Positions 1 through 64,000 of a stretch of DNA of 64,000 bases are shown here, piece after piece. The DNA is from Clostridium sp. 12(A). GTDB lineage: Bacteria; Bacillota; Clostridia; Lachnospirales; Lachnospiraceae. The stretch covers positions 1,488,001 through 1,552,000 of the forward strand of contig JAGI01000002.1 of NCBI GenBank assembly GCA_000526575.1, written 5' to 3'. Position 1 is the stretch's first letter. Every line of letters starts with the position of its first letter. The translations under genes were made by a program, and so were the position numbers. The notes under the pieces were generated by a model, which was not told the DNA's origin, did not search any database, and worked only from the letters and a program-made list of their open reading frames with translations.

Positions 1-1
1 G

Positions 2-67
2 ATTCAGGGTGACTTGATTGCCTTTGATCCGGAGCTGTTAGAAGAGCTGAGCAGATATGCTGTATAA
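2..67 (+). CDS. 3' end of an unidentified protein (partial)
   Basis: An open frame enters from the left edge and stops at TAA 65-67. It encodes 21 residues ending in LLEELSRYAV. A strong terminator follows at once, which supports this being a real gene end. The fragment is too short to assign a family. Confidence 0.5.
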   Translation: MQGDLIAFDPELLEELSRYAV

Positions 68-85
68 TGGCTGCTTATCGTAACG

Positions 86-146
86 AAAAGACCCGCCAGA
101 AATCAGACAGGAACGTTTCTTCCTTCTGTTTCCCAGCGGGTCTTTC
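86..146. terminator. bidirectional terminator
   Basis: The arms AAAGACCCGC (87-96) and GCGGGTCTTT (136-145) pair perfectly around a roughly 40-nt loop that has further internal pairing. There are T-rich tracts on both strands. It separates the left-edge plus-strand gene from the minus-strand sulfur operon that ends at 148. Confidence 0.8.
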
Positions 147-147
147 T

Positions 148-1374
148 TTATGGTTCTCTACACATATTCTTTATTTGGTCTGGTGTAATCTCACCTTCAA
201 TTTTTCCCTGGATTTTAGAACCCTTAATCCACAGGGCACAGGGGCTGTGATGAACGCCAAGACGTTTTGCGATTCCGTCAGATTTATAAATATCGATACA
301 GGATACTCTCATATCTTTTCTTGTTTCCTCTAATTCCTTAAAGGCAGGAAGAAGCTCTCTGGAATGAGCATCGATGCCATTGTAAATATAGACAAGAGAG
401 GGATTGCCCTCATTCAGGACCTGTTTTTCAAAGATCTCGCATTCTGAGAGATACTTTTCTGCCCCATAACCAGCTACAGCTCCGTCTCCCACTGCAGTGG
501 CAACCTGCTTTAAGAATTTATCCCGTACATCACCAACGCCGTAGACTCCTGGCAGGTTGGTCTCCATGCGCTCATTGGTGATGAGATATCCACCCCGGTT
601 CATCGTTAAAATCCCCTGAAACAATTCTGTGTTTGGCAGATATCCAATGAACAAAAAGCAGCTGTCTACCTTAACAGGAAGCTTTTCTCCCGTCTTTACA
701 TTCTTTAAGACCACAATGTCCAGTCTTTCCTCTCCTTCAAAGCATTCCACTACCGTATTCCATAAAAATTCCATCTTAGGACTTGACAAAGCCTGGGCCT
801 TTGCAATCTCATTGCAGTCCATGTTCCCATAGTCATGCATGACTGAAACAATTACCTTATCAGCAAACTTCGTTAAAAACATACCTTCCTCTATGGCTGC
901 ATCTCCGCTTCCAATCACCATTACCGTCTTACCTGTGTTGGCTGCCGCATCACAGGTGGCACAAAAGGATATTCCTTTATCATAGAGAAACTTTTCCTCG
1001 TTCTTTGCACCGGTTAGCCGGGGCTTTCCGCCGCTTCCGATAATGACAGCTTTTGCTTCATATACATTACGAAAGGTTTCTACCCTTTTTATATCTCCCT
1101 CCAGGGAAACCTTTTTAACATCTGTTAATTTAAAATCCACTCCAAATTTCTTTGCCTGTTTATGAAAGAGATCCATCAGACCAAGGCCCGTGGTGCCATC
1201 AGGAAATCCTGGATAATTTTCTATTTCATTGGTATAAGTGGCTAAGCCTCCCACCAGAGTTTTTTCTATAATCAGTGTCTTAAGCTTTGCTCTTCCGCAG
1301 TAGATTCCAGCGGTTAAGCTGGCCGCTCCGCCTCCTATGATAACTACATCATAGCTTTCCGTCTTCTTTTCCAT
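148..1374 (-). CDS. thioredoxin reductase-like flavoprotein with degenerate thioredoxin-fold tail
   Basis: A 408-residue class II pyridine nucleotide-disulfide oxidoreductase, expected to pass electrons from NAD(P)H via FAD to a disulfide or persulfide. The FAD dinucleotide motif GGGAAS is near residue 14, the redox pair CATC is at 138-141, and the NAD(P)-binding GSGDAA is near 155. Classical TrxB is about 310 residues. Here about 95 extra C-terminal residues (from about 312) read like a thioredoxin fold, with a cis-Pro-like HHSPC segment but no CxxC where WCGPC would sit. An upstream in-frame start exists, but ATG at 1374 follows an AGGA-type ribosome site and removes overlap with the transporter gene. 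It is the last gene of a tsuA/tusA cluster, so a role in sulfur relay is inferred. Specificity for thioredoxin is unproven. Confidence 0.82.
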   Translation of the reverse strand: MEKKTESYDVVIIGGGAASLTAGIYCGRAKLKTLIIEKTLVGGLATYTNEIENYPGFPDGTTGLGLMDLFHKQAKKFGVDFKLTDVKKVSLEGDIKRVETFRNVYEAKAVIIGSGGKPRLTGAKNEEKFLYDKGISFCATCDAAANTGKTVMVIGSGDAAIEEGMFLTKFADKVIVSVMHDYGNMDCNEIAKAQALSSPKMEFLWNTVVECFEGEERLDIVVLKNVKTGEKLPVKVDSCFLFIGYLPNTELFQGILTMNRGGYLITNERMETNLPGVYGVGDVRDKFLKQVATAVGDGAVAGYGAEKYLSECEIFEKQVLNEGNPSLVYIYNGIDAHSRELLPAFKELEETRKDMRVSCIDIYKSDGIAKRLGVHHSPCALWIKGSKIQGKIEGEITPDQIKNMCREP

Positions 1375-1390
1375 GGTAACCGTCCATTTC

Positions 1391-1939
1391 CTACATAAAG
1401 TATTTTGCAAGCAGTTTGCTTCCGATGAACGCTCCCACCAAAAGAAAGGCTCCGAACACCCAACCAGACAGAGAGAAGGAAGCAATGGCTGTAAATAAGG
1501 CACCGATGTTACAGCCATTGGCAAGTCTCGCTCCGTATCCCATGAAGAGGCCTCCAAGAACAGCAGCCACTACCTGTCGTAAGGTCTTAATCTTTTTGAT
1601 CTTAAATTGAGATGCGAACAAGGTAGCTGCCAAAGCTCCTATGATGATTCCAAGGTTTCGAATGGACCCTCCATCAACCAGAAAGCTGGTATAAAGCTCC
1701 TTCTGCATCTTTTCCGGCGCATAATATGCCCAGCCGCTGGCATCACCGCCAAGTGCCTGATAGACCCAGGTTCCCCAGACGGCAAAGGTACTTGTTACGC
1801 CCCAGCCTTTCTCAAATACAGTGAAATGAGCAATCTGGAACACAGAAAGCAAAACAGCTCCTGCCACATAGGTCAAAGGTTCCTTTAGCAGCTTTTTGTA
1901 AATGGGGTGGTCACCCAGTTTTATAAAAAACTCTTTCAA
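1391..1939 (-). CDS. YeeE/YedE-family sulfur transporter, C-terminal half
   Basis: A 182-residue membrane protein of the YeeE/YedE (TsuA-like) family, which imports thiosulfate or related sulfur species. Several hydrophobic segments are visible. The family's conserved block GARLANGCNIGALFTA lies near residue 137, with its essential-type Cys. The family is often one ~350-residue chain with two homologous halves. Here the halves are separate genes with a TusA gene between them, which suggests a heterodimeric channel. It lies 17 bp upstream of the reductase gene and 28 bp after the tusA stop, so it is co-transcribed. The substrate (thiosulfate, sulfide, selenium species) is inferred from family and context. 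Confidence 0.85.
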   Translation of the reverse strand: MKEFFIKLGDHPIYKKLLKEPLTYVAGAVLLSVFQIAHFTVFEKGWGVTSTFAVWGTWVYQALGGDASGWAYYAPEKMQKELYTSFLVDGGSIRNLGIIIGALAATLFASQFKIKKIKTLRQVVAAVLGGLFMGYGARLANGCNIGALFTAIASFSLSGWVFGAFLLVGAFIGSKLLAKYFM

Positions 1940-1967
1940 ATTGATTCACCTACTTTCACAGGGACAT

Positions 1968-2195
1968 TTACTTAGTCTTCTCAATAACGATTTCCCATTC
2001 TCCGTCATCCACTTCTTCGATTTCCACATTGTGCCCCTGTTTTCTTGCCCATTCCGGTACGTTCTTCATGGCGCAGCTGTGATCGATGGATACCACCAGT
2101 ACATCTCCTACGGATAATTCACCCATTTTTTTCTCTGTTTTCATTAAGGGAACCGGACAAGCCTCTCCCAGACAGTCTAATGTAAATTCAGCCAT
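1968..2195 (-). CDS. TusA/YeeD-like sulfur carrier protein
   Basis: A 75-residue SirA/TusA-fold protein. The hallmark CPxP motif is present (GEACPVPLMK, Cys13), with a second Cys at position 8. The motif Cys normally carries a persulfide. It lies between the two halves of the YeeE-type transporter, matching the known TsuA-TsuB (YeeE-YeeD) pairing in which the carrier accepts sulfur at the cytosolic side of the channel. A clear AAAGGAG site precedes the ATG. Cysteine-persulfide relay to the downstream reductase is inference. Confidence 0.88.
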   Translation of the reverse strand: MAEFTLDCLGEACPVPLMKTEKKMGELSVGDVLVVSIDHSCAMKNVPEWARKQGHNVEIEEVDDGEWEIVIEKTK

Positions 2196-2220
2196 TTTTT
2201 AATCTCCTTTTCTTTTTCAT

Positions 2221-2913
2221 TTAATCCATGGTGCCCATTTTCTTTTGCTGCCACTTCAAGGCTGCTATGTATAGCAGAACGATAATCAGCCCCTGTACGA
2301 GAATTGCCCCGAACCAGCCAAATACATCAGGCAGATATACCTTCGGTGCATGTTCATTGAATTTTCCCCAGAATCCCATGTCATGGGCTCCCCAGGCGGA
2401 ACCTGCTATGAAGAATACCAGCACCAGCATCTGCATGAGGAAGCCTTCTCCGACCCGCATCAATGTTCCCGATGCACATCCTCCTGCAATTACCATACCG
2501 ATTCCAAATAACACAGCTCCTAATGCCAGGGGTAATCCGATGGGAGATACTCCTGCCATGTTTAGATTGGTCTCTGCTCCCTTTAGGACGCTGGCATACT
2601 TGATGGCTAAAAATCCTACGCTTGATACGGCAAATGCCACCAAAACGGCTCTTGTTACCGATGTGCTTCCTGTAATGCAGGGATCACGAAAGGCAGCTGT
2701 AAAGCAAAATCTGGATCTTTGCAGGATGTAGCCAAAGGCAATACCAAATCCCCAGTAAACCGGAAGCTTGTTGTTCCCCTGCCCCAAGTAAATTCCAAAA
2801 GCGATGATCAGAGCCGTAAGCAATATGGCATAAGGAATCTGACTCTTTTTTGGTTTTCTTGGCTTACGCACTCTTTGTGTACCTGATACGGTACCTGTGT
2901 TGATTTCTGACAC
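2221..2913 (-). CDS. YeeE/YedE-family sulfur transporter, N-terminal half
   Basis: A 230-residue integral membrane protein with a basic cytosolic N-terminus (RKPRKPKK) and about five hydrophobic segments. It carries the two family Cys motifs: RSRFCFTAAFRD near residue 67 and GGCASGTLMRVGEG near residue 144. It is the first gene of the tsuA-half / tusA / tsuA-half / reductase operon. The start is a GTG at 2911-2913 with GGGAGG about 6 nt upstream. A LysR gene is divergent, with a dyad operator between, so it is probably regulated by that protein in response to sulfur status. Confidence 0.85.
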   Translation of the reverse strand: MSEINTGTVSGTQRVRKPRKPKKSQIPYAILLTALIIAFGIYLGQGNNKLPVYWGFGIAFGYILQRSRFCFTAAFRDPCITGSTSVTRAVLVAFAVSSVGFLAIKYASVLKGAETNLNMAGVSPIGLPLALGAVLFGIGMVIAGGCASGTLMRVGEGFLMQMLVLVFFIAGSAWGAHDMGFWGKFNEHAPKVYLPDVFGWFGAILVQGLIIVLLYIAALKWQQKKMGTMD

Positions 2914-2972
2914 TTAAATCCTCCCTTCTGCTATGGCAGACATTGATAATTATATAACAATCTACAGTTCTG

Positions 2973-3002
2973 ATTATAACACAACCAGGATTTTTCAGTT
3001 AA
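2973..3002 (-). promoter_or_regulatory. candidate sigma-A promoter of the sulfur operon
   Basis: On the minus strand TTAACT (2997-3002) and TATAAT (2973-2978) are separated by 18 bp, about 60 bp upstream of the GTG start. The -10 is perfect and the -35 weak, which fits an activator-dependent promoter. The LysR-type dyad at 3020-3036 lies just upstream of the -35. Confidence 0.45.
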
Positions 3003-3019
3003 TCAACATTTTTATAGGC

Positions 3020-3036
3020 TATAAGATTTCCTTATA
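3020..3036. promoter_or_regulatory. LysR-type operator dyad
   Basis: The perfect dyad TATAAG-N5-CTTATA contains the T-N11-A pattern typical of LysR-family sites. It lies in the divergent region between the sulfur operon and the LysR gene, upstream of both candidate promoters. Binding is inferred. Confidence 0.5.
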
Positions 3037-3056
3037 CCCGAAAAAACGCCTAACGC

Positions 3057-3085
3057 TGGTCACAAGGCTGATTCTCTGTTATAAT
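3057..3085 (+). promoter_or_regulatory. candidate sigma-A promoter of the LysR gene
   Basis: TGGTCA (3057-3062) and a perfect TATAAT (3080-3085) are separated by 17 bp, about 65 bp upstream of the chosen LysR start. Confidence 0.55.
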
Positions 3086-3151
3086 TAGGTCAAATTTTTC
3101 GGAAACTGTCCAGATATGGATTGTAAATATCTTATTAGAAAGGCGGTTATC

Positions 3152-4051
3152 ATGAATATTCAGAATCTGAAGATGTTTTTAAAGATTGTGGAATCAGGCA
3201 GCATCTCAAAGGCAGCGGAACAAATGAACATCAGCCAGTCTGCACTGAGCCAGCAGCTTCGGGTCATGGAACAGGAAATCGGCTCCCGTCTTTTTGAACG
3301 GAGCTACAACGGCGTGATCCCCACTCACACCGGCTCTATCGTATATCAGCACGCCATGGAAATGATCTCCTCCTACGACAGAATGACCCTTGAGATCGCC
3401 AATGCCCAGAACCAGAACAAAATTATACATATTATTGCAAATCCCTGTGTCTATTCCTACGCACTCCCCTGCACCATGTTTCACGTCAAGAACAGCTACC
3501 CTCAGTACACCCTTCAGATGGAGGTCATGTCCAGCAGTCAGATCGAGGAAAAAATTGCAAAAGGCTATGCTGATATGGGGATTATTATAGGGAAACCAAA
3601 GATGAAAGGCCTGTCCTCAAAGAAAGTATTTTCCGACCGCTTCTATCTGGTTGCCGGGGAAAAGATGGAGGTCCCTGATTCTTTATCCTGCGAGGATCTT
3701 TACCACTATCCCCTGTTGATGCTGGTAAAAACTCAGAAAACAAGACAGATCATTGATAAGGTGCTGACCAGAAATGGAATTCAGATTCATCGGCTTCGTA
3801 TTCCCTATACCTTAGAATCCACAGAATCCATTAAGCTGTCTGCCATCAATGGGTTCGGACTGGCATTTCTCCCTTATATGGCAATGAAAAAAGAGCTTTA
3901 CCACAAGCAGCTAAGGATTATAGACTGTCCTTGCCTGGAAATTGAAAATGACTATTATTCCATTCGCCACAGCAGTCAGACTCCTGTGAACCATGAGTCC
4001 TCAAAGCTGATTAAGTATATGGAACGGGTATTAAAGGAAACTATCTGTTAG
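3152..4051 (+). CDS. LysR-family regulator, probable control of sulfur uptake
   Basis: A 299-residue LysR-type regulator. An N-terminal winged helix-turn-helix (residues ~1-60, including GSISKAAEQMNISQSALSQQ) is followed by a periplasmic-binding-protein-like effector domain. An earlier in-frame ATG exists at 3116, but ATG 3152 has AAGGCGG at ideal distance and gives the standard LysR N-terminus. It is divergent from the tsuA/tusA operon, and its 3' end overlaps the 3' end of a second tusA gene by 11 bp. By analogy with CysB/CysL-type regulators it probably senses a sulfur metabolite. The effector is unknown. Confidence 0.85.
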   Translation: MNIQNLKMFLKIVESGSISKAAEQMNISQSALSQQLRVMEQEIGSRLFERSYNGVIPTHTGSIVYQHAMEMISSYDRMTLEIANAQNQNKIIHIIANPCVYSYALPCTMFHVKNSYPQYTLQMEVMSSSQIEEKIAKGYADMGIIIGKPKMKGLSSKKVFSDRFYLVAGEKMEVPDSLSCEDLYHYPLLMLVKTQKTRQIIDKVLTRNGIQIHRLRIPYTLESTESIKLSAINGFGLAFLPYMAMKKELYHKQLRIIDCPCLEIENDYYSIRHSSQTPVNHESSKLIKYMERVLKETIC

Positions 4052-4262
4052 AAGTAATGGTGATTTCCCATACCCCGTTCATCACTTCTTCCGAATCATA
4101 CTTCAAGTGATTGGCCTTACAAAAGGATTCCAGATTCTTAATGGTGCAGCTGTGATCGGTGACCATTAAATAATCCTCCCCCTTCTTTATGGAATCCATG
4201 ACATTACGAAGCTTCATAACCGGAACCGGACAGATCTCACCAAGGCAGTCAATCTTATTCAT
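4041..4262 (-). CDS. second TusA-like sulfur carrier protein
   Basis: A 73-residue TusA-fold protein with the CPxP motif (GEICPVPVMK, Cys11), clearly related to the TusA at 1968-2195. The start at 4262 has a perfect AAGGAGG six bases upstream. A longer reading frame to 4310 lacks a ribosome site. It converges with and overlaps the LysR 3' end by 11 bp, so the two transcripts are antisense at their ends. Two carriers in one island suggest separate acceptor partners. This is inference. Confidence 0.85.
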   Translation of the reverse strand: MNKIDCLGEICPVPVMKLRNVMDSIKKGEDYLMVTDHSCTIKNLESFCKANHLKYDSEEVMNGVWEITITSNR

Positions 4263-4301
4263 ACCATACCTCCTTGTGGCAATTTGCTCTCTTACCTGAT
4301 T

Positions 4302-4337
4302 CGGCTCCACTCACCACGGGTGTGAATGGAGCCTTTT
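4302..4337 (+). terminator. probable terminator of the LysR transcript
   Basis: A GGCTCCA...TCAC hairpin with complementary GTG..GAATGGAGCC (one mismatch) is followed by TTTT on the plus strand. It lies 250 bp beyond the LysR stop, on the far side of the convergent tusA gene. Confidence 0.45.
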
Positions 4338-4365
4338 GTCATATCAGAGATATTCTTTGCTTTCA

Positions 4366-5532
4366 TTAACGTTTATAATTCCCTAGAGTAATCCCGGCAT
4401 CCATAAAATTTTCAACGGATGCGGATTTTTCATGAAACCGTACTGCGTGATTTAAGATCCCATCAAAGGAGTAATATTCATCTTCCTGTGAGATGGGCAG
4501 ACTTACTCTCTCTTTTAAAAATCCTGCTTTATATATGGCTGTAATAAGCTCCACGGTCTTTCTGCCATCCTCACCAGTAATCAGAGGCCTGGTTCCGCTC
4601 TCGATTGCAGAAAGAATGTCATCAATCTCCCCGGTATGCCCCTCATAAGTAAGGTCTGGAATCTCCTCATAGAGAGACTGAAGTTTATCCATCAGCTCCC
4701 GGTTTCCTCCGTCCTCCGGGAAACCATTGGACCTTGAGACCTCCGCCTTTAAGCTCCATGGAAAAGAGAGCTTTGCATTGGCGCACTGCAGCTCTATGCC
4801 CTGTTCTTCCCCATGGTGGATCACAGAACTGGTAATCTGAGCCAGGCTTCCATCCGAATACTCCAACATAGCAAGGGATAAGTCCTCCACCTCTGCATTG
4901 TCATGCATTAGGTTGGCAAGCATGGCCATAACTCCAGAGGGCAGCCTTCCCTCCAGCCAGTTAAGCATATCAATATGGTGCACGGCATGGTTTAAGGTAG
5001 GCCCTCCGCCCTCCTTTTCCCAAAGCCCTCTCCACCACAGATCATAGTAGCAATGACCTCTCCACCAGTTGGAATTCACATGAGCGCAGCAGATTTTACC
5101 AGCTAACTCACTTTCCAGTACCTTCTGTAATTTGTATATCTGGTTACGAAAACGATTTTGTGCAATGCATGCCATTGTAACCTTATTTCTTTTTTCTGCT
5201 TCCAGCATAGCATCACACTCTTTTAAACAGGTTGCCATTGGTTTTTCCACCACCACATGACAGCCTGAATCCATGGCATGTATGGCAATTTCCCCATGCA
5301 CATAGGGAGGTGTACAAACGTGTACCACATCAATGGTCATGCCGGACTTTAGCATCTTTTCATGGTCGTCAAACACCCTACAATCCAGATGATATTTCTC
5401 CTTCGCTCTCTTTGCCTTTTCCGGATAAATATCACACAGAGCTACGATCTGGCATCGGTCCGGGAAGGCTAAAAGGCCTTCGATATGAGCTGGTGAAATA
5501 TTTCCGATCCCCACAACTGCAATCTGCAACAT
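4366..5532 (-). CDS. Gfo/Idh/MocA-family NAD(P)-dependent oxidoreductase A
   Basis: A 388-residue sugar or cyclitol dehydrogenase-type protein. The N-terminal Rossmann motif (VVGIGNISPAHIEGL, residues ~5-19) is followed by the family EKP motif (VVEKPMATC near residue 95) and a C-terminal alpha/beta substrate domain with an HHIDML segment. Members oxidise or epimerise sugar hydroxyls such as inositols, glucosides and sialic acids. It is the last gene of the importer operon, starting 5 bp after the preceding oxidoreductase, with GGGAGG before the ATG. Co-transcription with an oligosaccharide importer suggests it handles the imported sugar. The substrate cannot be read from sequence. Confidence 0.85.
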   Translation of the reverse strand: MLQIAVVGIGNISPAHIEGLLAFPDRCQIVALCDIYPEKAKRAKEKYHLDCRVFDDHEKMLKSGMTIDVVHVCTPPYVHGEIAIHAMDSGCHVVVEKPMATCLKECDAMLEAEKRNKVTMACIAQNRFRNQIYKLQKVLESELAGKICCAHVNSNWWRGHCYYDLWWRGLWEKEGGGPTLNHAVHHIDMLNWLEGRLPSGVMAMLANLMHDNAEVEDLSLAMLEYSDGSLAQITSSVIHHGEEQGIELQCANAKLSFPWSLKAEVSRSNGFPEDGGNRELMDKLQSLYEEIPDLTYEGHTGEIDDILSAIESGTRPLITGEDGRKTVELITAIYKAGFLKERVSLPISQEDEYYSFDGILNHAVRFHEKSASVENFMDAGITLGNYKR

Positions 5533-5537
5533 GGTCC

Positions 5538-6632
5538 CTACCTCCCGGCTTCTTTAATGATGACTGCCTGATCTTCCGCCCTGACGCACAGCTCAGCCGC
5601 CTTTAGTGCGTGTTCCTGTGTCATGGCATTCTCAGTCCGGTTGATGCAGTCTAGGATCAACTGTCTGAAAAATGGATATCCCACCTTTCCCGTAACTTCA
5701 AAATGCTGCTCTCCGTCATCATTTACCAGAAATACGTGATCAGAGCTGCCGTCTCCGGTTCCAATGTTTACGTATTTACGCAGTTCTATGTAGCCCCTGG
5801 TTCCTAAAATAAAGGTTCTTCCGTCTCCCCAGGTGGAAAGCCCCTTTGGTGTCAGCCAGTCTACCCTGAAATGCTGGGTGGCGCCATTGTCTCCTAAAAG
5901 CACCGCATCTCCAAAGTCCTCCAGCTCCGGATAATCGGGATGACTGAAATTCCCCACCTGAGAGTACTGTACTTTAGCGTCCTTTACTCCACAGTAATAG
6001 AGAAACTGTTCGATCTGATGGCTTCCGATATCGCAGAGAATGCCGCCATATTTCTCCTTTTGAAAGAACCACTCCGGTCTGCTTTCTGGAGCTCCCACCC
6101 GGTGAGGTCCAAAGCCGTCGATATGTATGGGCGTTCCGATGGCTCCCTGGTCTATGAGCTGACCGGCAAAAACGGCTGCCTCTACATGAATCCGTTCACT
6201 GTAGTAGACCATATATTTCTTTCCCGTCTCATTAATGGCTTCCTTTACTTCTCTCAGCTGCTCAAGGGTCGTTAAGGGGGCCTTGTCTGTAAAGTAATCC
6301 TTTCCTGCCTTCATGACCCGGATGCCCAGAGCACTTCGAAGACTGGTTATTGCTGCGGAACAAACAAGCCTTACCTCAGGATCACGTAACACCTCTTCTT
6401 CACTTCCCGCTGCCTGCGCCTGAGGAAACGCCTTGATAAAGTCAGCTACTTTCTTTGGGTCCCTGTCATAGACCCATTTTAGCGTAGCGCCTGCCTCTGT
6501 TAAGCCATTGCACATGCCGTAGATGTGTCCATGATCCAGCGCCACCGCTGCGATGCAGAAGGTTCCCTTAGAAACCACTGGTTCTGGTTTTCCTTTCGGT
6601 GCATAATTCATGCCATCGTTCCCGTTTCCCAT
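5538..6632 (-). CDS. Gfo/Idh/MocA-family oxidoreductase B
   Basis: A 364-residue paralogue of the downstream oxidoreductase. It has an N-terminal Rossmann fold beginning around residue 24, with an ALDHGHIYGM segment in place of a canonical GxGxxG. DKAPLTT stands where the family EKP motif usually is, and GSHQIEQFLYYCG contains the catalytic-type His. The altered nucleotide and EKP motifs suggest a distinct subfamily, found in operons with LplB/YtcP-type importers. ATG 6632 has AAAGGAG upstream. Two such enzymes side by side fit an oxidation-reduction pair on one sugar, as in known two-step sugar epimerising or glycosidic-bond-cleaving pairs. This is inference. Confidence 0.8.
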   Translation of the reverse strand: MGNGNDGMNYAPKGKPEPVVSKGTFCIAAVALDHGHIYGMCNGLTEAGATLKWVYDRDPKKVADFIKAFPQAQAAGSEEEVLRDPEVRLVCSAAITSLRSALGIRVMKAGKDYFTDKAPLTTLEQLREVKEAINETGKKYMVYYSERIHVEAAVFAGQLIDQGAIGTPIHIDGFGPHRVGAPESRPEWFFQKEKYGGILCDIGSHQIEQFLYYCGVKDAKVQYSQVGNFSHPDYPELEDFGDAVLLGDNGATQHFRVDWLTPKGLSTWGDGRTFILGTRGYIELRKYVNIGTGDGSSDHVFLVNDDGEQHFEVTGKVGYPFFRQLILDCINRTENAMTQEHALKAAELCVRAEDQAVIIKEAGR

Positions 6633-6674
6633 GTTGTATCTCCTTTCGCCTTTTACCCGATTGTCTGGACCAGC

Positions 6675-8327
6675 TTATTTCCCGGCAAAGGCTTTGTCAT
6701 AATATTCTGTCCGCTCCGTCATAATCTGGTCGTAACCAGCCTTCTTTAATTTATCCTTAAATTCCTGAAGGGTGGCATCAAATTTATCAGGAGGACAGGT
6801 AACTAATTTTACGAAATACTCTTCCCGGATAACACTGATTTCCGTATTTTTCTCTGTAGAAGTTGGAGCTGTGAAGGTAGGATCGTGCCTGACGACTCCC
6901 AGGGATGCATTCTTATAATTATCAAGCACATAGTTCTCGTACCCGGGACACTCCTTGGAGGTTGCTTTCGCAAATTCATCGGGGGTCTTATAATAGCCCT
7001 GGTTTCCGATGAGGAATAAATCGTGTCTGGTCCAGTCTTTGTCCTTTGTATTATACCCTGCATCTATGACGCATGGAACCCCTGAATCATCATATTTAAA
7101 ATGTTCTCCCTCAAAACCATGGAAAAGTGTAAAGCCGCCTTCCTTGGTGGCAAGCCAGTCAAGATAGGTAACTGCTGCTTCTACATTCTTAGCGGATTGA
7201 GGAATGAAAAGATAGGCCCCGTTAATGGGGTAATTCTTGTTATAGATCTCTCCGTCATTTTCATTCTTTAAAGGAGGAATGCTGATGACATCTGCCTTTG
7301 GGTCTGTGGACTGGAGCACTTTTAACAAGCTGCCTCTAAGACTGTCTACATTGTAATTTACATTGGATTCAAAGCAGCCTACTTTTCCGTTTACAAAATC
7401 CTCTTTTAAGGCATTTTCCGTGGTATCCACATAATATTCCGGATCGATCAGTCCCTCGTTATACAACCCATTCATCCATTTGAAATACTCCCCAAAGCCT
7501 GGGTCTGTATACAAAAGGCTGGTTGCAGAATCGCCCTCAATGGCATAAGCCTTTTCATCTGCAATGTTCTTTAAAAAGGAGGCTGCCATTACGCCTGGGA
7601 TATCGCTTGCCTTGGTGCATACCCAGAAGCTGGCTGCAAAGGCGTCTGGTTTGTATTTCTTAAATTCCTTTAATACCTGGTACATCTCTTCCTTTGTGGT
7701 AGGTGCTTTTAGTCCCAGAGCATCCAGCCAGTCCTTACGGATGAATAAGTTGGTGGAGGCCGTGGTGGAACGTCTTGCCGGAATGGCCCAAAGCTCTCCC
7801 TCCTGATTTCGTCCAAGGTCCATACAATCTTTTCCTATGTAATCCTTTAAGTTTTTCGCCTGCTCCATTCCGTCCACGTATGGAGAAAGGTCATAAGTTC
7901 CCCCGTCCTTATAAAATCCTTCTACAATGGATGATGTATAGCAGATCATGATATCCGGCCCTGTGCCTGATGCCATCATAAGCTGGGCCTTATTTACTTC
8001 ATCGGCTCTTGGAACCGCTACGAATTTAACGGTAATACCTACCTTGTTCATTTCCTCATTGATGTATTTGGTCCATTTGTTATCAATGACTGTGCTTCCT
8101 TCCGGCGCATTGCTCCGGTCAAATACTTCTACGGTTATGGTCACATCATCAAATTTCTTTGAACCATAGGTGGTCTTAAATTCACTGCCTTCCTCTTTGG
8201 TCTCTGTGCCAACCGTATTCGTTTCCTCTGTCTTTTTTCCTGTCTCTCTGGAAGCATTGCAGCCAAATAAGCTCACTCCCATTGTACAGATTAGTGCCCC
8301 CGCCAGAAAACGTCTTGCCTTTTTCAT
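6675..8327 (-). CDS. ABC sugar importer, extracellular solute-binding lipoprotein
   Basis: A 550-residue family-1-type solute-binding protein (LipO/YtcQ-like). It begins MKKARRFLAG with a lipoprotein signal peptide and a lipobox ending at Cys23 (SLFGC), then a low-complexity Thr/Glu linker and a two-lobe binding domain. The start at 8327 has GGAGGAAGG upstream. A longer in-frame extension to 8429 would overlap the permease gene and lacks a signal peptide. It captures oligosaccharides outside the membrane for the LplB/YtcP-type permeases encoded just upstream. No ATPase is encoded here, so a shared MsmX-type ATPase is expected. Confidence 0.88.
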   Translation of the reverse strand: MKKARRFLAGALICTMGVSLFGCNASRETGKKTEETNTVGTETKEEGSEFKTTYGSKKFDDVTITVEVFDRSNAPEGSTVIDNKWTKYINEEMNKVGITVKFVAVPRADEVNKAQLMMASGTGPDIMICYTSSIVEGFYKDGGTYDLSPYVDGMEQAKNLKDYIGKDCMDLGRNQEGELWAIPARRSTTASTNLFIRKDWLDALGLKAPTTKEEMYQVLKEFKKYKPDAFAASFWVCTKASDIPGVMAASFLKNIADEKAYAIEGDSATSLLYTDPGFGEYFKWMNGLYNEGLIDPEYYVDTTENALKEDFVNGKVGCFESNVNYNVDSLRGSLLKVLQSTDPKADVISIPPLKNENDGEIYNKNYPINGAYLFIPQSAKNVEAAVTYLDWLATKEGGFTLFHGFEGEHFKYDDSGVPCVIDAGYNTKDKDWTRHDLFLIGNQGYYKTPDEFAKATSKECPGYENYVLDNYKNASLGVVRHDPTFTAPTSTEKNTEISVIREEYFVKLVTCPPDKFDATLQEFKDKLKKAGYDQIMTERTEYYDKAFAGK

Positions 8328-8374
8328 ATACCTTCCTCCAATCATATAATTAGTGTATTTAAAATCCGGATCTG

Positions 8375-9238
8375 CTAACCCTTGACAGACCCAAGCATAA
8401 CACCCTTTACAAAATACCGTTGAAGCCATGGATAAACAGCCAGTATGGGAACGGTTCCTACTACAATACAGGTCATTTTAAGGGATTCTGCCATGACTTG
8501 CTGGGCTAAGCCCTCATTACCTGCTGCCCCAAGCTCTCCTTCAAACAAAAGGCTCCTAAGGCGCAACTGAAGGGTGAATTTTTCAGGAGACTGAATGAAT
8601 ATCAGGGCGTTAAAATAATCGTTCCAATAATAAACGGCGTAAAAGAGTCCGATGGTAGCGATAATTGGCATGGATAGGGGAAGGACCACTCTTAAAAGGA
8701 TCTGTACGTCCGTGGCTCCGTCCAGATAGGCTGCCTCCTCCAGACTTTTTGGAATCTCCCGAAAAAAAGTTCTCATTACAATAAAGTTAAATACATTGAC
8801 CGCTGATGGTATGTAAAGGGAGGTGAGCTGATCGAACATCCCCAGGTTTTTCACCACCAGGAAGGTAGGAATGATGCCTCCGCTGAAATACATGGTAAAA
8901 AGAATCATTCCAGAGATCCATTTGCGCCCCTTTAATTTATCCTTAGACAGAGCATAGGCCGCAAACACCGTAAGCATCAGACCAAGGCCAGTGCCTAATA
9001 AGGTTACAAGTATGGTCACCCTCATGGACGTCCAGATCTGACTTCGATGTATAATCTCCTTATAGGCATCTAACTGCATTTCGATCGGATAAAATGTGAC
9101 GCTCCCGGAAAGAACCGCCCGGTTGCTGCTAAGAGAATAAGCAACCACATTTAAAAAGGGATAAAAGCATATGATGACTAAAAGGGACAACAAGATATAG
9201 TTTATCACAGTTCCCCAGGATGGGATTTTTTTCTTCAT
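8375..9238 (-). CDS. ABC sugar importer permease (YtcP/LplC type)
   Basis: A 287-residue permease with six predicted membrane segments. The EAA-type loop for ATPase docking (EEAAYLDGATDVQILLRVVL) lies near residue 180, and the typical YtcP C-terminus VKGVMLGSVKG is present. ATG 9238 has AAAGGAG upstream. A longer reading to 9277 would overlap the preceding permease gene by 23 bp. It partners the LplB-type permease 16 bp upstream and the lipoprotein 47 bp downstream. Confidence 0.9.
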   Translation of the reverse strand: MKKKIPSWGTVINYILLSLLVIICFYPFLNVVAYSLSSNRAVLSGSVTFYPIEMQLDAYKEIIHRSQIWTSMRVTILVTLLGTGLGLMLTVFAAYALSKDKLKGRKWISGMILFTMYFSGGIIPTFLVVKNLGMFDQLTSLYIPSAVNVFNFIVMRTFFREIPKSLEEAAYLDGATDVQILLRVVLPLSMPIIATIGLFYAVYYWNDYFNALIFIQSPEKFTLQLRLRSLLFEGELGAAGNEGLAQQVMAESLKMTCIVVGTVPILAVYPWLQRYFVKGVMLGSVKG

Positions 9239-9254
9239 GACAGGCTGCTCCTTT

Positions 9255-10208
9255 CTATAGTATGCCTTCTTCGCCAATCAGCTTGGCAAAGCGATCTGCC
9301 AGGATGAGTATGATGATGTTGACCACAGACTGAAAGAGACCGATGACCGTTGACAGACTGTATTCGGCTTTTACGATTCCCAGCCGGTAAATATAGGTAC
9401 TGATTACCTCCGAGACGTTGATGACCTTTGTATTTCCAAGGAGCAAGGGAGCATCAAGACCTATGCTCATCATTTTGCTGATGGATAAAATCAGCATGAC
9501 GATGATGACCGACCGGATCATAGGAAGGGTAATATAACGGATTCTCTGAATCCGGCTGGCGCCGTCTATGTATGCAGCTTCATAAAGAGACTCATCAATG
9601 CCTGTAATTGCCGCCAGATAGATAATGGTCCCCCAGCCGATTTCCTTCCACACGTTACAGATTACATAGGTAAAAATCCACCAGCCTTTGCTGTTTAAGA
9701 ATGGAACAGGGGCAAAGCCCAGGGTCTTAATGAGATGATTGATGCTTCCGTCTGTCTGGGCAAATAAATTGGTAGCAATGCCTGCCACCACCACCCATGA
9801 CATAAAATGAGGCAGGTAAAGAAAGGATTGGGAAATCCGCTTAAATACGCTGCATCGTACTTCATTTAACATGAGTGCCACCACAATGGTCAAAGGAAAA
9901 TTTACTGCCAGGGTGGATAGATTAAGAATTAAGGTATTGCGGATGGATAACCAGAAAAGATCCGTTGTAAATACCTGCTTAAAATTAAGAAGTCCCGTCC
10001 ATTTGCTTCCGCTAATACCTTTAAACACATTATAATCCTGAAAGGCTATGATGAGACCGTACATTGGTACATACTTAAATACAATATAGTAGATGATGAC
10101 AGGCGCCAGCATCAGATAGAGCCATTTGTCTCTCCATAAATAAAACCAGATTCTTTTATCCCCAGACCGACCCCCGGCCCGGCGGCTTACTAACAACTTA
10201 CCATTCAT
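9255..10208 (-). CDS. ABC sugar importer permease (LplB type)
   Basis: A 317-residue permease of the LplB/YtcO group. A basic N-terminal tail precedes six hydrophobic segments, with the EAA loop (YEAAYIDGASRIQRIRYITL) near residue 225. It is the first gene of the importer/oxidoreductase operon, starting at ATG 10208 after GGAGGGAAGCT. The AraC-type regulator gene is divergent, with paired operator-like direct repeats in between. Substrates of this subgroup include pectin- and xylan-derived oligosaccharides. The exact one is unknown. Confidence 0.9.
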   Translation of the reverse strand: MNGKLLVSRRAGGRSGDKRIWFYLWRDKWLYLMLAPVIIYYIVFKYVPMYGLIIAFQDYNVFKGISGSKWTGLLNFKQVFTTDLFWLSIRNTLILNLSTLAVNFPLTIVVALMLNEVRCSVFKRISQSFLYLPHFMSWVVVAGIATNLFAQTDGSINHLIKTLGFAPVPFLNSKGWWIFTYVICNVWKEIGWGTIIYLAAITGIDESLYEAAYIDGASRIQRIRYITLPMIRSVIIVMLILSISKMMSIGLDAPLLLGNTKVINVSEVISTYIYRLGIVKAEYSLSTVIGLFQSVVNIIILILADRFAKLIGEEGIL

Positions 10209-10288
10209 AGCTTCCCTCCGTAATCTGTCGTTTCCTCCACTCTAACCAGCAATCCCCCCTAATTACAACAGTAGGATTCTATTTGGGG

Positions 10289-10323
10289 CTATGAATAACT
10301 ATCCTGTACTATGAATATCTATC
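10289..10323. promoter_or_regulatory. paired direct repeats, likely AraC-family operator
   Basis: Two 15-bp repeats, CTATGAATAACTATC (10289-10303) and CTATGAATATCTATC (10309-10323), differ at one base and start 20 bp apart. This is about two helical turns, the classic arrangement for an AraC-family dimer or tandem site. They lie 80 bp upstream of the lplB-type start and 27 bp upstream of the -35 of the divergent regulator. Confidence 0.6.
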
Positions 10324-10349
10324 ATAACCATGTAGGAATCTGCTTTTTA

Positions 10350-10379
10350 TTGAAAATTCAGGAAAACCTATGCTATAGT
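10350..10379 (+). promoter_or_regulatory. candidate promoter of the AraC-type sensor-regulator
   Basis: TTGAAA (10350-10355) and TATAGT (10374-10379) are separated by 18 bp, about 60 bp upstream of the regulator ATG. Confidence 0.55.
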
Positions 10380-10440
10380 AAAAGATGGCTTATTTTACAA
10401 TTGGCAACGATTGGACTTTTTATGACGGGGGGATGCTTTT

Positions 10441-12729
10441 ATGAAGGGATTTAGAATCTGGAATTTAAAAGGAAGAGAAAAAAGAGGCTTTCGAAGGTAC
10501 TTTACTAAAATCCTGCGATCCAATATTCTTTTAATTCTTATCCCCATCAGCATCCTGGGGCTTTTTTGGTACCACATGATGATCCAGCAGGCAACTCAGA
10601 AATTCTACCAGCAAAAATCCATCGCCCTTAACGAAATTGCCTCCGGCATCGATCAGAGAATTAAAAATATAAAGCTGGAGCTTGCAACTGAAATCAGTGA
10701 AAAAAGGTACAGCACCTATACTTATTCCGGCAGCTATAATACGGACCTGACCATGATCTCAAGGCGGTTATCCGCCATGACACAAAAGTATCACCTCATT
10801 GATTCCGTATATTTCTATGACAGGACCACAGGCAAAATATACAACTCAAAAACAGGACAATACTTTTTTCCGGAATTTTATGATACCGGGTGGATTCATG
10901 ACATTAAGGAAAATTCCTGTACGATACAACAGCTGCCTCCCCGTCTTGTCTTTGACGATGAATCGCTGTTTGATAAATACAGTTTTTTATACAACAAGCG
11001 GAACAACCTGGTCCTGTCACTGGTATTAAAGGGAAAACCGGACTTTTATCTGGTGGCTAATATCAGCATGAAAGGATTGTATCATGACATTTTTGACTCC
11101 TATCACTTAGGAAACGGCCGGGGCGAATTTTTTTTTACTGCCCTTGATGGAACTTTAATGGAAGGAAACAGTAGCTATCTGGACTCTAAGGAGCTGGTCT
11201 TACAGCCTTATAAATCGTCTGACAATCAGGTTTCTTATGTCATAAGAAACGGCCGGATTTATTTTATAAAGCCTGTTGATTTTAATGCCTTGGCAGTTAT
11301 CTCCTACCCTCTTAGTGATTCCTATACGGAAGCGGTTTATCTTGGCAAATACATTCTGCTGGTATGTGCTGGCCTTATGTTGTTTTCTCTCATAATTTCC
11401 GGCTATATGGCCAGACGACTGTACCGCCCCATACATATTTTGTATTCTGATTTTGCAAAAGGCGGAAAAAACACCAGTCAGGAAAAAGTCACCGATGAAA
11501 TTGAGCTTCTGAAACAGATTTTTACTGAAATGAACACCTATAATTCTAATGTGAAGATTAAATTAAAGCGTTTTGATGAATTAAGTAAATCCTTTACATT
11601 CCGAAGCTTTTTAGAGAACCGGAAGTACAAACAGGAGTTCATAGGCGACCATCCTTATCTGTTTGATAATGACGGCTTCTGCCATTGCCAGCTTTTACTG
11701 GTTCGGTTTGACGTTTCCCACAGGAAGATGACATCTGAAGAAGAGCTGTTGTTTCGGTTGAATTTAGAGGAAGTGCTGCGAAGCTATCTTCTTTCCTCTC
11801 AAAAGGGGATTTTAACGAAGATAGAGGAAGAGACCTTCGTCCTTCTTTATCAGGGAAATGAAGGGGAGAATCTGGAGCAGACCAGAAGGGTCCTGACAGA
11901 TACGGTAATCAAGCTGACCAATGGGAACGCCTATTTCGGTCTCAGCCAGACCATACATCACGCGAAGGAAATCCTGGAGGAATTTCCAAAGTGTCTGGAA
12001 GCAGTGAAGAACGCCTGTTTCTTTCACTGGAGCAATGAGCTGATCACCAGCGGTCAAACGGAAAAGGTCATGGATTCTGATGAGCTTTACGGTATGCTTT
12101 TAAACATCAACGCCTCTTTTATCCGAAGTATCGTCACTCAGAACGAACCGGAAATTGAACGGCTCTTTCTGGAATTAGAGGAGAAGCTTATGGCAATCCA
12201 CAATGTTTCTCAGGTAAAGGATGTGTATAACCGGATTTTAGTAGAGCTGGATCACGAGTTTCATTTCACCAGACACATGGAGACCAGCTTACTGGATGCT
12301 CTGAATGAATACAAGACATTGGCTGATATGATCCATGACAGCAAAGCGCTCCTAAGAAACATCTCGGTTCAGTATAAAAGCAACGACGCCAAGGAAAACA
12401 ACTATTGTGAAATGGCAAAACAGTATTTAAGTGAACACTATATGAAGGATATGAACATCACCGACACTGCTGATTATCTAAATATCAGCTACTCCTACTT
12501 AAGCAAGATCTTTCGTGCCAGGGCAGGAATTACTTTAACCGATTATTTAAATCAGACCCGGATTGAAAAAAGCAAGGATTACCTGACCGGCTCTTTTCTT
12601 ACTCTCACAGAAATATCGGAAAAAGTGGGATACAATAACGTCCAGAGCTACCAGCGGTTCTTTAAGAAATATGTAGCCATGACCCCTGGAGAATACAGAA
12701 AATATAAGACTCCAGATCTTTCCCTGTAA
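10441..12729 (+). CDS. membrane-bound AraC-family sensor-regulator
   Basis: A 762-residue one-component regulator. A transmembrane helix (residues ~28-48) and an extracytoplasmic dCache-like sensor region (~50-280) are followed by a second helix (~283-303), a HAMP-like/linker segment, a cytoplasmic middle region, and a C-terminal AraC double helix-turn-helix (~655-755, with NISYSYLSKIFRARAG and EISEKVGYNN). This YesN/AraC architecture couples detection of an external sugar or binding protein to transcription of an adjacent importer. It is divergent from the LplB/YtcP operon. The start has a GGGGGG ribosome site. Confidence 0.85.
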   Translation: MKGFRIWNLKGREKRGFRRYFTKILRSNILLILIPISILGLFWYHMMIQQATQKFYQQKSIALNEIASGIDQRIKNIKLELATEISEKRYSTYTYSGSYNTDLTMISRRLSAMTQKYHLIDSVYFYDRTTGKIYNSKTGQYFFPEFYDTGWIHDIKENSCTIQQLPPRLVFDDESLFDKYSFLYNKRNNLVLSLVLKGKPDFYLVANISMKGLYHDIFDSYHLGNGRGEFFFTALDGTLMEGNSSYLDSKELVLQPYKSSDNQVSYVIRNGRIYFIKPVDFNALAVISYPLSDSYTEAVYLGKYILLVCAGLMLFSLIISGYMARRLYRPIHILYSDFAKGGKNTSQEKVTDEIELLKQIFTEMNTYNSNVKIKLKRFDELSKSFTFRSFLENRKYKQEFIGDHPYLFDNDGFCHCQLLLVRFDVSHRKMTSEEELLFRLNLEEVLRSYLLSSQKGILTKIEEETFVLLYQGNEGENLEQTRRVLTDTVIKLTNGNAYFGLSQTIHHAKEILEEFPKCLEAVKNACFFHWSNELITSGQTEKVMDSDELYGMLLNINASFIRSIVTQNEPEIERLFLELEEKLMAIHNVSQVKDVYNRILVELDHEFHFTRHMETSLLDALNEYKTLADMIHDSKALLRNISVQYKSNDAKENNYCEMAKQYLSEHYMKDMNITDTADYLNISYSYLSKIFRARAGITLTDYLNQTRIEKSKDYLTGSFLTLTEISEKVGYNNVQSYQRFFKKYVAMTPGEYRKYKTPDLSL

Positions 12730-12741
12730 AAAAACGAAAAG

Positions 12742-12783
12742 AAAGGACCCATGCCTGACATAAATGCCTGGCATGAGTCCTTT
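12742..12783. terminator. bidirectional terminator
   Basis: The arms AAAGGACCCATGCC and GGCATGAGTCCTTT pair with one G-U over 14 bp around a 14-nt loop. It lies between the convergent AraC-type gene and the iron-type binding protein gene, serving both. Confidence 0.85.
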
Positions 12784-12799
12784 AAAACAATGCTTTCCT

Positions 12800-13780
12800 T
12801 TATCGGGACTGCCCTTCCACTGTCTTCAGTAAGGAATCCATAACAAAATCCATCTGTGCATTCATGGAAGTAATATCACTGAACCAGAACATACCGCTGG
12901 AGTTTTGCACCAGTCGTCCTTCCTTGACGGCCGGAAGACTCTCCCACACTTCCACATCTTTCATCTCAGCTATCCTTTCATCAGAAAATATGTAATCTCC
13001 CACATAATCCTTAAGAGTCTCATAGGAAATATCTATGTAATTCACACCCTCTTTATCCATGACCTCTTTTTGGACTCTCTCCGGTGCTTTTAAACCTAGG
13101 TATTTATAGATGATCTCGCCGCCTCGTCCATAATCATCACCAAAAACTCTTAATACTCCCTTGGTCTGGTTTTCTAATAGAATGACATTCTTATCCGCCA
13201 GCCCCTTCTCAGAAAGCTGTTTTTTGGATTCTCCCGCTTTTTTTTCAAAGTCTGACATAATCTTTTCCGCTTTTTCCGGTACACCAAATACTTCTCCAAA
13301 AAATGCCACCCGGTCCTTTACTTCCATATCGTAGTAATTTCTGGCCAGAGTTGGTGCAATCTTTGACAGGCTCTCATAATGATCTGTATTGTTCCAGATA
13401 ATAAGATCAGGGGCCAGCTCCATAATAGCTTCCGGATTTAATTCAAAGGCATCTACAACCGTAACATCTTTAAGCTCCTGTTCAAACACAGCGTCATCGT
13501 TAAATGTGGTGCCTATGGGGTGAATCCCAAGTGCAAGTAAATCTCCCTGGAAGAATGCAACCACCACCCGTTTTGGATTTGCCGGTATTTCCACATCTCC
13601 ATATTCCATCTTTATGACTCTGGTGTCCTTGCCTTTATCTGCGGTTACCTCAGTAGTTTGTTCGGTCACCTTTGTACCAGCTTCCGGAGCTGGTCCTTTC
13701 TTTGCCGCTCCGCAGGCAGTAAGCAGTATGGCAGATAACGCTGCGGCTGCTAATAAACCTTTTCTCTTGTATTTACTCAT
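12800..13780 (-). CDS. iron/siderophore-type ABC substrate-binding lipoprotein (orphan)
   Basis: A 326-residue class III (FhuD/FecB/BtuF-like) binding protein. It has a signal peptide with lipobox at Cys23 (LLTAC), a Thr/Glu-rich linker, then the helical-hinge two-lobe domain with VVVAFFQGDLLALGIHPIG and DLIIWNN segments. It binds ferric siderophores, haem or cobalamin outside the membrane. No FecCD permease or ATPase lies nearby, so it must share a transporter encoded elsewhere. It is a single-gene transcript, with its own promoter and overlapping dyad upstream and a terminator downstream. The start follows GGGAGGTACTC. Confidence 0.85.
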   Translation of the reverse strand: MSKYKRKGLLAAAALSAILLTACGAAKKGPAPEAGTKVTEQTTEVTADKGKDTRVIKMEYGDVEIPANPKRVVVAFFQGDLLALGIHPIGTTFNDDAVFEQELKDVTVVDAFELNPEAIMELAPDLIIWNNTDHYESLSKIAPTLARNYYDMEVKDRVAFFGEVFGVPEKAEKIMSDFEKKAGESKKQLSEKGLADKNVILLENQTKGVLRVFGDDYGRGGEIIYKYLGLKAPERVQKEVMDKEGVNYIDISYETLKDYVGDYIFSDERIAEMKDVEVWESLPAVKEGRLVQNSSGMFWFSDITSMNAQMDFVMDSLLKTVEGQSR

Positions 13781-13813
13781 GATATGAGTACCTCCCGCTT
13801 TAAGTAAGTCTCA

Positions 13814-13829
13814 ACTAACAGGAGTTAGT
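13814..13829. promoter_or_regulatory. operator dyad overlapping the binding-protein promoter
   Basis: The perfect palindrome ACTAAC-N4-GTTAGT overlaps the downstream edge of the -10 box of the candidate promoter, a position suited to repression. Given the iron-type gene downstream, a DtxR- or Fur-like metal repressor is a reasonable guess. The protein is not identified. Confidence 0.5.
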
Positions 13830-13855
13830 ATATCACAAACATCTGCCTTTGTACA
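13827..13855 (-). promoter_or_regulatory. candidate promoter of the iron-type binding protein
   Basis: On the minus strand TGTACA (13850-13855) and TATACT (13827-13832) are separated by 17 bp, about 45 bp upstream of the gene start. Confidence 0.55.
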
Positions 13856-13857
13856 GA

Positions 13858-14397
13858 TTAGAAAAAGATAGCTTTCAAGATCTCATCCACCGGTTTTCCA
13901 CCATTCACTGAAATTCGTTTGCATGTTAACTGCCTCTCCCAATGATCATGCATGGCCTTACTGCGCATGGTTGCATCACCAGTATCGTACTGGGATGCCC
14001 AATCCAAAAATACCCTGTGCTGGTCAAACATATCGCCCCCAGCTTCTATTTTTGAACCAAATCGTTCCTTTTCCCTCTTTTTAATCCGCTCCAGCCGAAC
14101 ACTCTGATCTGTCACCACACGGATTGCCAAATCAAAATACGGAATAAGCTCATCTCCCCAATCAACCAATGAGCCTGTTATAACCACTCCTTCATGATCC
14201 TTTATATCACGCTTCATCAGGAATAATCGCTCCTCAATATCACGCTTTGTGGTGAAACTGGGATTCGTTGGCAGCCAGTAATAATCATCTGTATCCATAT
14301 GAAAATAATGGTATCTTCTGGATATCGCCTCCCCCAGAGTAGATGTTCCAGACCCGGAAGCCCCATAAATATGAATGACCTGATACTTCATCTTCAC
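13858..14397 (-). CDS. small P-loop kinase / adenylate kinase-like protein
   Basis: A 179-residue P-loop NTPase with Walker A GASGSGTST (residues 11-19), a short DTDDYYW acid patch near residue 36, and a basic lid-like KKREKERFG segment, as in small nucleoside or shikimate kinase relatives of the AAA_17/18 group. The substrate is unknown. The ATG overlaps the stop of the upstream AraC gene by 4 bp (ATGA), so the two are translationally coupled. Nothing links it clearly to sugar metabolism. Confidence 0.7.
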   Translation of the reverse strand: MKMKYQVIHIYGASGSGTSTLGEAISRRYHYFHMDTDDYYWLPTNPSFTTKRDIEERLFLMKRDIKDHEGVVITGSLVDWGDELIPYFDLAIRVVTDQSVRLERIKKREKERFGSKIEAGGDMFDQHRVFLDWASQYDTGDATMRSKAMHDHWERQLTCKRISVNGGKPVDEILKAIFF

Positions 14398-15218
14398 TCT
14401 TCCCCCTGTTCTACTTGTAATCCTTTCCCCTTCTCCGGAAACAGCTCGGAAGGAGATATGCCCTTATTACGTTTAAATAACCGACTGAAATAAAAAATAT
14501 CAGAAAACCCACACTGGATTGCCACCTCACTGACTCCGTACTCCCCGCTTTTTAACATGCTTTCCGCATAATTAAGACGAAGGGAGGTCAAATACTGTTT
14601 AAAGGTCATGCCAGTAGACTGTTGAAACAGACTTCCAAAATAAACGGGATGGAGGTCAAACTGCTTTGCCAGCTTATCAATGGTCAGTGAAGGCTCTGAA
14701 TAATGGCTGCTCATAAACCGGATGCTGTTTTTGATTCTGGGATCCTCCTGACTGATGCGCTTCTCATTCAACAAAAGATTAGATACCTGATAAAGGATGA
14801 GGCACATGTTGGATCTCACCTTCAGCATATAGCCAAATTCACGCTGCATCCACTCTCCATGAATCTCATGAAAGAGGGTAATCAGCCGGGGGTGAATTCC
14901 AATATGGCTGATGACTGGAAAGGGCAGGGACACATCCTGACCGTTTAAATCCCGTAAAAAGAAGTTGACCACGTAACATTCCATCAAGTCCTCCGGAATA
15001 TTGGTTGCCGCACGGTAGGTTTTCTTTGGGATGCAAAGTAAATCTCCCTTCTTCACAATATACTCCTGGTTGCCTATGGTATACTTTGCCTTTCCTTTGA
15101 TTACATAGGTAATATCAATAAATGGGGTGATTCCCGCTTCTATTTTCCAGTTGACCGTGCATTTTCTATGAATGTAGTAATGAAGCTCTGGAACCATATT
15201 ATTAAAATCCAAATCCAT
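14394..15218 (-). CDS. AraC-family regulator with cupin sensor domain
   Basis: A 274-residue one-component regulator. An N-terminal cupin-type sugar-sensing domain (residues ~15-90, with YTIGNQEYIVKKGDLLCIPK) is followed by a C-terminal AraC DNA-binding domain (~170-265, with LAKQFDLHPVYFGSLFQQ and VAIQCGFSDIFYFSRLFKR). A GTG three bases upstream is an alternative start, but ATG 15218 is better spaced from AAGGAG. It is divergent from the alpha-glucuronidase operon across a 305-bp regulatory region, so it is the likely regulator of that locus. Confidence 0.85.
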   Translation of the reverse strand: MDLDFNNMVPELHYYIHRKCTVNWKIEAGITPFIDITYVIKGKAKYTIGNQEYIVKKGDLLCIPKKTYRAATNIPEDLMECYVVNFFLRDLNGQDVSLPFPVISHIGIHPRLITLFHEIHGEWMQREFGYMLKVRSNMCLILYQVSNLLLNEKRISQEDPRIKNSIRFMSSHYSEPSLTIDKLAKQFDLHPVYFGSLFQQSTGMTFKQYLTSLRLNYAESMLKSGEYGVSEVAIQCGFSDIFYFSRLFKRNKGISPSELFPEKGKGLQVEQGEE

Positions 15219-15364
15219 CACAAGCGCTCCTTATCGACAAAAATCGCGGTTTTTCCCATGTTTCTGGTATAAGAATATTATAAATTAAGACATGAATTTT
15301 AGCAACTCTATGATATCAATCAAAAACAATCTTTAAAAAGTACAAATTACCTTTGATAAATTCA

Positions 15365-15393
15365 TTCATTTGTTTTGTGCAAATTGCTATAAT
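15365..15393 (+). promoter_or_regulatory. candidate promoter of the glucuronoxylan operon
   Basis: A perfect TATAAT (15388-15393) follows a poor -35 (TTCATT, 15365-15370) at 17 bp, fitting an activator-dependent promoter. The rest of the 15219-15523 intergenic region is A/T-rich, with a short GGCAT-N7-ATGCC hairpin near 15460-15476 in the leader. No clear catabolite-repression site was seen. Confidence 0.45.
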
Positions 15394-15523
15394 GGAGCTA
15401 GTTTTAAACTTCATTTGTTAACCATTTAATCAAATTATATCGAAGAAGAAAAACTAGAAGGCATTTCCGGGATGCCGACGGCTTTATGAGAAAAGTACCA
15501 ATCAATTAGGAGGATTTTACAAC

Positions 15524-17485
15524 ATGTTTGAGACGAGAGATTTGTGCTGGCTGACTAAGAAAGTGCAAAACCCCGGGATTTCCACCTGGTATATGACTGA
15601 GGAAAGCGAATCGCCTATATTAAAGACCATAGTACGTGAGATGCCACTTCTGTTTGAAGGCATATCACAGTCCCAGGAACCAGATGCTTCCATTACTTTT
15701 TCCCTTTCCAATAAAGCGGAAACCAACGGAAGCTATCTTATTGAAAAGACTATGCATGGCTACCGGGTCACAAGTGGTTCCTATGAAGGTCTCCTTTACG
15801 GAATGTATGGTCTCCACCGGTTGCTGCTGGCTGGAGATACGACTTTATTTCCTTATGAATCCAGGCCGGATCAAAATATCCGCATGGTCGATCATTGGGA
15901 TAATTATGACGGCTCCATTGAACGGGGATATGCTGGAAACTCCATTTTTTACCACAACAACTCCTTCCGGGGTGATATGGAACTGGTCATGCAGTACTCA
16001 AGACTTCTGGCCTCAGTGGGAATCAATGCAGTATCCATTAATAATGTAAATGTTCACAAGCTGGAAAGCTTCTTTATTAAGGAAGAAGCAATAACAGAAA
16101 TCAAAAAAATAGCGGAGATCTTTTCTTCCTATGGAATAAAGACCTTCCTTTCCATTAATTTTGCTGCTCCTATCACCGTTGGGGGGCTGGCCACTGCGGA
16201 TCCCCTTTCTATGGAAGTAGAAAACTGGTGGAAGGAAGTCATAAGCAATCTATACCGCATCATTCCTGACTTTGGCGGACTATTAGTAAAGGCTGATTCC
16301 GAAGGGGAACCTGGACCATTTACATATGGAAGGAATCATGACGAAGGAGCCAATATGCTGGCAAGAGCCATAAAGCCATTTGGCGGACTTATTATCTGGC
16401 GCTGCTTTGTTTATGACTGTACCCAGGACTGGCGGGACCGGAGCCTTGACAGAGCAAGGGCTGCTTATGACATATTTAAGGACTTAGATGGGTGTTTTGA
16501 AGAGAATGCAATTTTGCAGATTAAAAATGGGCCCATTGATTTTCAGATTCGGGAACCCATCTCTCCTTTGTTTGGGGCATTAAAAAAGACAAACCAGATT
16601 CTGGAATTCCAGATCACCCAGGAATATACAGGCCATCAAAAGGATATCTGCTATCTCGTTCCCATGTGGAAGGAGGTACTGGACTTTGATACCAGACACA
16701 GGGATAACGACCTGGTGAAACACACCATCAAGGAAAATTCTCCTAATAAGAGCTGCTCCGGCATCGCAGCCGTGGTCAATGTAGGTATGGATTACAACTG
16801 GACAGGCAACAAGCTGGCTCAGGCCAATCTTTACGGCTATGGCAGACTCATCTGGAACAACGAATTATCCTCTCAGGAAATTTCAGAAGAATGGACTCGT
16901 TTAAGCTTTGACTTAAATGACGGGGATTTACGAAAAGTATCTTCCATTCTTACTACTTCCAGAGACACGTATGAAGATTACACCTGCCCTCTTTCTGTGG
17001 GATTTATGTGCAAGCCTTCCCTTCATTATGGACCTGATGTGGATGGCTATGAATATGACAAATGGGGAACGTATCATTACGCCGACAGAGACGGCGTAGG
17101 AAGAGACCGGACCATGGCCACTGGAACTGGTTTTACCAGACAATATTCCGAGGAACGCTGCAAGGAATATGAAAGCCTTGAGACATGTCCGGATGAGCTT
17201 TTGCTCTTCTTTCACCATGTTCCATATACCCATGTTCTGCATTCTGGAAAGACGGTGATTCAGCACATCTACGACACTCATTTTAAAGGAGTGGAAAAGG
17301 TAAAGGAATACCAGGCAGTCTGGGACAGCTTAAAGGAAGTACTTGATGAAAAAGCTTATGAGAATGTAAAGACCCGCTTAATCCAGCAGGAAAAAAATGC
17401 AACCGACTGGCGGGACCAGGTGAACACCTATTTTTATCGGAAATCCGGAATTGAGGATGAACGAGGCAGAAGGATATTTGATTAA
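15524..17485 (+). CDS. aguA: alpha-glucuronidase, GH67
   Basis: A 653-residue GH67 enzyme removing (4-O-methyl-)glucuronic acid from the non-reducing end of aldouronic acids derived from glucuronoxylan. Family hallmarks are all present: [16 protein letters not shown] near 123-138, the [10 protein letters not shown] acid region (Glu260 the probable general acid), and [11 protein letters not shown] with Asp339 and QEYTG with Glu367. The last two are spaced 28 residues apart, as are the known paired catalytic acids of the family. There is no signal peptide, so it acts inside the cell on imported oligomers. It starts at ATG 15524 after AGGAGG and heads the operon with the importer genes downstream. 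Confidence 0.95.
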
Positions 17486-17535
17486 CTTAGTTAATTGGAT
17501 ATATGAATGAAAGTATAGGGAAGAGAGGTATCAAC

Positions 17536-18891
17536 ATGAGGAAGTGGAAAAAAACAAGTATTATGTGTGCGGCAGCATTGGCTGCAAGTCTTACGCTGGG
17601 AGGCTGCGGGGGTAGCTCTAGCAATACATCAGCCAGCGGAGATACAAAGGCTAAGGGCAGCGACGAGCCGGTAGCTTTAAGCTTTTCCTGGTGGGGCAAT
17701 GACGACCGCCATCAGGCAACCCAAAAGGCAATTGATGCATTCAATGCAGCCCATGAAGGCAAAATCGTTGTAACAGGCGAGCCTTCTGGATTCGGTAACT
17801 TAGAAGAAACGTTTGCAACCCGTTATGCAGGCGGAACTGCATCAGATATCATGACAGTAAACTATCCCTGGATTTTACAGTACAGCCCAAAGGGAGACGG
17901 ATTCTATGATCTGGATCAGGTAAAGGATGTATTTGATTTCACTCAGTATGAGCCTGGATTTTTGGAATTTGGTAAGAGCAACGGAAAGATGCAGGCCATT
18001 CCATACGGACAGAACACTCTGGGCGTATATTTAAATAAGTCTGCCTTTGACCGTGCAGGAATCAAGGAAATTCCAAAGACATTTGAAGAATATAAGGAAG
18101 CTGCCAAGATCTTTACCAAGAATGATCCTAATTCGTATCTCATCGTCAGCCCAACCTTCCGCTTTGCTGCTACTTATTACTTACAGCAGAAAACCGGAAA
18201 AGGCGAATTTGCAGACGATCTGACTATGAATTACACCTTAGAGGATTACAAGGAAGCTCTGGCATGGTACAAAGACCTCGCCGATGCTCACGTATTCTGT
18301 TCCAGAAAAGATTACATTGAAAATGTAGGCAATGATCCTGTTTCCATCGCTCAGAACTCCAAGTTCATTAATGGCGGCTACGTTGGTGTACTGGAATGGA
18401 CCGGCGGAATTGCTTCCAATGCAAAGACTCTTGCCGATAAAGGGGACGAGCTGATCGTTGCTCCTCTTCCAGTCATTGAAGGAGCTAAATTTGAAGGCAC
18501 AATGGCTAAACCATCCTTAACAATGGCAATCTCAAAGGATACCAAGCATCCAAAGGAAGCAGCTGAATTCTTACAGTACATCCTAAATGATCCGGAAGGC
18601 ACCAAGCTCATGGGTTCTACCCGTGGTATGGTTGCCTCCAAGGCTGCAAAAGCTTCTTTAGAGGCAGACGGACAGATTACAGGTGCCGTAAAGCAGGCTT
18701 ATGACTTTACAAAAGATGCTAAGGTAATCAACAACTCTCCTATTTTTGAAAGCGCTGTCTTCACCAATGCATACGACAGCAATTATGAAAAATTTGAGTT
18801 TGGTCAGAGCACGGTAGACGAAGCAGCCAAAGCAATCTTTGATGCAACAAGCGAACAGGTTACAAAATTAAAACAGCAGTACGGAAAATAA
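17536..18891 (+). CDS. ABC importer solute-binding lipoprotein, (glucurono)xylo-oligosaccharide type
   Basis: A 451-residue family-1 solute-binding protein. The signal peptide ends in lipobox LGGC (Cys24), then comes a Ser/Gly-rich linker and the binding domain (ALSFSWWGNDDRHQ). ATG 17536 follows AAGAGAGGTATC. An in-frame ATG at 17503 would give an unlikely leader. It lies 50 bp after aguA and upstream of two permeases, so the ligand is probably the aldouronic or xylo-oligosaccharide cleaved by AguA. This is inferred from context. Confidence 0.88.
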   Translation: MRKWKKTSIMCAAALAASLTLGGCGGSSSNTSASGDTKAKGSDEPVALSFSWWGNDDRHQATQKAIDAFNAAHEGKIVVTGEPSGFGNLEETFATRYAGGTASDIMTVNYPWILQYSPKGDGFYDLDQVKDVFDFTQYEPGFLEFGKSNGKMQAIPYGQNTLGVYLNKSAFDRAGIKEIPKTFEEYKEAAKIFTKNDPNSYLIVSPTFRFAATYYLQQKTGKGEFADDLTMNYTLEDYKEALAWYKDLADAHVFCSRKDYIENVGNDPVSIAQNSKFINGGYVGVLEWTGGIASNAKTLADKGDELIVAPLPVIEGAKFEGTMAKPSLTMAISKDTKHPKEAAEFLQYILNDPEGTKLMGSTRGMVASKAAKASLEADGQITGAVKQAYDFTKDAKVINNSPIFESAVFTNAYDSNYEKFEFGQSTVDEAAKAIFDATSEQVTKLKQQYGK

Positions 18892-18973
18892 TCCATTATT
18901 AAAATCCGTTAGATGGCATTGCAGGCGAAGCTTCGTCTTCTCCTGCAATCCATTGGTAAAAGGAGGAAGCTTC

Positions 18974-19846
18974 TTGAGACACAGTAAAATAGGACTTGTA
19001 TATATTCTTCCATGGCTGATAGGAATGGTATTTCTTACCCTGTATCCGTTTATTAACGCACTTATCATCAGTTTTTCGGATTACAATCTGGTAAGAGAGC
19101 CTAACTTCATTGGTTTGACTAACTATACGAATCTTTTCAAGGATAAAGACTTTTTAAGCACGCTGCTTGCTACCTTAAAGTACACAGTGATTACGGTACC
19201 GTTGCAGCTTACCTTTGCGTTATTTATTGCCTACATATTAAACTTTAAATTGAAATTCATTAATTTTTACCGGACTGCCTATTACGTTCCATCTCTTTTG
19301 GGAGGAAACGTGGCGGTTGCTGTTTTATGGCGTTTTTTATTCCAGCAGGATGGCTTTGTAAACCGTTTTATCGGCTTATTTGGCGGTGAACCAGTTCCGT
19401 GGCTCTCCTCTCCCTCTGGTGCCATGAGCATTATTGTTTTACTTAAGGTATGGCAGTTTGGTTCTGCCATGCTTATATTCCTGGCCGCCTTAAAGGATGT
19501 CCCCCAGGATCTCTATGAAGCCGCCAGTGTGGATGGCGCGACAAAATTCCACTCATTTTTTCACATTACAATTCCACTTATAACACCAACTATTTTTTTC
19601 AATCTGGTCATGCAGCTTGTCAATGCATTCCAGGAATTTAACGGTCCGTATCTGGTAACAGGCAAAGGCCCCTTAAACTCAACTTACCTTACCTCCATGT
19701 TTATTTATGACAACGCCTTTAAATATTTTAATATGGGCTATGCCAGTGCGGCAAGCTGGGTACTGTTTGTCATAATCGTGTCTGTAACACTGATTCTTTT
19801 CGCCACACAGAATAAGTGGGTATTTTATTCTGACGGAGGTAACTAA
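18974..19846 (+). CDS. ABC sugar importer permease (MalF/UgpA type)
   Basis: A 290-residue permease with six membrane segments and the EAA loop (YEAASVDGATKFHSFFHITI) near residue 180. The start is best placed at TTG 18974, which follows AGGAGGAAGC and gives the typical short basic leader (RHSKIGLVYILPWLIG). A TTG at 18953 in the same frame would put the ribosome site inside the gene. It pairs with the MalG-type permease that begins 1 bp after its stop. Confidence 0.88.
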   Translation: MRHSKIGLVYILPWLIGMVFLTLYPFINALIISFSDYNLVREPNFIGLTNYTNLFKDKDFLSTLLATLKYTVITVPLQLTFALFIAYILNFKLKFINFYRTAYYVPSLLGGNVAVAVLWRFLFQQDGFVNRFIGLFGGEPVPWLSSPSGAMSIIVLLKVWQFGSAMLIFLAALKDVPQDLYEAASVDGATKFHSFFHITIPLITPTIFFNLVMQLVNAFQEFNGPYLVTGKGPLNSTYLTSMFIYDNAFKYFNMGYASAASWVLFVIIVSVTLILFATQNKWVFYSDGGN

Positions 19847-19847
19847 C

Positions 19848-20732
19848 ATGGAAAAAACATACAAATTCAGTGAAATAGAGCGGCGCAGACGTCAGCAGCA
19901 GGCAATCAGCGCAATCTTCCGCTATGCCATTTTAACCATCGTAGCCATTGTTATGATCTATCCCATTCTCTGGCTGGTGGGCGCTACGTTTAAGACCAAC
20001 AACGAGATTTTTACCTCTGTAAACTTCATTCCCAAGCGGATTGATTTTACACCGTATATCGAAGGCTGGAAAACAAGAACCAAGTATACCTTTACCACGT
20101 TTTTCATTAACACCTTTTTATTTGTAATACCGAAGATTATCTTCTGTCTCGTATCCAGCACCCTGGTCGCCTATGGCTTTGCAAGATTCCAGTTTCCACT
20201 TAAGAAGATTTTCTTCTCTATCTTAATGGCAACCATGTTCCTTCCTGCTGTGGTAACGAGAATCCCTCTTTACCTTTTGTGGAAGCAGTTTGGACTTTTG
20301 GATACTTATGTACCTTTGGTTGCACCCACTATTTTTGCCAATGAACCCTTCTTTGTGTTCATGCTGATTCAGTTTTTACGCTCAATTCCAACGTATCTTG
20401 ATGAGGCGGCAACCATCGACGGCTGTAACTCCTTCCAGGTTTTAATCCGAATCCTGCTGCCAGCCTTAAAGCCGGCATTAATCAGCTGTATGATCTTCCA
20501 GTTCGTCTGGAGCTTCAATGATTTCTTAGGACCACTTATTTATGTGACCAGTCTGGCAAAGTATCCCGTTGCCCTGGCCTTAAAGATGTCCATCGATCAA
20601 AGCAGCGGTATCGTGGAATGGAATCAGATTCTTGCCATGTCCTTCTTAGCTCTTGTACCTGCGCTGATTCTATTCTTCTCTGCACAGAAATACTTTGTAG
20701 AGGGCGTAACTTCATCAGGAGTAAAAGGGTAA
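19848..20732 (+). CDS. ABC sugar importer permease (MalG/UgpE type)
   Basis: A 294-residue inner-membrane permease with six hydrophobic segments and the EAA motif (LDEAATIDGCNSFQVLIRIL) near residue 187. It ends in the subfamily-typical VEGVTSSGVKG. Its ribosome site (GGAGG) lies inside the end of the preceding permease gene, showing translational coupling. No ATPase gene follows, so a shared MsmX-type ATPase is expected. A terminator follows within 20 bp. Confidence 0.9.
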   Translation: MEKTYKFSEIERRRRQQQAISAIFRYAILTIVAIVMIYPILWLVGATFKTNNEIFTSVNFIPKRIDFTPYIEGWKTRTKYTFTTFFINTFLFVIPKIIFCLVSSTLVAYGFARFQFPLKKIFFSILMATMFLPAVVTRIPLYLLWKQFGLLDTYVPLVAPTIFANEPFFVFMLIQFLRSIPTYLDEAATIDGCNSFQVLIRILLPALKPALISCMIFQFVWSFNDFLGPLIYVTSLAKYPVALALKMSIDQSSGIVEWNQILAMSFLALVPALILFFSAQKYFVEGVTSSGVKG

Positions 20733-20750
20733 TATCATAACTAACATCTT

Positions 20751-20783
20751 GGCTCTCGCGCACGTACTGCGCAGAGCCTTTTT
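20751..20783 (+). terminator. rho-independent terminator after the xylan importer genes
   Basis: GGCTCT-C-GCGCA pairs with TGCGC-AGAGCC (one bulge) and is followed by TTTTT. It may be leaky, since the next gene on the same strand starts 55 bp later. Confidence 0.8.
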
Positions 20784-20837
20784 CAGCTTTGAGGCTCTGT
20801 CAGACCAATGATTTAAAGGAAAGGTTAAGGAGGTATT

Positions 20838-22385
20838 ATGGACGTGATATTTAAACCACAGGTTGCTAAATGGGATGTCTTTGAAGTGGAGCTTAAGGGG
20901 AAAACAGAAGGAAACCCATTTACGGATTACAGGATTCAAGGATATTTTAAGGGAGAACAAGAACAGGTTACAGCTGATGGCTTCTATAACGGAGATGGAA
21001 GCTATAAGGTACGATTTATGCCTTCTTATGAAGGCGAGTATACGTTTGTCATCACAGGTGATTTTTCAGAGGGAGAGGCAGAAGGGAAATTCCTGGTATC
21101 AGCCGCCAGAAAGGAGAATCACGGTCCGGTGCGGGTGGTAAATAAATTCCACTTTTCCTATGAGGATGGCACGAAGTATTATTCCATTGGTACCACATGC
21201 TATGTATGGGAGCTGCAATCAGATGAACTGATCGCAGAGACCCTGGAGAGCCTTTTTGCAACAGGATTTAATAAAATTCGATTCTGCATCTTTCCGAAAC
21301 ACTATGATTATAATCTGGGGGAACCAAGGTCTTACCCTTATGAGGGGACGCCCATTGACAGCAGTATCTTGACCAGTGATAATTTCAATGATTATACTGC
21401 TTCCCTGGGAAATCTTAAAAAGGGAAATGATTGGGACTTTACAAGATTTAATCCGGAACATTTTACCCATATAGAAAACTGTATTTATGAATTGGGCAAA
21501 CGAGGAATAGAGGCCGATCTTATTGTCATGCACCCTTACGACAGATGGGGGTTTTCCCAGATGACAAAGGAACAGGATGATCTTTACTTTAACTATGTAA
21601 TTGCACGCTTTGCCGCCTTTCATAACGTATGGTGGTCCTTAGCAAACGAATATGATTTACTTCCAGAAAAGTCTATGGAAGACTGGGAGCGTTACGCATC
21701 CATTATTTACGAGAAGGATCCCTATCATCATTTACGTTCCATTCATAATTGCTTTGGCTTTTACGACCATACCCGCCCCTGGATCACCCACTGCAGCATC
21801 CAAAGACAAGAGCTTTACCGGTCATCGGAACTGGTCAATGAGTGGAGGGCACAGTTTGGAAAACCAGTGGTTTTAGATGAAATTGCTTATGAAGGAAATA
21901 TTCAGCATGGCTGGGGAAATATAAGCGGAGAAGAAATGTTGAGGCGATTCTGGGAAGCAGCCCTACGAGGTGGGTATCCCGGACATAGTGAATGCTTTAT
22001 GAGCGATGATAATATCCTGTGGTGGTCCCACGGCGGAAAGCTGAAAGGGGAAAGCTGGAAACGGTTTCAATTTCTTCATGATATCATGCTGGAAACACCA
22101 GGTTATGGTTTAATGCCTTATGATAAATGCGGCTGGGATGAGATATGCGGAGTGCCAGAGGAAGAAAAAGAGGAACCAATTAAGGATTATTACTTATTTT
22201 ATTACAGCTTTATGCGTCCTTCCTTCCGGACCTTTTATTTTGATGATAAGAACGAATATGATGTGGAGGTCATTGATTCCTGGAATATGACCATAGAATC
22301 CAGAGGGCGTTATAAAGGAAAATTTCATATCGCACTCCCAGGAAGAGCTTTTATGGCAATTAGAGTTAAGAAGTCTCTTTCGTAA
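20838..22385 (+). CDS. DUF5060/DUF4038-type glycoside hydrolase
   Basis: A 515-residue intracellular enzyme (no signal peptide). An N-terminal beta-sandwich (residues ~5-90, DUF5060-like) is followed by a clan GH-A-like (beta/alpha)8 barrel (~100-430). The barrel has the acid/base candidate Glu271 in WWSLANEYD and the nucleophile candidate Glu348 in VVLDEIAYEG. A small C-terminal beta domain completes it. Relatives act on plant cell-wall side chains, for example apiosidase-type enzymes, but the exact substrate here is unknown. The start follows AAGGAGGTATT. Adjacency to alpha-glucuronidase and a xylo-oligosaccharide importer suggests it trims a decorated xylan oligomer. Confidence 0.78.
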   Translation: MDVIFKPQVAKWDVFEVELKGKTEGNPFTDYRIQGYFKGEQEQVTADGFYNGDGSYKVRFMPSYEGEYTFVITGDFSEGEAEGKFLVSAARKENHGPVRVVNKFHFSYEDGTKYYSIGTTCYVWELQSDELIAETLESLFATGFNKIRFCIFPKHYDYNLGEPRSYPYEGTPIDSSILTSDNFNDYTASLGNLKKGNDWDFTRFNPEHFTHIENCIYELGKRGIEADLIVMHPYDRWGFSQMTKEQDDLYFNYVIARFAAFHNVWWSLANEYDLLPEKSMEDWERYASIIYEKDPYHHLRSIHNCFGFYDHTRPWITHCSIQRQELYRSSELVNEWRAQFGKPVVLDEIAYEGNIQHGWGNISGEEMLRRFWEAALRGGYPGHSECFMSDDNILWWSHGGKLKGESWKRFQFLHDIMLETPGYGLMPYDKCGWDEICGVPEEEKEEPIKDYYLFYYSFMRPSFRTFYFDDKNEYDVEVIDSWNMTIESRGRYKGKFHIALPGRAFMAIRVKKSLS

Positions 22386-22511
22386 AAAAGCTATAATCCT
22401 TCATTTGGAGATAACAGGCTTATGATGTCTTGTTATTTTCTGGATATTATGATAACTTATTATGATAAAAAGGTTCCCATAATACCCTTAAATGAAAGTG
22501 AGGATATAAAC

Positions 22512-23432
22512 TTGAAACCAATCACAAAAATAATATTAGTGCTTCATATCGTTATTTTATGTCTATTTTTATTACATAATTTTTCTGGCAAAAGGTATAA
22601 TACGCCAAATGATATGATCACACCGGTAACTTATGAATCCAATACGGCTCCCAATATAAATAGTGAGACTGATTCTCTCGCCCAGTCCGATCCACTTACC
22701 AGCACTCCATCTCCTGTGGAAACAGTGACGGTACCTCCAGAGGATATAGAAAGTATTAATCAGATTATCAGTGACCAGAATACCAGCGTATTGAAAGGAA
22801 ATATAAAAATATTTGAAGAAATATATATGGCCATATTCAGAAATGGAAACGAATTGACCGCCTCCTACATAACTTCTGATGACGACACCGAAACAAATTT
22901 AACAGGATCCATTGATATTCAAACTTCTTCGTTTATATTATCAAATGAAGACGAGAGTATCTCATTTCAAGGCGTAATAGAGCCAGGGACGCAAAAAGGA
23001 GATATTCTGACAGGAATTTTTATCAATAAAAAGGATAAAGCTGAAGTGAATCTTTACCTGGTACTCTCCCATTCCTTTGGAAGCACACTTGACAAAAGAT
23101 ATCCTCTCATAGAGGGAACCACAGAAGATGTTGAAAACTTTGCAAAAGAAATAAAATCATATATAAAGAGTGACGAGAAAGAAAAATTAGCGGAACTGAT
23201 TCAGTATCCCATCAGTGTCAAAATACACAATGCCAATAAAACCATTAACAATCCTCAGGAATTTATACAATCCTATGAAGATATCATAACAGACCATTTT
23301 AAATACAGGATAGATGTTAGTTATACCAGATATTTATTCAGCAACGATATGGGGGTTATGATGGGAAATGGGGACGTATGGTTTCATTCCCTGGAAGACA
23401 AAGGATTAAAAATCATAGCAATTAATAATTAA
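22512..23432 (+). CDS. membrane-anchored or secreted hypothetical protein
   Basis: About 306 residues and not recognised. Starting at TTG 22512 (after GTGAGG at good spacing) the N-terminus is a short basic stretch followed by a hydrophobic segment (IILVLHIVILCLFLLHNF), so it is exported or anchored. A Ser/Thr/Pro-rich linker follows (residues ~30-75), then two probably folded regions. The C-terminal one (YIKSDEKEKLAELIQYPISV...) resembles NTF2-like domains of extracellular Clostridia proteins by eye only. An alternative ATG at 22422 gives a 336-residue form with a poorer leader. Base composition is more A/T-rich than the operons on either side. Confidence 0.6.
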   Translation: MKPITKIILVLHIVILCLFLLHNFSGKRYNTPNDMITPVTYESNTAPNINSETDSLAQSDPLTSTPSPVETVTVPPEDIESINQIISDQNTSVLKGNIKIFEEIYMAIFRNGNELTASYITSDDDTETNLTGSIDIQTSSFILSNEDESISFQGVIEPGTQKGDILTGIFINKKDKAEVNLYLVLSHSFGSTLDKRYPLIEGTTEDVENFAKEIKSYIKSDEKEKLAELIQYPISVKIHNANKTINNPQEFIQSYEDIITDHFKYRIDVSYTRYLFSNDMGVMMGNGDVWFHSLEDKGLKIIAINN

Positions 23433-23466
23433 AATAAAATAGAGTATAATCTTTTCCTTAAATATA

Positions 23467-23511
23467 GGATAATCGCCTATCCCACTGTAATCAGGAGATA
23501 GACGATTATCC
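23467..23511. repeat. long inverted repeat
   Basis: GGATAATCG-C-CTATC (23467-23481) pairs with GATAG-A-CGATTATCC (23496-23511), leaving a 14-nt loop. There is no T-run, so it is a weak terminator candidate for the hypothetical gene. A second perfect 8-bp hairpin (ATGGACAA/TTGTCCAT) lies at 23572-23593. The remainder of 23433-23706 shows no gene. Confidence 0.6.
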
Positions 23512-23706
23512 AGACCTTCCGGTATATTGGTCATGACTGAGGGAATGACAGCAGATAAAAAATGCAATTCGATGGACAACTCAGATTGTCCATATCTTAC
23601 AAAAAGCTGTTGATTAGAAAATCCTAATTTCTATAGAATCTATTCCCAGTGTGACGACCTCATTTCGTATTTAGGCAAACTTTAGGCTCTGATGTAGAAT
23701 ATAAAA

Positions 23707-25215
23707 CTATTTTTTTGCATTAACAATTTCAAGTGCCTTTGAAACAGCTTTAAATGCATTTACTCTTCCATAACCGGTATAATTATCAAAACCTTTAGGA
23801 GTAATGTCATCTGCAGAATTTTTAATTATTTCTTCCACTTCACTCGCTTTTAGTTCTGGAGCAACGGAAAGTACAAGCGCAGCAACTGCTGCAACATGTG
23901 GGGTCGCAGCAGACGTACCGTTAAATCCATCTACATAATTGCCAGTGCTGTACCCTGCCTTATTCATAATATCAGTTGTGTAAATGTGAACACCTGGGGC
24001 AGCCACATCAACCTGAGGACCATAGTTACTGCCCCACCAATATTCCCCGTCTTTACTTGTCTTACTTTTTCTTTCACCATACTCGTTACATGCTGCAACT
24101 GTGATAACATTATCCAGATTACCAGGGAAAGAAACTTTACCATTATCATTACCAGCGGCAAAGCAAACAACGCAGCCTTTTCCATTTCGGCCTTTCTGTT
24201 TCGCATAATTGATTGCATTTATAATTGTCTGGCTTTTACTTCCGCCTCCCCAGCTGTTACTAAGGACATCGGCTCCCCGGTCCACAGCTGTTACAATTCC
24301 ATCTGCAATTTTTGCATCATCAGTAACCCATGCCGTACCAGCTCCATAGGCTATTCTGATTCCCATCAGTTTACAATCCGGAGCCACACCAGCGATTCCT
24401 TTGTTGTTATTGCTTTTTGCTGCCGCTATCCCTGCACAAGCGGTTCCATGGGCATCGGCAGTCAATGGATTGGGATCATCACGCTTGTAACAGGCATCAT
24501 ACCCGGTTACCAGTTTATCTGCTACATTTAAGTCTTCATGGGTGTAATCAACCCCTTCGTCTACGATAGCAATGATAATATCTTTACTTCCTGTTGTTAT
24601 ATCCCATGCCTCTAAAACCTTGATATCTTCCCCTGCAATTCCTCCGGTTTGTCCGGTATTTTTAATAGCCCACTGCTTCTTTACATCCGGATCGTTACTT
24701 AATGATGCCATAGGTTTCATCAACCGGACAAAATTTGGTTGTGCAAATATTACCTTATCATCGTTATGATAGGTATTTGCCAGATCCAGTGCATTTTCTG
24801 CGTTGCCTTCTGCGGTTTCCACCAGGAAGGTATTATCTTCCCCCTTAATACGTTCAATAACGCTGACATTATTAAGGCTATTAATCGTATCAATTTCTTC
24901 TCTTGTTACATCGGGTTTGAACTGGATAATAAACTGATTTGTTAGAATCATTGGTGTTTTATCTTCTGATTCCACTACCAGAAGATCATCATTTTCACTT
25001 TGATTTTTGCTTTTAAATGAATTCGTTTCATTCCCATTACTGCCACTTATCGTTTCTAAAATGATACCATTTTTTAAATCAGTGAAATTTGAATTTAGGT
25101 TAGAAGAAAAAGATTTGTTTTTACTTTCCACATTACCATTGTCTTTAAATGCTCTATATAAATCGGATTTTTTTAAGGGTATTTTCTTTTCATTGCTCCA
25201 ATAAAATAATTCCAT
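23707..25215 (-). CDS. subtilisin-like serine protease (S8)
   Basis: A 502-residue S8 peptidase. The catalytic residues are intact: Asp219 (AIVDEGVDY), His256 (DAHGTACAG), oxyanion Asn356 (AAGNDNG) and Ser435 (NGTSAATPH). A propeptide-like region (residues ~88-165, ILTNQFIIQFKPDVTREEID) resembles fervidolysin-type inhibitors. There is no signal peptide: the N-terminus MELFYWSNEKKI is polar and followed by a Ser/Asn-rich stretch. It is therefore either cytosolic or exported by a non-Sec route. ATG 25215 follows AAAGGAG. The gene is visibly A/T-rich relative to neighbours and lies in a region with decayed genes, suggesting horizontal origin. Confidence 0.92.
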   Translation of the reverse strand: MELFYWSNEKKIPLKKSDLYRAFKDNGNVESKNKSFSSNLNSNFTDLKNGIILETISGSNGNETNSFKSKNQSENDDLLVVESEDKTPMILTNQFIIQFKPDVTREEIDTINSLNNVSVIERIKGEDNTFLVETAEGNAENALDLANTYHNDDKVIFAQPNFVRLMKPMASLSNDPDVKKQWAIKNTGQTGGIAGEDIKVLEAWDITTGSKDIIIAIVDEGVDYTHEDLNVADKLVTGYDACYKRDDPNPLTADAHGTACAGIAAAKSNNNKGIAGVAPDCKLMGIRIAYGAGTAWVTDDAKIADGIVTAVDRGADVLSNSWGGGSKSQTIINAINYAKQKGRNGKGCVVCFAAGNDNGKVSFPGNLDNVITVAACNEYGERKSKTSKDGEYWWGSNYGPQVDVAAPGVHIYTTDIMNKAGYSTGNYVDGFNGTSAATPHVAAVAALVLSVAPELKASEVEEIIKNSADDITPKGFDNYTGYGRVNAFKAVSKALEIVNAKK

Positions 25216-25250
25216 AATAATTCTCCTTTTATTTTTTAATATTAATATAT

Positions 25251-25331
25251 TTAAGATAGGCCAAGTTGGTGCATGCTCTCTTCCGCGTCAAATTTCAGGC
25301 TGCCAAAGCAGCAGCTTGGGGTCTATCTTAT
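25251..25331. other. structured element upstream of the S8 protease gene
   Basis: TAAGATAG and CCAAG at 25252-25265 pair with CTTGG and CTATCTTA at 25314-25331, closing an ~80-nt element with an internal GCTGC-CAAA-GCAGC hairpin. It sits about 36 bp upstream of the protease ATG, in its likely leader. I do not recognise it as a known riboswitch. Confidence 0.4.
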
Positions 25332-25437
25332 CTCTAATTCCTCCTTCTAATGGACATAATATGTTATTTAAAAAGCGGATGTGCTGGCTGAGTTTGATGA
25401 TCTACCTAAGTACCCTGGTGCCTCTGTATTGTTTGAT

Positions 25438-25614
25438 TCATTGGTTCATCTCAGCTTTATAGCTTGAACCTGTTGATATCGGTTCCAAATCAGATAACCA
25501 ATGAGCTCCCTGTTTAAAAAATTCACGGACTCTTATATCTTCCTGCTGTGAAGATTTATCTCCCTTTCTTTTTTTAAATTTGGGCAAAGAAAAAGCCACC
25601 ACATTGCGTGATGG
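25438..25614 (-). pseudogene. unrecognised coding-like remnant
   Basis: A minus-strand open stretch of about 56 codons ends at TGA 25438-25440 and includes RVREFFKQGAHWLSDLEP. It has no plausible start codon and a stop lies just upstream. The residue composition looks protein-like, but I cannot name a family. It may be the 3' end of a decayed gene. Confidence 0.25.
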
Positions 25615-25616
25615 CT
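25587..25616 (-). terminator. terminator-like hairpin
   Basis: On the minus strand AGCCATCAC and GTGGTGGCT form a 9-bp stem (one G-U) with a 5-nt loop followed by TTTTTC. It could have ended the decayed HxlR-type gene upstream. Confidence 0.6.
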
Positions 25617-25677
25617 AAGGTTAAATTGCTTCATTTTGATGAAAAATAAAATTTTTAAAACTGATTCTTTACGATTA

Positions 25678-25715
25678 ATAAAAGCAGACCGCTATATTAG
25701 CCAGCCTGCTTTTAT
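25678..25715. terminator. symmetrical hairpin, possible bidirectional terminator
   Basis: ATAAAAGCAG and CTGCTTTTAT form a perfect 10-bp stem with an 18-nt loop and A/T-rich flanks. Confidence 0.5.
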
Positions 25716-25813
25716 CACATCATACTTTTATTTCATATATGAATCATTAATAAATGTTGAGATCATCTGACACATTGATCAATTACACAAGACAGTTGCA
25801 TATGATCCAACCT

Positions 25814-25976
25814 AAAAGTTGGTTCTTTCACCCGTGGAATAATAACGTACCCCAAATTACTTAAACCAAAGGCGGATGATAAGAGCGTCTGATTCTAGTT
25901 CTTTTAACTGATTACTTAGCATTTTGTGAGTAATTCCGGGAAGGGCTATTTTTAAGGATTCCAAGTGGGCAGAAAA
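25814..25976 (-). pseudogene. degraded HxlR-family regulator fragment
   Basis: Minus-strand translation of 25864-25976 gives an HxlR DNA-binding helix block (LKIALPGITHKMLSNQ then LKELESDALIIR). About ten residues of the wing are then missing. In another frame GLSNLGYVIIPRVKE (25814-25867) matches the family's end of domain. The N-terminal third and a start are absent. This is a deleted, frameshifted remnant within an 850-bp stretch (25216-26065) with no intact gene. Confidence 0.6.
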
Positions 25977-26002
25977 AGCAATGAATAAATAATGAAATTT
26001 TC

Positions 26003-26044
26003 AAAAAGACCGGACTGCGTGTAATGGCTCAGTCCGGTCTTTCT
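26003..26044 (-). terminator. terminator of the hydrolase (end of the 27-46 kb gene run)
   Basis: AAAGACCGGACTG and CAGTCCGGTCTTT pair perfectly over 13 bp, with a T-run on the minus strand just after the hydrolase stop at 26066. Confidence 0.88.
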
Positions 26045-26065
26045 TATATAGTGGGATTCTTTATC

Positions 26066-26896
26066 TTATCCCCTATGTTTCCCTAACCACAAAAGAATAT
26101 CAGCAATAATTTCGTTCCTGCTTGGTTCGTTTAAAATCTCGTGGTAAAGATTTGCATATATCTTCAGACTCTTATCCTTAGAACTGATCTCCTCAAAAAA
26201 CTCCAGGGAATCCTTGGCTGAGACAAGTCCGTCATCCGCTCCATGAAGTATGAGCACTGGGTCTGAGAAGTTTCCAATTTGTTCTTTTAACCATAACACA
26301 CCTGCATAAATCTGGTTAATAAGACCGATACTGATTTGCTTTTCCACCAGCGGGTCATTGGCATAGGCTTCTATGACTTTAGAATCGCTGCAAACTCCGT
26401 CCCCTAGTTCGTTTGGCAGATATGTATCCTCTGGAGCCGCAATTGGAAAAGAATCACCCATAATAGGATTGTTATAATGAGTCAGGGCACCAGAAGTAAT
26501 GATTCCGTCCACGGTCCCTGGGTGTTTGGTGCCATAGAGGGTTACCGTCTCTCCTCCCATGCTGTGACCAAATAAAAATACCTTTTTTCCTCCACTCTCT
26601 CTTTTGGCAATCGCAACGATTGTGGACAAATCATCTGGCATCTCGTTAAAATCGCTGAAGTAAACCCTCTTGCCTTCGGACTTCCCATGGCCTCTTTGGT
26701 CATACCGGTAAACGCTGTATCCATTTTCATTGAGCTTTTCTGTAAAATAATCATAACGGTTTAAATGCTCACACAATCCATGGGCAATAACAATCAAGGC
26801 CCTCGGATCTTCCACTACATCTTTCCTGAATCTCAGCTTTGTCCCGTCCCCAGAGACAACCATCATTTCCTCTTTTATGATCCCTTCTCTTTTCAT
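26066..26896 (-). CDS. alpha/beta hydrolase, monoacylglycerol lipase-like
   Basis: A 276-residue serine hydrolase of the Hydrolase_4 (lysophospholipase/monoglyceride lipase) type. The nucleophile elbow GHSMGG contains Ser112, the oxyanion region is VIAHGLCEH near residue 37, the Asp is in LILHGADDG near 224, and the His is in LYHEILNEP. There is no signal peptide. Its ribosome site GGAAGGGGAA is paired in a long hairpin (26902-26977) with a sequence just after the lactate operon's last gene. It is therefore the last reading frame of that run and perhaps translationally controlled. The natural ester is unknown. Confidence 0.82.
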   Translation of the reverse strand: MKREGIIKEEMMVVSGDGTKLRFRKDVVEDPRALIVIAHGLCEHLNRYDYFTEKLNENGYSVYRYDQRGHGKSEGKRVYFSDFNEMPDDLSTIVAIAKRESGGKKVFLFGHSMGGETVTLYGTKHPGTVDGIITSGALTHYNNPIMGDSFPIAAPEDTYLPNELGDGVCSDSKVIEAYANDPLVEKQISIGLINQIYAGVLWLKEQIGNFSDPVLILHGADDGLVSAKDSLEFFEEISSKDKSLKIYANLYHEILNEPSRNEIIADILLWLGKHRG

Positions 26897-26901
26897 AGCA
26901 A

Positions 26902-26977
26902 TTCCCCTTCCATGTAAGTATGAATTTTGATACAGACACAGCGATCTGTTATCCTCATCATACTACAGGAAGGGGAA
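26902..26977 (-). promoter_or_regulatory. long stem-loop occluding the hydrolase ribosome site
   Basis: TTCCCCTTCC (26902-26911) pairs with GGAAGGGGAA (26968-26977). Inside, TGT/ACA and AGTATGA (26917-26923)/TCATACT (26958-26964) continue the stem to about 20 bp with two single-base bulges, and the apex has a further GATACAG/CTGTTATC pairing. In the minus-strand RNA one arm contains the ribosome binding site of the hydrolase. No T-run follows on either strand, so it is not a standard terminator. Confidence 0.65.
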
Positions 26978-26987
26978 CGTGACAAGA

Positions 26988-28391
26988 TTACATCTGGGCA
27001 ACCTTATGTGGATTTAAAATGTTATTGGGGTCAAATACTTTTTTAATGCCATTCATGAGAATTAAATTAACCTCAGGCAGTGATTCTTTCAAATATGGTT
27101 TCTTTGCAAATCCAATTCCGTGTTCTCCGGATACCTGGCCTCCCAGGCTTCTGGCTTTTTCATACACCTTTTCCATTGCCCCGCTCATCCGTTTCTCCCA
27201 TTCCTCATCGCTTAAATCGTCCTTAAGCAAATAGGCATGAAGATTTCCGTCTCCCGCATGGCCGAAGCTCTTGATTCTTAGATCAAATTCTTCCTGAAGG
27301 CTGTGTAGGTAAGTGACCATTTCATTGACCAGGCTTCTTGGAACTACCATATCCACCTCATCCATGTAGGTGGTTGAGCCTTTGATAGCCTCTAAGAAGG
27401 CACCTCTGGCCTTCCAGATGGATTCCTCCCTTTCCTCCGTATCGGAGATGAGGACATCAAGAGCACCCTGCTCCAGACAGAGCTTTGCAACGCTGTCATA
27501 GGCCTTTTCAATTTCTTCCTGAGTGTTGCCGTCAAACTTAAGGAGGAGATAGGCGTCAGACTGCTTATCCGGAAATGCCTTTCCAAGGTACTCCTCTGCA
27601 TCAATGATAACTTCTCTCTGCATAAATTCTATGGCGGTTGGAATGGTCTTTGCCTTGACAATTAAGGGAACTGTATTAATTGCCTGTTCCAGGGTCGGGA
27701 AGGGAATTAAAAGACTGATGACCATCTTGGGGCGGGGAATCAGCTTTAAGGTGGCTTTTGTAATAAAGCCAAGGGTTCCCTCTGAGCCTACCATCAGATC
27801 CTTAAGGGCATATCCGGAGCTGTTTTTGACCACCTTGCCTCCAAACTCCGTAATCTCTCCATTGGGGAGCACCACTTCCAGTCCTCTTACATAATCACGG
27901 GTCACTCCGTATTTTACGGCCCTCATGCCTCCTGCATTGGTGCTGATATTGCCTCCGATGGTGGCTGATTTTTCCCCTGGGTCCGGCGGATAAAACAAAT
28001 CATGGTCTTCCACGTAAGCGGAAAGCTCCATAAGAAGGACGCCCGGTTCCACGGTTATGGTTAGATTGCCCTCATCAAGCTCCAGCACCTGATTCATCAA
28101 GGTGGTATCAATCATAATACCGTGTTCTATTGCCACGGAAGAGCCAACAAGCCCGGTACCGGCACCTCTTGGGGTAACTGGTATAACGTTTTCATAGGCA
28201 TATTTCATGACAGCAGATATTTCTTCGGCTGATTTCGCCTTCACCACAATATCCGGGTAGCTGCTGGTGCCGCTTAATTCATCATGGCTGTATTCTTCAT
28301 TGATAAAATCCCCAATTAAGATACGTTCTTCATCGGAAATGATACCTTTGATGTACGCAATATCTTCCTGATCTATTTTCTTATATCCCAT
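26988..28391 (-). CDS. lctD: FAD-linked lactate dehydrogenase subunit (GlcD/LctD type)
   Basis: A 467-residue FAD-binding oxidase with a PCMH-type N-terminal domain ([20 protein letters not shown] near residue 53; [21 protein letters not shown] near 135) and a C-terminal substrate domain ([15 protein letters not shown] and [11 protein letters not shown]). It oxidises lactate to pyruvate. With the EtfA (ferredoxin-like N-terminus) and EtfB directly upstream it forms the LctBCD-type complex known from Acetobacterium woodii, which uses reduced ferredoxin to drive NAD-dependent lactate oxidation. It is last in the 19-kb run, starting 2 bp after the etfA stop. The substrate call rests on the permease and racemase neighbours. 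Confidence 0.87.
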
Positions 28392-28393
28392 GA

Positions 28394-29587
28394 TTACATT
28401 CCCTCCTTCTCTTTTACCCTTGCGATTAGCTTAGGAAGAATTTCGTAAAGGTCGCCTACCAGACAGTAATGAGCCGCTTTAAAGATAGGCGCTTTGGGAT
28501 CATTGTTAATGGCAAAGATGGTATCCGAATGATTCATGCCTGCCACGAACTGAATGGCTCCGGAGACTCCACAGGTGATGATAAGCTTTGGTCTCACCGT
28601 ACGTCCGCTCAATCCAATCTGATACTTTGCATCCAGCCAGCCGGATTCTGCCATGGGTCTGGTGCATGCCACCTGTCCGCCAAGAAGGTCTGCCAGTTCG
28701 TTCAGCATATGTAAATCCTCTTCTTTTTTTACTCCACGTCCGGCAACGATGAGAACATCGGAATTTTCTATGAAGGACTCCTTCTCCTTTGGCAGAATAT
28801 CAAGGACTTCTACATGGCTTGCAAGGGCATCGTTTGAAATGTCACAGGTCACGATTTCTCCTGATACGGAATCGGAACGAGCCGGGGCATTCATGATTTT
28901 ATACCGCACTGTAGCAATCTGGGGACGATGGTTGGGAGTTTTAATATGAGCCATGATATTTCCCCCAAAGGCTGGCCGGATCTGGGACAAATCCGAGTTT
29001 TCATTCATTTCCAAAATAGTACAGTCTGCCGTAAGTCCTGTTTTCATTCTGGCTGCCACCCTTGGTGCCAGCTGGCGTCCTACGGTGGTGGCCCCTACGA
29101 GAATAGAAGAGGGCTTATTCCTCCTTATAAAGTCTTCAAAGACGGCTGTATACGGCTCAATTTTGAAACGCTCCAGCTCATCCTTATCGTATACAAAGAC
29201 CTTATCAGCGCCGTAATGAAGGATTTCTTCACTCTTCTCCCGGATATCCTTTCCCATAAACAGGACCGATACTTCCTGTCCGGTAACAGCAGCCATTTCC
29301 TTCGCCTTACCAATGAGCTCAAAGGTAACGGGGTGAATCACTCCATCCACATGGTCTGCGTAAACGGCAATTCCCTTCCATTCCCCTTTGTTAATCTCCG
29401 GCTTCTTTCCGTCTTCCACGTACTCAACGGCACCTGCAGGTCCCTTTTTCACGCAGAGACGGCACATCTTGCAGGCGGCATTGACCACTACGCTTCCGTC
29501 CTGCTCTTCCAATGCCCCAAAGGGACAAATCTTTATCAGTTCCTGATTGTCAGGAATTCTTTCCTGATGTACTACTAATCTTGCCAT
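28394..29587 (-). CDS. lctC: EtfA with ferredoxin-like N-terminus (LctC type)
   Basis: A 397-residue electron transfer flavoprotein alpha subunit. The N-terminal ~65 residues hold Cys21, Cys39, Cys42 and Cys45 (CKMCRLC), enough for one iron-sulfur cluster. This is the extra domain reported for lactate-dehydrogenase-linked EtfA. The C-terminal FAD domain has [18 protein letters not shown] and CGVSGAIQF. It transfers electrons between the GlcD-type subunit, NAD and ferredoxin. It lies 11 bp after etfB. The other EtfA in this operon lacks the cluster domain, which separates the two electron-transfer branches. Confidence 0.9.
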
Positions 29588-29598
29588 GATATTCCCTC

Positions 29599-30387
29599 CT
29601 AAACGAACTTCAGTTCCACAATTTTGTCAAACAGTTTCCTGGCAAGCACGTCTCCTGATTCTTCCCAGACTTCCTTTTTGTCATTGGTTTCCGGAGGAAA
29701 TATCTTCTGTACCTGTGTTGGAGAGCCGTTAAGGCCGTAATTCATTTCATCCTGATCCGTCATATCATCCAGGGAAAGGACCCGGATCTCCCGGTCCTTT
29801 GTCTCTGACTTTTTTACATAGGAGGGAAGTCTTGGCTGAAAGATATCCTTATCCAGGGCTAACAGGCAGGGGAATTTTACCTTTGCTACCTCTACTTCAC
29901 CTGGAAGGTCCATATCCACCGTGATTCCATCCTCTTCCAGAGACCTGATGCTTACCACATTGGATACACTTGGTATATTCAGCCATTCAGATATCTCCGG
30001 CCCTACCTGTGCGGTGTCTCCGTCTGTGGTCTGCTTGCCGCAGAGGATTAAATCATACTCTCCCATGGCCTTTATGCCCTGAGACAGGGTATAGCTGGTG
30101 GCAAGAACATCGGCTCCGCCAAATCTCCGGTCCGATAAAAGGGTCCCATGGTCTGCTCCCATGGAAAATGCCTCCCGGATTACCTGCTTGGCCTGAGGCG
30201 GCCCCATGGAGATGACGTCGACCTCTCCTCCTGTTTTCTCTTTGATCCGAAGCGCTGTTTCAATGGCATAGAGATCATAAGGATTCATCTTAGAGGCTGC
30301 TCCGTCCCTTTTTAGTACTCCGGTAACAGGGTCCACCTCTACCTTATTGCTGTCAGGTACCTGTTTGATACAAACTAGAATCTTCAT
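29599..30387 (-). CDS. lctB: EtfB (LctB type)
   Basis: A 262-residue electron transfer flavoprotein beta subunit beginning MKILVCIKQVPDSNKVEVDP. The AMP/FAD-domain block (DLILCGKQTTDGDTAQVGPE) lies near residue 110, and the C-terminal arm wraps the alpha subunit in known structures. The start at 30387 follows AAAGGAAG. A longer frame to 30438 overlaps the permease gene. It forms a heterodimer with the EtfA encoded next, and the pair serves the lactate dehydrogenase subunit at 26988. Confidence 0.9.
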   Translation of the reverse strand: MKILVCIKQVPDSNKVEVDPVTGVLKRDGAASKMNPYDLYAIETALRIKEKTGGEVDVISMGPPQAKQVIREAFSMGADHGTLLSDRRFGGADVLATSYTLSQGIKAMGEYDLILCGKQTTDGDTAQVGPEISEWLNIPSVSNVVSIRSLEEDGITVDMDLPGEVEVAKVKFPCLLALDKDIFQPRLPSYVKKSETKDREIRVLSLDDMTDQDEMNYGLNGSPTQVQKIFPPETNDKKEVWEESGDVLARKLFDKIVELKFV

Positions 30388-30404
30388 GTTTTTTACTTCC
30401 TTTC

Positions 30405-31946
30405 CTAGTAAATCCAGTTTCCAAAAAATGCGATACACCCGGCAATTACGATAAAGACAGCACTGTATTTTACTGCTTTATTTAACACTTTGCTTTCACT
30501 GCCTAACAGATTGGCTGCCGCAGCGCCGATGGCTATGCTTTGAGGAGCAATCATTTTTCCAATGGTTGCGCCTACGGTGCTTGCCGATACCAGCCACACC
30601 TGACTGATTCCAAGGTTAGAAGCCGTCTGGGCCTGGAGGCTTCCAAACAGGACACTGGAGGACGTTCCACTTCCTGTCACATAAGCCCCAAGCGCTCCTA
30701 CCAGGGGAGCCGTCAGAGGATATAGGCTTCCCATGAGTGCCAGCATGGTACCTGCAATGGCGGCAATCATACCGCTGTATCCCATGATTTTGGACATGGC
30801 CATTATGGTTACAATGGTCAGGATGGTTTTCCACATTTGCTTTATGGTGCTGATAAATACCTTCTTCATGCTGTTAAAATCTGCCCCCTGTATCTTACCT
30901 CCGATCACTGCCGCCGCCCCGATTAAGACACCCGGAGTGGCAAGCCAGACAAAGGTATATGGCTTTCCTCCTTCTCCGGAATAAATAGGAACAGAGGTCT
31001 TTACACCGGAGAGCAGCCGGTTGATGGACGGCACCATCTTAGAGGTCAGAAGGAGAAATACAAAGATTAAGATAAAAGGCATCCAGGCCTTTCCCGCTTC
31101 CTTAAAGGTTATTTTCTTTTCCCTGTCCGGCGCACCTCCTTCAATCAAGTACTCAGGGTCAGGATTCTGATACCATTTCTTTGAAACACCAATGGTGACA
31201 GCCAGAGAACAGATGGAGCCGATGATGACCGGAAGCTCTGCTCCGAGAAAACGGGCTGCAAGGAGATTTGGTACTGCAAAGGATACGCCTGCAACAAGAG
31301 CTACCGGCCAGACTCCTTTTAATGCCTTTACCGAGTTTCCGATGATACATACCATTAGAAATGGAGCGAGGATCATAAAAGGAAATAACTGAAGCGCAGT
31401 GGCAAAGGCCACTTCCCCAGCTGGAAGTCCAGCAATCTGGGCTACGGTGACCGTGGGTATTCCTACGGACCCAAAGGCCGTGGGGGATGCATTGGCTACC
31501 AGACAGGCTACAGTAACTGCAATGGGTGGAAAGCCCATGCCGCATAACATACTTGCCGGTATGGCAATTGCGGTCCCAAAGCCAGCCATGCCTTCCATAA
31601 AGCCACCAAAGCACCAGCCGATAATCAGGAGCAGAATCCGTTTATCTCTGGATACTCCCGCAAGAATCTCCTTGATGACATCCATGCTTCCTGTATCAAT
31701 GCAAAGGTTATATGTAAATATGGCTGCAAGGATTACAAGACTAATGGGCCAAAGGGCAAGGGCTACCCCCTCGGCCCCTGCGGTAAAGCAGTCCCAGGCC
31801 GGCATCTTCCAGTAGGTCAGGGACAAAACAACTGCAATGGCAAGGGCAATGGGACATGCCTTAAATGCCGGAAGCTTTAACAGACTAAGTGCTGTCATAA
31901 GCCATAAAATAGGTGATAACGCAAGAAGAAAGATAATACCATTCAT
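30405..31946 (-). CDS. lctP: L-lactate permease family transporter
   Basis: A 513-residue LldP/GlcA-type proton symporter with about 12-14 hydrophobic segments. Family stretches include GFGTAIAIPASMLCGMGFPP and VTGSGTSSSVLFGSLQ. It imports lactate (and possibly glycolate). ATG 31946 follows GGAGGGG. It lies between the two Etf pairs of the operon, 34 bp after etfA2 and 17 bp before etfB1, so lactate is the likely substrate of the adjacent dehydrogenases. Confidence 0.92.
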   Translation of the reverse strand: MNGIIFLLALSPILWLMTALSLLKLPAFKACPIALAIAVVLSLTYWKMPAWDCFTAGAEGVALALWPISLVILAAIFTYNLCIDTGSMDVIKEILAGVSRDKRILLLIIGWCFGGFMEGMAGFGTAIAIPASMLCGMGFPPIAVTVACLVANASPTAFGSVGIPTVTVAQIAGLPAGEVAFATALQLFPFMILAPFLMVCIIGNSVKALKGVWPVALVAGVSFAVPNLLAARFLGAELPVIIGSICSLAVTIGVSKKWYQNPDPEYLIEGGAPDREKKITFKEAGKAWMPFILIFVFLLLTSKMVPSINRLLSGVKTSVPIYSGEGGKPYTFVWLATPGVLIGAAAVIGGKIQGADFNSMKKVFISTIKQMWKTILTIVTIMAMSKIMGYSGMIAAIAGTMLALMGSLYPLTAPLVGALGAYVTGSGTSSSVLFGSLQAQTASNLGISQVWLVSASTVGATIGKMIAPQSIAIGAAAANLLGSESKVLNKAVKYSAVFIVIAGCIAFFGNWIY

Positions 31947-31980
31947 AACCGACCCCTCCATACACCTTAAAAGATTTACC

Positions 31981-32964
31981 TTACCGTAACGAAATCCTTT
32001 TAATCTCCTCTATGAGAAGGGGAATTATCTTAACCGCATCCCCCACAATTCCTACGTCTGCAATATCAAAAACAGGCGCATCCTCATCTTTATTAATGGC
32101 TACGATATACCCGGAACCAATCATGCCCGAAACATGCTGGGTGGCTCCTGAGATTCCGCAGGCAATGTATAGCTTTGGCGCTACGATTTTCCCGGACTGC
32201 CCCACCTGATGGGAACGGGGAACCCACTCTGCTTCAATGGCCGGTCTCGTTGCCCCCACAACGCCATGACAGGCCTCTGCCAGCTGCTCCACCAGTTTAA
32301 AATTCTCCAGGCTTCCCATTCCTCTTCCGCCGGATACAATGACCTCTGCCTCTTCCAGATTCACGGCCTCTGCCATCTCTTTCACCACATCTACAATTTT
32401 TAACCGGCTGGTTTCTTCTGTCTCTACCTTCTCCTTAAAAATCTCACCGGTTCTTTCAGAGGTTAACTCCTTTGCAAATGCCCCGGCTCTGACGACTGCA
32501 ATCGCTGGTGTTCCTTTTATAATCAGCTGATTTAGAACGGTTCCCCCATAAACCGGACAGGTAAAGACCAGCTGACCATCCGTTTCTGTGATATCCATGA
32601 CATCTACGGCACAGCCGGTATGAAGCCGGCAGGCAACCATTGGCATTATGTCCTTTCCTGCAAGGGTTCCTGCCGACAGAATCAAAGACGGACGGTATTT
32701 TTCTGCCAGCTTTGTGAGAACTTCTCCGTACACCTCCATGTTATAGGCTTCCCTGTTGACCATAATCGCCTGATCTGCACCAGCCAGAATGGAGGTGCGG
32801 GCTGCTTCCTCTAAATCCAAGCCAATAAGTACAGCAATGACCTTTTCCCCCCGGTCTGCTGCCAGCTTATGGGCCTTTGAAAGCGCCTCCAGGGCGCCAC
32901 TGACTGGAGATTTAGAAACGGTTTCCACATAAACCATGATATTCTTTCCAACTGAAACACTCAT
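31981..32964 (-). CDS. etfA: EtfA, butyryl-CoA dehydrogenase-associated
   Basis: A 327-residue electron transfer flavoprotein alpha subunit of standard length with no ferredoxin-like extension. The N-terminal domain ([20 protein letters not shown]) is followed by the C-terminal FAD domain ([33 protein letters not shown]). With EtfB (32977) and the acyl-CoA dehydrogenase (33771) it should form the Bcd-EtfAB complex, which oxidises NADH with crotonyl-CoA and reduces ferredoxin by flavin-based bifurcation. The gene follows etfB by 12 bp, with AGGAGG before ATG. Confidence 0.9.
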
Positions 32965-32976
32965 TTCTTTCTCCTC

Positions 32977-33753
32977 CTAAAAAATCCTGGCTTTTGTCAT
33001 CACAGACATGGCCTCAGTGACTGCTTCCTGGATATTATCACCTTTTATTTTCACTCCGGCTGCCCGCTTTGGCGGCTCCAGGATCTGAAGCACCTTAAAC
33101 TGACTTTCTAAGTGATCCAATGGAGATAATTCCGTTATCTCCTTTTTTCTGGCAGCCATCTTACTTTTGATGGTAGGATACCTTGGGTCATAGTTGGGCT
33201 TTTGAATCGTAACCACACAAGGGAGGGCCGCCTCCATCACCCGATAGCCTTCCTCTGTCTCCTGTTTTAGCTTTATGCCGCCCTCTACTGGCTCCACAGC
33301 TATAACATTGGCAGCCACGGGCAGGGAACACTCCTTTCCAAGAAAGAGTCCCACCTGACTGGAAGCATAATCTGTGGATTCCTTTCCGCAGAAAATCAGG
33401 TCAAAGGGTTTCCCCCTATCCTTCTCCATATCTCCAATTGCCTTTTTTAAGGTTTTTGAAATGCCAGCGGGATCATGACTTAAAGCAGCAGCATCCTTTA
33501 CCAGATAGGCGTTGTCAGCACCTACGGCCAGACAGTTCTTCAGGGAATTTTTGACATCCTCCCCACCTATGGAAACCACGGTGATTTCTCCTCCATGGGC
33601 TTCTTTCAGCCTTGCGGCCATTTCCAGAGCGTAGGTGTCAAAGGCATTCACCACTGGTGTTACCCCTTGTAGGGCAGGCGTTTTTGAAACCGGATCAAGA
33701 GAGATTTCCACAGAATCATCGGGCACCTGTTTGATACAAACTAATAGTTCCAT
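32977..33753 (-). CDS. etfB: EtfB, butyryl-CoA dehydrogenase-associated
   Basis: A 258-residue EtfB beginning MELLVCIKQVPDDSVEISLD. The nucleotide-binding block DLIFCGKESTDYASSQVG is near residue 122, and the C-terminal segment is longer than in respiratory EtfB, as in the bifurcating type. It lies 17 bp after the acyl-CoA dehydrogenase gene and before etfA. Reduced ferredoxin from this complex is what the downstream LctBCD-type complex would consume. That coupling is inferred from known biochemistry of both complexes. Confidence 0.9.
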   Translation of the reverse strand: MELLVCIKQVPDDSVEISLDPVSKTPALQGVTPVVNAFDTYALEMAARLKEAHGGEITVVSIGGEDVKNSLKNCLAVGADNAYLVKDAAALSHDPAGISKTLKKAIGDMEKDRGKPFDLIFCGKESTDYASSQVGLFLGKECSLPVAANVIAVEPVEGGIKLKQETEEGYRVMEAALPCVVTIQKPNYDPRYPTIKSKMAARKKEITELSPLDHLESQFKVLQILEPPKRAAGVKIKGDNIQEAVTEAMSVMTKARIF

Positions 33754-33770
33754 CCCTTTCTCCCTCCTTT

Positions 33771-34907
33771 TTATCTGCCGATGATATTGTTGGCTATGAC
33801 GATTCGCTGAATTTCATTGGTTCCCTCAAAGATCTGGAATATTTTTGCATCTCTTAGAAGCTTTTCTACGGGATATTCCCGGCTGTATCCATAACCACCA
33901 AAGATCTGAATGGCTTCTGAAGCAACTTCCATGGCGATGTCTGAGGCATAGCATTTGGCAATGGCGGATTCCATGGTATAGGTAAGACCAAGGTCCATTC
34001 TCGTAAGGGCATGGGCTACCATCTGACGGGCAGTTTCGGTCTTGATCTGCATATCTGCCACCTTAAACTGGAGCCCCTGGTTCTTGATGACTGGATTGCC
34101 AAACTGAATTCGTTCTTTTCCATAAGAGATTGCCTCTTCAATGCCTCTTTGCGCAATCCCCGCTGCAATACATCCCATCCAGGTACGGGCCTGATCCAGG
34201 GTCTTCATGGCAATGGAAAATCCCTTTCCTTCCTCACCGATTAAGTGAGAGGCTGGTATCCTTACATCTTCCAGAACTACATCACAGGTGTTGGAGGTTC
34301 TGATTCCCATCTTATTCTCTTCTTTGCCTGTGCTAAGCCCCGGCGTTCCTGCTTCAATGAGAAACATGGACATTCCCTTTACGCCTTTTGTCTTATCTGT
34401 CATGGCTGTCACGCAGTAGAATGCGGCAACTCCCCCATTGGTGATAAAGCATTTCCTGCCATTTAGAACATAGGAATCTCCATCCTTTACTGCCGTAGTC
34501 TTACCGGCGCCTGCATCAGAGCCTGCCCCCGGTTCTGTGAGACAGAATGCACCAAGGCCGCCTTCTAAGACCAACTCACATACTCTCTCTTTCTGGGCTT
34601 CACTGCCTGCAATTAAGACTGGCTTAAGAGCAAGGCCGCTGGCGGAAATGGTGGTGGCAAAACCAGCATCTGCAATTGCCATCTGCTCAATAAGGGCAGC
34701 CACATCCACACGGCTTAAGCCAGGTCCCCCGTATTCCTCCGGCACCTCCAGGGCCTGATACCCCTGTTCAAAGGCCTTTTCATAAATTTCCCTGGGCCAC
34801 TCTCCTGAAACATCAAACTCCTTACACGGTTCCTTTACTTCCTTTTCACAGAAATTCTTCACATCCTGCAATAAGTCCTGTGCCTCTTCTGATATCAAAT
34901 ATGCCAT
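33771..34907 (-). CDS. bcd: butyryl-CoA dehydrogenase (short-chain acyl-CoA dehydrogenase)
   Basis: A 378-residue acyl-CoA dehydrogenase of normal family length. The signatures are FCLTEPGAGSDAG (near 128), GGYGYSREYPVEKLLRD (near 340) and the active-site FEGTNEIQR segment (near 363). It catalyses crotonyl-CoA to butyryl-CoA. The adjacent etfBA genes mark it as the bifurcating Bcd. It starts at ATG 34907 after CAGGAGG. Its position after crotonase, 3-hydroxybutyryl-CoA dehydrogenase and thiolase genes completes the acetyl-CoA to butyryl-CoA route. Confidence 0.92.
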   Translation of the reverse strand: MAYLISEEAQDLLQDVKNFCEKEVKEPCKEFDVSGEWPREIYEKAFEQGYQALEVPEEYGGPGLSRVDVAALIEQMAIADAGFATTISASGLALKPVLIAGSEAQKERVCELVLEGGLGAFCLTEPGAGSDAGAGKTTAVKDGDSYVLNGRKCFITNGGVAAFYCVTAMTDKTKGVKGMSMFLIEAGTPGLSTGKEENKMGIRTSNTCDVVLEDVRIPASHLIGEEGKGFSIAMKTLDQARTWMGCIAAGIAQRGIEEAISYGKERIQFGNPVIKNQGLQFKVADMQIKTETARQMVAHALTRMDLGLTYTMESAIAKCYASDIAMEVASEAIQIFGGYGYSREYPVEKLLRDAKIFQIFEGTNEIQRIVIANNIIGR

Positions 34908-34938
34908 TTTTTTCGCCTCCTGGACATTTCATTTTTGG

Positions 34939-36366
34939 TTATCGCTTATAACAGATTTTCCCTGGATTCAAGATCATCTTAGGATCAAATACTTCCTTGA
35001 TACCTTTCATTAAGCGCATGCTGGTCTCTCCTGCGAACGCTGCCAGATACTCCATCTTGCCGTGACCAATGCCGTGCTCACCGGAAATCATTCCACCGCA
35101 TTCCGCTGCCTTTTTATAGATCAGATCCATGAATTCTGCTACCTGCTTTTTAAACTCAGCCTCATCCATTTCATTGGCACAGGTATAGATATGTAAGTTT
35201 CCGTCTCCTGCGTGACCAAAGCTCTTAATGGTAAAGTCGTACCGGTCTTCCAGTGATTTGACATATGAAAGATAAGATGGAATCTGGTTGACCGGAACCA
35301 CTACATCACACTCATCCAGAAGCTTTGTTTCTGCTTCAATGGCTTCCAGGAAAGTACTTCTGGCTTCCCAGGCTTCCTTTTTCTTTATGGGGGTATCTGC
35401 CACCAGAACATCTACAGCCCCTTCTTCCAGTACCACCTCTGCTGCCTGCTCGGAAAGCTCCTCTAAAAGATCTGCTCTGTCACCATCAAAGGTAATGAGT
35501 AAGTACGCGCCAATATCCACGCCCTCCACTTCTGTTGGAAATACGTGTTTTCCCAGATACCGCTCGGAAGACAGAACGATTTCTTTTTCCATGAACTCCA
35601 GAGCCTGAGGCTTTAAGCCTGCCCGGAATATCTTTGGTACGGCGCCGATGCAGTCCTCCAGATTTTCAAAAGGAACAATCAGGCTAATGGTTTCCTTGGG
35701 AGCCGGAATTACTTTAAGCGTCAGTTCTGTTATGATGCCAAGAGTTCCTTCGGAACCGATCATCAGATTAATTAAGCTATAGCCGGTGGAGGTCTTGGAA
35801 ACCGATGCCCCCAGATGAATGATCTCTCCAGTGGGGAGCACTACGGTCATAGCCCTGACATAATCTCTGGTGCACCCATACTTTACCGCCCTCATTCCAC
35901 CTGCATTGGTGGAGACATTGCCTCCTAACGTGGCAAACTTCTCTCCTGGATCCGGGGGATATAAAAGCCCTTTGTTTTTTGCATCCTCAGCAAGGTCATT
36001 TAACAGCACTCCAGGCTGGACGCGGACCACAAAATTCTCCTCGTCGTAATTAAGAATCTTGTTCATCTTACTCATGTCAAGAAGAACTCCCCCATGAATG
36101 GCTACGGCTGCCCCGGTAAGACCAGTGCCTGCTCCTCTTGGAATCACAGGAATATTGTGTTCAAAGCACAGCTTAACAATGGCTGCGATGTCCTCCGTGG
36201 TGGTGGCTTCAATCACGACTTCCGGGATTCCCTTTCCATAAATGGGCATTTCATCATGAAAATAGTCCTCGTTGATTTCTTCATTTTTATGGACCTTCCC
36301 AGGAACGATTGCCTGAAGCTCCTGTATTAACTGGGGAGTAACCTGATTGTAAGTTACATCTTCCAT
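34939..36366 (-). CDS. second GlcD-type FAD-linked 2-hydroxyacid dehydrogenase
   Basis: A 475-residue paralogue of the dehydrogenase at 26988. It has the PCMH domain ([20 protein letters not shown] near residue 75; PPDPGEKFATLGGNVSTNAGG near 137) and the C-terminal [15 protein letters not shown] and SGEHGIGHGK motifs. It probably oxidises one lactate enantiomer or a related 2-hydroxyacid. It lies between larA and bcd, with 31-33 bp gaps. Two paralogues with one racemase could mean one enzyme per stereoisomer, or one tied to each Etf pair. Sequence alone does not decide. Confidence 0.82.
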   Translation of the reverse strand: MEDVTYNQVTPQLIQELQAIVPGKVHKNEEINEDYFHDEMPIYGKGIPEVVIEATTTEDIAAIVKLCFEHNIPVIPRGAGTGLTGAAVAIHGGVLLDMSKMNKILNYDEENFVVRVQPGVLLNDLAEDAKNKGLLYPPDPGEKFATLGGNVSTNAGGMRAVKYGCTRDYVRAMTVVLPTGEIIHLGASVSKTSTGYSLINLMIGSEGTLGIITELTLKVIPAPKETISLIVPFENLEDCIGAVPKIFRAGLKPQALEFMEKEIVLSSERYLGKHVFPTEVEGVDIGAYLLITFDGDRADLLEELSEQAAEVVLEEGAVDVLVADTPIKKKEAWEARSTFLEAIEAETKLLDECDVVVPVNQIPSYLSYVKSLEDRYDFTIKSFGHAGDGNLHIYTCANEMDEAEFKKQVAEFMDLIYKKAAECGGMISGEHGIGHGKMEYLAAFAGETSMRLMKGIKEVFDPKMILNPGKICYKR

Positions 36367-36399
36367 TTTTCTGCCTCCTTTGCGGTAGTTATCAGTTAT

Positions 36400-37692
36400 T
36401 TATTGTTCCTTATTTCTGACGATTACGGATACCCCGTCCGGGATCACTGTGATGGTCCCGTCAGACCTTCCAAGATAGGCGTCTGCCATGGAGATGGCTT
36501 CTTCCACGCTGTCTGCGTAATCCATCTGCATCTCATGGACCATTTCCCTGGGGGCCTCTGTGACCATGATGACCTTATATTTTAGAAGGATTCTGCATAG
36601 AATCTGTGATTCCCACTGATCCGGTACGGTCTTATCTCTGGGAGTGGAAAGAAAACGCTTCATAATTTCATTCTTATCCGCTCCCCCTGCAAAGGTATCG
36701 TAAAGGGACTCTCCTCCATGACCGTCCTTGCAGCTTGCTGCCATGATGATCACGCCTCCTGGCTTGCAGGTTGCCTCTGCGGCTGTCATTCCTTTTACCG
36801 ACTGGTAGATATTCTGATCTAAGGGGTAGCCTCCATTGGTGGAGATAACAATATCTCCGGGAAGGGCATCCACTCCTGATAAGGCATCTACAAATTTGCA
36901 GCCCTCCCTATGAGCTTTATCAAAATGACCTGAATAGGCCTTAATTACCTTCTTATTCTCATCCAGCACTACATTGATGATAAATGCCAGATTCACCTTG
37001 CCTGCGGCATAGATCATATCCTTATGTATGGGATTTCCCTCAAGGATTCCGGTTCTTGCATATTGGCTGTCAATGAATTCCGAGCAGTGGTTTGCCATAA
37101 CTGTCACGCCGCTTGAAACTCCTGGTAATACGCTCTTTCTGCCACCGGAAAATCCGGCGAAGAAATGAGGTTCGATAAAGCCCTCGGAAATCAAAAGGTC
37201 TGCCTCTGCTGCAACCCGGTTAATTAAAAGCCTTCCGCCGGAAGGCAGGGTATCGATGAAAACCATATCCTCATCCTTTTGGCTTTCATGTACGAGAAAG
37301 CGGATATCATCTCTTTCTACAATGGACTCACCAAACTTATCAATGAGCTCTTCCCTTGTGGTGGGCCTGTGAAATCCCGTTGCAATTAATATAGTGAGGG
37401 TTGCCTCCGGATTTCCTTCCTTGATTTCTGCCATAACCGCAGGCATGATCACCCGGCTTGGAACCGGACGGGTATGATCGCTTGCAATCATGACAATGTT
37501 TTTCTTCCCCTTAACAAGTGCTCTAAGCCGTGGGGATTCTATGGGGTTTTCCATAGCATTTCGAACAATCTCTTCCTCGCCGCCATCAGGGTGATAGCTG
37601 TGGGCACCTGAGAGAAGAATCCCGTTTAATCTGCTGTCAGGGATGGTTACACTGATTTTGTCTCTTCCAAAAGGAAGATTAACTGTTGCCAT
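36400..37692 (-). CDS. larA: nickel-pincer lactate racemase (LarA family)
   Basis: A 430-residue LarA-family protein that interconverts L- and D-lactate with a nickel pincer nucleotide cofactor. The residues matching the Lactobacillus plantarum enzyme are present with nearly identical spacing: His108 (GFHRPT), His176 (EPHFFAG), Lys186 (GGRKSVLPG) and His202 (NHCSEF). The DHTRPVP motif lies at 72-78. Cofactor-making LarB/LarC/LarE are not in this window. It sits between hbd and the GlcD-type gene. Other LarA homologues racemise different 2-hydroxyacids, so lactate is inferred from the permease. Confidence 0.88.
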   Translation of the reverse strand: MATVNLPFGRDKISVTIPDSRLNGILLSGAHSYHPDGGEEEIVRNAMENPIESPRLRALVKGKKNIVMIASDHTRPVPSRVIMPAVMAEIKEGNPEATLTILIATGFHRPTTREELIDKFGESIVERDDIRFLVHESQKDEDMVFIDTLPSGGRLLINRVAAEADLLISEGFIEPHFFAGFSGGRKSVLPGVSSGVTVMANHCSEFIDSQYARTGILEGNPIHKDMIYAAGKVNLAFIINVVLDENKKVIKAYSGHFDKAHREGCKFVDALSGVDALPGDIVISTNGGYPLDQNIYQSVKGMTAAEATCKPGGVIIMAASCKDGHGGESLYDTFAGGADKNEIMKRFLSTPRDKTVPDQWESQILCRILLKYKVIMVTEAPREMVHEMQMDYADSVEEAISMADAYLGRSDGTITVIPDGVSVIVRNKEQ

Positions 37693-37711
37693 ACGTTTTC
37701 CTCCTTGTGTC

Positions 37712-38551
37712 TTATCCTTCGTACTGGTAAAAACCGCTTCCTGTCTTTTGTCCCAGCTTTCCGCCCCGTACCATTTTTTTCAGCAAGGGATGAGGACGGT
37801 ACTTTGGATCTCCTGTTTCGGAATGCAGGACTTCCATAATGGCAAGAACCACATCAAGGCCGATTAAATCTCCCAGCTCCAAAGGTCCCATAGGGTGATT
37901 GGCTCCCAGCTTCATGGCACTGTCAATTCCAGACGGATCAGCGACTCCTTCCGCATAAATTCCTATCCCCTCATTAATCATCGGAATCAGGACTCGATTG
38001 ACTACAAACCCGGCAGCTTCCTTCACCTGTACCGGAACCTTTCCAATATCGGTTGCAATTCGTTTGATCTCTTCCACCATATCAGAGGGGGTATTGAGAC
38101 CTGCAATGACCTCCACCAGCTTCATAACCGGAGCCGGGTTAAAGAAATGCATGCCGGCTACGGGACGGTCAAGACCTGCTCCCAATTCTGTAATGGAAAG
38201 GGATGAGGTGTTGCTTACAAACATACACTCCTCTTTACAGATCTCCTGAAGCTTTTGAAATGTCTGCTTTTTCACTGCCATATCTTCTATGGCTGCCTCA
38301 ATCACCAGATCACAGTCAACACAGATATCTATCACTCCTGTGGAGATTCTGGAAAGCAATTCATCCCTGCTTTCTTGTGTGATCTTTCCTTTTAAGACTC
38401 TTCGCTCCAGGCCCTTAGCAATTTTCTTTTTCCCATTTGCCGCAAACTCCTCATTAATATCGCATAAGCAAACCTCATAGCCCTCTGTCTGGGCAAATGC
38501 CTGGGCGATTCCTGAGCCCATGGTTCCTGCGCCGATAATTCCCACTTTCAT
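37712..38551 (-). CDS. hbd: 3-hydroxybutyryl-CoA dehydrogenase
   Basis: A 279-residue Hbd. The Rossmann motif [14 protein letters not shown] (residues 7-20) is followed by [12 protein letters not shown], the catalytic-His segment [16 protein letters not shown] near 138, and the C-terminal helical domain ([18 protein letters not shown]). It reduces acetoacetyl-CoA to (S)-3-hydroxybutyryl-CoA. A perfect AAAGGAGG precedes the start. It lies between crt (43 bp upstream) and larA (19 bp downstream), so butyrate and lactate genes are interleaved in one run. Confidence 0.94.
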
Positions 38552-38594
38552 CCCAATACCTCCTTTTCACTCTACCAATGCAGCTTTTATCACA

Positions 38595-39371
38595 TTACTT
38601 CATCATGAATCTCTTCTCTTTCCGCTTTTCTAAAAATGCACCCATTCCTTCTTTTTGGTCGTAAGTTTCAAAGCAGTCACCAAACAGCTTTTCTTCGATT
38701 ACCACTGCCTGATCCATATCTACCTGGAGACCATCATTGATGGCCTTTTTACAGTTTCTCACTGCTATGGGAGCATTGTCTGCAATCCCTTTTGCCATTT
38801 TTTTCGCCTCGGTCAAAAGCTCATTTTGGGGATAGATGGCATTCACCAGGCCGATTCGGTATGCTTCCTCTGCCTTAATATTTCTTGCGGTGAAGATCAT
38901 CTGTTTTGCCATTCCAGGCCCTACGATTCGAGCCAGCCTCTGAGTGCCTCCAAAACCTGGAGTGATTCCAAGTCCTGCTTCCGGCTGACCGAATACGGCA
39001 TTTTCCGAACAGATTCTGATATCACAGCTTAGGGAGAGCTCACAGCCGCCTCCAAGGGCAAAGCCATTGACAGCCGCTATGATGGGAATAGGAAAGGTTT
39101 CCAGGCGTTTAAAAATTTCGTTTCCTCTTTTTCCAAAGGCCTCTCCTTCTTCCTTTGAAAAAGAGCTCATCTCTCCAATGTCTGCTCCTGCCACAAAGGA
39201 TTTCTCTCCGGCTCCTGTTAAAATCAGTGCTCTTACTGAGCTTTGATCTATTTCATCCAGTATGTGATCCAGTTCCTCAAGCACCTGACTGTTTAAGGCA
39301 TTGAGTGCATCTGGACGGTTAATGGTAATCAATCCTGTCTGGCCTTCCACTTCGTATGTAACAAATTTCAT
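38595..39371 (-). CDS. crt: crotonase (3-hydroxybutyryl-CoA dehydratase)
   Basis: A 258-residue enoyl-CoA hydratase. The oxyanion-hole segments are GAGEKSFVAGADIGEM near residue 55 and NGFALGGGCELSLSCD near 102. The catalytic Glu pair is in ALGGGCELS and GQPEAGLGITPGFGG. It interconverts 3-hydroxybutyryl-CoA and crotonyl-CoA, the point at which the 4-hydroxybutyrate branch (AbfD product) joins. ATG 39371 follows AAAGAGGGG. It lies between the thiolase and hbd genes. Confidence 0.93.
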   Translation of the reverse strand: MKFVTYEVEGQTGLITINRPDALNALNSQVLEELDHILDEIDQSSVRALILTGAGEKSFVAGADIGEMSSFSKEEGEAFGKRGNEIFKRLETFPIPIIAAVNGFALGGGCELSLSCDIRICSENAVFGQPEAGLGITPGFGGTQRLARIVGPGMAKQMIFTARNIKAEEAYRIGLVNAIYPQNELLTEAKKMAKGIADNAPIAVRNCKKAINDGLQVDMDQAVVIEEKLFGDCFETYDQKEGMGAFLEKRKEKRFMMK

Positions 39372-39407
39372 AAGCTGACCCCTCTTTCCATTTTAATCGT
39401 AACGGAT

Positions 39408-40592
39408 TTACTCTCGCTCCACTATGGTGGCACAGCCCATACCGCCTCCTATGCAAAGGGTGGCAAGCCCTCGTTTCGCATCTCGTTTCTCCATCTCATG
39501 AAGTAAGGTCACCAGAATACGACAGCCGGATGCTCCCACGGGATGACCTAAGGCTATGGCTCCGCCATTCACATTGACTTTAGACATATCAAGGTTTAAA
39601 TCACGGGCTACAGCCAGTGACTGGGCTGCAAATGCCTCATTTGCCTCAATGAGATCAAAGTCCTCTACCGAATGATTCGTCTTTTTTAACAGTTTTTTCG
39701 TGGCAGCTACCGGGCCGACTCCCATGATTTCAGGGGCTACGCCTGCCAGAGTTCCGGCTTCCCAGAATGCCATAGGTTTAATCCCAAGCTCCTTTGCTTT
39801 TTTTTCGCTCATAACTACAATAGCTGCAGCTCCATCGTTTATGCTGGAGGAGTTGGCTGCCGTCACGATTCCATCCTTTTTAAAGGCTGGTTTCAGCTTT
39901 GAAATACCTTCCCAGGTAGTTCCAGGTCTGGGACCTTCGTCTTTATCAAAAATTATGGTTTCTTTTCTTTTTTTGATTTCTATGGGTACGATTTCATCAT
40001 CAAACCGACCGGATTCCTGTGCGGCACAAGCTTTTTGCTGGCTGGAGGCTGCAAAGCGGTCCAGCTCTTCTCTTGTGAGCCCCCACTGCTCTGCGACATT
40101 TTCAGCCGTGACTCCCATATGATAATCGTTTGTTGAATCCCATAAGGCATCGTTAATCATGGAATCTACAATCTGACCATGATTCATCCGGTAACCGTAA
40201 CGGGCATCTTTTAACAGATAGGGAGCCATGGACATATTTTCGGCTCCTCCGGCTACCACGATATCCGCATCTCCACTGAGAACCATTTCCGCCGCCAGGT
40301 TGACACAGTTTAATCCGGAACCGCAGACCACATTGACGGTTACGGCTGGAGTTTCCACGGGAATGCCTGCTTTTAAGGAAGCCTGCCTGGCAATGTTTTG
40401 TCCAAGCCCCGCCTGGATGACACAACCCATATATACAAAATCAACCTGTTCCGCCGGGACCCCTGCCCGCTTTAATGCAGCCTGAATCACTACCGCCCCC
40501 AAATCCTTTGGAGAAACTGTACTTAAAGCTCCTCCCATTGATCCGATTGCCGTACGGCATGCACCAGCTAAAACAACCTTTTCCCCCATCAT
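39408..40592 (-). CDS. thlA: acetyl-CoA C-acetyltransferase (thiolase)
   Basis: A 394-residue thiolase. The nucleophilic Cys is in [14 protein letters not shown] near residue 89, the catalytic His in [13 protein letters not shown] near 350, and the second Cys in [10 protein letters not shown] near 380. It condenses two acetyl-CoA to acetoacetyl-CoA. Two adjacent ATG codons follow AGGAGG, and either may be used. It is the first of the butyrate genes and lies 32 bp after the acyl-AMP ligase of the LuxC/LuxE module. It could therefore serve that module as well as the butyrate pathway. Confidence 0.94.
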
Positions 40593-40624
40593 TAGACCTC
40601 CTGTTTGATCTGTTTATTTGCTTT

Positions 40625-42040
40625 CTATATTTCCAGCTCACTGTAAAGGGTTTTTCCTGATTCATTTTTAGGAATTGTACTCACCGATCTGATCGTCACG
40701 GCTCTGGGGCTGATCCCGGTAATCTCATATAGATATTCCATGATCTCCTTAAAGCCTTCTTCCCCTTTGGTATCCGTATAAATGATCAGGCTGTCATCCC
40801 TTCCCAGACAAGCAAAATCAACTCCTTCAAAATGTTCCTTTAAAAGCCTCTCCACCTCATCAAGGTTTACCCTGTTGCCAAAGAGTTTGATGAAACGTTT
40901 CTTTCTTCCTGTTATGTAATAAAAGCCATCGGCATCTCGTTCTGCCATATCTCCCGTATAAAGGATTCCATTCCATTCATCTTCTTTTTTCAAATCCTCT
41001 CTGCTGGAAGCATAGCCAAGTGCTACGTTATCTCCCTCATACACCAGCTCTCCCTGGACGAAAGGTTCTTTGATTTCTTCTCCTATGTCATCTCTCAGCC
41101 AGAATCTCCCTCCTGGTATGGCAACTCCCATGCTGCCGCACCGCTCCACAGCGCTGTCAGCCGGAAGGTATCCCATCCTCGCAGTGGCCTCTGTCTGCCC
41201 ATACATGACCACAAATTGCTTTCCTGTCTCTTTGGCGTAGACCGCGAATTCTTTATGGAGAGTCGTTGGAAGTTTTCCTCCTGCCTGAGTCAGGGTTCTT
41301 AACTCCGGTAACTCCATTTCCAGAAATCCAATCCTTTTTAAAAGCTGATACGTATATGGAACACCGCCTAAGGATGTAATCTCCCTTTCTTTTACAAAAT
41401 CCCAAAACGGGCGTTCCACAATACTTTTGGTGGTGAGATAAATGGCAGCGCCTTTTTTTACATGGCTGTTTATTATGGATAATCCATAGGTATAATTCAT
41501 GGGAAGCGTGGTGACAGGCCTCTCCTTCTCCTGGATTTTCAAATAGGAACAAATGGACTCTGCATTTGCATCAATATTTTCTTTACTCTGCCTTACAAGC
41601 TTGGGGCTTCCCGTACTTCCTGATGTGGTGAGAAGAAGGGCAAGCTCTCCGTAAAGAGAGGGAGAACGAAACGTTTTTTTCTCACATAAACAGTATCCCT
41701 TGACTCTCCAGACAATCTCACATTCCCCTGTTTTTGTGAGGCAGTCTTCCGGCACATATAAAAAGGCGGGACAGTATTCTTCCATCAGCCGGGCCAATAG
41801 CTGGGGATTGATTTGTTTTTCCAGCATCAGGGGAACAACTCCTGTTTTTAAACAGCCAAGATAACCAAGAAGGGAACCTATGGTATTTTCGCATAGAATA
41901 AAAATCAGCTTTTTTCCTCCCACGCGCCGGATCAATTCCTCTGAAAAAGAGTTTAAATCCTGATAGGATACCCTGCCGCCCCCATCATCTTCTGCCAGCA
42001 AACGGTCTTCATAAAATAATTCGTTTTTAAACAGCCCCAT
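40625..42040 (-). CDS. acyl-AMP ligase (ANL superfamily), probable ACP loading
   Basis: A 471-residue adenylating enzyme. Motifs in order: the P-loop TTSGSTGSPKLVRQ near residue 155, NYTYGLS, MYGQTEATARMGY, YTGDMAERDADGFYYITGRKKRF, and the catalytic Lys in KNESGKTLY near the C-terminus. The DltA/AMP-binding style and the nearby acyl carrier protein suggest it loads a carboxylic acid on that carrier, but CoA ligation is possible. ATG 42040 (GGGAGG upstream) overlaps the LuxC-like gene by 14 bp, indicating coupling. The substrate is unknown. Confidence 0.85.
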   Translation of the reverse strand: MGLFKNELFYEDRLLAEDDGGGRVSYQDLNSFSEELIRRVGGKKLIFILCENTIGSLLGYLGCLKTGVVPLMLEKQINPQLLARLMEEYCPAFLYVPEDCLTKTGECEIVWRVKGYCLCEKKTFRSPSLYGELALLLTTSGSTGSPKLVRQSKENIDANAESICSYLKIQEKERPVTTLPMNYTYGLSIINSHVKKGAAIYLTTKSIVERPFWDFVKEREITSLGGVPYTYQLLKRIGFLEMELPELRTLTQAGGKLPTTLHKEFAVYAKETGKQFVVMYGQTEATARMGYLPADSAVERCGSMGVAIPGGRFWLRDDIGEEIKEPFVQGELVYEGDNVALGYASSREDLKKEDEWNGILYTGDMAERDADGFYYITGRKKRFIKLFGNRVNLDEVERLLKEHFEGVDFACLGRDDSLIIYTDTKGEEGFKEIMEYLYEITGISPRAVTIRSVSTIPKNESGKTLYSELEI

Positions 42041-43247
42041 GCTCTTCCTCCCGGATAATTTCCCTGGACAACATACGAATCGTATCCTGCCCATCCCAGA
42101 TCAGATCCATGTTCATGGCATTTCCCACAGGTATTATTCTGTGGATTCCATAAAGGTGGTGATCCATTACATAATCCATGAGTTCCTTTGATTCCAGCCC
42201 ATAATAGGTCACCGTCTGGAGCTGACTCACTGCCAGTTCCTTAAGAACCTTTCGGTAATCTCCCTGATACTCAAAGAACAATCCCCAGGTTCCCCGGTAC
42301 GTTTCTGGAGCTTTGGGTATCCCGGACAGAAGAATTGTATAAACCAGATTACCATACCTCTCTGTTTTTATAATGCCTTCCATTGTCATGGTATATCTGC
42401 ACAGTGCTTCATACTTCTTTGTGGCTTTATGAGGACTTAAATCATAGGAAACAGCTTCCTTTTCTACGGCTTCCCACCACATTCTGTGAACTGCTTCTGC
42501 CTCTTCTTTCTCTTCCCCTTGGTTCCATATGATATAACGAGGACTGGAGCAGGCATTCTGATCCATGGCATAGGTGTCGTTAATAAAGGAGTGTGCTAAG
42601 TTCCTTAATTCTTCTCCTTGCATTCTGGCGATGGTTTTCTGATCCAGAATACAGATGGAATACCGGTCTGGAAACATGATGGAAACTCCATCGGGCCTTA
42701 AATTCCATTTTCTAATGACTGATATGGTTTCATTACCGCCCCATACCATCAATCCATCACAAGCCTCTGCCCAGCTTCTTACCATTTCATGGTCTCTTTC
42801 ACAGGAAAAAACTGAAATTCGGTCCCTCATAGAGGCAAATGGCGGTATGTTCAAAAGATTGTCTATGATTTCACATAGTTTGAAATCCTCTTCCTGACAT
42901 CGGATTGAGATTCGTACAACGCAGCTGTTTCCAGCCAGCAGACCCATGACCATACTGTATGCAAATAGCAAGGGAACATTGGAAGCTGCCATATGAAAAA
43001 CCACACCTCTGCCGATACGGACCCGGCCATCTTCATACCGCTTTTTAAATTCCTCCACATGAGCCCTTCTTATCCAGAACCCAAATGCAGCCATTTCCGG
43101 ATATTTTAATGATTCTCTATCCCTTCGTATTTCCTTAGAAAGCGCCTCCAGAAAATCCAAAACCAATGTGTCAAATGGGGCCGAAGGCTCTGACTTTGGT
43201 CGTTCCACTCCTGCCAGATAGGTAATCTCAGCCTTCATAGGTGTCAC
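42027..43247 (-). CDS. LuxC-family acyl-thioester reductase
   Basis: A 406-residue LuxC-type protein (fatty acyl reductase, aldehyde dehydrogenase superfamily). The nucleotide-binding region includes GRGVVFHMAASNVPLLFAYS near residue 79. The catalytic Cys233 is in MDQNACSSP, the family signature. LuxC reduces an acyl thioester to aldehyde with NAD(P)H. The start is probably GTG 43247, close to a GGGGG site, with ATG 43238 as alternative. It overlaps the LuxE-like gene by 20 bp. No luxAB genes are present and the host appears anaerobic, so the aldehyde serves something other than light. Confidence 0.87.
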   Translation of the reverse strand: MTPMKAEITYLAGVERPKSEPSAPFDTLVLDFLEALSKEIRRDRESLKYPEMAAFGFWIRRAHVEEFKKRYEDGRVRIGRGVVFHMAASNVPLLFAYSMVMGLLAGNSCVVRISIRCQEEDFKLCEIIDNLLNIPPFASMRDRISVFSCERDHEMVRSWAEACDGLMVWGGNETISVIRKWNLRPDGVSIMFPDRYSICILDQKTIARMQGEELRNLAHSFINDTYAMDQNACSSPRYIIWNQGEEKEEAEAVHRMWWEAVEKEAVSYDLSPHKATKKYEALCRYTMTMEGIIKTERYGNLVYTILLSGIPKAPETYRGTWGLFFEYQGDYRKVLKELAVSQLQTVTYYGLESKELMDYVMDHHLYGIHRIIPVGNAMNMDLIWDGQDTIRMLSREIIREEEHGAV

Positions 43248-44304
43248 TGCACCCCCTTATTTCCGCCTGGTGGATCCTTCCGCATACCTTAAAATATTTT
43301 CCCTTCCTACCACAGGGACAATCATCCTCTCCAAGAATGATACCCTCATCTTCCGTAAGTACAGAGTGACCGGGATAGGAATGAGCCAGTGGTGAGAGCA
43401 CCTGTATGATTCCTTTTTCTCCATGAGAACAAAGGGAAAAATCCCTGGCTCTTCTGGTGATGATGTCAGAATAAATACTTGCATGGAGATGCCCATGAGA
43501 GCATTCCATATAGATGCTTCCTGTTTGCTCCGCCATTCCATAGTAGTTATGAATGCTTCTGCATCCAGTGACTTCCCATAGCCTTTCCTTGAATTCTTCC
43601 GGAGACACGGATTGATCCCTCAGCTTTTTAAATCCGCCTCCATGGATCAAAATGCCGTCTGAAAGATCCAGCTTTCTCCCGGATTGCTTGAGTGCCTGAT
43701 AAAGGCAGGTCCAGATGATATAGGTAAAACCAAAGATCAGGACCTTTTTCCCCTGATATTGCTCAAGAAATTTCTCTATCCCTTCTAAATCAAGGTTCAT
43801 ATCTTCATCAAGCCCGTAAAAGAGCTTGGAAGAGAAGATCGAAAAACCAAGAATCCCCGCTCCTCTGGCAGAGAACATGTTTCTGTCCTTTAATACCTGA
43901 GGGCTGTCAATGATCAGGAAAGGCAGCCTGGAATCTCCAAAATAATCGCTTCCGATATTTGCCAGTGCCCTTTGCTGGTACTCGGCTGTTTCCCGGTCCA
44001 GATAGATCCTAGAAACCTTCTGCCCGCTGGTTCCTGATGACGTCATGACTTTAAACACCTTATCTTCTCCAATACTGGTCAATTTCATTTCCTTAAAAAT
44101 ACCTACTGGAACCATGGGGATTTCTTCCTCTTCCATATCTTTAAGACGCGGAATCATCAGGTTCGTCAGCATCTGATCGTAAGGGCTGCAGTTCTGTCTG
44201 TGATGCTCCGTAAGCTCTGTCAGCCATTCTCCGTAAAGCCTTCTCTTTTCAGCCTGTGTGACAGAAAACGGCCCTCTCTTCAGAATGCCTTCATAATCTA
44301 TCAT
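43228..44304 (-). CDS. LuxE-family acyl-protein synthetase
   Basis: A 358-residue LuxE-type adenylate-forming enzyme. It has the TSSGTSGQKVSRIYLD phosphate-binding motif near residue 87, an NYYGMAEQTGSIYMEC block near 243, and a Cys-rich C-terminus (DDCPCGRKGKYFKVCGR). LuxE activates an acid as acyl-AMP and passes it to LuxC through a Cys. It is translationally coupled to the LuxC-like gene (20-bp overlap) and sits 19 bp after the acyl carrier protein. Two adenylating enzymes (this and 40625) in one module could activate two different acids, or one could feed the carrier protein. Confidence 0.87.
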   Translation of the reverse strand: MIDYEGILKRGPFSVTQAEKRRLYGEWLTELTEHHRQNCSPYDQMLTNLMIPRLKDMEEEEIPMVPVGIFKEMKLTSIGEDKVFKVMTSSGTSGQKVSRIYLDRETAEYQQRALANIGSDYFGDSRLPFLIIDSPQVLKDRNMFSARGAGILGFSIFSSKLFYGLDEDMNLDLEGIEKFLEQYQGKKVLIFGFTYIIWTCLYQALKQSGRKLDLSDGILIHGGGFKKLRDQSVSPEEFKERLWEVTGCRSIHNYYGMAEQTGSIYMECSHGHLHASIYSDIITRRARDFSLCSHGEKGIIQVLSPLAHSYPGHSVLTEDEGIILGEDDCPCGRKGKYFKVCGRIHQAEIRGCSDTYEG

Positions 44305-44323
44305 AAATGGCTGCTCCTTTCCT

Positions 44324-44560
44324 TTACATCACGACCCCGTATTTTAGCAGGACTTCCTTTCCCTTTTCGTAGGAAGAAATGTTCATGACATCCGATGTAG
44401 AGATATGAATATCAAACGCCTCCTCTAAGTCTGCGACTAAGTCCATGTGTCCCAGAGAATCCCAGGAACGGGTTCCTCTGTATTTAAGACCGGAAAGGTC
44501 CTCTTCCTTTACCCTTAAATCCCGGATAAACAGCCGGTTGTATGTTTCCAGATTTGTCAT
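44324..44560 (-). CDS. acyl carrier protein
   Basis: A 78-residue four-helix carrier protein. The phosphopantetheine Ser is Ser35 in the WDSLGHMDL motif, and the acidic helix II (DLVADLEEAFDI) follows. GGAGTGAGG precedes the ATG. This is unlikely to be the housekeeping fatty-acid ACP: it is divergent in sequence, and it is co-located with LuxE, LuxC and a MaoC-type protein rather than fab genes. It probably tethers the intermediate handled by the module. Confidence 0.88.
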   Translation of the reverse strand: MTNLETYNRLFIRDLRVKEEDLSGLKYRGTRSWDSLGHMDLVADLEEAFDIHISTSDVMNISSYEKGKEVLLKYGVVM

Positions 44561-44566
44561 ACTGCC

Positions 44567-45292
44567 TCACTCCTTTTCTCCTGCCACTATAAATAGGGTT
44601 TTCATCATCTTCTGTCTGCTGCTTACCGAAAGAATCCTCTGCCCAAGCTGGTTTTTGCAGGTTCCGTAAAAAAGCCCCATATAATGGTCATCCTCTTCCT
44701 CAAAGGAAACGAACCGGACGGTGATTTCCACAGTATCCCCCCAGTAAACAGGGCGAATGAACCTGGTATTGTGCTCCACATAGACGGTACCACTTCCTGG
44801 AAGTCTGGTCCCCATAAGGGCTGAGACCAGGGAATCCAATAGCATTCCATGTACCAGAGGTCCTTCAAAACCAGCCTTTAATGCCGTCTGCTCATCCAGA
44901 TGGAGCTTGCTTTCATCTCCAGTCAACCGGGCAAAGCATTCTGCATCCTCCCTGGATATGGTTCGTTTCATGGATGCCTCTTCACAAAGAGAAAGAATTC
45001 TTTTTTCCCTTGCTTTTTCCGGTTCTTCTTTCCCTGATGCCCGCAGCTCCCCTTGAAGACTTTGAAAGCTTTCTTCATCCCATAACAGAACTACTTTCTT
45101 ATGGGCGTTCAGATTTTTTATATCCGCACATCTTCGGCTGCAGCCGCAGACCACCAGCCAATAATCACAGACCGTATCCTCGGCAGAATTTACATATTCA
45201 TGTTCCGGGTTATCTTTTCTGAATTTCTCCACCCGTTTTGCCCTGTTATAAAATGGATTACAGCCTCCGCAATACTTAACTCCAATGATCAT
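44567..45292 (-). CDS. two-domain protein: CGGC-like Cys-rich domain fused to MaoC-type hydratase
   Basis: 241 residues. The first ~85 carry a Cys-rich block beginning MIIGVKYCGGCNPFYNR, with further Cys in VVCGCSRRC, resembling CGGC-type putative metal-binding domains. The last ~130 (from RTISREDAECFARLTGD) are a MaoC-like hot-dog hydratase. The catalytic-type Asp/His motif LTGDESKLHLDEQTA is intact, and VHGMLLDSLVSALMG follows. Hydration or dehydration of a 3-hydroxyacyl/enoyl thioester is expected. The N-terminal role is unknown. ATG 45292 follows GGAGG, inside the gap after the LysR stop. It is the first enzyme gene of the 19-kb run. Confidence 0.78.
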   Translation of the reverse strand: MIIGVKYCGGCNPFYNRAKRVEKFRKDNPEHEYVNSAEDTVCDYWLVVCGCSRRCADIKNLNAHKKVVLLWDEESFQSLQGELRASGKEEPEKAREKRILSLCEEASMKRTISREDAECFARLTGDESKLHLDEQTALKAGFEGPLVHGMLLDSLVSALMGTRLPGSGTVYVEHNTRFIRPVYWGDTVEITVRFVSFEEEDDHYMGLFYGTCKNQLGQRILSVSSRQKMMKTLFIVAGEKE

Positions 45293-45312
45293 GACATCCT
45301 CCAGACAACCGG

Positions 45313-46203
45313 CTACTTCTGGCACTCCAGCATGTTTTGTAATTCCCTGGCTGCTGTGCTAAGAGGCCTGTTCTCGTCACTGACAATGCAGATTTTACGC
45401 TCAGGAATCTGTTCATGAAGCTTGATTTCCATGATTTCTTTTCTCTCCAGGAAGGGAATCGCAAATTCCTCCGGTACAAAGCCGATGCCAAGGTTCTTTC
45501 TGATTACCGGTATGATTAAGTCCATGGTAGCTACCTCAATGGCTGGCTGCATGGTGAGGCCGCAGGAGCGGTAAAATTCCTGAAGAAAACCAAAGGTGGT
45601 AGAGGTACTGCACATGGTAATGAGAGGCAGCTTCACCACTTCTGAGAGAAACATCTTCCTCTCTCCATATTCCTGATACTTATCTCCCCCTACTAAAATG
45701 CTCTTAAAGGGCTTTACATCAACCACCTTTAACCGCTGTTCATTGTCAATGGGAGTTGTGATAATTGCCAGGTCTATCTTTCCAGCCTTTAATTCGCTTA
45801 AGGTCTGCTCCGTATTATAGTTAAAGATATTTAACTTCACCTGAGGATACTGTTCCTGGAATATCTTAAGCTTCTCTACCAGATAGGAACGCATGGACAT
45901 CTGGGTAGCCCCTAGATTGATATGATCATGCTGCTCCCCCATCAGTTCCCGAAGTTTTTCTTCTCCCTGCATCAGCTGCTTGCAGGCCGGAGCCACAAAG
46001 CTGTAGAGCAATTCTCCTTCTGCCGTAAGAGTCACGCCTTTTCTGGACCGTATAAACAGTTTGCACCCAAGCATACTTTCTAAGTTCTGCATGCAGTATG
46101 TAACGGATGGCTGGCTTGTGACCAAGGCATTAGCCGCTCTGGTAAAATTCTTATATTTTGCTACATAGTAAAAAACTTTATAGTGTTCAAAATTGGCAGT
46201 CAT
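45313..46203 (-). CDS. LysR-family regulator of the lactate/butyrate/Lux-like run
   Basis: A 296-residue LysR-type regulator. The N-terminal helix-turn-helix (FYYVAKYKNFTRAANALVTS then QPSVTYCMQNLE, residues ~8-45) is followed by the effector domain. The start at ATG 46203 gives the standard N-terminus. An open frame continues upstream to 46419 but would run into the divergent gene. It lies 20 bp ahead of the CGGC-MaoC gene on the same strand, so it is either the first gene of the long operon or overlaps its promoter. The inducer may be lactate or an acyl-CoA. This is inference. Confidence 0.86.
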   Translation of the reverse strand: MTANFEHYKVFYYVAKYKNFTRAANALVTSQPSVTYCMQNLESMLGCKLFIRSRKGVTLTAEGELLYSFVAPACKQLMQGEEKLRELMGEQHDHINLGATQMSMRSYLVEKLKIFQEQYPQVKLNIFNYNTEQTLSELKAGKIDLAIITTPIDNEQRLKVVDVKPFKSILVGGDKYQEYGERKMFLSEVVKLPLITMCSTSTTFGFLQEFYRSCGLTMQPAIEVATMDLIIPVIRKNLGIGFVPEEFAIPFLERKEIMEIKLHEQIPERKICIVSDENRPLSTAARELQNMLECQK

Positions 46204-46244
46204 ACCATCACTTCTTTCATAAGATATTGATATCGTTACCCCAA

Positions 46245-46273
46245 TTGACAAACCGGCCATGCATTGATAGACT
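46245..46273 (+). promoter_or_regulatory. strong sigma-A promoter of the NifU-like gene
   Basis: A perfect TTGACA (46245-46250) and TAGACT (46268-46273) are separated by exactly 17 bp, about 20 bp upstream of the ribosome site. It lies in the 91-bp divergent gap to the LysR gene, so LysR binding to its own promoter may affect both. Confidence 0.7.
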
Positions 46274-46294
46274 ACTATGCAAAGGAGGTTATCT

Positions 46295-46582
46295 ATGGAT
46301 ATCACACGGAAACAAATTGAATCTGTTCTTGATGCAAAGGTGCGGCCCTCTTTAGCGGCCCACGGCGGCAATGTTATTGTTTTAAGCCTTGAAAACGATG
46401 TTTTAAGGGTCCGGCTCACCGGGAAATGTTCCGGGTGTCCTGCCGCTCACAGTACCAATGAGGAATTGATTTCTCTTGAGATCAGCCAGGCATTTCCTGC
46501 TATAAAGGATATCATTTTAGTAGAAGAAACCAATACCGAACTGCTTACAATGGCACATAAAATACTGAACCATCAGCTTTAA
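46295..46582 (+). CDS. NifU C-terminal (Nfu) domain protein
   Basis: A 95-residue stand-alone Nfu domain. The cluster-binding CxxC is Cys45/Cys48 (GKCSGCPAAH), with the HGGNVIVLSL strand ahead of it. It carries or delivers an iron-sulfur cluster. ATG 46295 follows a perfect AAAGGAGG. It is the only plus-strand gene between the two large minus-strand operons. Both encode iron-sulfur proteins (ferredoxin-domain EtfA and 4-hydroxybutyryl-CoA dehydratase), which are possible clients. Confidence 0.88.
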   Translation: MDITRKQIESVLDAKVRPSLAAHGGNVIVLSLENDVLRVRLTGKCSGCPAAHSTNEELISLEISQAFPAIKDIILVEETNTELLTMAHKILNHQL

Positions 46583-46598
46583 TACAAAAAGATACTAA

Positions 46599-46654
46599 AA
46601 TTGCCATGTTATCCTGGCCCGGAATCCTATCCGGGCCGTAACATGGTATTTTTT
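46599..46654. terminator. bidirectional terminator
   Basis: A long hairpin pairs TGCCATGTTA with TAACATGGTA and an inner GGCCCGGA with TCCGGGCC, followed by TTTTTT on the plus strand and TTTT on the minus. It ends the nfu transcript and the succinate operon. Confidence 0.88.
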
Positions 46655-46976
46655 ACTTCTCCAGTTCTCTCTCTTTATCTAATCTTACGTTTCTCTTATA
46701 AAGATACATATCGAAAGTAATTTCAACAAAATTTAAAAAGTAGAAGAACCAGGATAAGAAAAACAGCCAGTCATTCCCGGTAGGGTCCGCATTGTACAGC
46801 AGGAATTTTCTTACAATCCCGAATATGTATCCCAGCCAGATGAAAAACTCAAAAGAAAGACTCTTTCCTTTCGCCGTTCTGGAAACATAAGATTTATGTA
46901 TGGAAAATGGCCAAGACAAGCCAAAGCATACGATCATAAGGGTTTCCAGCAAATTAGAAATCATGACAATATTCAT
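46653..46976 (-). CDS. small SWEET/PQ-loop-like membrane protein
   Basis: A 107-residue protein with three hydrophobic segments (residues ~5-25, 42-62, 73-93). The linker SWPFSIHKSYVSRTAKGKSL fits the PQ-loop/SemiSWEET repeat layout, although the PQ pair itself is replaced by PF. ATG 46976 follows GGGGAGGGG. It is the last gene of the succinate/4-hydroxybutyrate operon, 21 bp after a CoA-transferase. Transport of a small acid or sugar is possible. No substrate is evident. Confidence 0.65.
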   Translation of the reverse strand: MNIVMISNLLETLMIVCFGLSWPFSIHKSYVSRTAKGKSLSFEFFIWLGYIFGIVRKFLLYNADPTGNDWLFFLSWFFYFLNFVEITFDMYLYKRNVRLDKERELEK

Positions 46977-46997
46977 ATATCCCCTCCCCAATCTTCC

Positions 46998-48311
46998 TTA
47001 AACGAATAACACTTCTCCAAAACGCTTCTCAAATTCTTTGGATAACTCATCCCGGAATGCTGGAGCGGCAATCTTTATGAGTTCCTTTGCCCGGTCCCTT
47101 AGACATTTTCCCTTTAAACGAGCGATCCCATTTTCTGTTACAATGTAATCCACATCATTTCTGCTGGTTGTAACTGCAGCCCCCTCGGTAAGGAACGGAA
47201 CGATTTTAGAAATGGTTCCTCCCTTTGTCGTAGAGCCAAAGGCAATGATGGACCGGCCTCCCTTTGATGCAGAAGCGCCTCTTACAAAGTCCATCTGACC
47301 GCCTACGGCTGAATACTGCTTTAAGCCAATGGCTTCCGCACACACCTGCCCCATAAGATCAATCTGCAATGCTGAATTAATGGATACCACATTATCATTC
47401 TGGCTTATGACAAAGGGATCATTTACATAGCTGACCGGCATCATGCAGATGGCTGGATTGTCGTGGACGAAATCATAAAGAGTTCTGGTTCCCATCATAA
47501 AGGTAACCACCATCTTCTCCCGGTCAATGTTCTTCTTTTTCCCGGTAATGGCTCCTTTTTCGTAAAGGTCAATGATTCCATCAGAGATCATCTCGGAATG
47601 AATGCCAAGATCCCTTTTATCTCCCAGGAATTTTAAGACCGCGTCGGGAATTGCTCCAATTCCCAGCTGCAGACAATCCCCATCCCGGACAAGTCCTGCA
47701 ATGTTTTCCCCAATCTTTTCCTCCACCTCTCCGATGACTGGGCGGCCATGTTCATGAATGGGCTCATTGCTTTCAACGATTGCTTCCAGATTGCTGACAT
47801 GGATGAAGTTATCTCCCATGACCCTAGGCATATTGGGATTCACCGCTGCAATGACCTTTGTATTTTGCTGTTCCCCCACTTCTTTGGCAAAATCACAGGA
47901 AAGCCCGTAGCTGCAATAGCCGTGTTCATCCGGTGGTGAAAGTGTTACTAAAAATACATCTGCACAATCGGTCTGCGTCACGTAGTTTGGAATCCGGTTG
48001 AAAAAGCATGGGGTAAAATCTCCCTTCCCCTCTGCAACAAAGCTTCTGCTTCTGGCTCCGATAAACAGTGATGTATACCGAAAATGCTTTTCCATTCCAG
48101 GCTCAAAAAACCTGCATGCTCCCATATCGTGCTGCTGCACAATATGGATATTTTTTAAATCCTGATCTACTACATAATCAACCATGGCACTAAGTAGAAG
48201 ATCCGGTTCTGATGCCGCATGACCGATTAATACCGTATCCCCTGAGCGAATGATTTTTACAGCCTCCTGAGGGGATTTTAACTTTGAAGCATAGATTTTT
48301 TTCCAGTCCAC
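46998..48311 (-). CDS. acetyl-CoA hydrolase/transferase family CoA-transferase (4-hydroxybutyrate type), copy 2
   Basis: A 437-residue class I CoA-transferase of the AbfT/Cat2 group. Signatures: LQLGIGAIPDAVLKFLG, the catalytic Glu in GIHSEMISDG near residue 239, and GGQMDFVRGASASKGG. It starts at GTG 48311 with AGGAGG nine bases upstream, giving VDWKKIYASKL, which aligns with MDWKEIYLSRL of the upstream copy. The two proteins are close tandem paralogues separated by 4 bp. One probably activates 4-hydroxybutyrate, and the other may use butyrate, acetate or succinate. Confidence 0.87.
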   Translation of the reverse strand: MDWKKIYASKLKSPQEAVKIIRSGDTVLIGHAASEPDLLLSAMVDYVVDQDLKNIHIVQQHDMGACRFFEPGMEKHFRYTSLFIGARSRSFVAEGKGDFTPCFFNRIPNYVTQTDCADVFLVTLSPPDEHGYCSYGLSCDFAKEVGEQQNTKVIAAVNPNMPRVMGDNFIHVSNLEAIVESNEPIHEHGRPVIGEVEEKIGENIAGLVRDGDCLQLGIGAIPDAVLKFLGDKRDLGIHSEMISDGIIDLYEKGAITGKKKNIDREKMVVTFMMGTRTLYDFVHDNPAICMMPVSYVNDPFVISQNDNVVSINSALQIDLMGQVCAEAIGLKQYSAVGGQMDFVRGASASKGGRSIIAFGSTTKGGTISKIVPFLTEGAAVTTSRNDVDYIVTENGIARLKGKCLRDRAKELIKIAAPAFRDELSKEFEKRFGEVLFV

Positions 48312-48315
48312 GAAG

Positions 48316-49632
48316 TTACACCTCCTGATATTTTTCGGCAAAACGTCTTTGGAATTCCTCCGCCAATTCCTCCTTAAACTGAGGTGCTGCAATCCTAATC
48401 AGCTGACGTGCTCTTTCTCTTAACGTATTTCCCTTCATTTTTGCAATCCCATGTTCGGTCACAATATAATCCACATCATTCCTTGTAGTTGTAACCGTGG
48501 CTCCCTGGGTCAGATAAGGCACAATCTTTGATATGGTTCCCTTTTTCGCGGTGGAAGGAAAAGCCAGGATGGATCTTCCTCCTCTGGAAAAAGAAGCACC
48601 ACGAATGAAATCCACCTGCCCGCCGATTCCGGAAAACTGCTTTAAGCCCATGGCCTCGGAGCAGGCCTCTCCCATAAGATTGACCTCTATAGAAGAGTTA
48701 ATGGAAACCAGATTGTCGTTTCTTCCAATAATAGCCGGGTGATTGACATAGTCAACAGGAGCCATGAAAAGGCCTGGATTGTCATCTGCAAAATCATAAA
48801 GCTTCCTGGTCCCCATAAGAAATGATACCACCATCTTATCCCGATTGAAATTCTTTGCGCTGCAATTTATGATTCCCTGCTCATAAAGATCTACCACCCC
48901 ATCAGAGATCATCTCTGAATGAATGCCTAGATTCTTTTTATTACCAAGGAATTTAAGTACAGCATCGGGAATGGCTCCGATTCCAAGCTGGAGACAGTCT
49001 CCGTCATTGACCAGGGAGGCGATATGCTCCCCAATGGCCATTTCCACATCTCCGATGTGTGGAAGCCCCAGCTCCGGAATAGGGGTATCGTCCTCTACGA
49101 TGACATCAATATCATTAACATGGATAAAGCTGTCTCCAAGAGTCCTTGGCATATTGGGATTTACAACAGCGATTACCTTTGCCCCCTCTGCCTCTGCTGC
49201 CGGCTTTGTATAATCGCAGGATACTCCAAAGCTGCAATAACCGTGTTCATCGGGCAGGGATAAGGTTACTAAAACCACATTTGGCCTTTTAACTTCCTTA
49301 AAGAAATAAGGGGTCTGGTAAAAATAGCATGGTGTAAAGTCACCCCGTCCGCTGTTGACGCAATCCCTTGTTTTAGCCCCTAAAAACAGGCTGTTCTCCC
49401 TGAAATGTTTTTCCATTCCAGGCTGTGCATAAAGGGAATGCCCCATATCCACCTGCTGGAATATCTCAATGTCTTTTAAATCCGCCTTAGCGGCATAGTC
49501 CACCATGGTATCCACCAGCTTCATGGGTTCTCCCACTGCGTGGCCGATGACTACCCTGTCACCGGATTTGATCAGCTGAACAGCCTCTTCCATGGTTTTC
49601 AGTCTTGATAAATATATCTCTTTCCAGTCCAT
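48316..49632 (-). CDS. abfT: acetyl-CoA hydrolase/transferase family CoA-transferase (4-hydroxybutyrate type), copy 1
   Basis: A 438-residue paralogue of the downstream gene, with catalytic Glu240 in GIHSEMISDG (Glu238 in the Clostridium aminobutyricum enzyme) and GIGGQVDFIRGASFSRGG. It transfers CoA from acetyl-CoA or butyryl-CoA to 4-hydroxybutyrate. It lies directly after the 4-hydroxybutyryl-CoA dehydratase gene, which favours it as the true AbfT. ATG 49632 follows GGGAGG. Tandem duplication with some divergence suggests the two copies have different acyl acceptors. Confidence 0.88.
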   Translation of the reverse strand: MDWKEIYLSRLKTMEEAVQLIKSGDRVVIGHAVGEPMKLVDTMVDYAAKADLKDIEIFQQVDMGHSLYAQPGMEKHFRENSLFLGAKTRDCVNSGRGDFTPCYFYQTPYFFKEVKRPNVVLVTLSLPDEHGYCSFGVSCDYTKPAAEAEGAKVIAVVNPNMPRTLGDSFIHVNDIDVIVEDDTPIPELGLPHIGDVEMAIGEHIASLVNDGDCLQLGIGAIPDAVLKFLGNKKNLGIHSEMISDGVVDLYEQGIINCSAKNFNRDKMVVSFLMGTRKLYDFADDNPGLFMAPVDYVNHPAIIGRNDNLVSINSSIEVNLMGEACSEAMGLKQFSGIGGQVDFIRGASFSRGGRSILAFPSTAKKGTISKIVPYLTQGATVTTTRNDVDYIVTEHGIAKMKGNTLRERARQLIRIAAPQFKEELAEEFQRRFAEKYQEV

Positions 49633-49673
49633 ACCTATATGACCTCCCTGGCATATTAATTTGATAAAAGAGC

Positions 49674-51122
49674 TTAATCCTTAATATTGGCGATTGCCTT
49701 TGCAAGCTCTTTCTTCCTGCCCATATTGCTCTGGCGGGAAATCATGATTCTCTGTGCCTGTGGAGAACCAGCACCGTGAAGAGATTCGGTTCTGTATCCG
49801 ACTGCCGCAGTTCCTAAGGTGATATTTTCAATGAGACGAAGAATTCTTAACCGGTTTTCTGTAGAGACTCCCTCTACCCCTTTTAAGTATTTGTCCACGT
49901 AACCGCCCACCACAGGATCCTTTAAATCCTTTTCAGATGGAGCTGTTACCATAAGGCCACCTGCAATATCCTCTGCCAGACGGGCAATCTCATAGGGATA
50001 TCTGGTCACGTTCTGCTTGCAGACATTGGCAAGAAGAAGGTCGATAATATAATTTCCGGATTCCGTAGGCGTACCTTCTGCAGAACAGGCGATACCGCAG
50101 CAATAAAGGGTCTCGTTTAAATGGGTCATTTCAATCAGTTTATCTTTAATATGAGACGCTTTTGGCACTCCGTTATAATCGGCTGCCAAAGCTGTAGCAC
50201 CGATTAAAACATCGCCAACTCCCACCTTGCATCCACCGTAGGACTGTCTGTGATACCCGGCAAACCGTTCCACCAAAACTCCTGCAAATTCATATTCCCC
50301 ATCCATGAAAATGCGGTCATTTGGTACAAATACGTCGTCAAATACCACCAGAGCTTCCACGCCTCCAAACTGGCTGTTTCCAACGTCAATCTGGCTCCCC
50401 TCCAGCTTTCTGGTATCACAGGACTGTCTTCCGATGATCATGACAATTCCATCAGCGTCCGTAGGAACCGCAAAGGATACCGCATAATCCTTATCATCAG
50501 GGCCCATGGCGACCGTTGGCATGACAATCACTTCCTGAGAGTTAATGATACCTGTCTGATGAGCCTTGGCTCCTCTTACCACGATACCGTCTTTCCTGCG
50601 CTCCACCACTCTCAAATACATATCAAGATCGGGCTGTTCATGAGGAGCAAGACCCCTGTCCCCTTTTGGGTCCGTCATGGCACCATCAACGGTCAAATCC
50701 TCATCCTGAACCATTCGCAGATATTTTTTGAAATTATCGTGATAATGAGTTCCATACTTTTTGTCAATCTCATAGGTGGTGGACCATTCCGCATTAAATG
50801 CGTCCATACCGACACAGCGCTGAAAGCAGGAAGCCGTTTTCTGACCGCAGAGCCTCTGCATCTTTACCTTTTTCATCAGATCATCTGTACTTCTGTGAAT
50901 ATTGGCAAACCGGTTGATCTTTCTTCCGTCCTCCAGAGTCACTGTCATCAGATCTTCATATTCCGGCATCTGAGCTAAGTCGTAAGTGGCCTTTACCGAA
51001 TTTAGCGACGGTCTTAAAATCGGGTCGTCAACCGGGTTCTCGATCTTTTCCCCAAACATATAAACATTGAGTTTCATTTTACGCATGCTTTCTACATACT
51101 CTTCCCCTGTCATCAAAGCCAT
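49674..51122 (-). CDS. abfD: 4-hydroxybutyryl-CoA dehydratase / vinylacetyl-CoA isomerase
   Basis: A 482-residue flavin and [4Fe-4S] enzyme converting 4-hydroxybutyryl-CoA to crotonyl-CoA. The four cluster ligands are recognisable: Cys99 and Cys103 (TASCFQRC), and His291 and Cys298 (GYHRQSYGGC). These match Cys99, Cys103, His292 and Cys299 of the C. aminobutyricum enzyme. ATG 51122 follows AAAAAAGGAG, preceded by a stable hairpin in the 69-bp gap after the dehydrogenase gene. The enzyme is oxygen-sensitive, consistent with an anaerobic host. Its product enters the crt/bcd pathway encoded at 33.8-40.6 kb. Confidence 0.95.
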   Translation of the reverse strand: MALMTGEEYVESMRKMKLNVYMFGEKIENPVDDPILRPSLNSVKATYDLAQMPEYEDLMTVTLEDGRKINRFANIHRSTDDLMKKVKMQRLCGQKTASCFQRCVGMDAFNAEWSTTYEIDKKYGTHYHDNFKKYLRMVQDEDLTVDGAMTDPKGDRGLAPHEQPDLDMYLRVVERRKDGIVVRGAKAHQTGIINSQEVIVMPTVAMGPDDKDYAVSFAVPTDADGIVMIIGRQSCDTRKLEGSQIDVGNSQFGGVEALVVFDDVFVPNDRIFMDGEYEFAGVLVERFAGYHRQSYGGCKVGVGDVLIGATALAADYNGVPKASHIKDKLIEMTHLNETLYCCGIACSAEGTPTESGNYIIDLLLANVCKQNVTRYPYEIARLAEDIAGGLMVTAPSEKDLKDPVVGGYVDKYLKGVEGVSTENRLRILRLIENITLGTAAVGYRTESLHGAGSPQAQRIMISRQSNMGRKKELAKAIANIKD

Positions 51123-51141
51123 AACTATCTTCTCCTTTTTT

Positions 51142-51173
51142 GCTTTGCAGACTGACTGTCAGCGATGCAAAGC
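51142..51173 (-). other. intercistronic hairpin upstream of abfD
   Basis: GCTTTGCA (51142-51149) and TGCAAAGC (51166-51173) form an 8-bp stem with an inner CTGA/TCAG pairing. In the minus-strand RNA it ends six to seven bases before the abfD ribosome site and is followed by A residues, not T. It is therefore not a terminator and may shape processing or stability of the abfD message. Confidence 0.5.
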
Positions 51174-51191
51174 GCTGTTCCATCAATAAGC

Positions 51192-52307
51192 TCAAAATAG
51201 TTCCTGATATATTTTAAGAACTCTTTGTGCATCCAAGGGCACAAAATTATTTGCCATCAGCCTTCCCTGCTGCTCCATGACGCTCTTTGTGAAGACTAAA
51301 AGGTCTTCCGGCTTAACACCGTACTCATGAAGAGGTTTTTTAGGAAGAATGGTTCCAAGCAAATCGTCAAGCTGGTCATAAACCGTATCCACGCTGCATC
51401 CTAAAAGCTTAGAAAGGCGCTGGTTCATCACTGCGATTTCCCCATCCTGGCGTATTTCCATATAGTTTTTCAAAACACCGGTAAACATGGCGTAATTGCT
51501 TTCCCCATGAGCCACATGATAGGTTCCTCCAAGGGGGTAGCTTGTGGCGTGAACCGCGGCACAGCCTGCGGAGCCAAATGCGATACCTGCGTAATTGCTG
51601 GCAATGAGGAAATCCTTCATAATAGGAAGTCTGGCTTCTTTTCCTTCTGCTCTTATCTTCTGGTATCCCCTTATGATCATCTCAATGGCCTTGTAGCCAA
51701 ACAGCTTGGTATAAGGAGTGGCCTTTGGTGATAAGCTGGATTCCACCGCATGGACCAGGGCGTCGATGGAGCTGGTGGCAAATACACCAAAGGGCAGCCC
51801 CTTTAAAAGCTCTGGCACCAGTACCGCATCATCGGCATACATATGGGGTGATACCAGCCCCACCTTTGTCCCTAATCTGGTCCGGTTCACGATGGAAATG
51901 TTGGTTACCTCGCTTCCTGTTCCACAGGTGGTAGGAAGAATGACCAGCTCCCGTTTCTTTTCTATCCGATCAGGGGCTTCATATAAGGAATCCAAGGACT
52001 CCCCTGTTGATACTGCCATAATCTTTGCGATATCTATGACCGTACCGCCTCCGATGGCTATGATTCGTTTGCAATCCGTCTTTGCAGCCTCTTCTAAAAT
52101 GGCATCCACCATTATATCTGTAGGCTCTCCGCTCCCGTAAGCTTCCTGAAAAATAGTATGAACCTTTAATCCCATTTCACCGAAGTAAGGGTTATATATG
52201 TATTCATTGGTCAATACCAGATCATCGCTTCCTAAATTAAAATCCTTAGCAAATTCAGCGCAGGTATCGTAATATGAAATCTGTGACTTTAAAATTACTT
52301 CCTTCAT
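51192..52307 (-). CDS. 4hbD: NAD-dependent 4-hydroxybutyrate dehydrogenase (iron-type alcohol dehydrogenase)
   Basis: A 371-residue group III alcohol dehydrogenase. The NAD-binding GGGTVIDIAK is near residue 97, LPTTCGTGSEVTNI near 140, and the metal-binding His residues lie in DALVHAVES, HATSYPLGGTYHVAHG. It reduces succinate semialdehyde to 4-hydroxybutyrate. It starts 12 bp after the semialdehyde dehydrogenase stop and precedes abfD. Operon position and family make this assignment firm, although the enzyme class also includes other short-chain alcohol dehydrogenases. Confidence 0.9.
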   Translation of the reverse strand: MKEVILKSQISYYDTCAEFAKDFNLGSDDLVLTNEYIYNPYFGEMGLKVHTIFQEAYGSGEPTDIMVDAILEEAAKTDCKRIIAIGGGTVIDIAKIMAVSTGESLDSLYEAPDRIEKKRELVILPTTCGTGSEVTNISIVNRTRLGTKVGLVSPHMYADDAVLVPELLKGLPFGVFATSSIDALVHAVESSLSPKATPYTKLFGYKAIEMIIRGYQKIRAEGKEARLPIMKDFLIASNYAGIAFGSAGCAAVHATSYPLGGTYHVAHGESNYAMFTGVLKNYMEIRQDGEIAVMNQRLSKLLGCSVDTVYDQLDDLLGTILPKKPLHEYGVKPEDLLVFTKSVMEQQGRLMANNFVPLDAQRVLKIYQELF

Positions 52308-52319
52308 AAGCGGATTCTC

Positions 52320-53678
52320 CTATGCAAAAATTTCTTCATCAGACGGCTGGTTCCAATGTTTCTTCACAAATGCGATGCGGCTCTTGTTCATCAGATGAGT
52401 GTAGAACAGATTTTCGCTGATCGCATTGTTTCCCCAGCTTCCGCATCCAAGCGTTGTGGTTGGATTTAGAGCATTTGCAAAAGCTCCGCCTGCCATGCTG
52501 GAACAGGTCTGATTGACAACCACCCGGCTGACTGGAAGTCTGACTCCTGCATATTCGATATGAGCCTGATTGTCAGACTGAATATCTGCGGAATGGCCTT
52601 CCCCTTCTACCAAAAGGTTATCATAGGCAATCTCCACTGCTTCTTCCCATGTCTCATAGCTGTAGGCAGCCATCATAGGACACATCTTTTCCTTGCTCCA
52701 TACCACGCCAGCCCCATGTTTTTCCGGCTTCACAATAATAACTTTAGTGCCTTCCGGTACCGTAATCCCTGCCAGTTCTGCAATGGTCCTTACCGATTGT
52801 CCTACTACATTCTTATTGATAATACCTCCTGGGAATACCACTTCTGCCAAAGTTGTAAGTACTGCCGGGTCATCAATGTAGTAGGCACCCTGAGATACAA
52901 ATTCTTTTATAATGATATCGTAATCCTTCTTCGGTGCGATGATGCTCTGGGTTCCGGAACAGATGATTCCATTATCAAAGATTCGGCTTGCAATCATTCG
53001 TCCTGCTGCTGCCTTGTAATCAATTCCTTCATCTACAAGCCCCTGAACATTACCTGGTCCCACGCCATAGCTTGGTTTACCGCTAGAGTAAGCTGATTTC
53101 ACAACGCCCATACCACCAGTTGCAATTACAGCATCACAGGCTGACATCAGTTCTGTGGTCAGCTCCACGGTAGGAGCTTCAATCACCAGGAAAATGTCTC
53201 TGGGAACTCCCATGCGGTCTAATTCTTTGTAATATAGCTCTGCCAGAGCCATGGCACATTTCTTACCTCTTGGATGAGGTGCTATGATAATGGAATTCTG
53301 ACATTTAACTGCAAACATGGCATTGCACATGGGCGTAACTACCGGATTGGTACATGGAGTAGCCGCTGCAATGACTCCCATGGGCTTTCCTACTTCAATG
53401 AGTCCTGCCTCCTCATCTCTTCCGATGATTCCAATGGACTTCTTACCCTTTAAGGCATTCCAGATATTTCTGGATTTCCCCTTGTTCTTCGTTACCTTAT
53501 CCTCGTAAACACCCATTCTGCTTTCTTCCGCTGCCAGCTTTGCAAGTGGCTCCGCATGGTCAAAGACAACCTTCGCAAACATTTTTACGATTTCGTCCGT
53601 CTTTTCCTGATCATAGGTGCATAGAATCTGTTGTGCATTTCTGGAACGTTCTACCAATGACTGAATAAATTGACTCAT
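52320..53678 (-). CDS. sucD: CoA-acylating succinate-semialdehyde dehydrogenase
   Basis: A 452-residue CoA-dependent aldehyde dehydrogenase of the SucD/EutE group. The catalytic Cys240 is in DNGIICSGTQSI, with GPGNVQGLVDEG near residue 207 and AATPCTNPVVTPMCNA near 105. It reduces succinyl-CoA to succinate semialdehyde. It is the first gene of the operon feeding 4hbD, abfT and abfD, as in Clostridium kluyveri. No microcompartment shell genes are nearby and there is no N-terminal encapsulation helix. TTAGGAGGAAG precedes the ATG. EutE-like acetaldehyde activity is the main alternative. Confidence 0.9.
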   Translation of the reverse strand: MSQFIQSLVERSRNAQQILCTYDQEKTDEIVKMFAKVVFDHAEPLAKLAAEESRMGVYEDKVTKNKGKSRNIWNALKGKKSIGIIGRDEEAGLIEVGKPMGVIAAATPCTNPVVTPMCNAMFAVKCQNSIIIAPHPRGKKCAMALAELYYKELDRMGVPRDIFLVIEAPTVELTTELMSACDAVIATGGMGVVKSAYSSGKPSYGVGPGNVQGLVDEGIDYKAAAGRMIASRIFDNGIICSGTQSIIAPKKDYDIIIKEFVSQGAYYIDDPAVLTTLAEVVFPGGIINKNVVGQSVRTIAELAGITVPEGTKVIIVKPEKHGAGVVWSKEKMCPMMAAYSYETWEEAVEIAYDNLLVEGEGHSADIQSDNQAHIEYAGVRLPVSRVVVNQTCSSMAGGAFANALNPTTTLGCGSWGNNAISENLFYTHLMNKSRIAFVKKHWNQPSDEEIFA

Positions 53679-54028
53679 TTTCGCTTCCTCCTAATCGTTG
53701 TTAGTGATTTTTTTAACATTGTTCTTGATAATAGTTTAACTCTTTTTCTCAATAATTAGAAATACTAGTTTTTTATCATAAACGATAGGATTTTTATATA
53801 CTTGTTTTTATGCACATTAAACAACATTTTATAATTCTATCACACAACCGATTAAATTATTACTATTATTTGTCCGCATTTATTTATTTCATTTGACGTT
53901 TTAAACAAATATTTATCTCATTATTCCGTTCCATTTCTTTTGTTTTTGACAACATAACCCCATGTTTTTCCTTTCATCATGAGGGATAATATTCTTATCA
54001 CAGGCTGTATTGTCAAAAAATTAACACC
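53679..54028. other. A/T-rich regulatory region upstream of the succinate operon
   Basis: No gene is seen. On the minus strand a TATTAT -10-like box lies near 53730, with no convincing -35 at standard spacing. An imperfect TTCT-N8-AGAA dyad at about 53750-53765 lies just upstream and may be an operator. A divergently placed LysR-type gene, common for such operons, is absent here. Confidence 0.3.
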
Positions 54029-54079
54029 AAAAAAAATCCAGGCAGAGAGAGGAAATTAATCCTTCTCAACTGCCTGGAT
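54029..54079 (-). terminator. terminator of the phosphotransferase gene
   Basis: ATCCAGGCAG and CTGCCTGGAT pair perfectly over 10 bp around a 24-nt loop. The minus-strand RNA then runs into TTTTTTTT. Confidence 0.85.
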
Positions 54080-54117
54080 GAGTCATTGTAACATATGATG
54101 AGCTGCGGTCAAACTTC

Positions 54118-54915
54118 TTAGATCCAATCAGCCATAGATTCTTTTATAAATATAATCTCATTCCTATAAAAATCCTGATGCCCTTCTTCTTTCATTTTTA
54201 AAAATGCTGCTTTCCCTTTCTTACATTCCCAGTCAAAAAGCGCCACCATTGCCTCCAGCCGTAATAATACCTGACGAAGCAATTCAAAGGTATCATCCAT
54301 GCCGTAGGCGCTTAAAAATTCATGAAGCAAGATTCTCCGTTCGTTTGCATCCTTTTCCTTATGGTATTTCCTGTATTCCTTATTCTTCGGATCATAGACT
54401 TCTATTCCTAAAGGTACGAAGCGATACGCAGCATAAGCCACATCCCATATTCTCGGTCCTGGGCAAGCCGTATCAAAATCTATGATGCCGATGGGTGTGT
54501 GTTCTTGAAAGGTAACGTTATACGGCGCAAAATCGTTATGACAAATAACCTCCTGCTTTAGAGGACCATCATACTGCAAGAACCAGACATCATCTGGAAG
54601 TCTTTTAAAATCAAGGGTTGCATCATGGTATTGTCTCAATAGCTCAGCAGCCAATCGGACTGTCAGGCATTTTTGTTCCATATCGAGAGCAGCGGGATAA
54701 TCGTCCAGGGTATTTCCCTCCACAAAGCTTAGCATCTCCTGAGTCGTATCTTGAAGGCCAAGAAAACGTGGTGTAAAAGAAGCCCCTTTGTTTTCAAGAT
54801 GCTTAAGCAACCGGTGAATCGTATGGCTTTGAGGCTTTAAATCTCTGTAGACCGCCCCCTCTTTCTTATAAACCCTGGACATATTTCCACCACTTAACTC
54901 CGTTACTGTATCCAC
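54118..54915 (-). CDS. aminoglycoside phosphotransferase-family kinase
   Basis: A 265-residue APH/choline-kinase-fold enzyme. The Brenner motif is CHNDFAPYN near residue 150, with the metal-binding IIDFDTACPGP near 167. The glycine-rich loop is short (LSGGNMSRVYKK). It probably phosphorylates a small alcohol or sugar. Resistance cannot be assumed. The start is GTG 54915 with GGGGAGGAAG upstream. It lies 35 bp after the response regulator gene and before a terminator, so it is co-transcribed with the two-component system. The link is unexplained. Confidence 0.8.
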   Translation of the reverse strand: MDTVTELSGGNMSRVYKKEGAVYRDLKPQSHTIHRLLKHLENKGASFTPRFLGLQDTTQEMLSFVEGNTLDDYPAALDMEQKCLTVRLAAELLRQYHDATLDFKRLPDDVWFLQYDGPLKQEVICHNDFAPYNVTFQEHTPIGIIDFDTACPGPRIWDVAYAAYRFVPLGIEVYDPKNKEYRKYHKEKDANERRILLHEFLSAYGMDDTFELLRQVLLRLEAMVALFDWECKKGKAAFLKMKEEGHQDFYRNEIIFIKESMADWI

Positions 54916-54950
54916 TTAAAATCTTCCTCCCCATCTGATTGGTTCATTCT

Positions 54951-55625
54951 TTAAGCTTTCCGGTATTTATGCTGGGGTCTTCCCACCTTTCCGTACTCTA
55001 CTAATTTATATATCTTTTCTTCCTTTTCCATCAGCTCTAAATATCTTCTCACAGTAACTCTGGCAATCTGAAGCATCTCAGCCAGCTTTTCTGCGGTATA
55101 ATATTCTTCTCCACCCTCTTCAATCTTTTCCCAAATGGCATGATAAGTATACTTATTAAAGCCCTTGGTGAAATCCTCTTCGTTCTGGGCGGCAATCTGA
55201 CCGGATAAGTACCGGTCCAAATCCTTTTGCTCGATGACTTCACTGTTTTTAAAGCTGTCGAACCTGTCTTTATACTGCAAAAGAGCCTCTTTAAAGCGTT
55301 CGAACCGAAACGGCTTTATCAGATAATCCACCACCCCATAGCGAAATGCCTGCTGAATCCGCTCGATGGATTTATCCGCTGTTATTAAAATAATATCCGC
55401 ATCCAGGCCCTGACTACGGATCCATTTTAGAAAATCCATTCCATTTTCATTGGGAAGATAAACATCTAAAAGAATCAAATCCGGTTTTTTTGACATCATC
55501 ACCTTTTTTGCCTCTTCTAAATTGGATACCCCTTTGTATAAGGAAAATCCCTCCACTCTTTTTAAGAACTTGGAGTTTATCTCCATCACCATCGGATCAT
55601 CCTCCACAATCATGACTCCAATCAA
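54951..55625 (-). CDS. CitB/DcuR-type response regulator
   Basis: 225 residues. The receiver domain has the acidic pair Asp9/Asp10 (IVEDDP), phosphoacceptor Asp54 (LILLDVYLP) and Lys in LIKPFRF near 104. A C-terminal helix-turn-helix (EEYYTAEKLAEMLQIARVTV) is typical of the CitB family. The start is best placed at TTG 55625, preceded by AAGGAGGGG. An upstream ATG at 55655 would swallow the ribosome site. It overlaps the kinase gene by 29 bp. It probably activates the permease/malic enzyme genes upstream. Confidence 0.88.
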   Translation of the reverse strand: MIGVMIVEDDPMVMEINSKFLKRVEGFSLYKGVSNLEEAKKVMMSKKPDLILLDVYLPNENGMDFLKWIRSQGLDADIILITADKSIERIQQAFRYGVVDYLIKPFRFERFKEALLQYKDRFDSFKNSEVIEQKDLDRYLSGQIAAQNEEDFTKGFNKYTYHAIWEKIEEGGEEYYTAEKLAEMLQIARVTVRRYLELMEKEEKIYKLVEYGKVGRPQHKYRKA

Positions 55626-57225
55626 GTTCTCCCCTCCTTTCCATTGGTATAGCAATGTCCCACTGTGCCCCTCCTTCTGAAGTCAGACATATTGCTCCCC
55701 CACATTCCTCAATAATTTTCTTTACAATGGATAATCCGCACCCTCTTTGACCCTCCTTGGTAGAAAAGCCCTGCTCAAATATCTTTTCCTGAAGCTCCGC
55801 AGGGATTCCCCCTCCGTTATCCTTTACCTGAATGGTCAGAAATTGTGCTTCCTCTACAATGCGAATATCAATTCTGCCTGTTCCGTCATTTTTCACCTCA
55901 TCCAGAGAGTTTTCAATCAGATTTCCTATGACCGAACCAAGATCCTGAGCATTTACACCTTCCGGAAGCTTATTAAGCCTGGAGCCTTCATCAATGGTCA
56001 GCTTAATTCTGCATTCCTCTGCCTTGTTATACTTTGCCAACAAAAGAGCTGATATGGAAGAATCCTTAATCTGATTTGTCAATATATGACTGACCTCAGT
56101 TCTGATTCTGGCAACATCAGAGATATATTGCAGCGCTTCTTCATATTCCTCCAGCTGAATCAGACCTGCAATGGTATGAAGCTTATTCATGAATTCATGG
56201 TTCTGCGCCCGCAGGGACCATGCCAGCTTTTTTACTCCGGTCAGCTCTTCTGCCATCTTTCTCACCTCAGTTTTATCACGGAAGCTGGCAATTACTCCGA
56301 TCACCTGCCCTTTGTTCATGATAGGTATCCGATTGGTTAGTATCACCGTATCCTGCAGCTTCTGCTCATCATCAAATTCCGCCTGCCTGGTGCTTAAGAT
56401 ATTCATCATACGGGTATTGGGAACCACCTCTTCCACATCCCGTCCTATGACCTGGTTCTTCATCTCATCCTTATCAAATCCAAGAATCTGCAGGGCAGAA
56501 TCGTTCATGAGAGTAATCCGTCCTTCCTGGTCAATGGCAACCAGGCCTTCATGTATGGCATCTAAAATACCGATTTTCTCATGGTAAAGCTTTGTAATCT
56601 CATCCGGTTCCAGACCAAGGAGAATCTTCTTAATATGATTTGCCAGTAAAAATGCACCCACACTGCCAGCGGACAAACCACCAAGCCCAATTAAAATAAT
56701 ATAAAAAACAGCCAGATGCTTTGCCTTTTCAATACGCTCAATCAGAGTACCGACAGAGACAAATCCAATCTCCTGATGATTCTCATCATAAACCGGGGCA
56801 AAGGCACGAAGAGATTTTCCCAAGGTTCCCGTTGCCTGAGAGACGTAGGTCTCTCCAAGGCGTACCACCCGGTCCTCATCTCCGCCCTCAAAGTTTTTTC
56901 CAATCATCTGAGGATTGGGATGGGAATACCGGACACCCTTGTTATCTGCCACAGTGATATAATCCACCAGCTCCAGATTTTTAAGCTGCATATCAACATA
57001 CGCAGAAATGACCTTCGTATCCTTTTTCTCCAGGGCATCCACCACTTCATTGGAATGTGCTACCAGCTCTGCCACATTCATTACATTGGTCCTTGCTTCT
57101 TTTTCAATATTCCTGGTCATCCAGGAAGCAACAAATGAAATTATAATAGTGATTGAAACAAATACAACTGCAATGACCAGCAACATCATCATTGTCTGCA
57201 GCTTCATTGGTTTTTTTCTATCCAT
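55597..57225 (-). CDS. CitA/DcuS-type sensor histidine kinase
   Basis: A 542-residue membrane kinase. A transmembrane helix (~12-35), an extracytoplasmic sCache/PAS sensor (~40-165, with SHPNPQMIGKNFEGGD and SLRAFAPVYDENHQEIG), a second helix (~172-195), a cytoplasmic PAS domain (~215-320), a SpoOB-type dimerisation helix with phosphoacceptor His343 (AQNHEFMNKLHT) and a HATPase domain (DNGGGIPAELQ, GCGLSIVKK). The sensor class detects citrate, malate, fumarate or similar acids. It is coupled to the response regulator by overlap and lies beside malic enzyme, favouring malate. Confidence 0.9.
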   Translation of the reverse strand: MDRKKPMKLQTMMMLLVIAVVFVSITIIISFVASWMTRNIEKEARTNVMNVAELVAHSNEVVDALEKKDTKVISAYVDMQLKNLELVDYITVADNKGVRYSHPNPQMIGKNFEGGDEDRVVRLGETYVSQATGTLGKSLRAFAPVYDENHQEIGFVSVGTLIERIEKAKHLAVFYIILIGLGGLSAGSVGAFLLANHIKKILLGLEPDEITKLYHEKIGILDAIHEGLVAIDQEGRITLMNDSALQILGFDKDEMKNQVIGRDVEEVVPNTRMMNILSTRQAEFDDEQKLQDTVILTNRIPIMNKGQVIGVIASFRDKTEVRKMAEELTGVKKLAWSLRAQNHEFMNKLHTIAGLIQLEEYEEALQYISDVARIRTEVSHILTNQIKDSSISALLLAKYNKAEECRIKLTIDEGSRLNKLPEGVNAQDLGSVIGNLIENSLDEVKNDGTGRIDIRIVEEAQFLTIQVKDNGGGIPAELQEKIFEQGFSTKEGQRGCGLSIVKKIIEECGGAICLTSEGGAQWDIAIPMERRGELDWSHDCGG

Positions 57226-57313
57226 CGCCTCGTAATTCCTTTCTTCCCCTATTGTACCAAATTATCAACTGCGCCACAATGATTTAAAACAGGCCAAGAT
57301 CCAGCAAACACGC

Positions 57314-57373
57314 ACAAAAGACACTCCCGGCAGAAGCAGACTTAAAAAGTGCATCGTCTGCTTCCATGGGAGT
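57314..57373 (-). terminator. terminator after the permease gene
   Basis: ACTCCC and GAAGCAGAC (57323-57341) pair with GTCTGCTTC and GGGAGT (57356-57373). The stem is followed by TCTTTT on the minus strand. It separates malic enzyme/permease from the two-component genes. Confidence 0.7.
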
Positions 57374-57402
57374 ATCTCACTATGTTAATGCATTGAATCT
57401 GT

Positions 57403-58392
57403 TTATTTGGCTAATTCGCCGCCCACACCGCTGCTTTGGGCTGCTTTCATCTGTCTATCCCTTAGCTTTTTAAATACAAAGGATACAATAAAGGGACAGG
57501 TAATCGCTGATACGACGCAGGCTGCTGCAACCTGAGCCGTTGCTGCTGCCGCTACGACTGCAAGTGAAGGATCTGCCATTGCTACTGCCTCAGGGGTTGC
57601 CACCGCATTACCAGCCGTGGAGCCAGTAGCCAGACCAATGATCGGCTCTTCCTTAAACAGCTTTAACAGAATGTAAGCACCGATTCCTGTAAAGGAAGCC
57701 ACAAGACCAAGGATAATACCAGGGCCGCCTGCTTTTATAATGGTCTCCAGATTCATTCCAGCACCAAGTGGGAAGGAAAAGAACGGAATAAGTAAAAGCT
57801 TGCTGCTACCTAAGAATGCCCTCATATCTTTATCAAGGTTTCCTAAAATCATACCGATTACAATTGGAACCATAACTGCAACTACCGCTTTTACAGGAAC
57901 CACGGCAAGACCAGAAGCGCCAAGAGCAATCAGGGTAAAGAAGGGACCGTCCTTAATGGAAAGGATGGCATAGGCTCCTACATCTGTCTCATCGCCATAC
58001 TGGGATGCAAGGGAGGCATAAAGGCCACCGTTGCAGTTAGTCAGTGCTGCTAACACGGCTAAGGGAGAAAGACCGAGCACACCCGCAGGGCCAAATATCT
58101 TTCCAACAAGAATACCAATTCCTGCTCCTACAATAAACTTACCTGTAATCAGGATTGCACCTTTTTTAATTGCCTTAGGCGCCAGTTTAAAATGGATCTG
58201 GGAACCGATTAAAAACATAAAGCAAGCCAAAATGGGCTGTGAAGCGGATTTACTGAACAGGGCAGTTGTAAATCCACCCAACTCTAAGAACTGTGGGAAA
58301 AACGTGTTTACGATAACGCCTAAAAATAAAGGAACTACCATCATACCGCCCGGAATTTTATCGAGGGTCTTTTTTATTGGAATCTGCATCAT
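57403..58392 (-). CDS. 2-keto-3-deoxygluconate permease (KdgT)-family transporter
   Basis: A 329-residue KdgT-family (10-TM type) carrier with conserved stretches LTNCNGGLYASLASQYGDE near residue 117, PFFSFPLGAGMNLE near 206 and TGSTAGNAVATPEAVA near 253. The founding member imports 2-keto-3-deoxygluconate by proton symport. Here the gene lies 47 bp after malic enzyme and next to a CitA/CitB-type sensor, not with pectin-degradation genes. A carboxylate such as malate is therefore a better guess. AGGAGG precedes two adjacent ATGs. Confidence 0.87.
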   Translation of the reverse strand: MMQIPIKKTLDKIPGGMMVVPLFLGVIVNTFFPQFLELGGFTTALFSKSASQPILACFMFLIGSQIHFKLAPKAIKKGAILITGKFIVGAGIGILVGKIFGPAGVLGLSPLAVLAALTNCNGGLYASLASQYGDETDVGAYAILSIKDGPFFTLIALGASGLAVVPVKAVVAVMVPIVIGMILGNLDKDMRAFLGSSKLLLIPFFSFPLGAGMNLETIIKAGGPGIILGLVASFTGIGAYILLKLFKEEPIIGLATGSTAGNAVATPEAVAMADPSLAVVAAAATAQVAAACVVSAITCPFIVSFVFKKLRDRQMKAAQSSGVGGELAK

Positions 58393-58439
58393 TCAATCCT
58401 CCTATTTTTCATACAAGCTTACCTTCCAGTGATGGTCAT

Positions 58440-59612
58440 CTATATTCTGGCTGCCCCAGTCTCTCTGGCTGCTTTTTTTACGGCTTCTGCCACATTTTCA
58501 GATACGCTTTTATCCAGTGCATTGGGAAGAACATTTTCGTCATTCAGTTCCTCATCTGGAATCATAGAAGCGATGGCATATGCTGCTGCAAGCTTCATTT
58601 CTTCGTTGATTTCCCTGGCTCTTACTTCTAAGGCTCCTTTAAAGATTCCAGGGAAAGCAAGAACGTTATTTACCTGATTCGGGAAATCAGAACGTCCGGT
58701 CCCCATTACCTTCGCTCCTGCTTCTTTGGCAAGATCAGGCATGATCTCAGGAGTTGGGTTTGCCATAGCAAAGAGAATGGAATCCTTGTTCATGGAGCTA
58801 ACCATCTCCTTGCTTACAATACCAGGAGCCGATACTCCGATAAATACATCAGCGCCTTTTAATGCAAGACTTAAATCTCCTTTTAAATGATCCGGGTTTG
58901 TGATTTTTGCAAGATCCTGTTTTGCATAATCAACGCCTTCAATTCCATCATATAAAATTCCCACTTTATCACACACAATTAAATTGGATACTCCACATAC
59001 AAGTAACAGCTTGGAGATGGCGGTACCTGCTGCTCCTGCACCATTTACTACTACCTTAACATCTTTAATATCCTTACCCACAACCTTTAAAGCATTGATA
59101 ACTCCAGCCAATACTACGATAGCGGTACCATGCTGGTCATCGTGGAATACTGGAATATCAAGCTCTTTCTTTAACTTCTCTTCTACCTCAAAGCATCTTG
59201 GTGCGGAAATATCTTCAAGATTAATACCGCCAAAGCCTGGAGCAATCATTTTGACAGCGGTTACAATCTCATCTGGTTCCTTGGTGTCAAGGCAAATTGG
59301 AAATGCGTTAACGTCTGCAAATTCCTTAAACAGTATGGACTTTCCTTCCATGACTGGAAGACCTGCTTTTGGTCCGATATCTCCAAGACCAAGAACTGCG
59401 GTTCCGTCTGTAACCACTGCCACCATGTTTCCTTTTGAAGTGTATCTATAAACATCGTCTTCATTTTCATGGATCCTCTTGCAAGGCTCAGCAACACCTG
59501 GTGTGTAAGCGAGGCTTAAATCATCTCTTGTGACTACCTGGACCTTAGATCTGATTTCCATCTTTCCTGCATGACGTTCATGTAACTTTAAACTCTCCTC
59601 AAAATAATTCAT
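58440..59612 (-). CDS. malic enzyme, NAD(P)-dependent
   Basis: A 390-residue short bacterial malic enzyme: malate to pyruvate and CO2. The N-terminal domain has the catalytic Tyr region LSLAYTPGVAEPCK, GTAVLGLGDIGPKAGLPVMEGK and the metal-binding EDISAPRCFEVEE. The NAD domain has VVNGAGAAGTAISKLL near residue 190. There is no C-terminal phosphotransacetylase extension. GGGAAGGGG precedes the start. It is first in the operon with the KdgT-family permease, suggesting uptake and decarboxylation of malate. Confidence 0.93.
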   Translation of the reverse strand: MNYFEESLKLHERHAGKMEIRSKVQVVTRDDLSLAYTPGVAEPCKRIHENEDDVYRYTSKGNMVAVVTDGTAVLGLGDIGPKAGLPVMEGKSILFKEFADVNAFPICLDTKEPDEIVTAVKMIAPGFGGINLEDISAPRCFEVEEKLKKELDIPVFHDDQHGTAIVVLAGVINALKVVGKDIKDVKVVVNGAGAAGTAISKLLLVCGVSNLIVCDKVGILYDGIEGVDYAKQDLAKITNPDHLKGDLSLALKGADVFIGVSAPGIVSKEMVSSMNKDSILFAMANPTPEIMPDLAKEAGAKVMGTGRSDFPNQVNNVLAFPGIFKGALEVRAREINEEMKLAAAYAIASMIPDEELNDENVLPNALDKSVSENVAEAVKKAARETGAARI

Positions 59613-59891
59613 AATAAATCCCCTTCCCTTTCAACTCGATTCTGTCTTTTGTTGTTTTTGCTACAAAACGAGAATAACATAAACCTCTGATGATGAAAAT
59701 ATTAAGGCCATAAAGAAACATTTAAGTTCATATTGTATATTTTGTGAAATATTAAACGCTTTTTATCGTTTTTTTATCTACTTTAACCAATTAAAGTCCT
59801 TGTCCTTATACCTCCCCGGAAATGAGCCAAATCCAGGAATCTACAGGATCAGCACTTCAACGCCAAGTTTTGACACTTACTATGGGGATAG
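59613..59891. other. intergenic region upstream of malic enzyme
   Basis: No gene is seen. It contains the malic-enzyme leader and A/T-rich stretches. ATTAAACGCTTTTTA at 59751-59765 loosely resembles a catabolite-repression (cre) site but lacks the first conserved G. No clear promoter hexamers were identified. Confidence 0.3.
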
Positions 59892-59932
59892 AAAAAGGCC
59901 GCGGATTCTGGTGAGAATCCTGCGGCCTTTTG
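59892..59932 (-). terminator. terminator of the SLH surface-protein gene
   Basis: AAAAGGCCGC-GGATTCT pairs with AGAATCC-GCGGCCTTTT (one bulge) around a 4-nt loop, with a T-run on the minus strand, 18 bp after the stop codon. Confidence 0.9.
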
Positions 59933-59949
59933 GCTTATAGCATATTATT

Positions 59950-62900
59950 TTATTTTCTTACGCCTGCTTCGTCAATGTCATAGCCATCTACTTTTGTGTT
60001 TCTGGCAAGGGAACCGTCTTTGTTAAAGTAATACCATTTTCCTTCGATTTCCAGCCATTTGCCAGAAACCATAATGCCTTCGCTGCTAAAGTAGTATGTT
60101 TTTTCAATGCCATTGTCTGTGATATTTTTAAAACCAACCATCATTGTTTTAAGGTCGTAGTAACGCCAGTTCTGGCCGTCCTTGACCCAACCGGTTTTTA
60201 AAACGCCAGATGGTTCAAAGTAATATCTTACACCCTCAATGGTCTGCCAGTCAGTGACTGCTTTTCCATCTTTGAAATACATGTACTGCCCACTGTCATT
60301 CTTTGCCCAGTTCTGTGCTGTGATTGGATTGATGGTCAGTTTGATGTAACGGTGAAGCATAGCAGATATTTCGGCGCGGCTTGCGCTTGCTTTCGGATTA
60401 AAGCTGCTTCCTTCTTTGCCGATGATGACTCCAGCCTTCTGCATGGCAGCTACCGCTTCCTGATATCCGTTTTCAATCTTTGCTCCATCTGAAAAAGCAA
60501 AGGGAACACGGGCCACTGGAAGTTCATAACCAGTTGCTTTTGCGTAGCTTAAAAGAATTGCAGCTGCCTCTTCCCTGGTCACTGCCTGGTCTGGAGCGAA
60601 CTGATTATTTCCCTTGCCCTGAATGATTCCTTTTTCATTGGCCCATTCCATATAAGGACGGTATCCATTGTCAGCTTTTACATCTGAAAAGCTATTATTT
60701 TTATAGGCATTTACATCAATGGCTGCCAATCTGCCAAGAGCTGCCGCCAGAACTCCTCTGGTAATGGCCTGGTCCGGTGAAAATACGGTTTCTGTATTTC
60801 CAGTGATAAGCCCTCTGTTCACCACATAGTTAATGGAATCTTTCGCCCAGTTTCCACTGGTATCCGTTAATTTTGTTGCCGGAGATTCATAACCCAAGCC
60901 ATATACTGAGAAATGGTTGGTCTTAAAGATCAGGCTCTTGCTGTTACTGTCGTAAGCAGAACCTTCCACACGGGTTGGATTTCCCTGCTCATCTACATAA
61001 ACGGCATACAGACCTCCAATGGCTTCATCGGATGTTGGAGCATAAGGAATGCTTACAAAAACAGAACCTGCTCCAAAGTTGGATACATGTTTTGCACCGC
61101 CCTCATAGCTAGCTTTTAAGTCATAGGTAGGACGTGTGCCGATTTTACTTTTAGCTGCGCCGCTTAGTGTGGACGGATCCACTTTTTTTGCGGTAAGCTG
61201 TACATCTGCATTGGCCTGCTTGTTAATCTCGGTAACTGCGGCCAGATTGATACCAAGTGTGATATCAGGACGGTCGATCATCAGCTCAACATTTGAAATC
61301 TTGTTGGTGATTACCTGCTGCTGAATGTTCTTTGGCAGATTAACCGTAACGGCAGATGCGTCTGCACCACCTGTTGTTACATGGATGGATACTGCGATTT
61401 CACCTGCGTTTACGCCCTTTTTGGCTGCGTTTGCTCTGGCATTTGCAATTGCATCCGTGATATTTTTATCGGATACGCTTACAACTGCATTTCCCTTACT
61501 GTCAACTTCTGCTGCATTCTGTGCTGCGCCTGTGACTGCCTGGGTTGGCCGGGTTGAGGAGCCTTTTGTGGTTGAATTACCGGAGTCATTGTCAGAGTCA
61601 CCACCGGAGTTTCCGCCTGTGTTTCCGCCGCTATTTCCACCGTTATTCCCGCCGTTGTTTCCGCCGTTGTCAACATCAGGTTGTCCAATAAGGATAGCCA
61701 CTGAATCAGAGCTTGCGCCATAGAGTTCATTTTCTGCAAAGCGCACTACATAGGATCCGGAAGACAGTCCAGTAATTTCACCACGTTCATTGGTAGTTAC
61801 TTCTTTGTAGGATCCCCCATCTTTTTTATACTCGTACTTGGTATTGGGGGTAAGACCTGTAATCTTTCCGTCGCTTCCGCCATTGGTAGTTGCATTTATG
61901 ACACTTAAGTGAGAAGGTGAAGTGGTCTTCTCTCCCTTTTTCACCGTAAGGACTGCATATACCTTTGTCCCAGCCGGATGAGTTTGTGTTTTTTCTGTTA
62001 CCAGACTGATGCGGATGGTTCCTGCTTTGGTTACTGTAAGTATATTGCCTGAAATGGTACCTGCTCCACTACCGCCTTCCTCAACCGCGTAAATTCTATT
62101 TCCTGCGTTTGGATCCACGGTAAATAAAGAGGATAATTGTTTTAAATCTATGGTAGTTCCGTTGAACGTAACATTTGCTGAACCACCTGTATTGCTTATG
62201 GTTCCCTGTGGTGTAACTCTAAGATCGGAAGCAACGTTATCTCCTGCAAAAACATAATTACAGGTTGTATTGCCGTTATCTCTTACAATCGCTGGTTCCG
62301 TGTAATCTCCTTCTACATTTTGGTATACTACCATTCCCTCATCGGTGATACCATATCTTGCACGGATGGCTGTAGCAATTCCATCGCTATCAGTGATAGA
62401 ACCGCTTTTTGCATAGATCGTACCACCTGTAATTGAAATACCACTATCTGAGACAATACCAAAACTTCTGGAAGAAGAATCACCTGCGATTGCTGTGACT
62501 TCACCTCCGTAGTAATAAATGTCGCCTATCGCCTGGATACCAGCACTGAAGGACCCCTTTGTGTTCCCCGCAGTAACTTGAAGTCTGCCAGTATTGCCTT
62601 GTATTTCTATATTTTCCGTACCGTAGATACCTTTGATGGCATAATCATTGTTCGTATCTAAAACACTTATATTATTATCACTGTCCTCAGCCAAAAAGAT
62701 CCTTGTTGAGTTTGGAACAGTGATTCCAACACTATCAGAAGTAATTAGATTAATACCATCTAGTATAAGATCGTGATGACCACGATACCAGGACCAGCCT
62801 TCTGATGTATCATCGATGTCACTTTTTAAAGGATTTTTACTAACTAACTCACCCTTTATGTTGCGGTACCAAACAGTATCCGTCGTAAAATCCAGAGAAG

Positions 62901-64000
62901 TAGTTCTAAATCCAGCTAAAACGATATCAAACCTGGCATCGCTATTGGCCGTTACGGATAACGCTTTACCACCAGAAAGATTACCTGCGGGAATAACTAT
63001 ATTCATCGCTTCCGTTGATTCTTTCATTGGTGTACCGGTAAATTGAATGGTAACAGCTTTATTAGAATAATTATTTTCTATTCTTGCAGTAACTCCCTTA
63101 GGCAGGTTCTGGAACCAGCTTGATACAACATCACCTTCATTTAAGTTGTTATATGTTTCATTTTCCAGAGTTACTGTGATAAAATCTTGTCCGGTAAGTG
63201 CAGTATTTGTTAAACCGGATATAACTTTATTTTCCACAGCGGCTATAGGAGCTGGCTGGTCTACGGTGAATTTCAAGTCATTGGCTTTACTGCCATCTCC
63301 CTTAAAAAAAGTATAACAATAACCAATGTATTTTAAATTTACAGCTTCAGAATAATCAACATCTGCTTTCTGTAATACGGTAAGTCCTTTATTTGGAGTC
63401 ATAGTTAGTAAACCAACCGCATAACCACCGCTATTTGATTTAGCATAAAGTGTTCCGCCTGTAATATTCAAGGTACTAGTCTGGATAATGAAACCGTTAG
63501 TTGCTGATGGAGCTGATACTCTTACGATTCCATCTTCAATGGTCAGTGCAGTCGTACGAATCCCTGTTGCAGCCTCCGTGGTGGTCCCTTCAACAATCAA
63601 TTGACCAGATCCTTTGATTGTTACTTGTGCACCTTCTATCACATTTGTAGGAGCTATTGCTGAACTTAAGCTTCCATCTGCCAATATAACGGTTGTGTCG
63701 TTAGGCAATTTAATATTACCATGAAGATTCAAACCATCTAAAACAAGTGTTCTCGCAGGATACCCTGTAACCTCGTCTTGATATAAATACCATGACCAGC
63801 CCTCACTCGTATTTGTAATATTATTTGTAATAGGAGATACATATACCATATCCCCAGATGTAGTTACATAAGATAACAATTCCGCTGTCAAATCCAGGTT
63901 ACTGTTACGAGGATTCATGCCGGTAATTAAGAATTTGGCATTGTTATTAACTGTTACGGGTAACATACCATTCAACAGATGATCGGATGGTATAGTAACA
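59950..64000 (-). CDS. SLH-domain surface protein with carbohydrate-binding-like repeats (5' end missing)
   Basis: More than 1340 residues, open at the right edge. The frame continues past an internal TTG at 63975 without a stop, and the upstream codons match a repeat, so the start lies outside. Two tandem ~330-residue units each carry TSEGWSWY and LDGxNL motifs and beta-helix-like Ile/Val/Gly patterns, similar to DUF4353 carbohydrate-binding regions. They are followed by Ig-like segments, a Gly/Asn linker, a beta-rich region and three SLH domains over about 195 residues (FSPDQAITRGVLAAAL, FAPDQAVTREEAAAIL, FNPKASASRAEISAML). The last ~115 residues are cell-wall-binding repeats (GWVKDGQNWRYYD, GKWYYFNKDG). 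It is anchored to secondary wall polymer and probably binds glycans. Confidence 0.85.
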   Translation of the reverse strand, partial: VTIPSDHLLNGMLPVTVNNNAKFLITGMNPRNSNLDLTAELLSYVTTSGDMVYVSPITNNITNTSEGWSWYLYQDEVTGYPARTLVLDGLNLHGNIKLPNDTTVILADGSLSSAIAPTNVIEGAQVTIKGSGQLIVEGTTTEAATGIRTTALTIEDGIVRVSAPSATNGFIIQTSTLNITGGTLYAKSNSGGYAVGLLTMTPNKGLTVLQKADVDYSEAVNLKYIGYCYTFFKGDGSKANDLKFTVDQPAPIAAVENKVISGLTNTALTGQDFITVTLENETYNNLNEGDVVSSWFQNLPKGVTARIENNYSNKAVTIQFTGTPMKESTEAMNIVIPAGNLSGGKALSVTANSDARFDIVLAGFRTTSLDFTTDTVWYRNIKGELVSKNPLKSDIDDTSEGWSWYRGHHDLILDGINLITSDSVGITVPNSTRIFLAEDSDNNISVLDTNNDYAIKGIYGTENIEIQGNTGRLQVTAGNTKGSFSAGIQAIGDIYYYGGEVTAIAGDSSSRSFGIVSDSGISITGGTIYAKSGSITDSDGIATAIRARYGITDEGMVVYQNVEGDYTEPAIVRDNGNTTCNYVFAGDNVASDLRVTPQGTISNTGGSANVTFNGTTIDLKQLSSLFTVDPNAGNRIYAVEEGGSGAGTISGNILTVTKAGTIRISLVTEKTQTHPAGTKVYAVLTVKKGEKTTSPSHLSVINATTNGGSDGKITGLTPNTKYEYKKDGGSYKEVTTNERGEITGLSSGSYVVRFAENELYGASSDSVAILIGQPDVDNGGNNGGNNGGNSGGNTGGNSGGDSDNDSGNSTTKGSSTRPTQAVTGAAQNAAEVDSKGNAVVSVSDKNITDAIANARANAAKKGVNAGEIAVSIHVTTGGADASAVTVNLPKNIQQQVITNKISNVELMIDRPDITLGINLAAVTEINKQANADVQLTAKKVDPSTLSGAAKSKIGTRPTYDLKASYEGGAKHVSNFGAGSVFVSIPYAPTSDEAIGGLYAVYVDEQGNPTRVEGSAYDSNSKSLIFKTNHFSVYGLGYESPATKLTDTSGNWAKDSINYVVNRGLITGNTETVFSPDQAITRGVLAAALGRLAAIDVNAYKNNSFSDVKADNGYRPYMEWANEKGIIQGKGNNQFAPDQAVTREEAAAILLSYAKATGYELPVARVPFAFSDGAKIENGYQEAVAAMQKAGVIIGKEGSSFNPKASASRAEISAMLHRYIKLTINPITAQNWAKNDSGQYMYFKDGKAVTDWQTIEGVRYYFEPSGVLKTGWVKDGQNWRYYDLKTMMVGFKNITDNGIEKTYYFSSEGIMVSGKWLEIEGKWYYFNKDGSLARNTKVDGYDIDEAGVRK
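61601..61672 (-). repeat. 12-bp tandem repeats encoding a Gly-Gly-Asn linker
   Basis: About six units of 12 bp read TTTCCGCCG-like on the plus strand and encode GGNN/GGNS/GGNT in the surface protein. It separates the binding repeats from the beta-rich/SLH part and is prone to copy-number change. Confidence 0.7.

Follow-up and report, generated by a model that had tools for sequence, protein, structure and literature searches.

A LuxE/LuxC-type gene cassette with its own acyl carrier protein accompanies AbfD in clostridia and may reduce a short acid to an aldehyde

The window, i.e. the whole stretch of 64,000 nucleotides from Clostridium sp. 12(A) analysed here, contains five consecutive genes encoding a MaoC fusion protein, an acyl carrier protein (ACP), a LuxE-type acyl-protein synthetase, a LuxC-type reductase and an AMP-forming acyl ligase. 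The steady partner of this cassette is AbfD, the 4-hydroxybutyryl-CoA dehydratase. We consider it probable (about 60%) that the cassette, similar in build to the Lux fatty-acid reductase, uses ATP and NAD(P)H to turn an acid into an aldehyde and is dedicated to the succinate/4-hydroxybutyrate/crotonyl-CoA pathway around AbfD. This chemistry is what we infer from the observed genes, their conserved catalytic residues, the AbfD linkage and a promoter type common to both in relatives.

All five genes have intact reading frames on the minus strand, at the place given in the earlier note. They had been described there as mostly overlapping, but just two of the four junctions overlap (by 20 and 14 nt), the other two being gaps of 6 and 19 nt. 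The first gene (44567..45292) encodes about 85 amino acids with CxxC and CxxxC motifs followed by a MaoC domain (Pfam MaoC 66.6 bits, cut-off 27). Among solved structures, the (R)-specific enoyl-CoA hydratase 1iq6 comes closest (E 1.3e-16), suggesting an (R)-specific enoyl hydratase/dehydratase domain. The N-terminal part can be aligned with free-standing copies, but it stays below every Pfam and NCBIfam cut-off, with one sub-cut-off match to another family, and three copies searched at E 0.05 or 0.01 gave no match to the CGGC family model. The previous label "CGGC-MaoC fusion" is thus confirmed for MaoC, while CGGC stands as a motif and not as a domain.

The ACP gene (44324..44560) scores below the Pfam PP-binding_2 cut-off (24.1 bits versus 32), though the predicted attachment site Ser35 is invariant in all 38 aligned rows. 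LuxE (43228..44304; PF04443, 175 bits, cut-off 24.9) is related to the solved LuxE 7xc6 chain E (E 2.3e-16); its Cys352 aligns with the GCS cysteine and is invariant in 43 of 43 rows. In LuxC (42027..43247; PF05893, 110 bits, cut-off 21), Cys233 within DQNACSSP is invariant (44 of 44 rows). One gene, from G048, enters these alignments twice. The ligase (40625..42040) has the ANL fold (Pfam AMP-binding 126 bits, cut-off 29.9). These assignments bear out the earlier ones for LuxE, LuxC, ligase and Ser35. No luciferase was found among the annotated operon genes. Since the block is kept across dozens of genomes, it is not a chance arrangement.

Directly before the cassette lies a LysR-type regulator gene (45313..46203, minus strand; Pfam HTH_1 and LysR_substrate). 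Its end and the MaoC start are 20 nt apart and both genes share one strand, which leaves it uncertain that the cassette heads the transcript, as had been assumed. A NifU-like small protein is encoded divergently (46295..46582, plus strand; Pfam NifU 66.5 bits). The earlier note had overlooked five minus-strand genes at 46998-53678. These encode a second CoA-transferase copy (46998..48341; Pfam acetyl-CoA hydrolase/transferase domains), a 4-hydroxybutyrate CoA-transferase (48316..49632; 3gk7, E 1.2e-143) and, 4.4 kb from the cassette, AbfD (49674..51122), which is similar to the solved enzyme 1u8v over its full length (E 1.3e-238, residues 3-481). They are accompanied by an iron alcohol dehydrogenase gene (51192..52307; Pfam Fe-ADH; solved relative 30sm "Cvir-Hbd2", E 1.4e-142), the substrate of which we take to be 4-hydroxybutyrate, and a gene for a SucD-like acylating succinate-semialdehyde dehydrogenase (52320..53678; 8cei, E 1.4e-154, 200 bits over the next solved family). 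After the ligase, the minus strand carries Pfam-assigned genes for thiolase, crotonase and 3-hydroxybutyryl-CoA dehydrogenase (thl/crt/hbd, 37712..40592). At 31981..37692 on the same strand there are genes for the lactate racemase LarA, a FAD-linked lactate/glycolate dehydrogenase, an acyl-CoA dehydrogenase and two proteins which, from their sequences, are presumably EtfB and EtfA.

The earlier note had proposed a check whether the cassette always travels with thl/crt/hbd or lactate genes. In the genus of the window, LarA together with thl/crt/hbd follows the cassette in 7 of 15 genomes, while AbfD is found near it in 14 of the 15 carriers. Beyond the genus, thl/crt/hbd was complete at locus L033 and reduced to thl and hbd at L085 and to a single crt or thl at L062, L065, L171 and L178. 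AbfD is the steady partner, and lactate genes and thl/crt/hbd do not define the cassette. Among 397 Lachnospiraceae genomes, 27 carry LuxC, 34 AbfD and 14 both (Fisher p 6.6e-10). Of the 27 LuxC genomes, 10 have the cassette linked to AbfD, in one case by inference across two contig ends. The association is also found in a second clostridial family (f43, 194 genomes; 40 with strong LuxC, 47 with AbfD, 39 with both; p 8.8e-32), the cassette proteins of which share 23-40% identity with those of the window in the one pair compared. ACP, ligase, LuxE and LuxC were present at all 40 f43 loci, a sigma-54 activator homologue at 39 of them and AbfD on the fetched stretch at 34, with a 35th AbfD at 9.8 kb. 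Some relatives have LuxE-LuxC fusions (L072, L082). A hotdog dehydratase occurs beside the cassette in three forms, as CGGC-MaoC fusion (Lachnospiraceae, L209), as CGGC-FabZ fusion (L166) and as free MaoC (12 of the 40 f43 loci).

In f43, sigma-54 promoter-like sites precede the cassette (ACP) at 37 of 40 loci and AbfD at 33 of 34, compared to 4 of 188 control genes. Cassette and AbfD thus have a common promoter type in these relatives. A 4-hydroxybutyrate dehydrogenase homologue located 5-8 kb from LuxC at L182, L184, L196, L200 and L203 is preceded at 49-283 nt by a separate sigma-54-like site that matches 9-10 of 11 positions; at L178 and L220 the dehydrogenase lacks one. In the window, LysR occupies the position of the sigma-54 activator in other loci. 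Three near-matches to the sigma-54 site were found there versus 5.7 expected, none of them before the operon or AbfD.

In the preferred acid-to-aldehyde reading, the AMP ligase would load a short acid onto the small ACP, the cysteines of LuxE and LuxC would carry the acyl group, and LuxC would reduce it to the aldehyde. This agrees with the previous expectation that such a gene set should end in an aldehyde adjoining crotonyl-CoA metabolism. Comparison of the ligase fold and pocket indicated no substrate. Our best specific guess, a tentative one, is that succinate is reduced to its semialdehyde, from which crotonyl-CoA could be formed by 4-hydroxybutyrate dehydrogenase, CoA-transferase and AbfD. 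This would be a CoA-independent alternative to Cat1/SucD. In favour of succinate, no SucD was found on the stretches of the five loci with a sigma-54-like site before the dehydrogenase, nor at 50% identity or more in their genomes. Similarly, acylating aldehyde dehydrogenases were absent at E 1e-60 from genomes G804, G913 and G746, but these have a homologue of 4-hydroxybutyrate dehydrogenase near the cassette or AbfD. On the other hand, a succinate route leaves MaoC or FabZ without a function, two adenylating enzymes for a single acid look redundant, and GABA transamination or uptake could provide the semialdehyde. 4-Hydroxybutyrate dehydrogenase was detected on just 9 of the 40 f43 stretches.

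SucD and cassette occur together in the window, at no fewer than five further loci within the genus (L049, L051, L053, L057, L058) and in 14 of the 40 f43 cassette genomes; the cassette is therefore no simple replacement of SucD. Among the seven f43 genomes with AbfD but no cassette, three have no SucD at the AbfD locus. SucD was not significantly commoner without the cassette (4 of 7, AbfD locus only) than with it (14 of 40 genomes; p 0.40). It is conceivable, if doubtful, that clostridia can also form succinate semialdehyde from succinate without CoA, by an ACP-bound, ATP-driven Lux-type carboxylate reductase. As a second route, this could replace succinyl-CoA transferase and SucD and supply the 4-hydroxybutyrate dehydrogenase, CoA-transferase and AbfD steps toward butyrate; relatives of the cassette would also have been recruited into surface-glycan synthesis.

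The recurrence of the hotdog dehydratase in three forms would fit a different C4 aldehyde that serves as alcohol precursor or redox valve and derives from crotonate, (R)-3-hydroxybutyrate, 4-hydroxybutyrate or butyrate, with MaoC/FabZ acting first on an ACP- or CoA-bound C4 chain. Table 1 of Nie et al. (PMC6615313) likewise gives "Butyrate/Butanol synthesis" as a guess. We regard this as possible but not likely: MaoC is absent from 28 of the 40 f43 stretches, two iron-ADH queries revealed no alcohol dehydrogenase recurring beside the cassette, and an ATP-costing butyrate reductase would seem wasteful beside CoA routes. It is rather unlikely that the cassette turns a C4 acid from the AbfD pathway into a small signal or a building block of surface glycans derived from the aldehyde. 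At other Lachnospiraceae loci the same four genes do stand with NeuB, a split transketolase or short-chain dehydrogenases, the four are reported from flagellin-glycosylation islands (see below), and AbfD-linked and glycan-type forms have ligase pocket segments in common; but no recurring sugar gene was seen among the annotated neighbours in AbfD-linked loci, and a promoter type in common with a catabolic pathway favours metabolism. LuxC and LuxE use long-chain acids in luminous bacteria, but a Lux-like system that makes long-chain fatty aldehydes for plasmalogen or wax lipids and is located beside AbfD by accident is very improbable. The AbfD linkage recurs in distant lineages, and the long-chain NCBIfam models are missed by far (LuxC NF052251, 40 versus a cut-off of 750 bits; LuxE NF052244, 68 versus 550).

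The cassette shares with the Lux fatty-acid reductase (7xc6) the Pfam families, catalytic cysteines and gene adjacency. It differs in the additional ACP, second adenylating enzyme and MaoC, in scores far under the long-chain cut-offs and in having no luciferase among the annotated operon genes. GriC/GriD of grixazone biosynthesis in Streptomyces are a LuxC/LuxE-like carboxylic acid reductase acting on a non-fatty aryl acid without luminescence; we know of no dedicated ACP for them. The earlier note knew of no pathway with precisely these genes, which is half right. We came across no reaction assigned to the cassette, but the genes themselves have precedents. One row of Table 1 in Nie et al. 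2019 (PMC6615313) lists a predicted Clostridium XanR sigma-54 regulon, abfD-nifU-hyp-ach-golB plus acp-caiC-luxEC, with a guessed function and no product named. In this regulon the same four genes go together with abfD, nifU, a hypothetical gene and "ach", seemingly a CoA-transferase. The window cassette also lies near abfD, nifU and a CoA-transferase, but its operon is preceded by LysR without a sigma-54-like site, and it has the CGGC-MaoC fusion with thl/crt/hbd and lactate genes behind. The Lachnospiraceae form with LysR and this fusion is new here, as are the breadth of occurrence and the counts.

According to the gene descriptions in the respective reports, ACP, AMP ligase, LuxE and LuxC also lie in one region, with FabG, in flagellin-glycosylation islands of Aeromonas (PMC7874193), Enterobacteriaceae (PMC4875605) and Dickeya zeae (PMC4522980), the last with two transketolases like several Lachnospiraceae glycan-type loci. 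In contrast, the window cassette has the 4-hydroxybutyrate pathway beside it, and no sugar, glycosyltransferase, FabG/SDR or transketolase gene was annotated at 31981-53678.

AbfD and its partners form a well-studied butyrate route which, as stated in the abstract of PMC10249356, is of interest for synthetic CO2 fixation. The cassette is probably an overlooked step of the pathway from succinate/4-hydroxybutyrate to butyrate. Its acid, once known, would tell if a Lux-type enzyme reduces free C4 acids in clostridia and would correct "long-chain fatty acid" annotations. The cassette could also yield a non-CoA carboxylate reductase for engineering, and its acid could help to account for the ACP/LuxE/LuxC genes found in glycosylation islands.

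The five genes of the cassette block in the window are consecutive and intact, all on the minus strand, and encode a CGGC-MaoC fusion (45292-44567), an ACP (44560-44324), LuxE (44304-43228), LuxC (43247-42027) and an AMP-forming ligase (42040-40625). The earlier note had described them as mostly overlapping, but this applies to two junctions, the other two being gaps of 6 and 19 nt. Four of the five products passed their Pfam cut-offs, the exception being the ACP (24.1 bits, cut-off 32). In alignments of relatives Ser35 of the ACP (38/38 rows), Cys233 of LuxC (44/44) and Cys352 of LuxE (43/43) are invariant, one gene having been entered twice in the LuxC and LuxE rows. The LuxE cysteine lines up with a cysteine of a solved LuxE. 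The small CGGC domain (45038-45292, motif YCGGCNPRYDR ... CGCxxCCA) has invariant cysteines 8, 11, 51 and 55 in 15 aligned copies, and none of the copies tested scored above any Pfam or NCBIfam cut-off. It accompanies AbfD and NifU, is fused to MaoC or FabZ, and occurs as free copies, too (loci L077, L081, L138, L168, L170, L172 and others). Its role may be to bind Fe-S or to assist AbfD.

A LysR gene lies ahead of the cassette after a 20-nt gap, and upstream of it are genes for two CoA-transferases, AbfD, a 4-hydroxybutyrate dehydrogenase-like Fe-ADH and SucD; a NifU-like gene is divergently oriented. The ligase gene is followed by thiolase, crotonase, Hbd, LarA, FAD-linked dehydrogenase, acyl-CoA dehydrogenase and Etf genes. 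Since AbfD, SucD and one CoA-transferase each strongly match a solved enzyme of the same kind, and the Fe-ADH matches the solved Cvir-Hbd2, the locus is, judged by homology, one leading from succinate / 4-hydroxybutyrate to butyrate with lactate genes added on. In the region 26988-36366 of the window a lactate-permease-like gene is surrounded by two putative EtfBA pairs and two genes resembling FAD-linked lactate/glycolate dehydrogenases. A conserved membrane protein adjoins the AbfD-linked CoA-transferase in L062, L077, L081, L138, L140, L168, L170, L172 and other loci. The L077 copy matched no family above cut-off and MFS_MOT1 weakly; the protein may import 4-hydroxybutyrate or succinate.

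In the window's genus, presumably Lacrimispora, 15 of 25 genomes including the window's contain LuxC, the closest named relative being [Clostridium] aerotolerans (90% LuxC identity). AbfD is present in the window or on the fetched stretch in 14 of them, and the 15th locus (L054) starts at a contig edge. The cassette does not always travel with thl/crt/hbd or lactate genes, the association raised in the earlier note: thl/crt/hbd and LarA genes lie 3' of it in only 7 of the 15 loci, and acyl-CoA dehydrogenase with EtfB or EtfBA in the other 8. Among 397 Lachnospiraceae genomes, LuxC was found in 27, AbfD in 34 (one partial and two distant matches included) and both in 14 (Fisher p 6.6e-10). Cassette and AbfD are linked in 10 of the 27, two of these being of the window's species and one (G048) linked by inference across two contig ends. 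Thirteen of the remaining 17 are glycan-type, i.e. with relatives of NeuB, split transketolase or short-chain dehydrogenases on the cassette stretch; no such relatives were found on stretches L064, L067, L069 and L086. On a concatenated tree the AbfD label requires two changes. ACP, ligase, LuxE and LuxC genes adjoin split transketolases and short-chain dehydrogenases in L063, L066, L070, L073, L076, L082, L083 and L161-L165, and L066 and L079 each hold two LuxE/LuxC pairs. In L061 (genome G419) the genes for 4-hydroxybutyrate dehydrogenase, AbfD, CoA-transferases, LuxC and ligase are each broken into two frames, probably owing to errors in the sequence of this genome.

Of 391 genomes searched across the class, 13 were positive: the window's, five of a second clostridial family (f43), one of another (f56, G676), five glycan-type ones and one whose locus (L167) ends at a contig edge. 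The cassette adjoins AbfD in G676 and four of the f43 genomes; in the fifth, G746, the distance is about 20 kb. LuxC matches occurred in 47 of 194 f43 genomes; 40 of them are strong, with E values of 2.1e-173 or lower, and the 7 weak ones lie between 2.0e-33 and 9.6e-31. AbfD was found in 47, too, together with strong LuxC in 39 (Fisher p 8.8e-32); the sole strong-LuxC genome lacking it (G932) is a 450-contig draft. All 40 neighbourhoods contain ACP, ligase, LuxE and LuxC, and their stretches carry a sigma-54 activator homologue (39; PAS, sigma-54 and HTH domains by Pfam on one copy), AbfD (34), NifU (31), CoA-transferase (28), CGGC (26), permease (15), MaoC (12), SucD (9) and 4-hydroxybutyrate dehydrogenase (9). 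AbfD lies off the stretch in L184 (9.8 kb away), L169 and L180 (about 20 and 28 kb), while L192, L197 and L199, with no AbfD on the stretch, stop at a contig end or close to one. Identities between the window and L171 are 31% (ligase), 40% (LuxE) and 23% (LuxC). Setting aside G803, an f43 genome with a cassette of Lachnospiraceae type, seven f43 AbfD genomes are without strong LuxC. In four the AbfD locus also holds sucD and 4-hydroxybutyrate dehydrogenase; the other three loci do not, and among them L214 is cut by a contig end.

We scanned 300 nt upstream of genes for sigma-54-like sites (TGGCAC-N5-TTGCW, at least 9 of 11 scored positions). Such sites precede the ACP gene in 37 of 40 f43 loci (36 at 36-62 nt from the start) and AbfD in 33 of 34, compared to 4 of 188 control genes from the same loci (at least 200 aa, no match to the queries). 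The Lachnospiraceae loci L062, L065, L072 and L137 have them at both AbfD and the NifU-CGGC-MaoC-ACP operon; in L072 and L137 the stretch also carries an activator gene. No such site was found at the window operon, which has a LysR gene instead. A table entry of Nie et al. 2019 (PMC6615313) ties the four-gene set to abfD in Clostridium, giving the same operon pair and naming the activator XanR. For Clostridium our counts extend this single row and are not a discovery. In the part of the literature seen, the set in flagellin-glycosylation islands is termed fatty-acid synthesis, with no product named there. Our searches found no paper with both 'LuxC' and '4-hydroxybutyryl-CoA dehydratase', and none beyond Nie et al. 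2019 on the XanR abfD/luxE regulon; as far as they go, what is new is the form in Lachnospiraceae, the change of regulator, the fused forms and the counts. A DUF362 protein is encoded in AbfD loci L085, L120, L131 and L132. L085, L120 and L132 also have a PF04199 'cyclase', with a sigma-54-like site ahead of it, Fe-ADH, thiolase and Hbd; in L120 and L132 such a site precedes DUF362. L120, L131 and L132 are without cassette. These loci are another AbfD gene set.

In Lux-type acid reduction, LuxE uses ATP to activate the acid and hands it on to LuxC, and reduction of the thioester by LuxC yields the aldehyde. By this chemistry the cassette would convert an acid to an aldehyde, and the additional ACP and ligase suggest that the acid would first be loaded onto the ACP. 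A metallo-beta-lactamase-fold protein adjoins the ACP in L063, L064, L166 and L209. In L077 and L081 an alpha/beta hydrolase lies beside the cassette; these hydrolases could provide a LuxD-like release step. The hotdog partner occurs as CGGC-MaoC, CGGC-FabZ (L166) or free MaoC, which suggests that at least some of the loci include a 3-hydroxyacyl/enoyl step. In L166 the AbfD locus contains a gene closest to AHL lactonases, below their cut-offs, with relatives in L205-L207; conversion of gamma-butyrolactone to 4-hydroxybutyrate would fit.

We predict, with a probability of roughly 0.6, that the cassette is an acid-to-aldehyde branch of the 4-hydroxybutyrate pathway. Succinate, the best specific candidate for the acid, is rated as less likely than not. 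In its favour count five f43 loci (L182, L184, L196, L200, L203) in which LuxC has, at a distance of 5-8 kb, a 4-hydroxybutyrate dehydrogenase homologue preceded by a sigma-54-like site of its own; no SucD was found on these stretches, and none of at least 50% identity in the genomes. One of these genomes (G913), as well as G804 and G746, yielded no acylating aldehyde dehydrogenase at E 1e-60 and has a 4-hydroxybutyrate dehydrogenase near the cassette or AbfD. In L178 and L220 this dehydrogenase has no such site of its own. Against succinate, SucD is present alongside the cassette in the window and in 14 of the 40 f43 cassette genomes, the SucD contrast with cassette-free f43 genomes is not significant (p 0.40), and MaoC would have no explanation; for these reasons we rate succinate below the general reading. 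Comparison of ligase folds gave no identification of the acid. Pocket segments of the ligase are common to both lineages and the glycan-type forms, with Arg288 in 75/75 rows (among the 40 from f43, 32 had sufficient length to be included). All these forms may thus act on the same acid.
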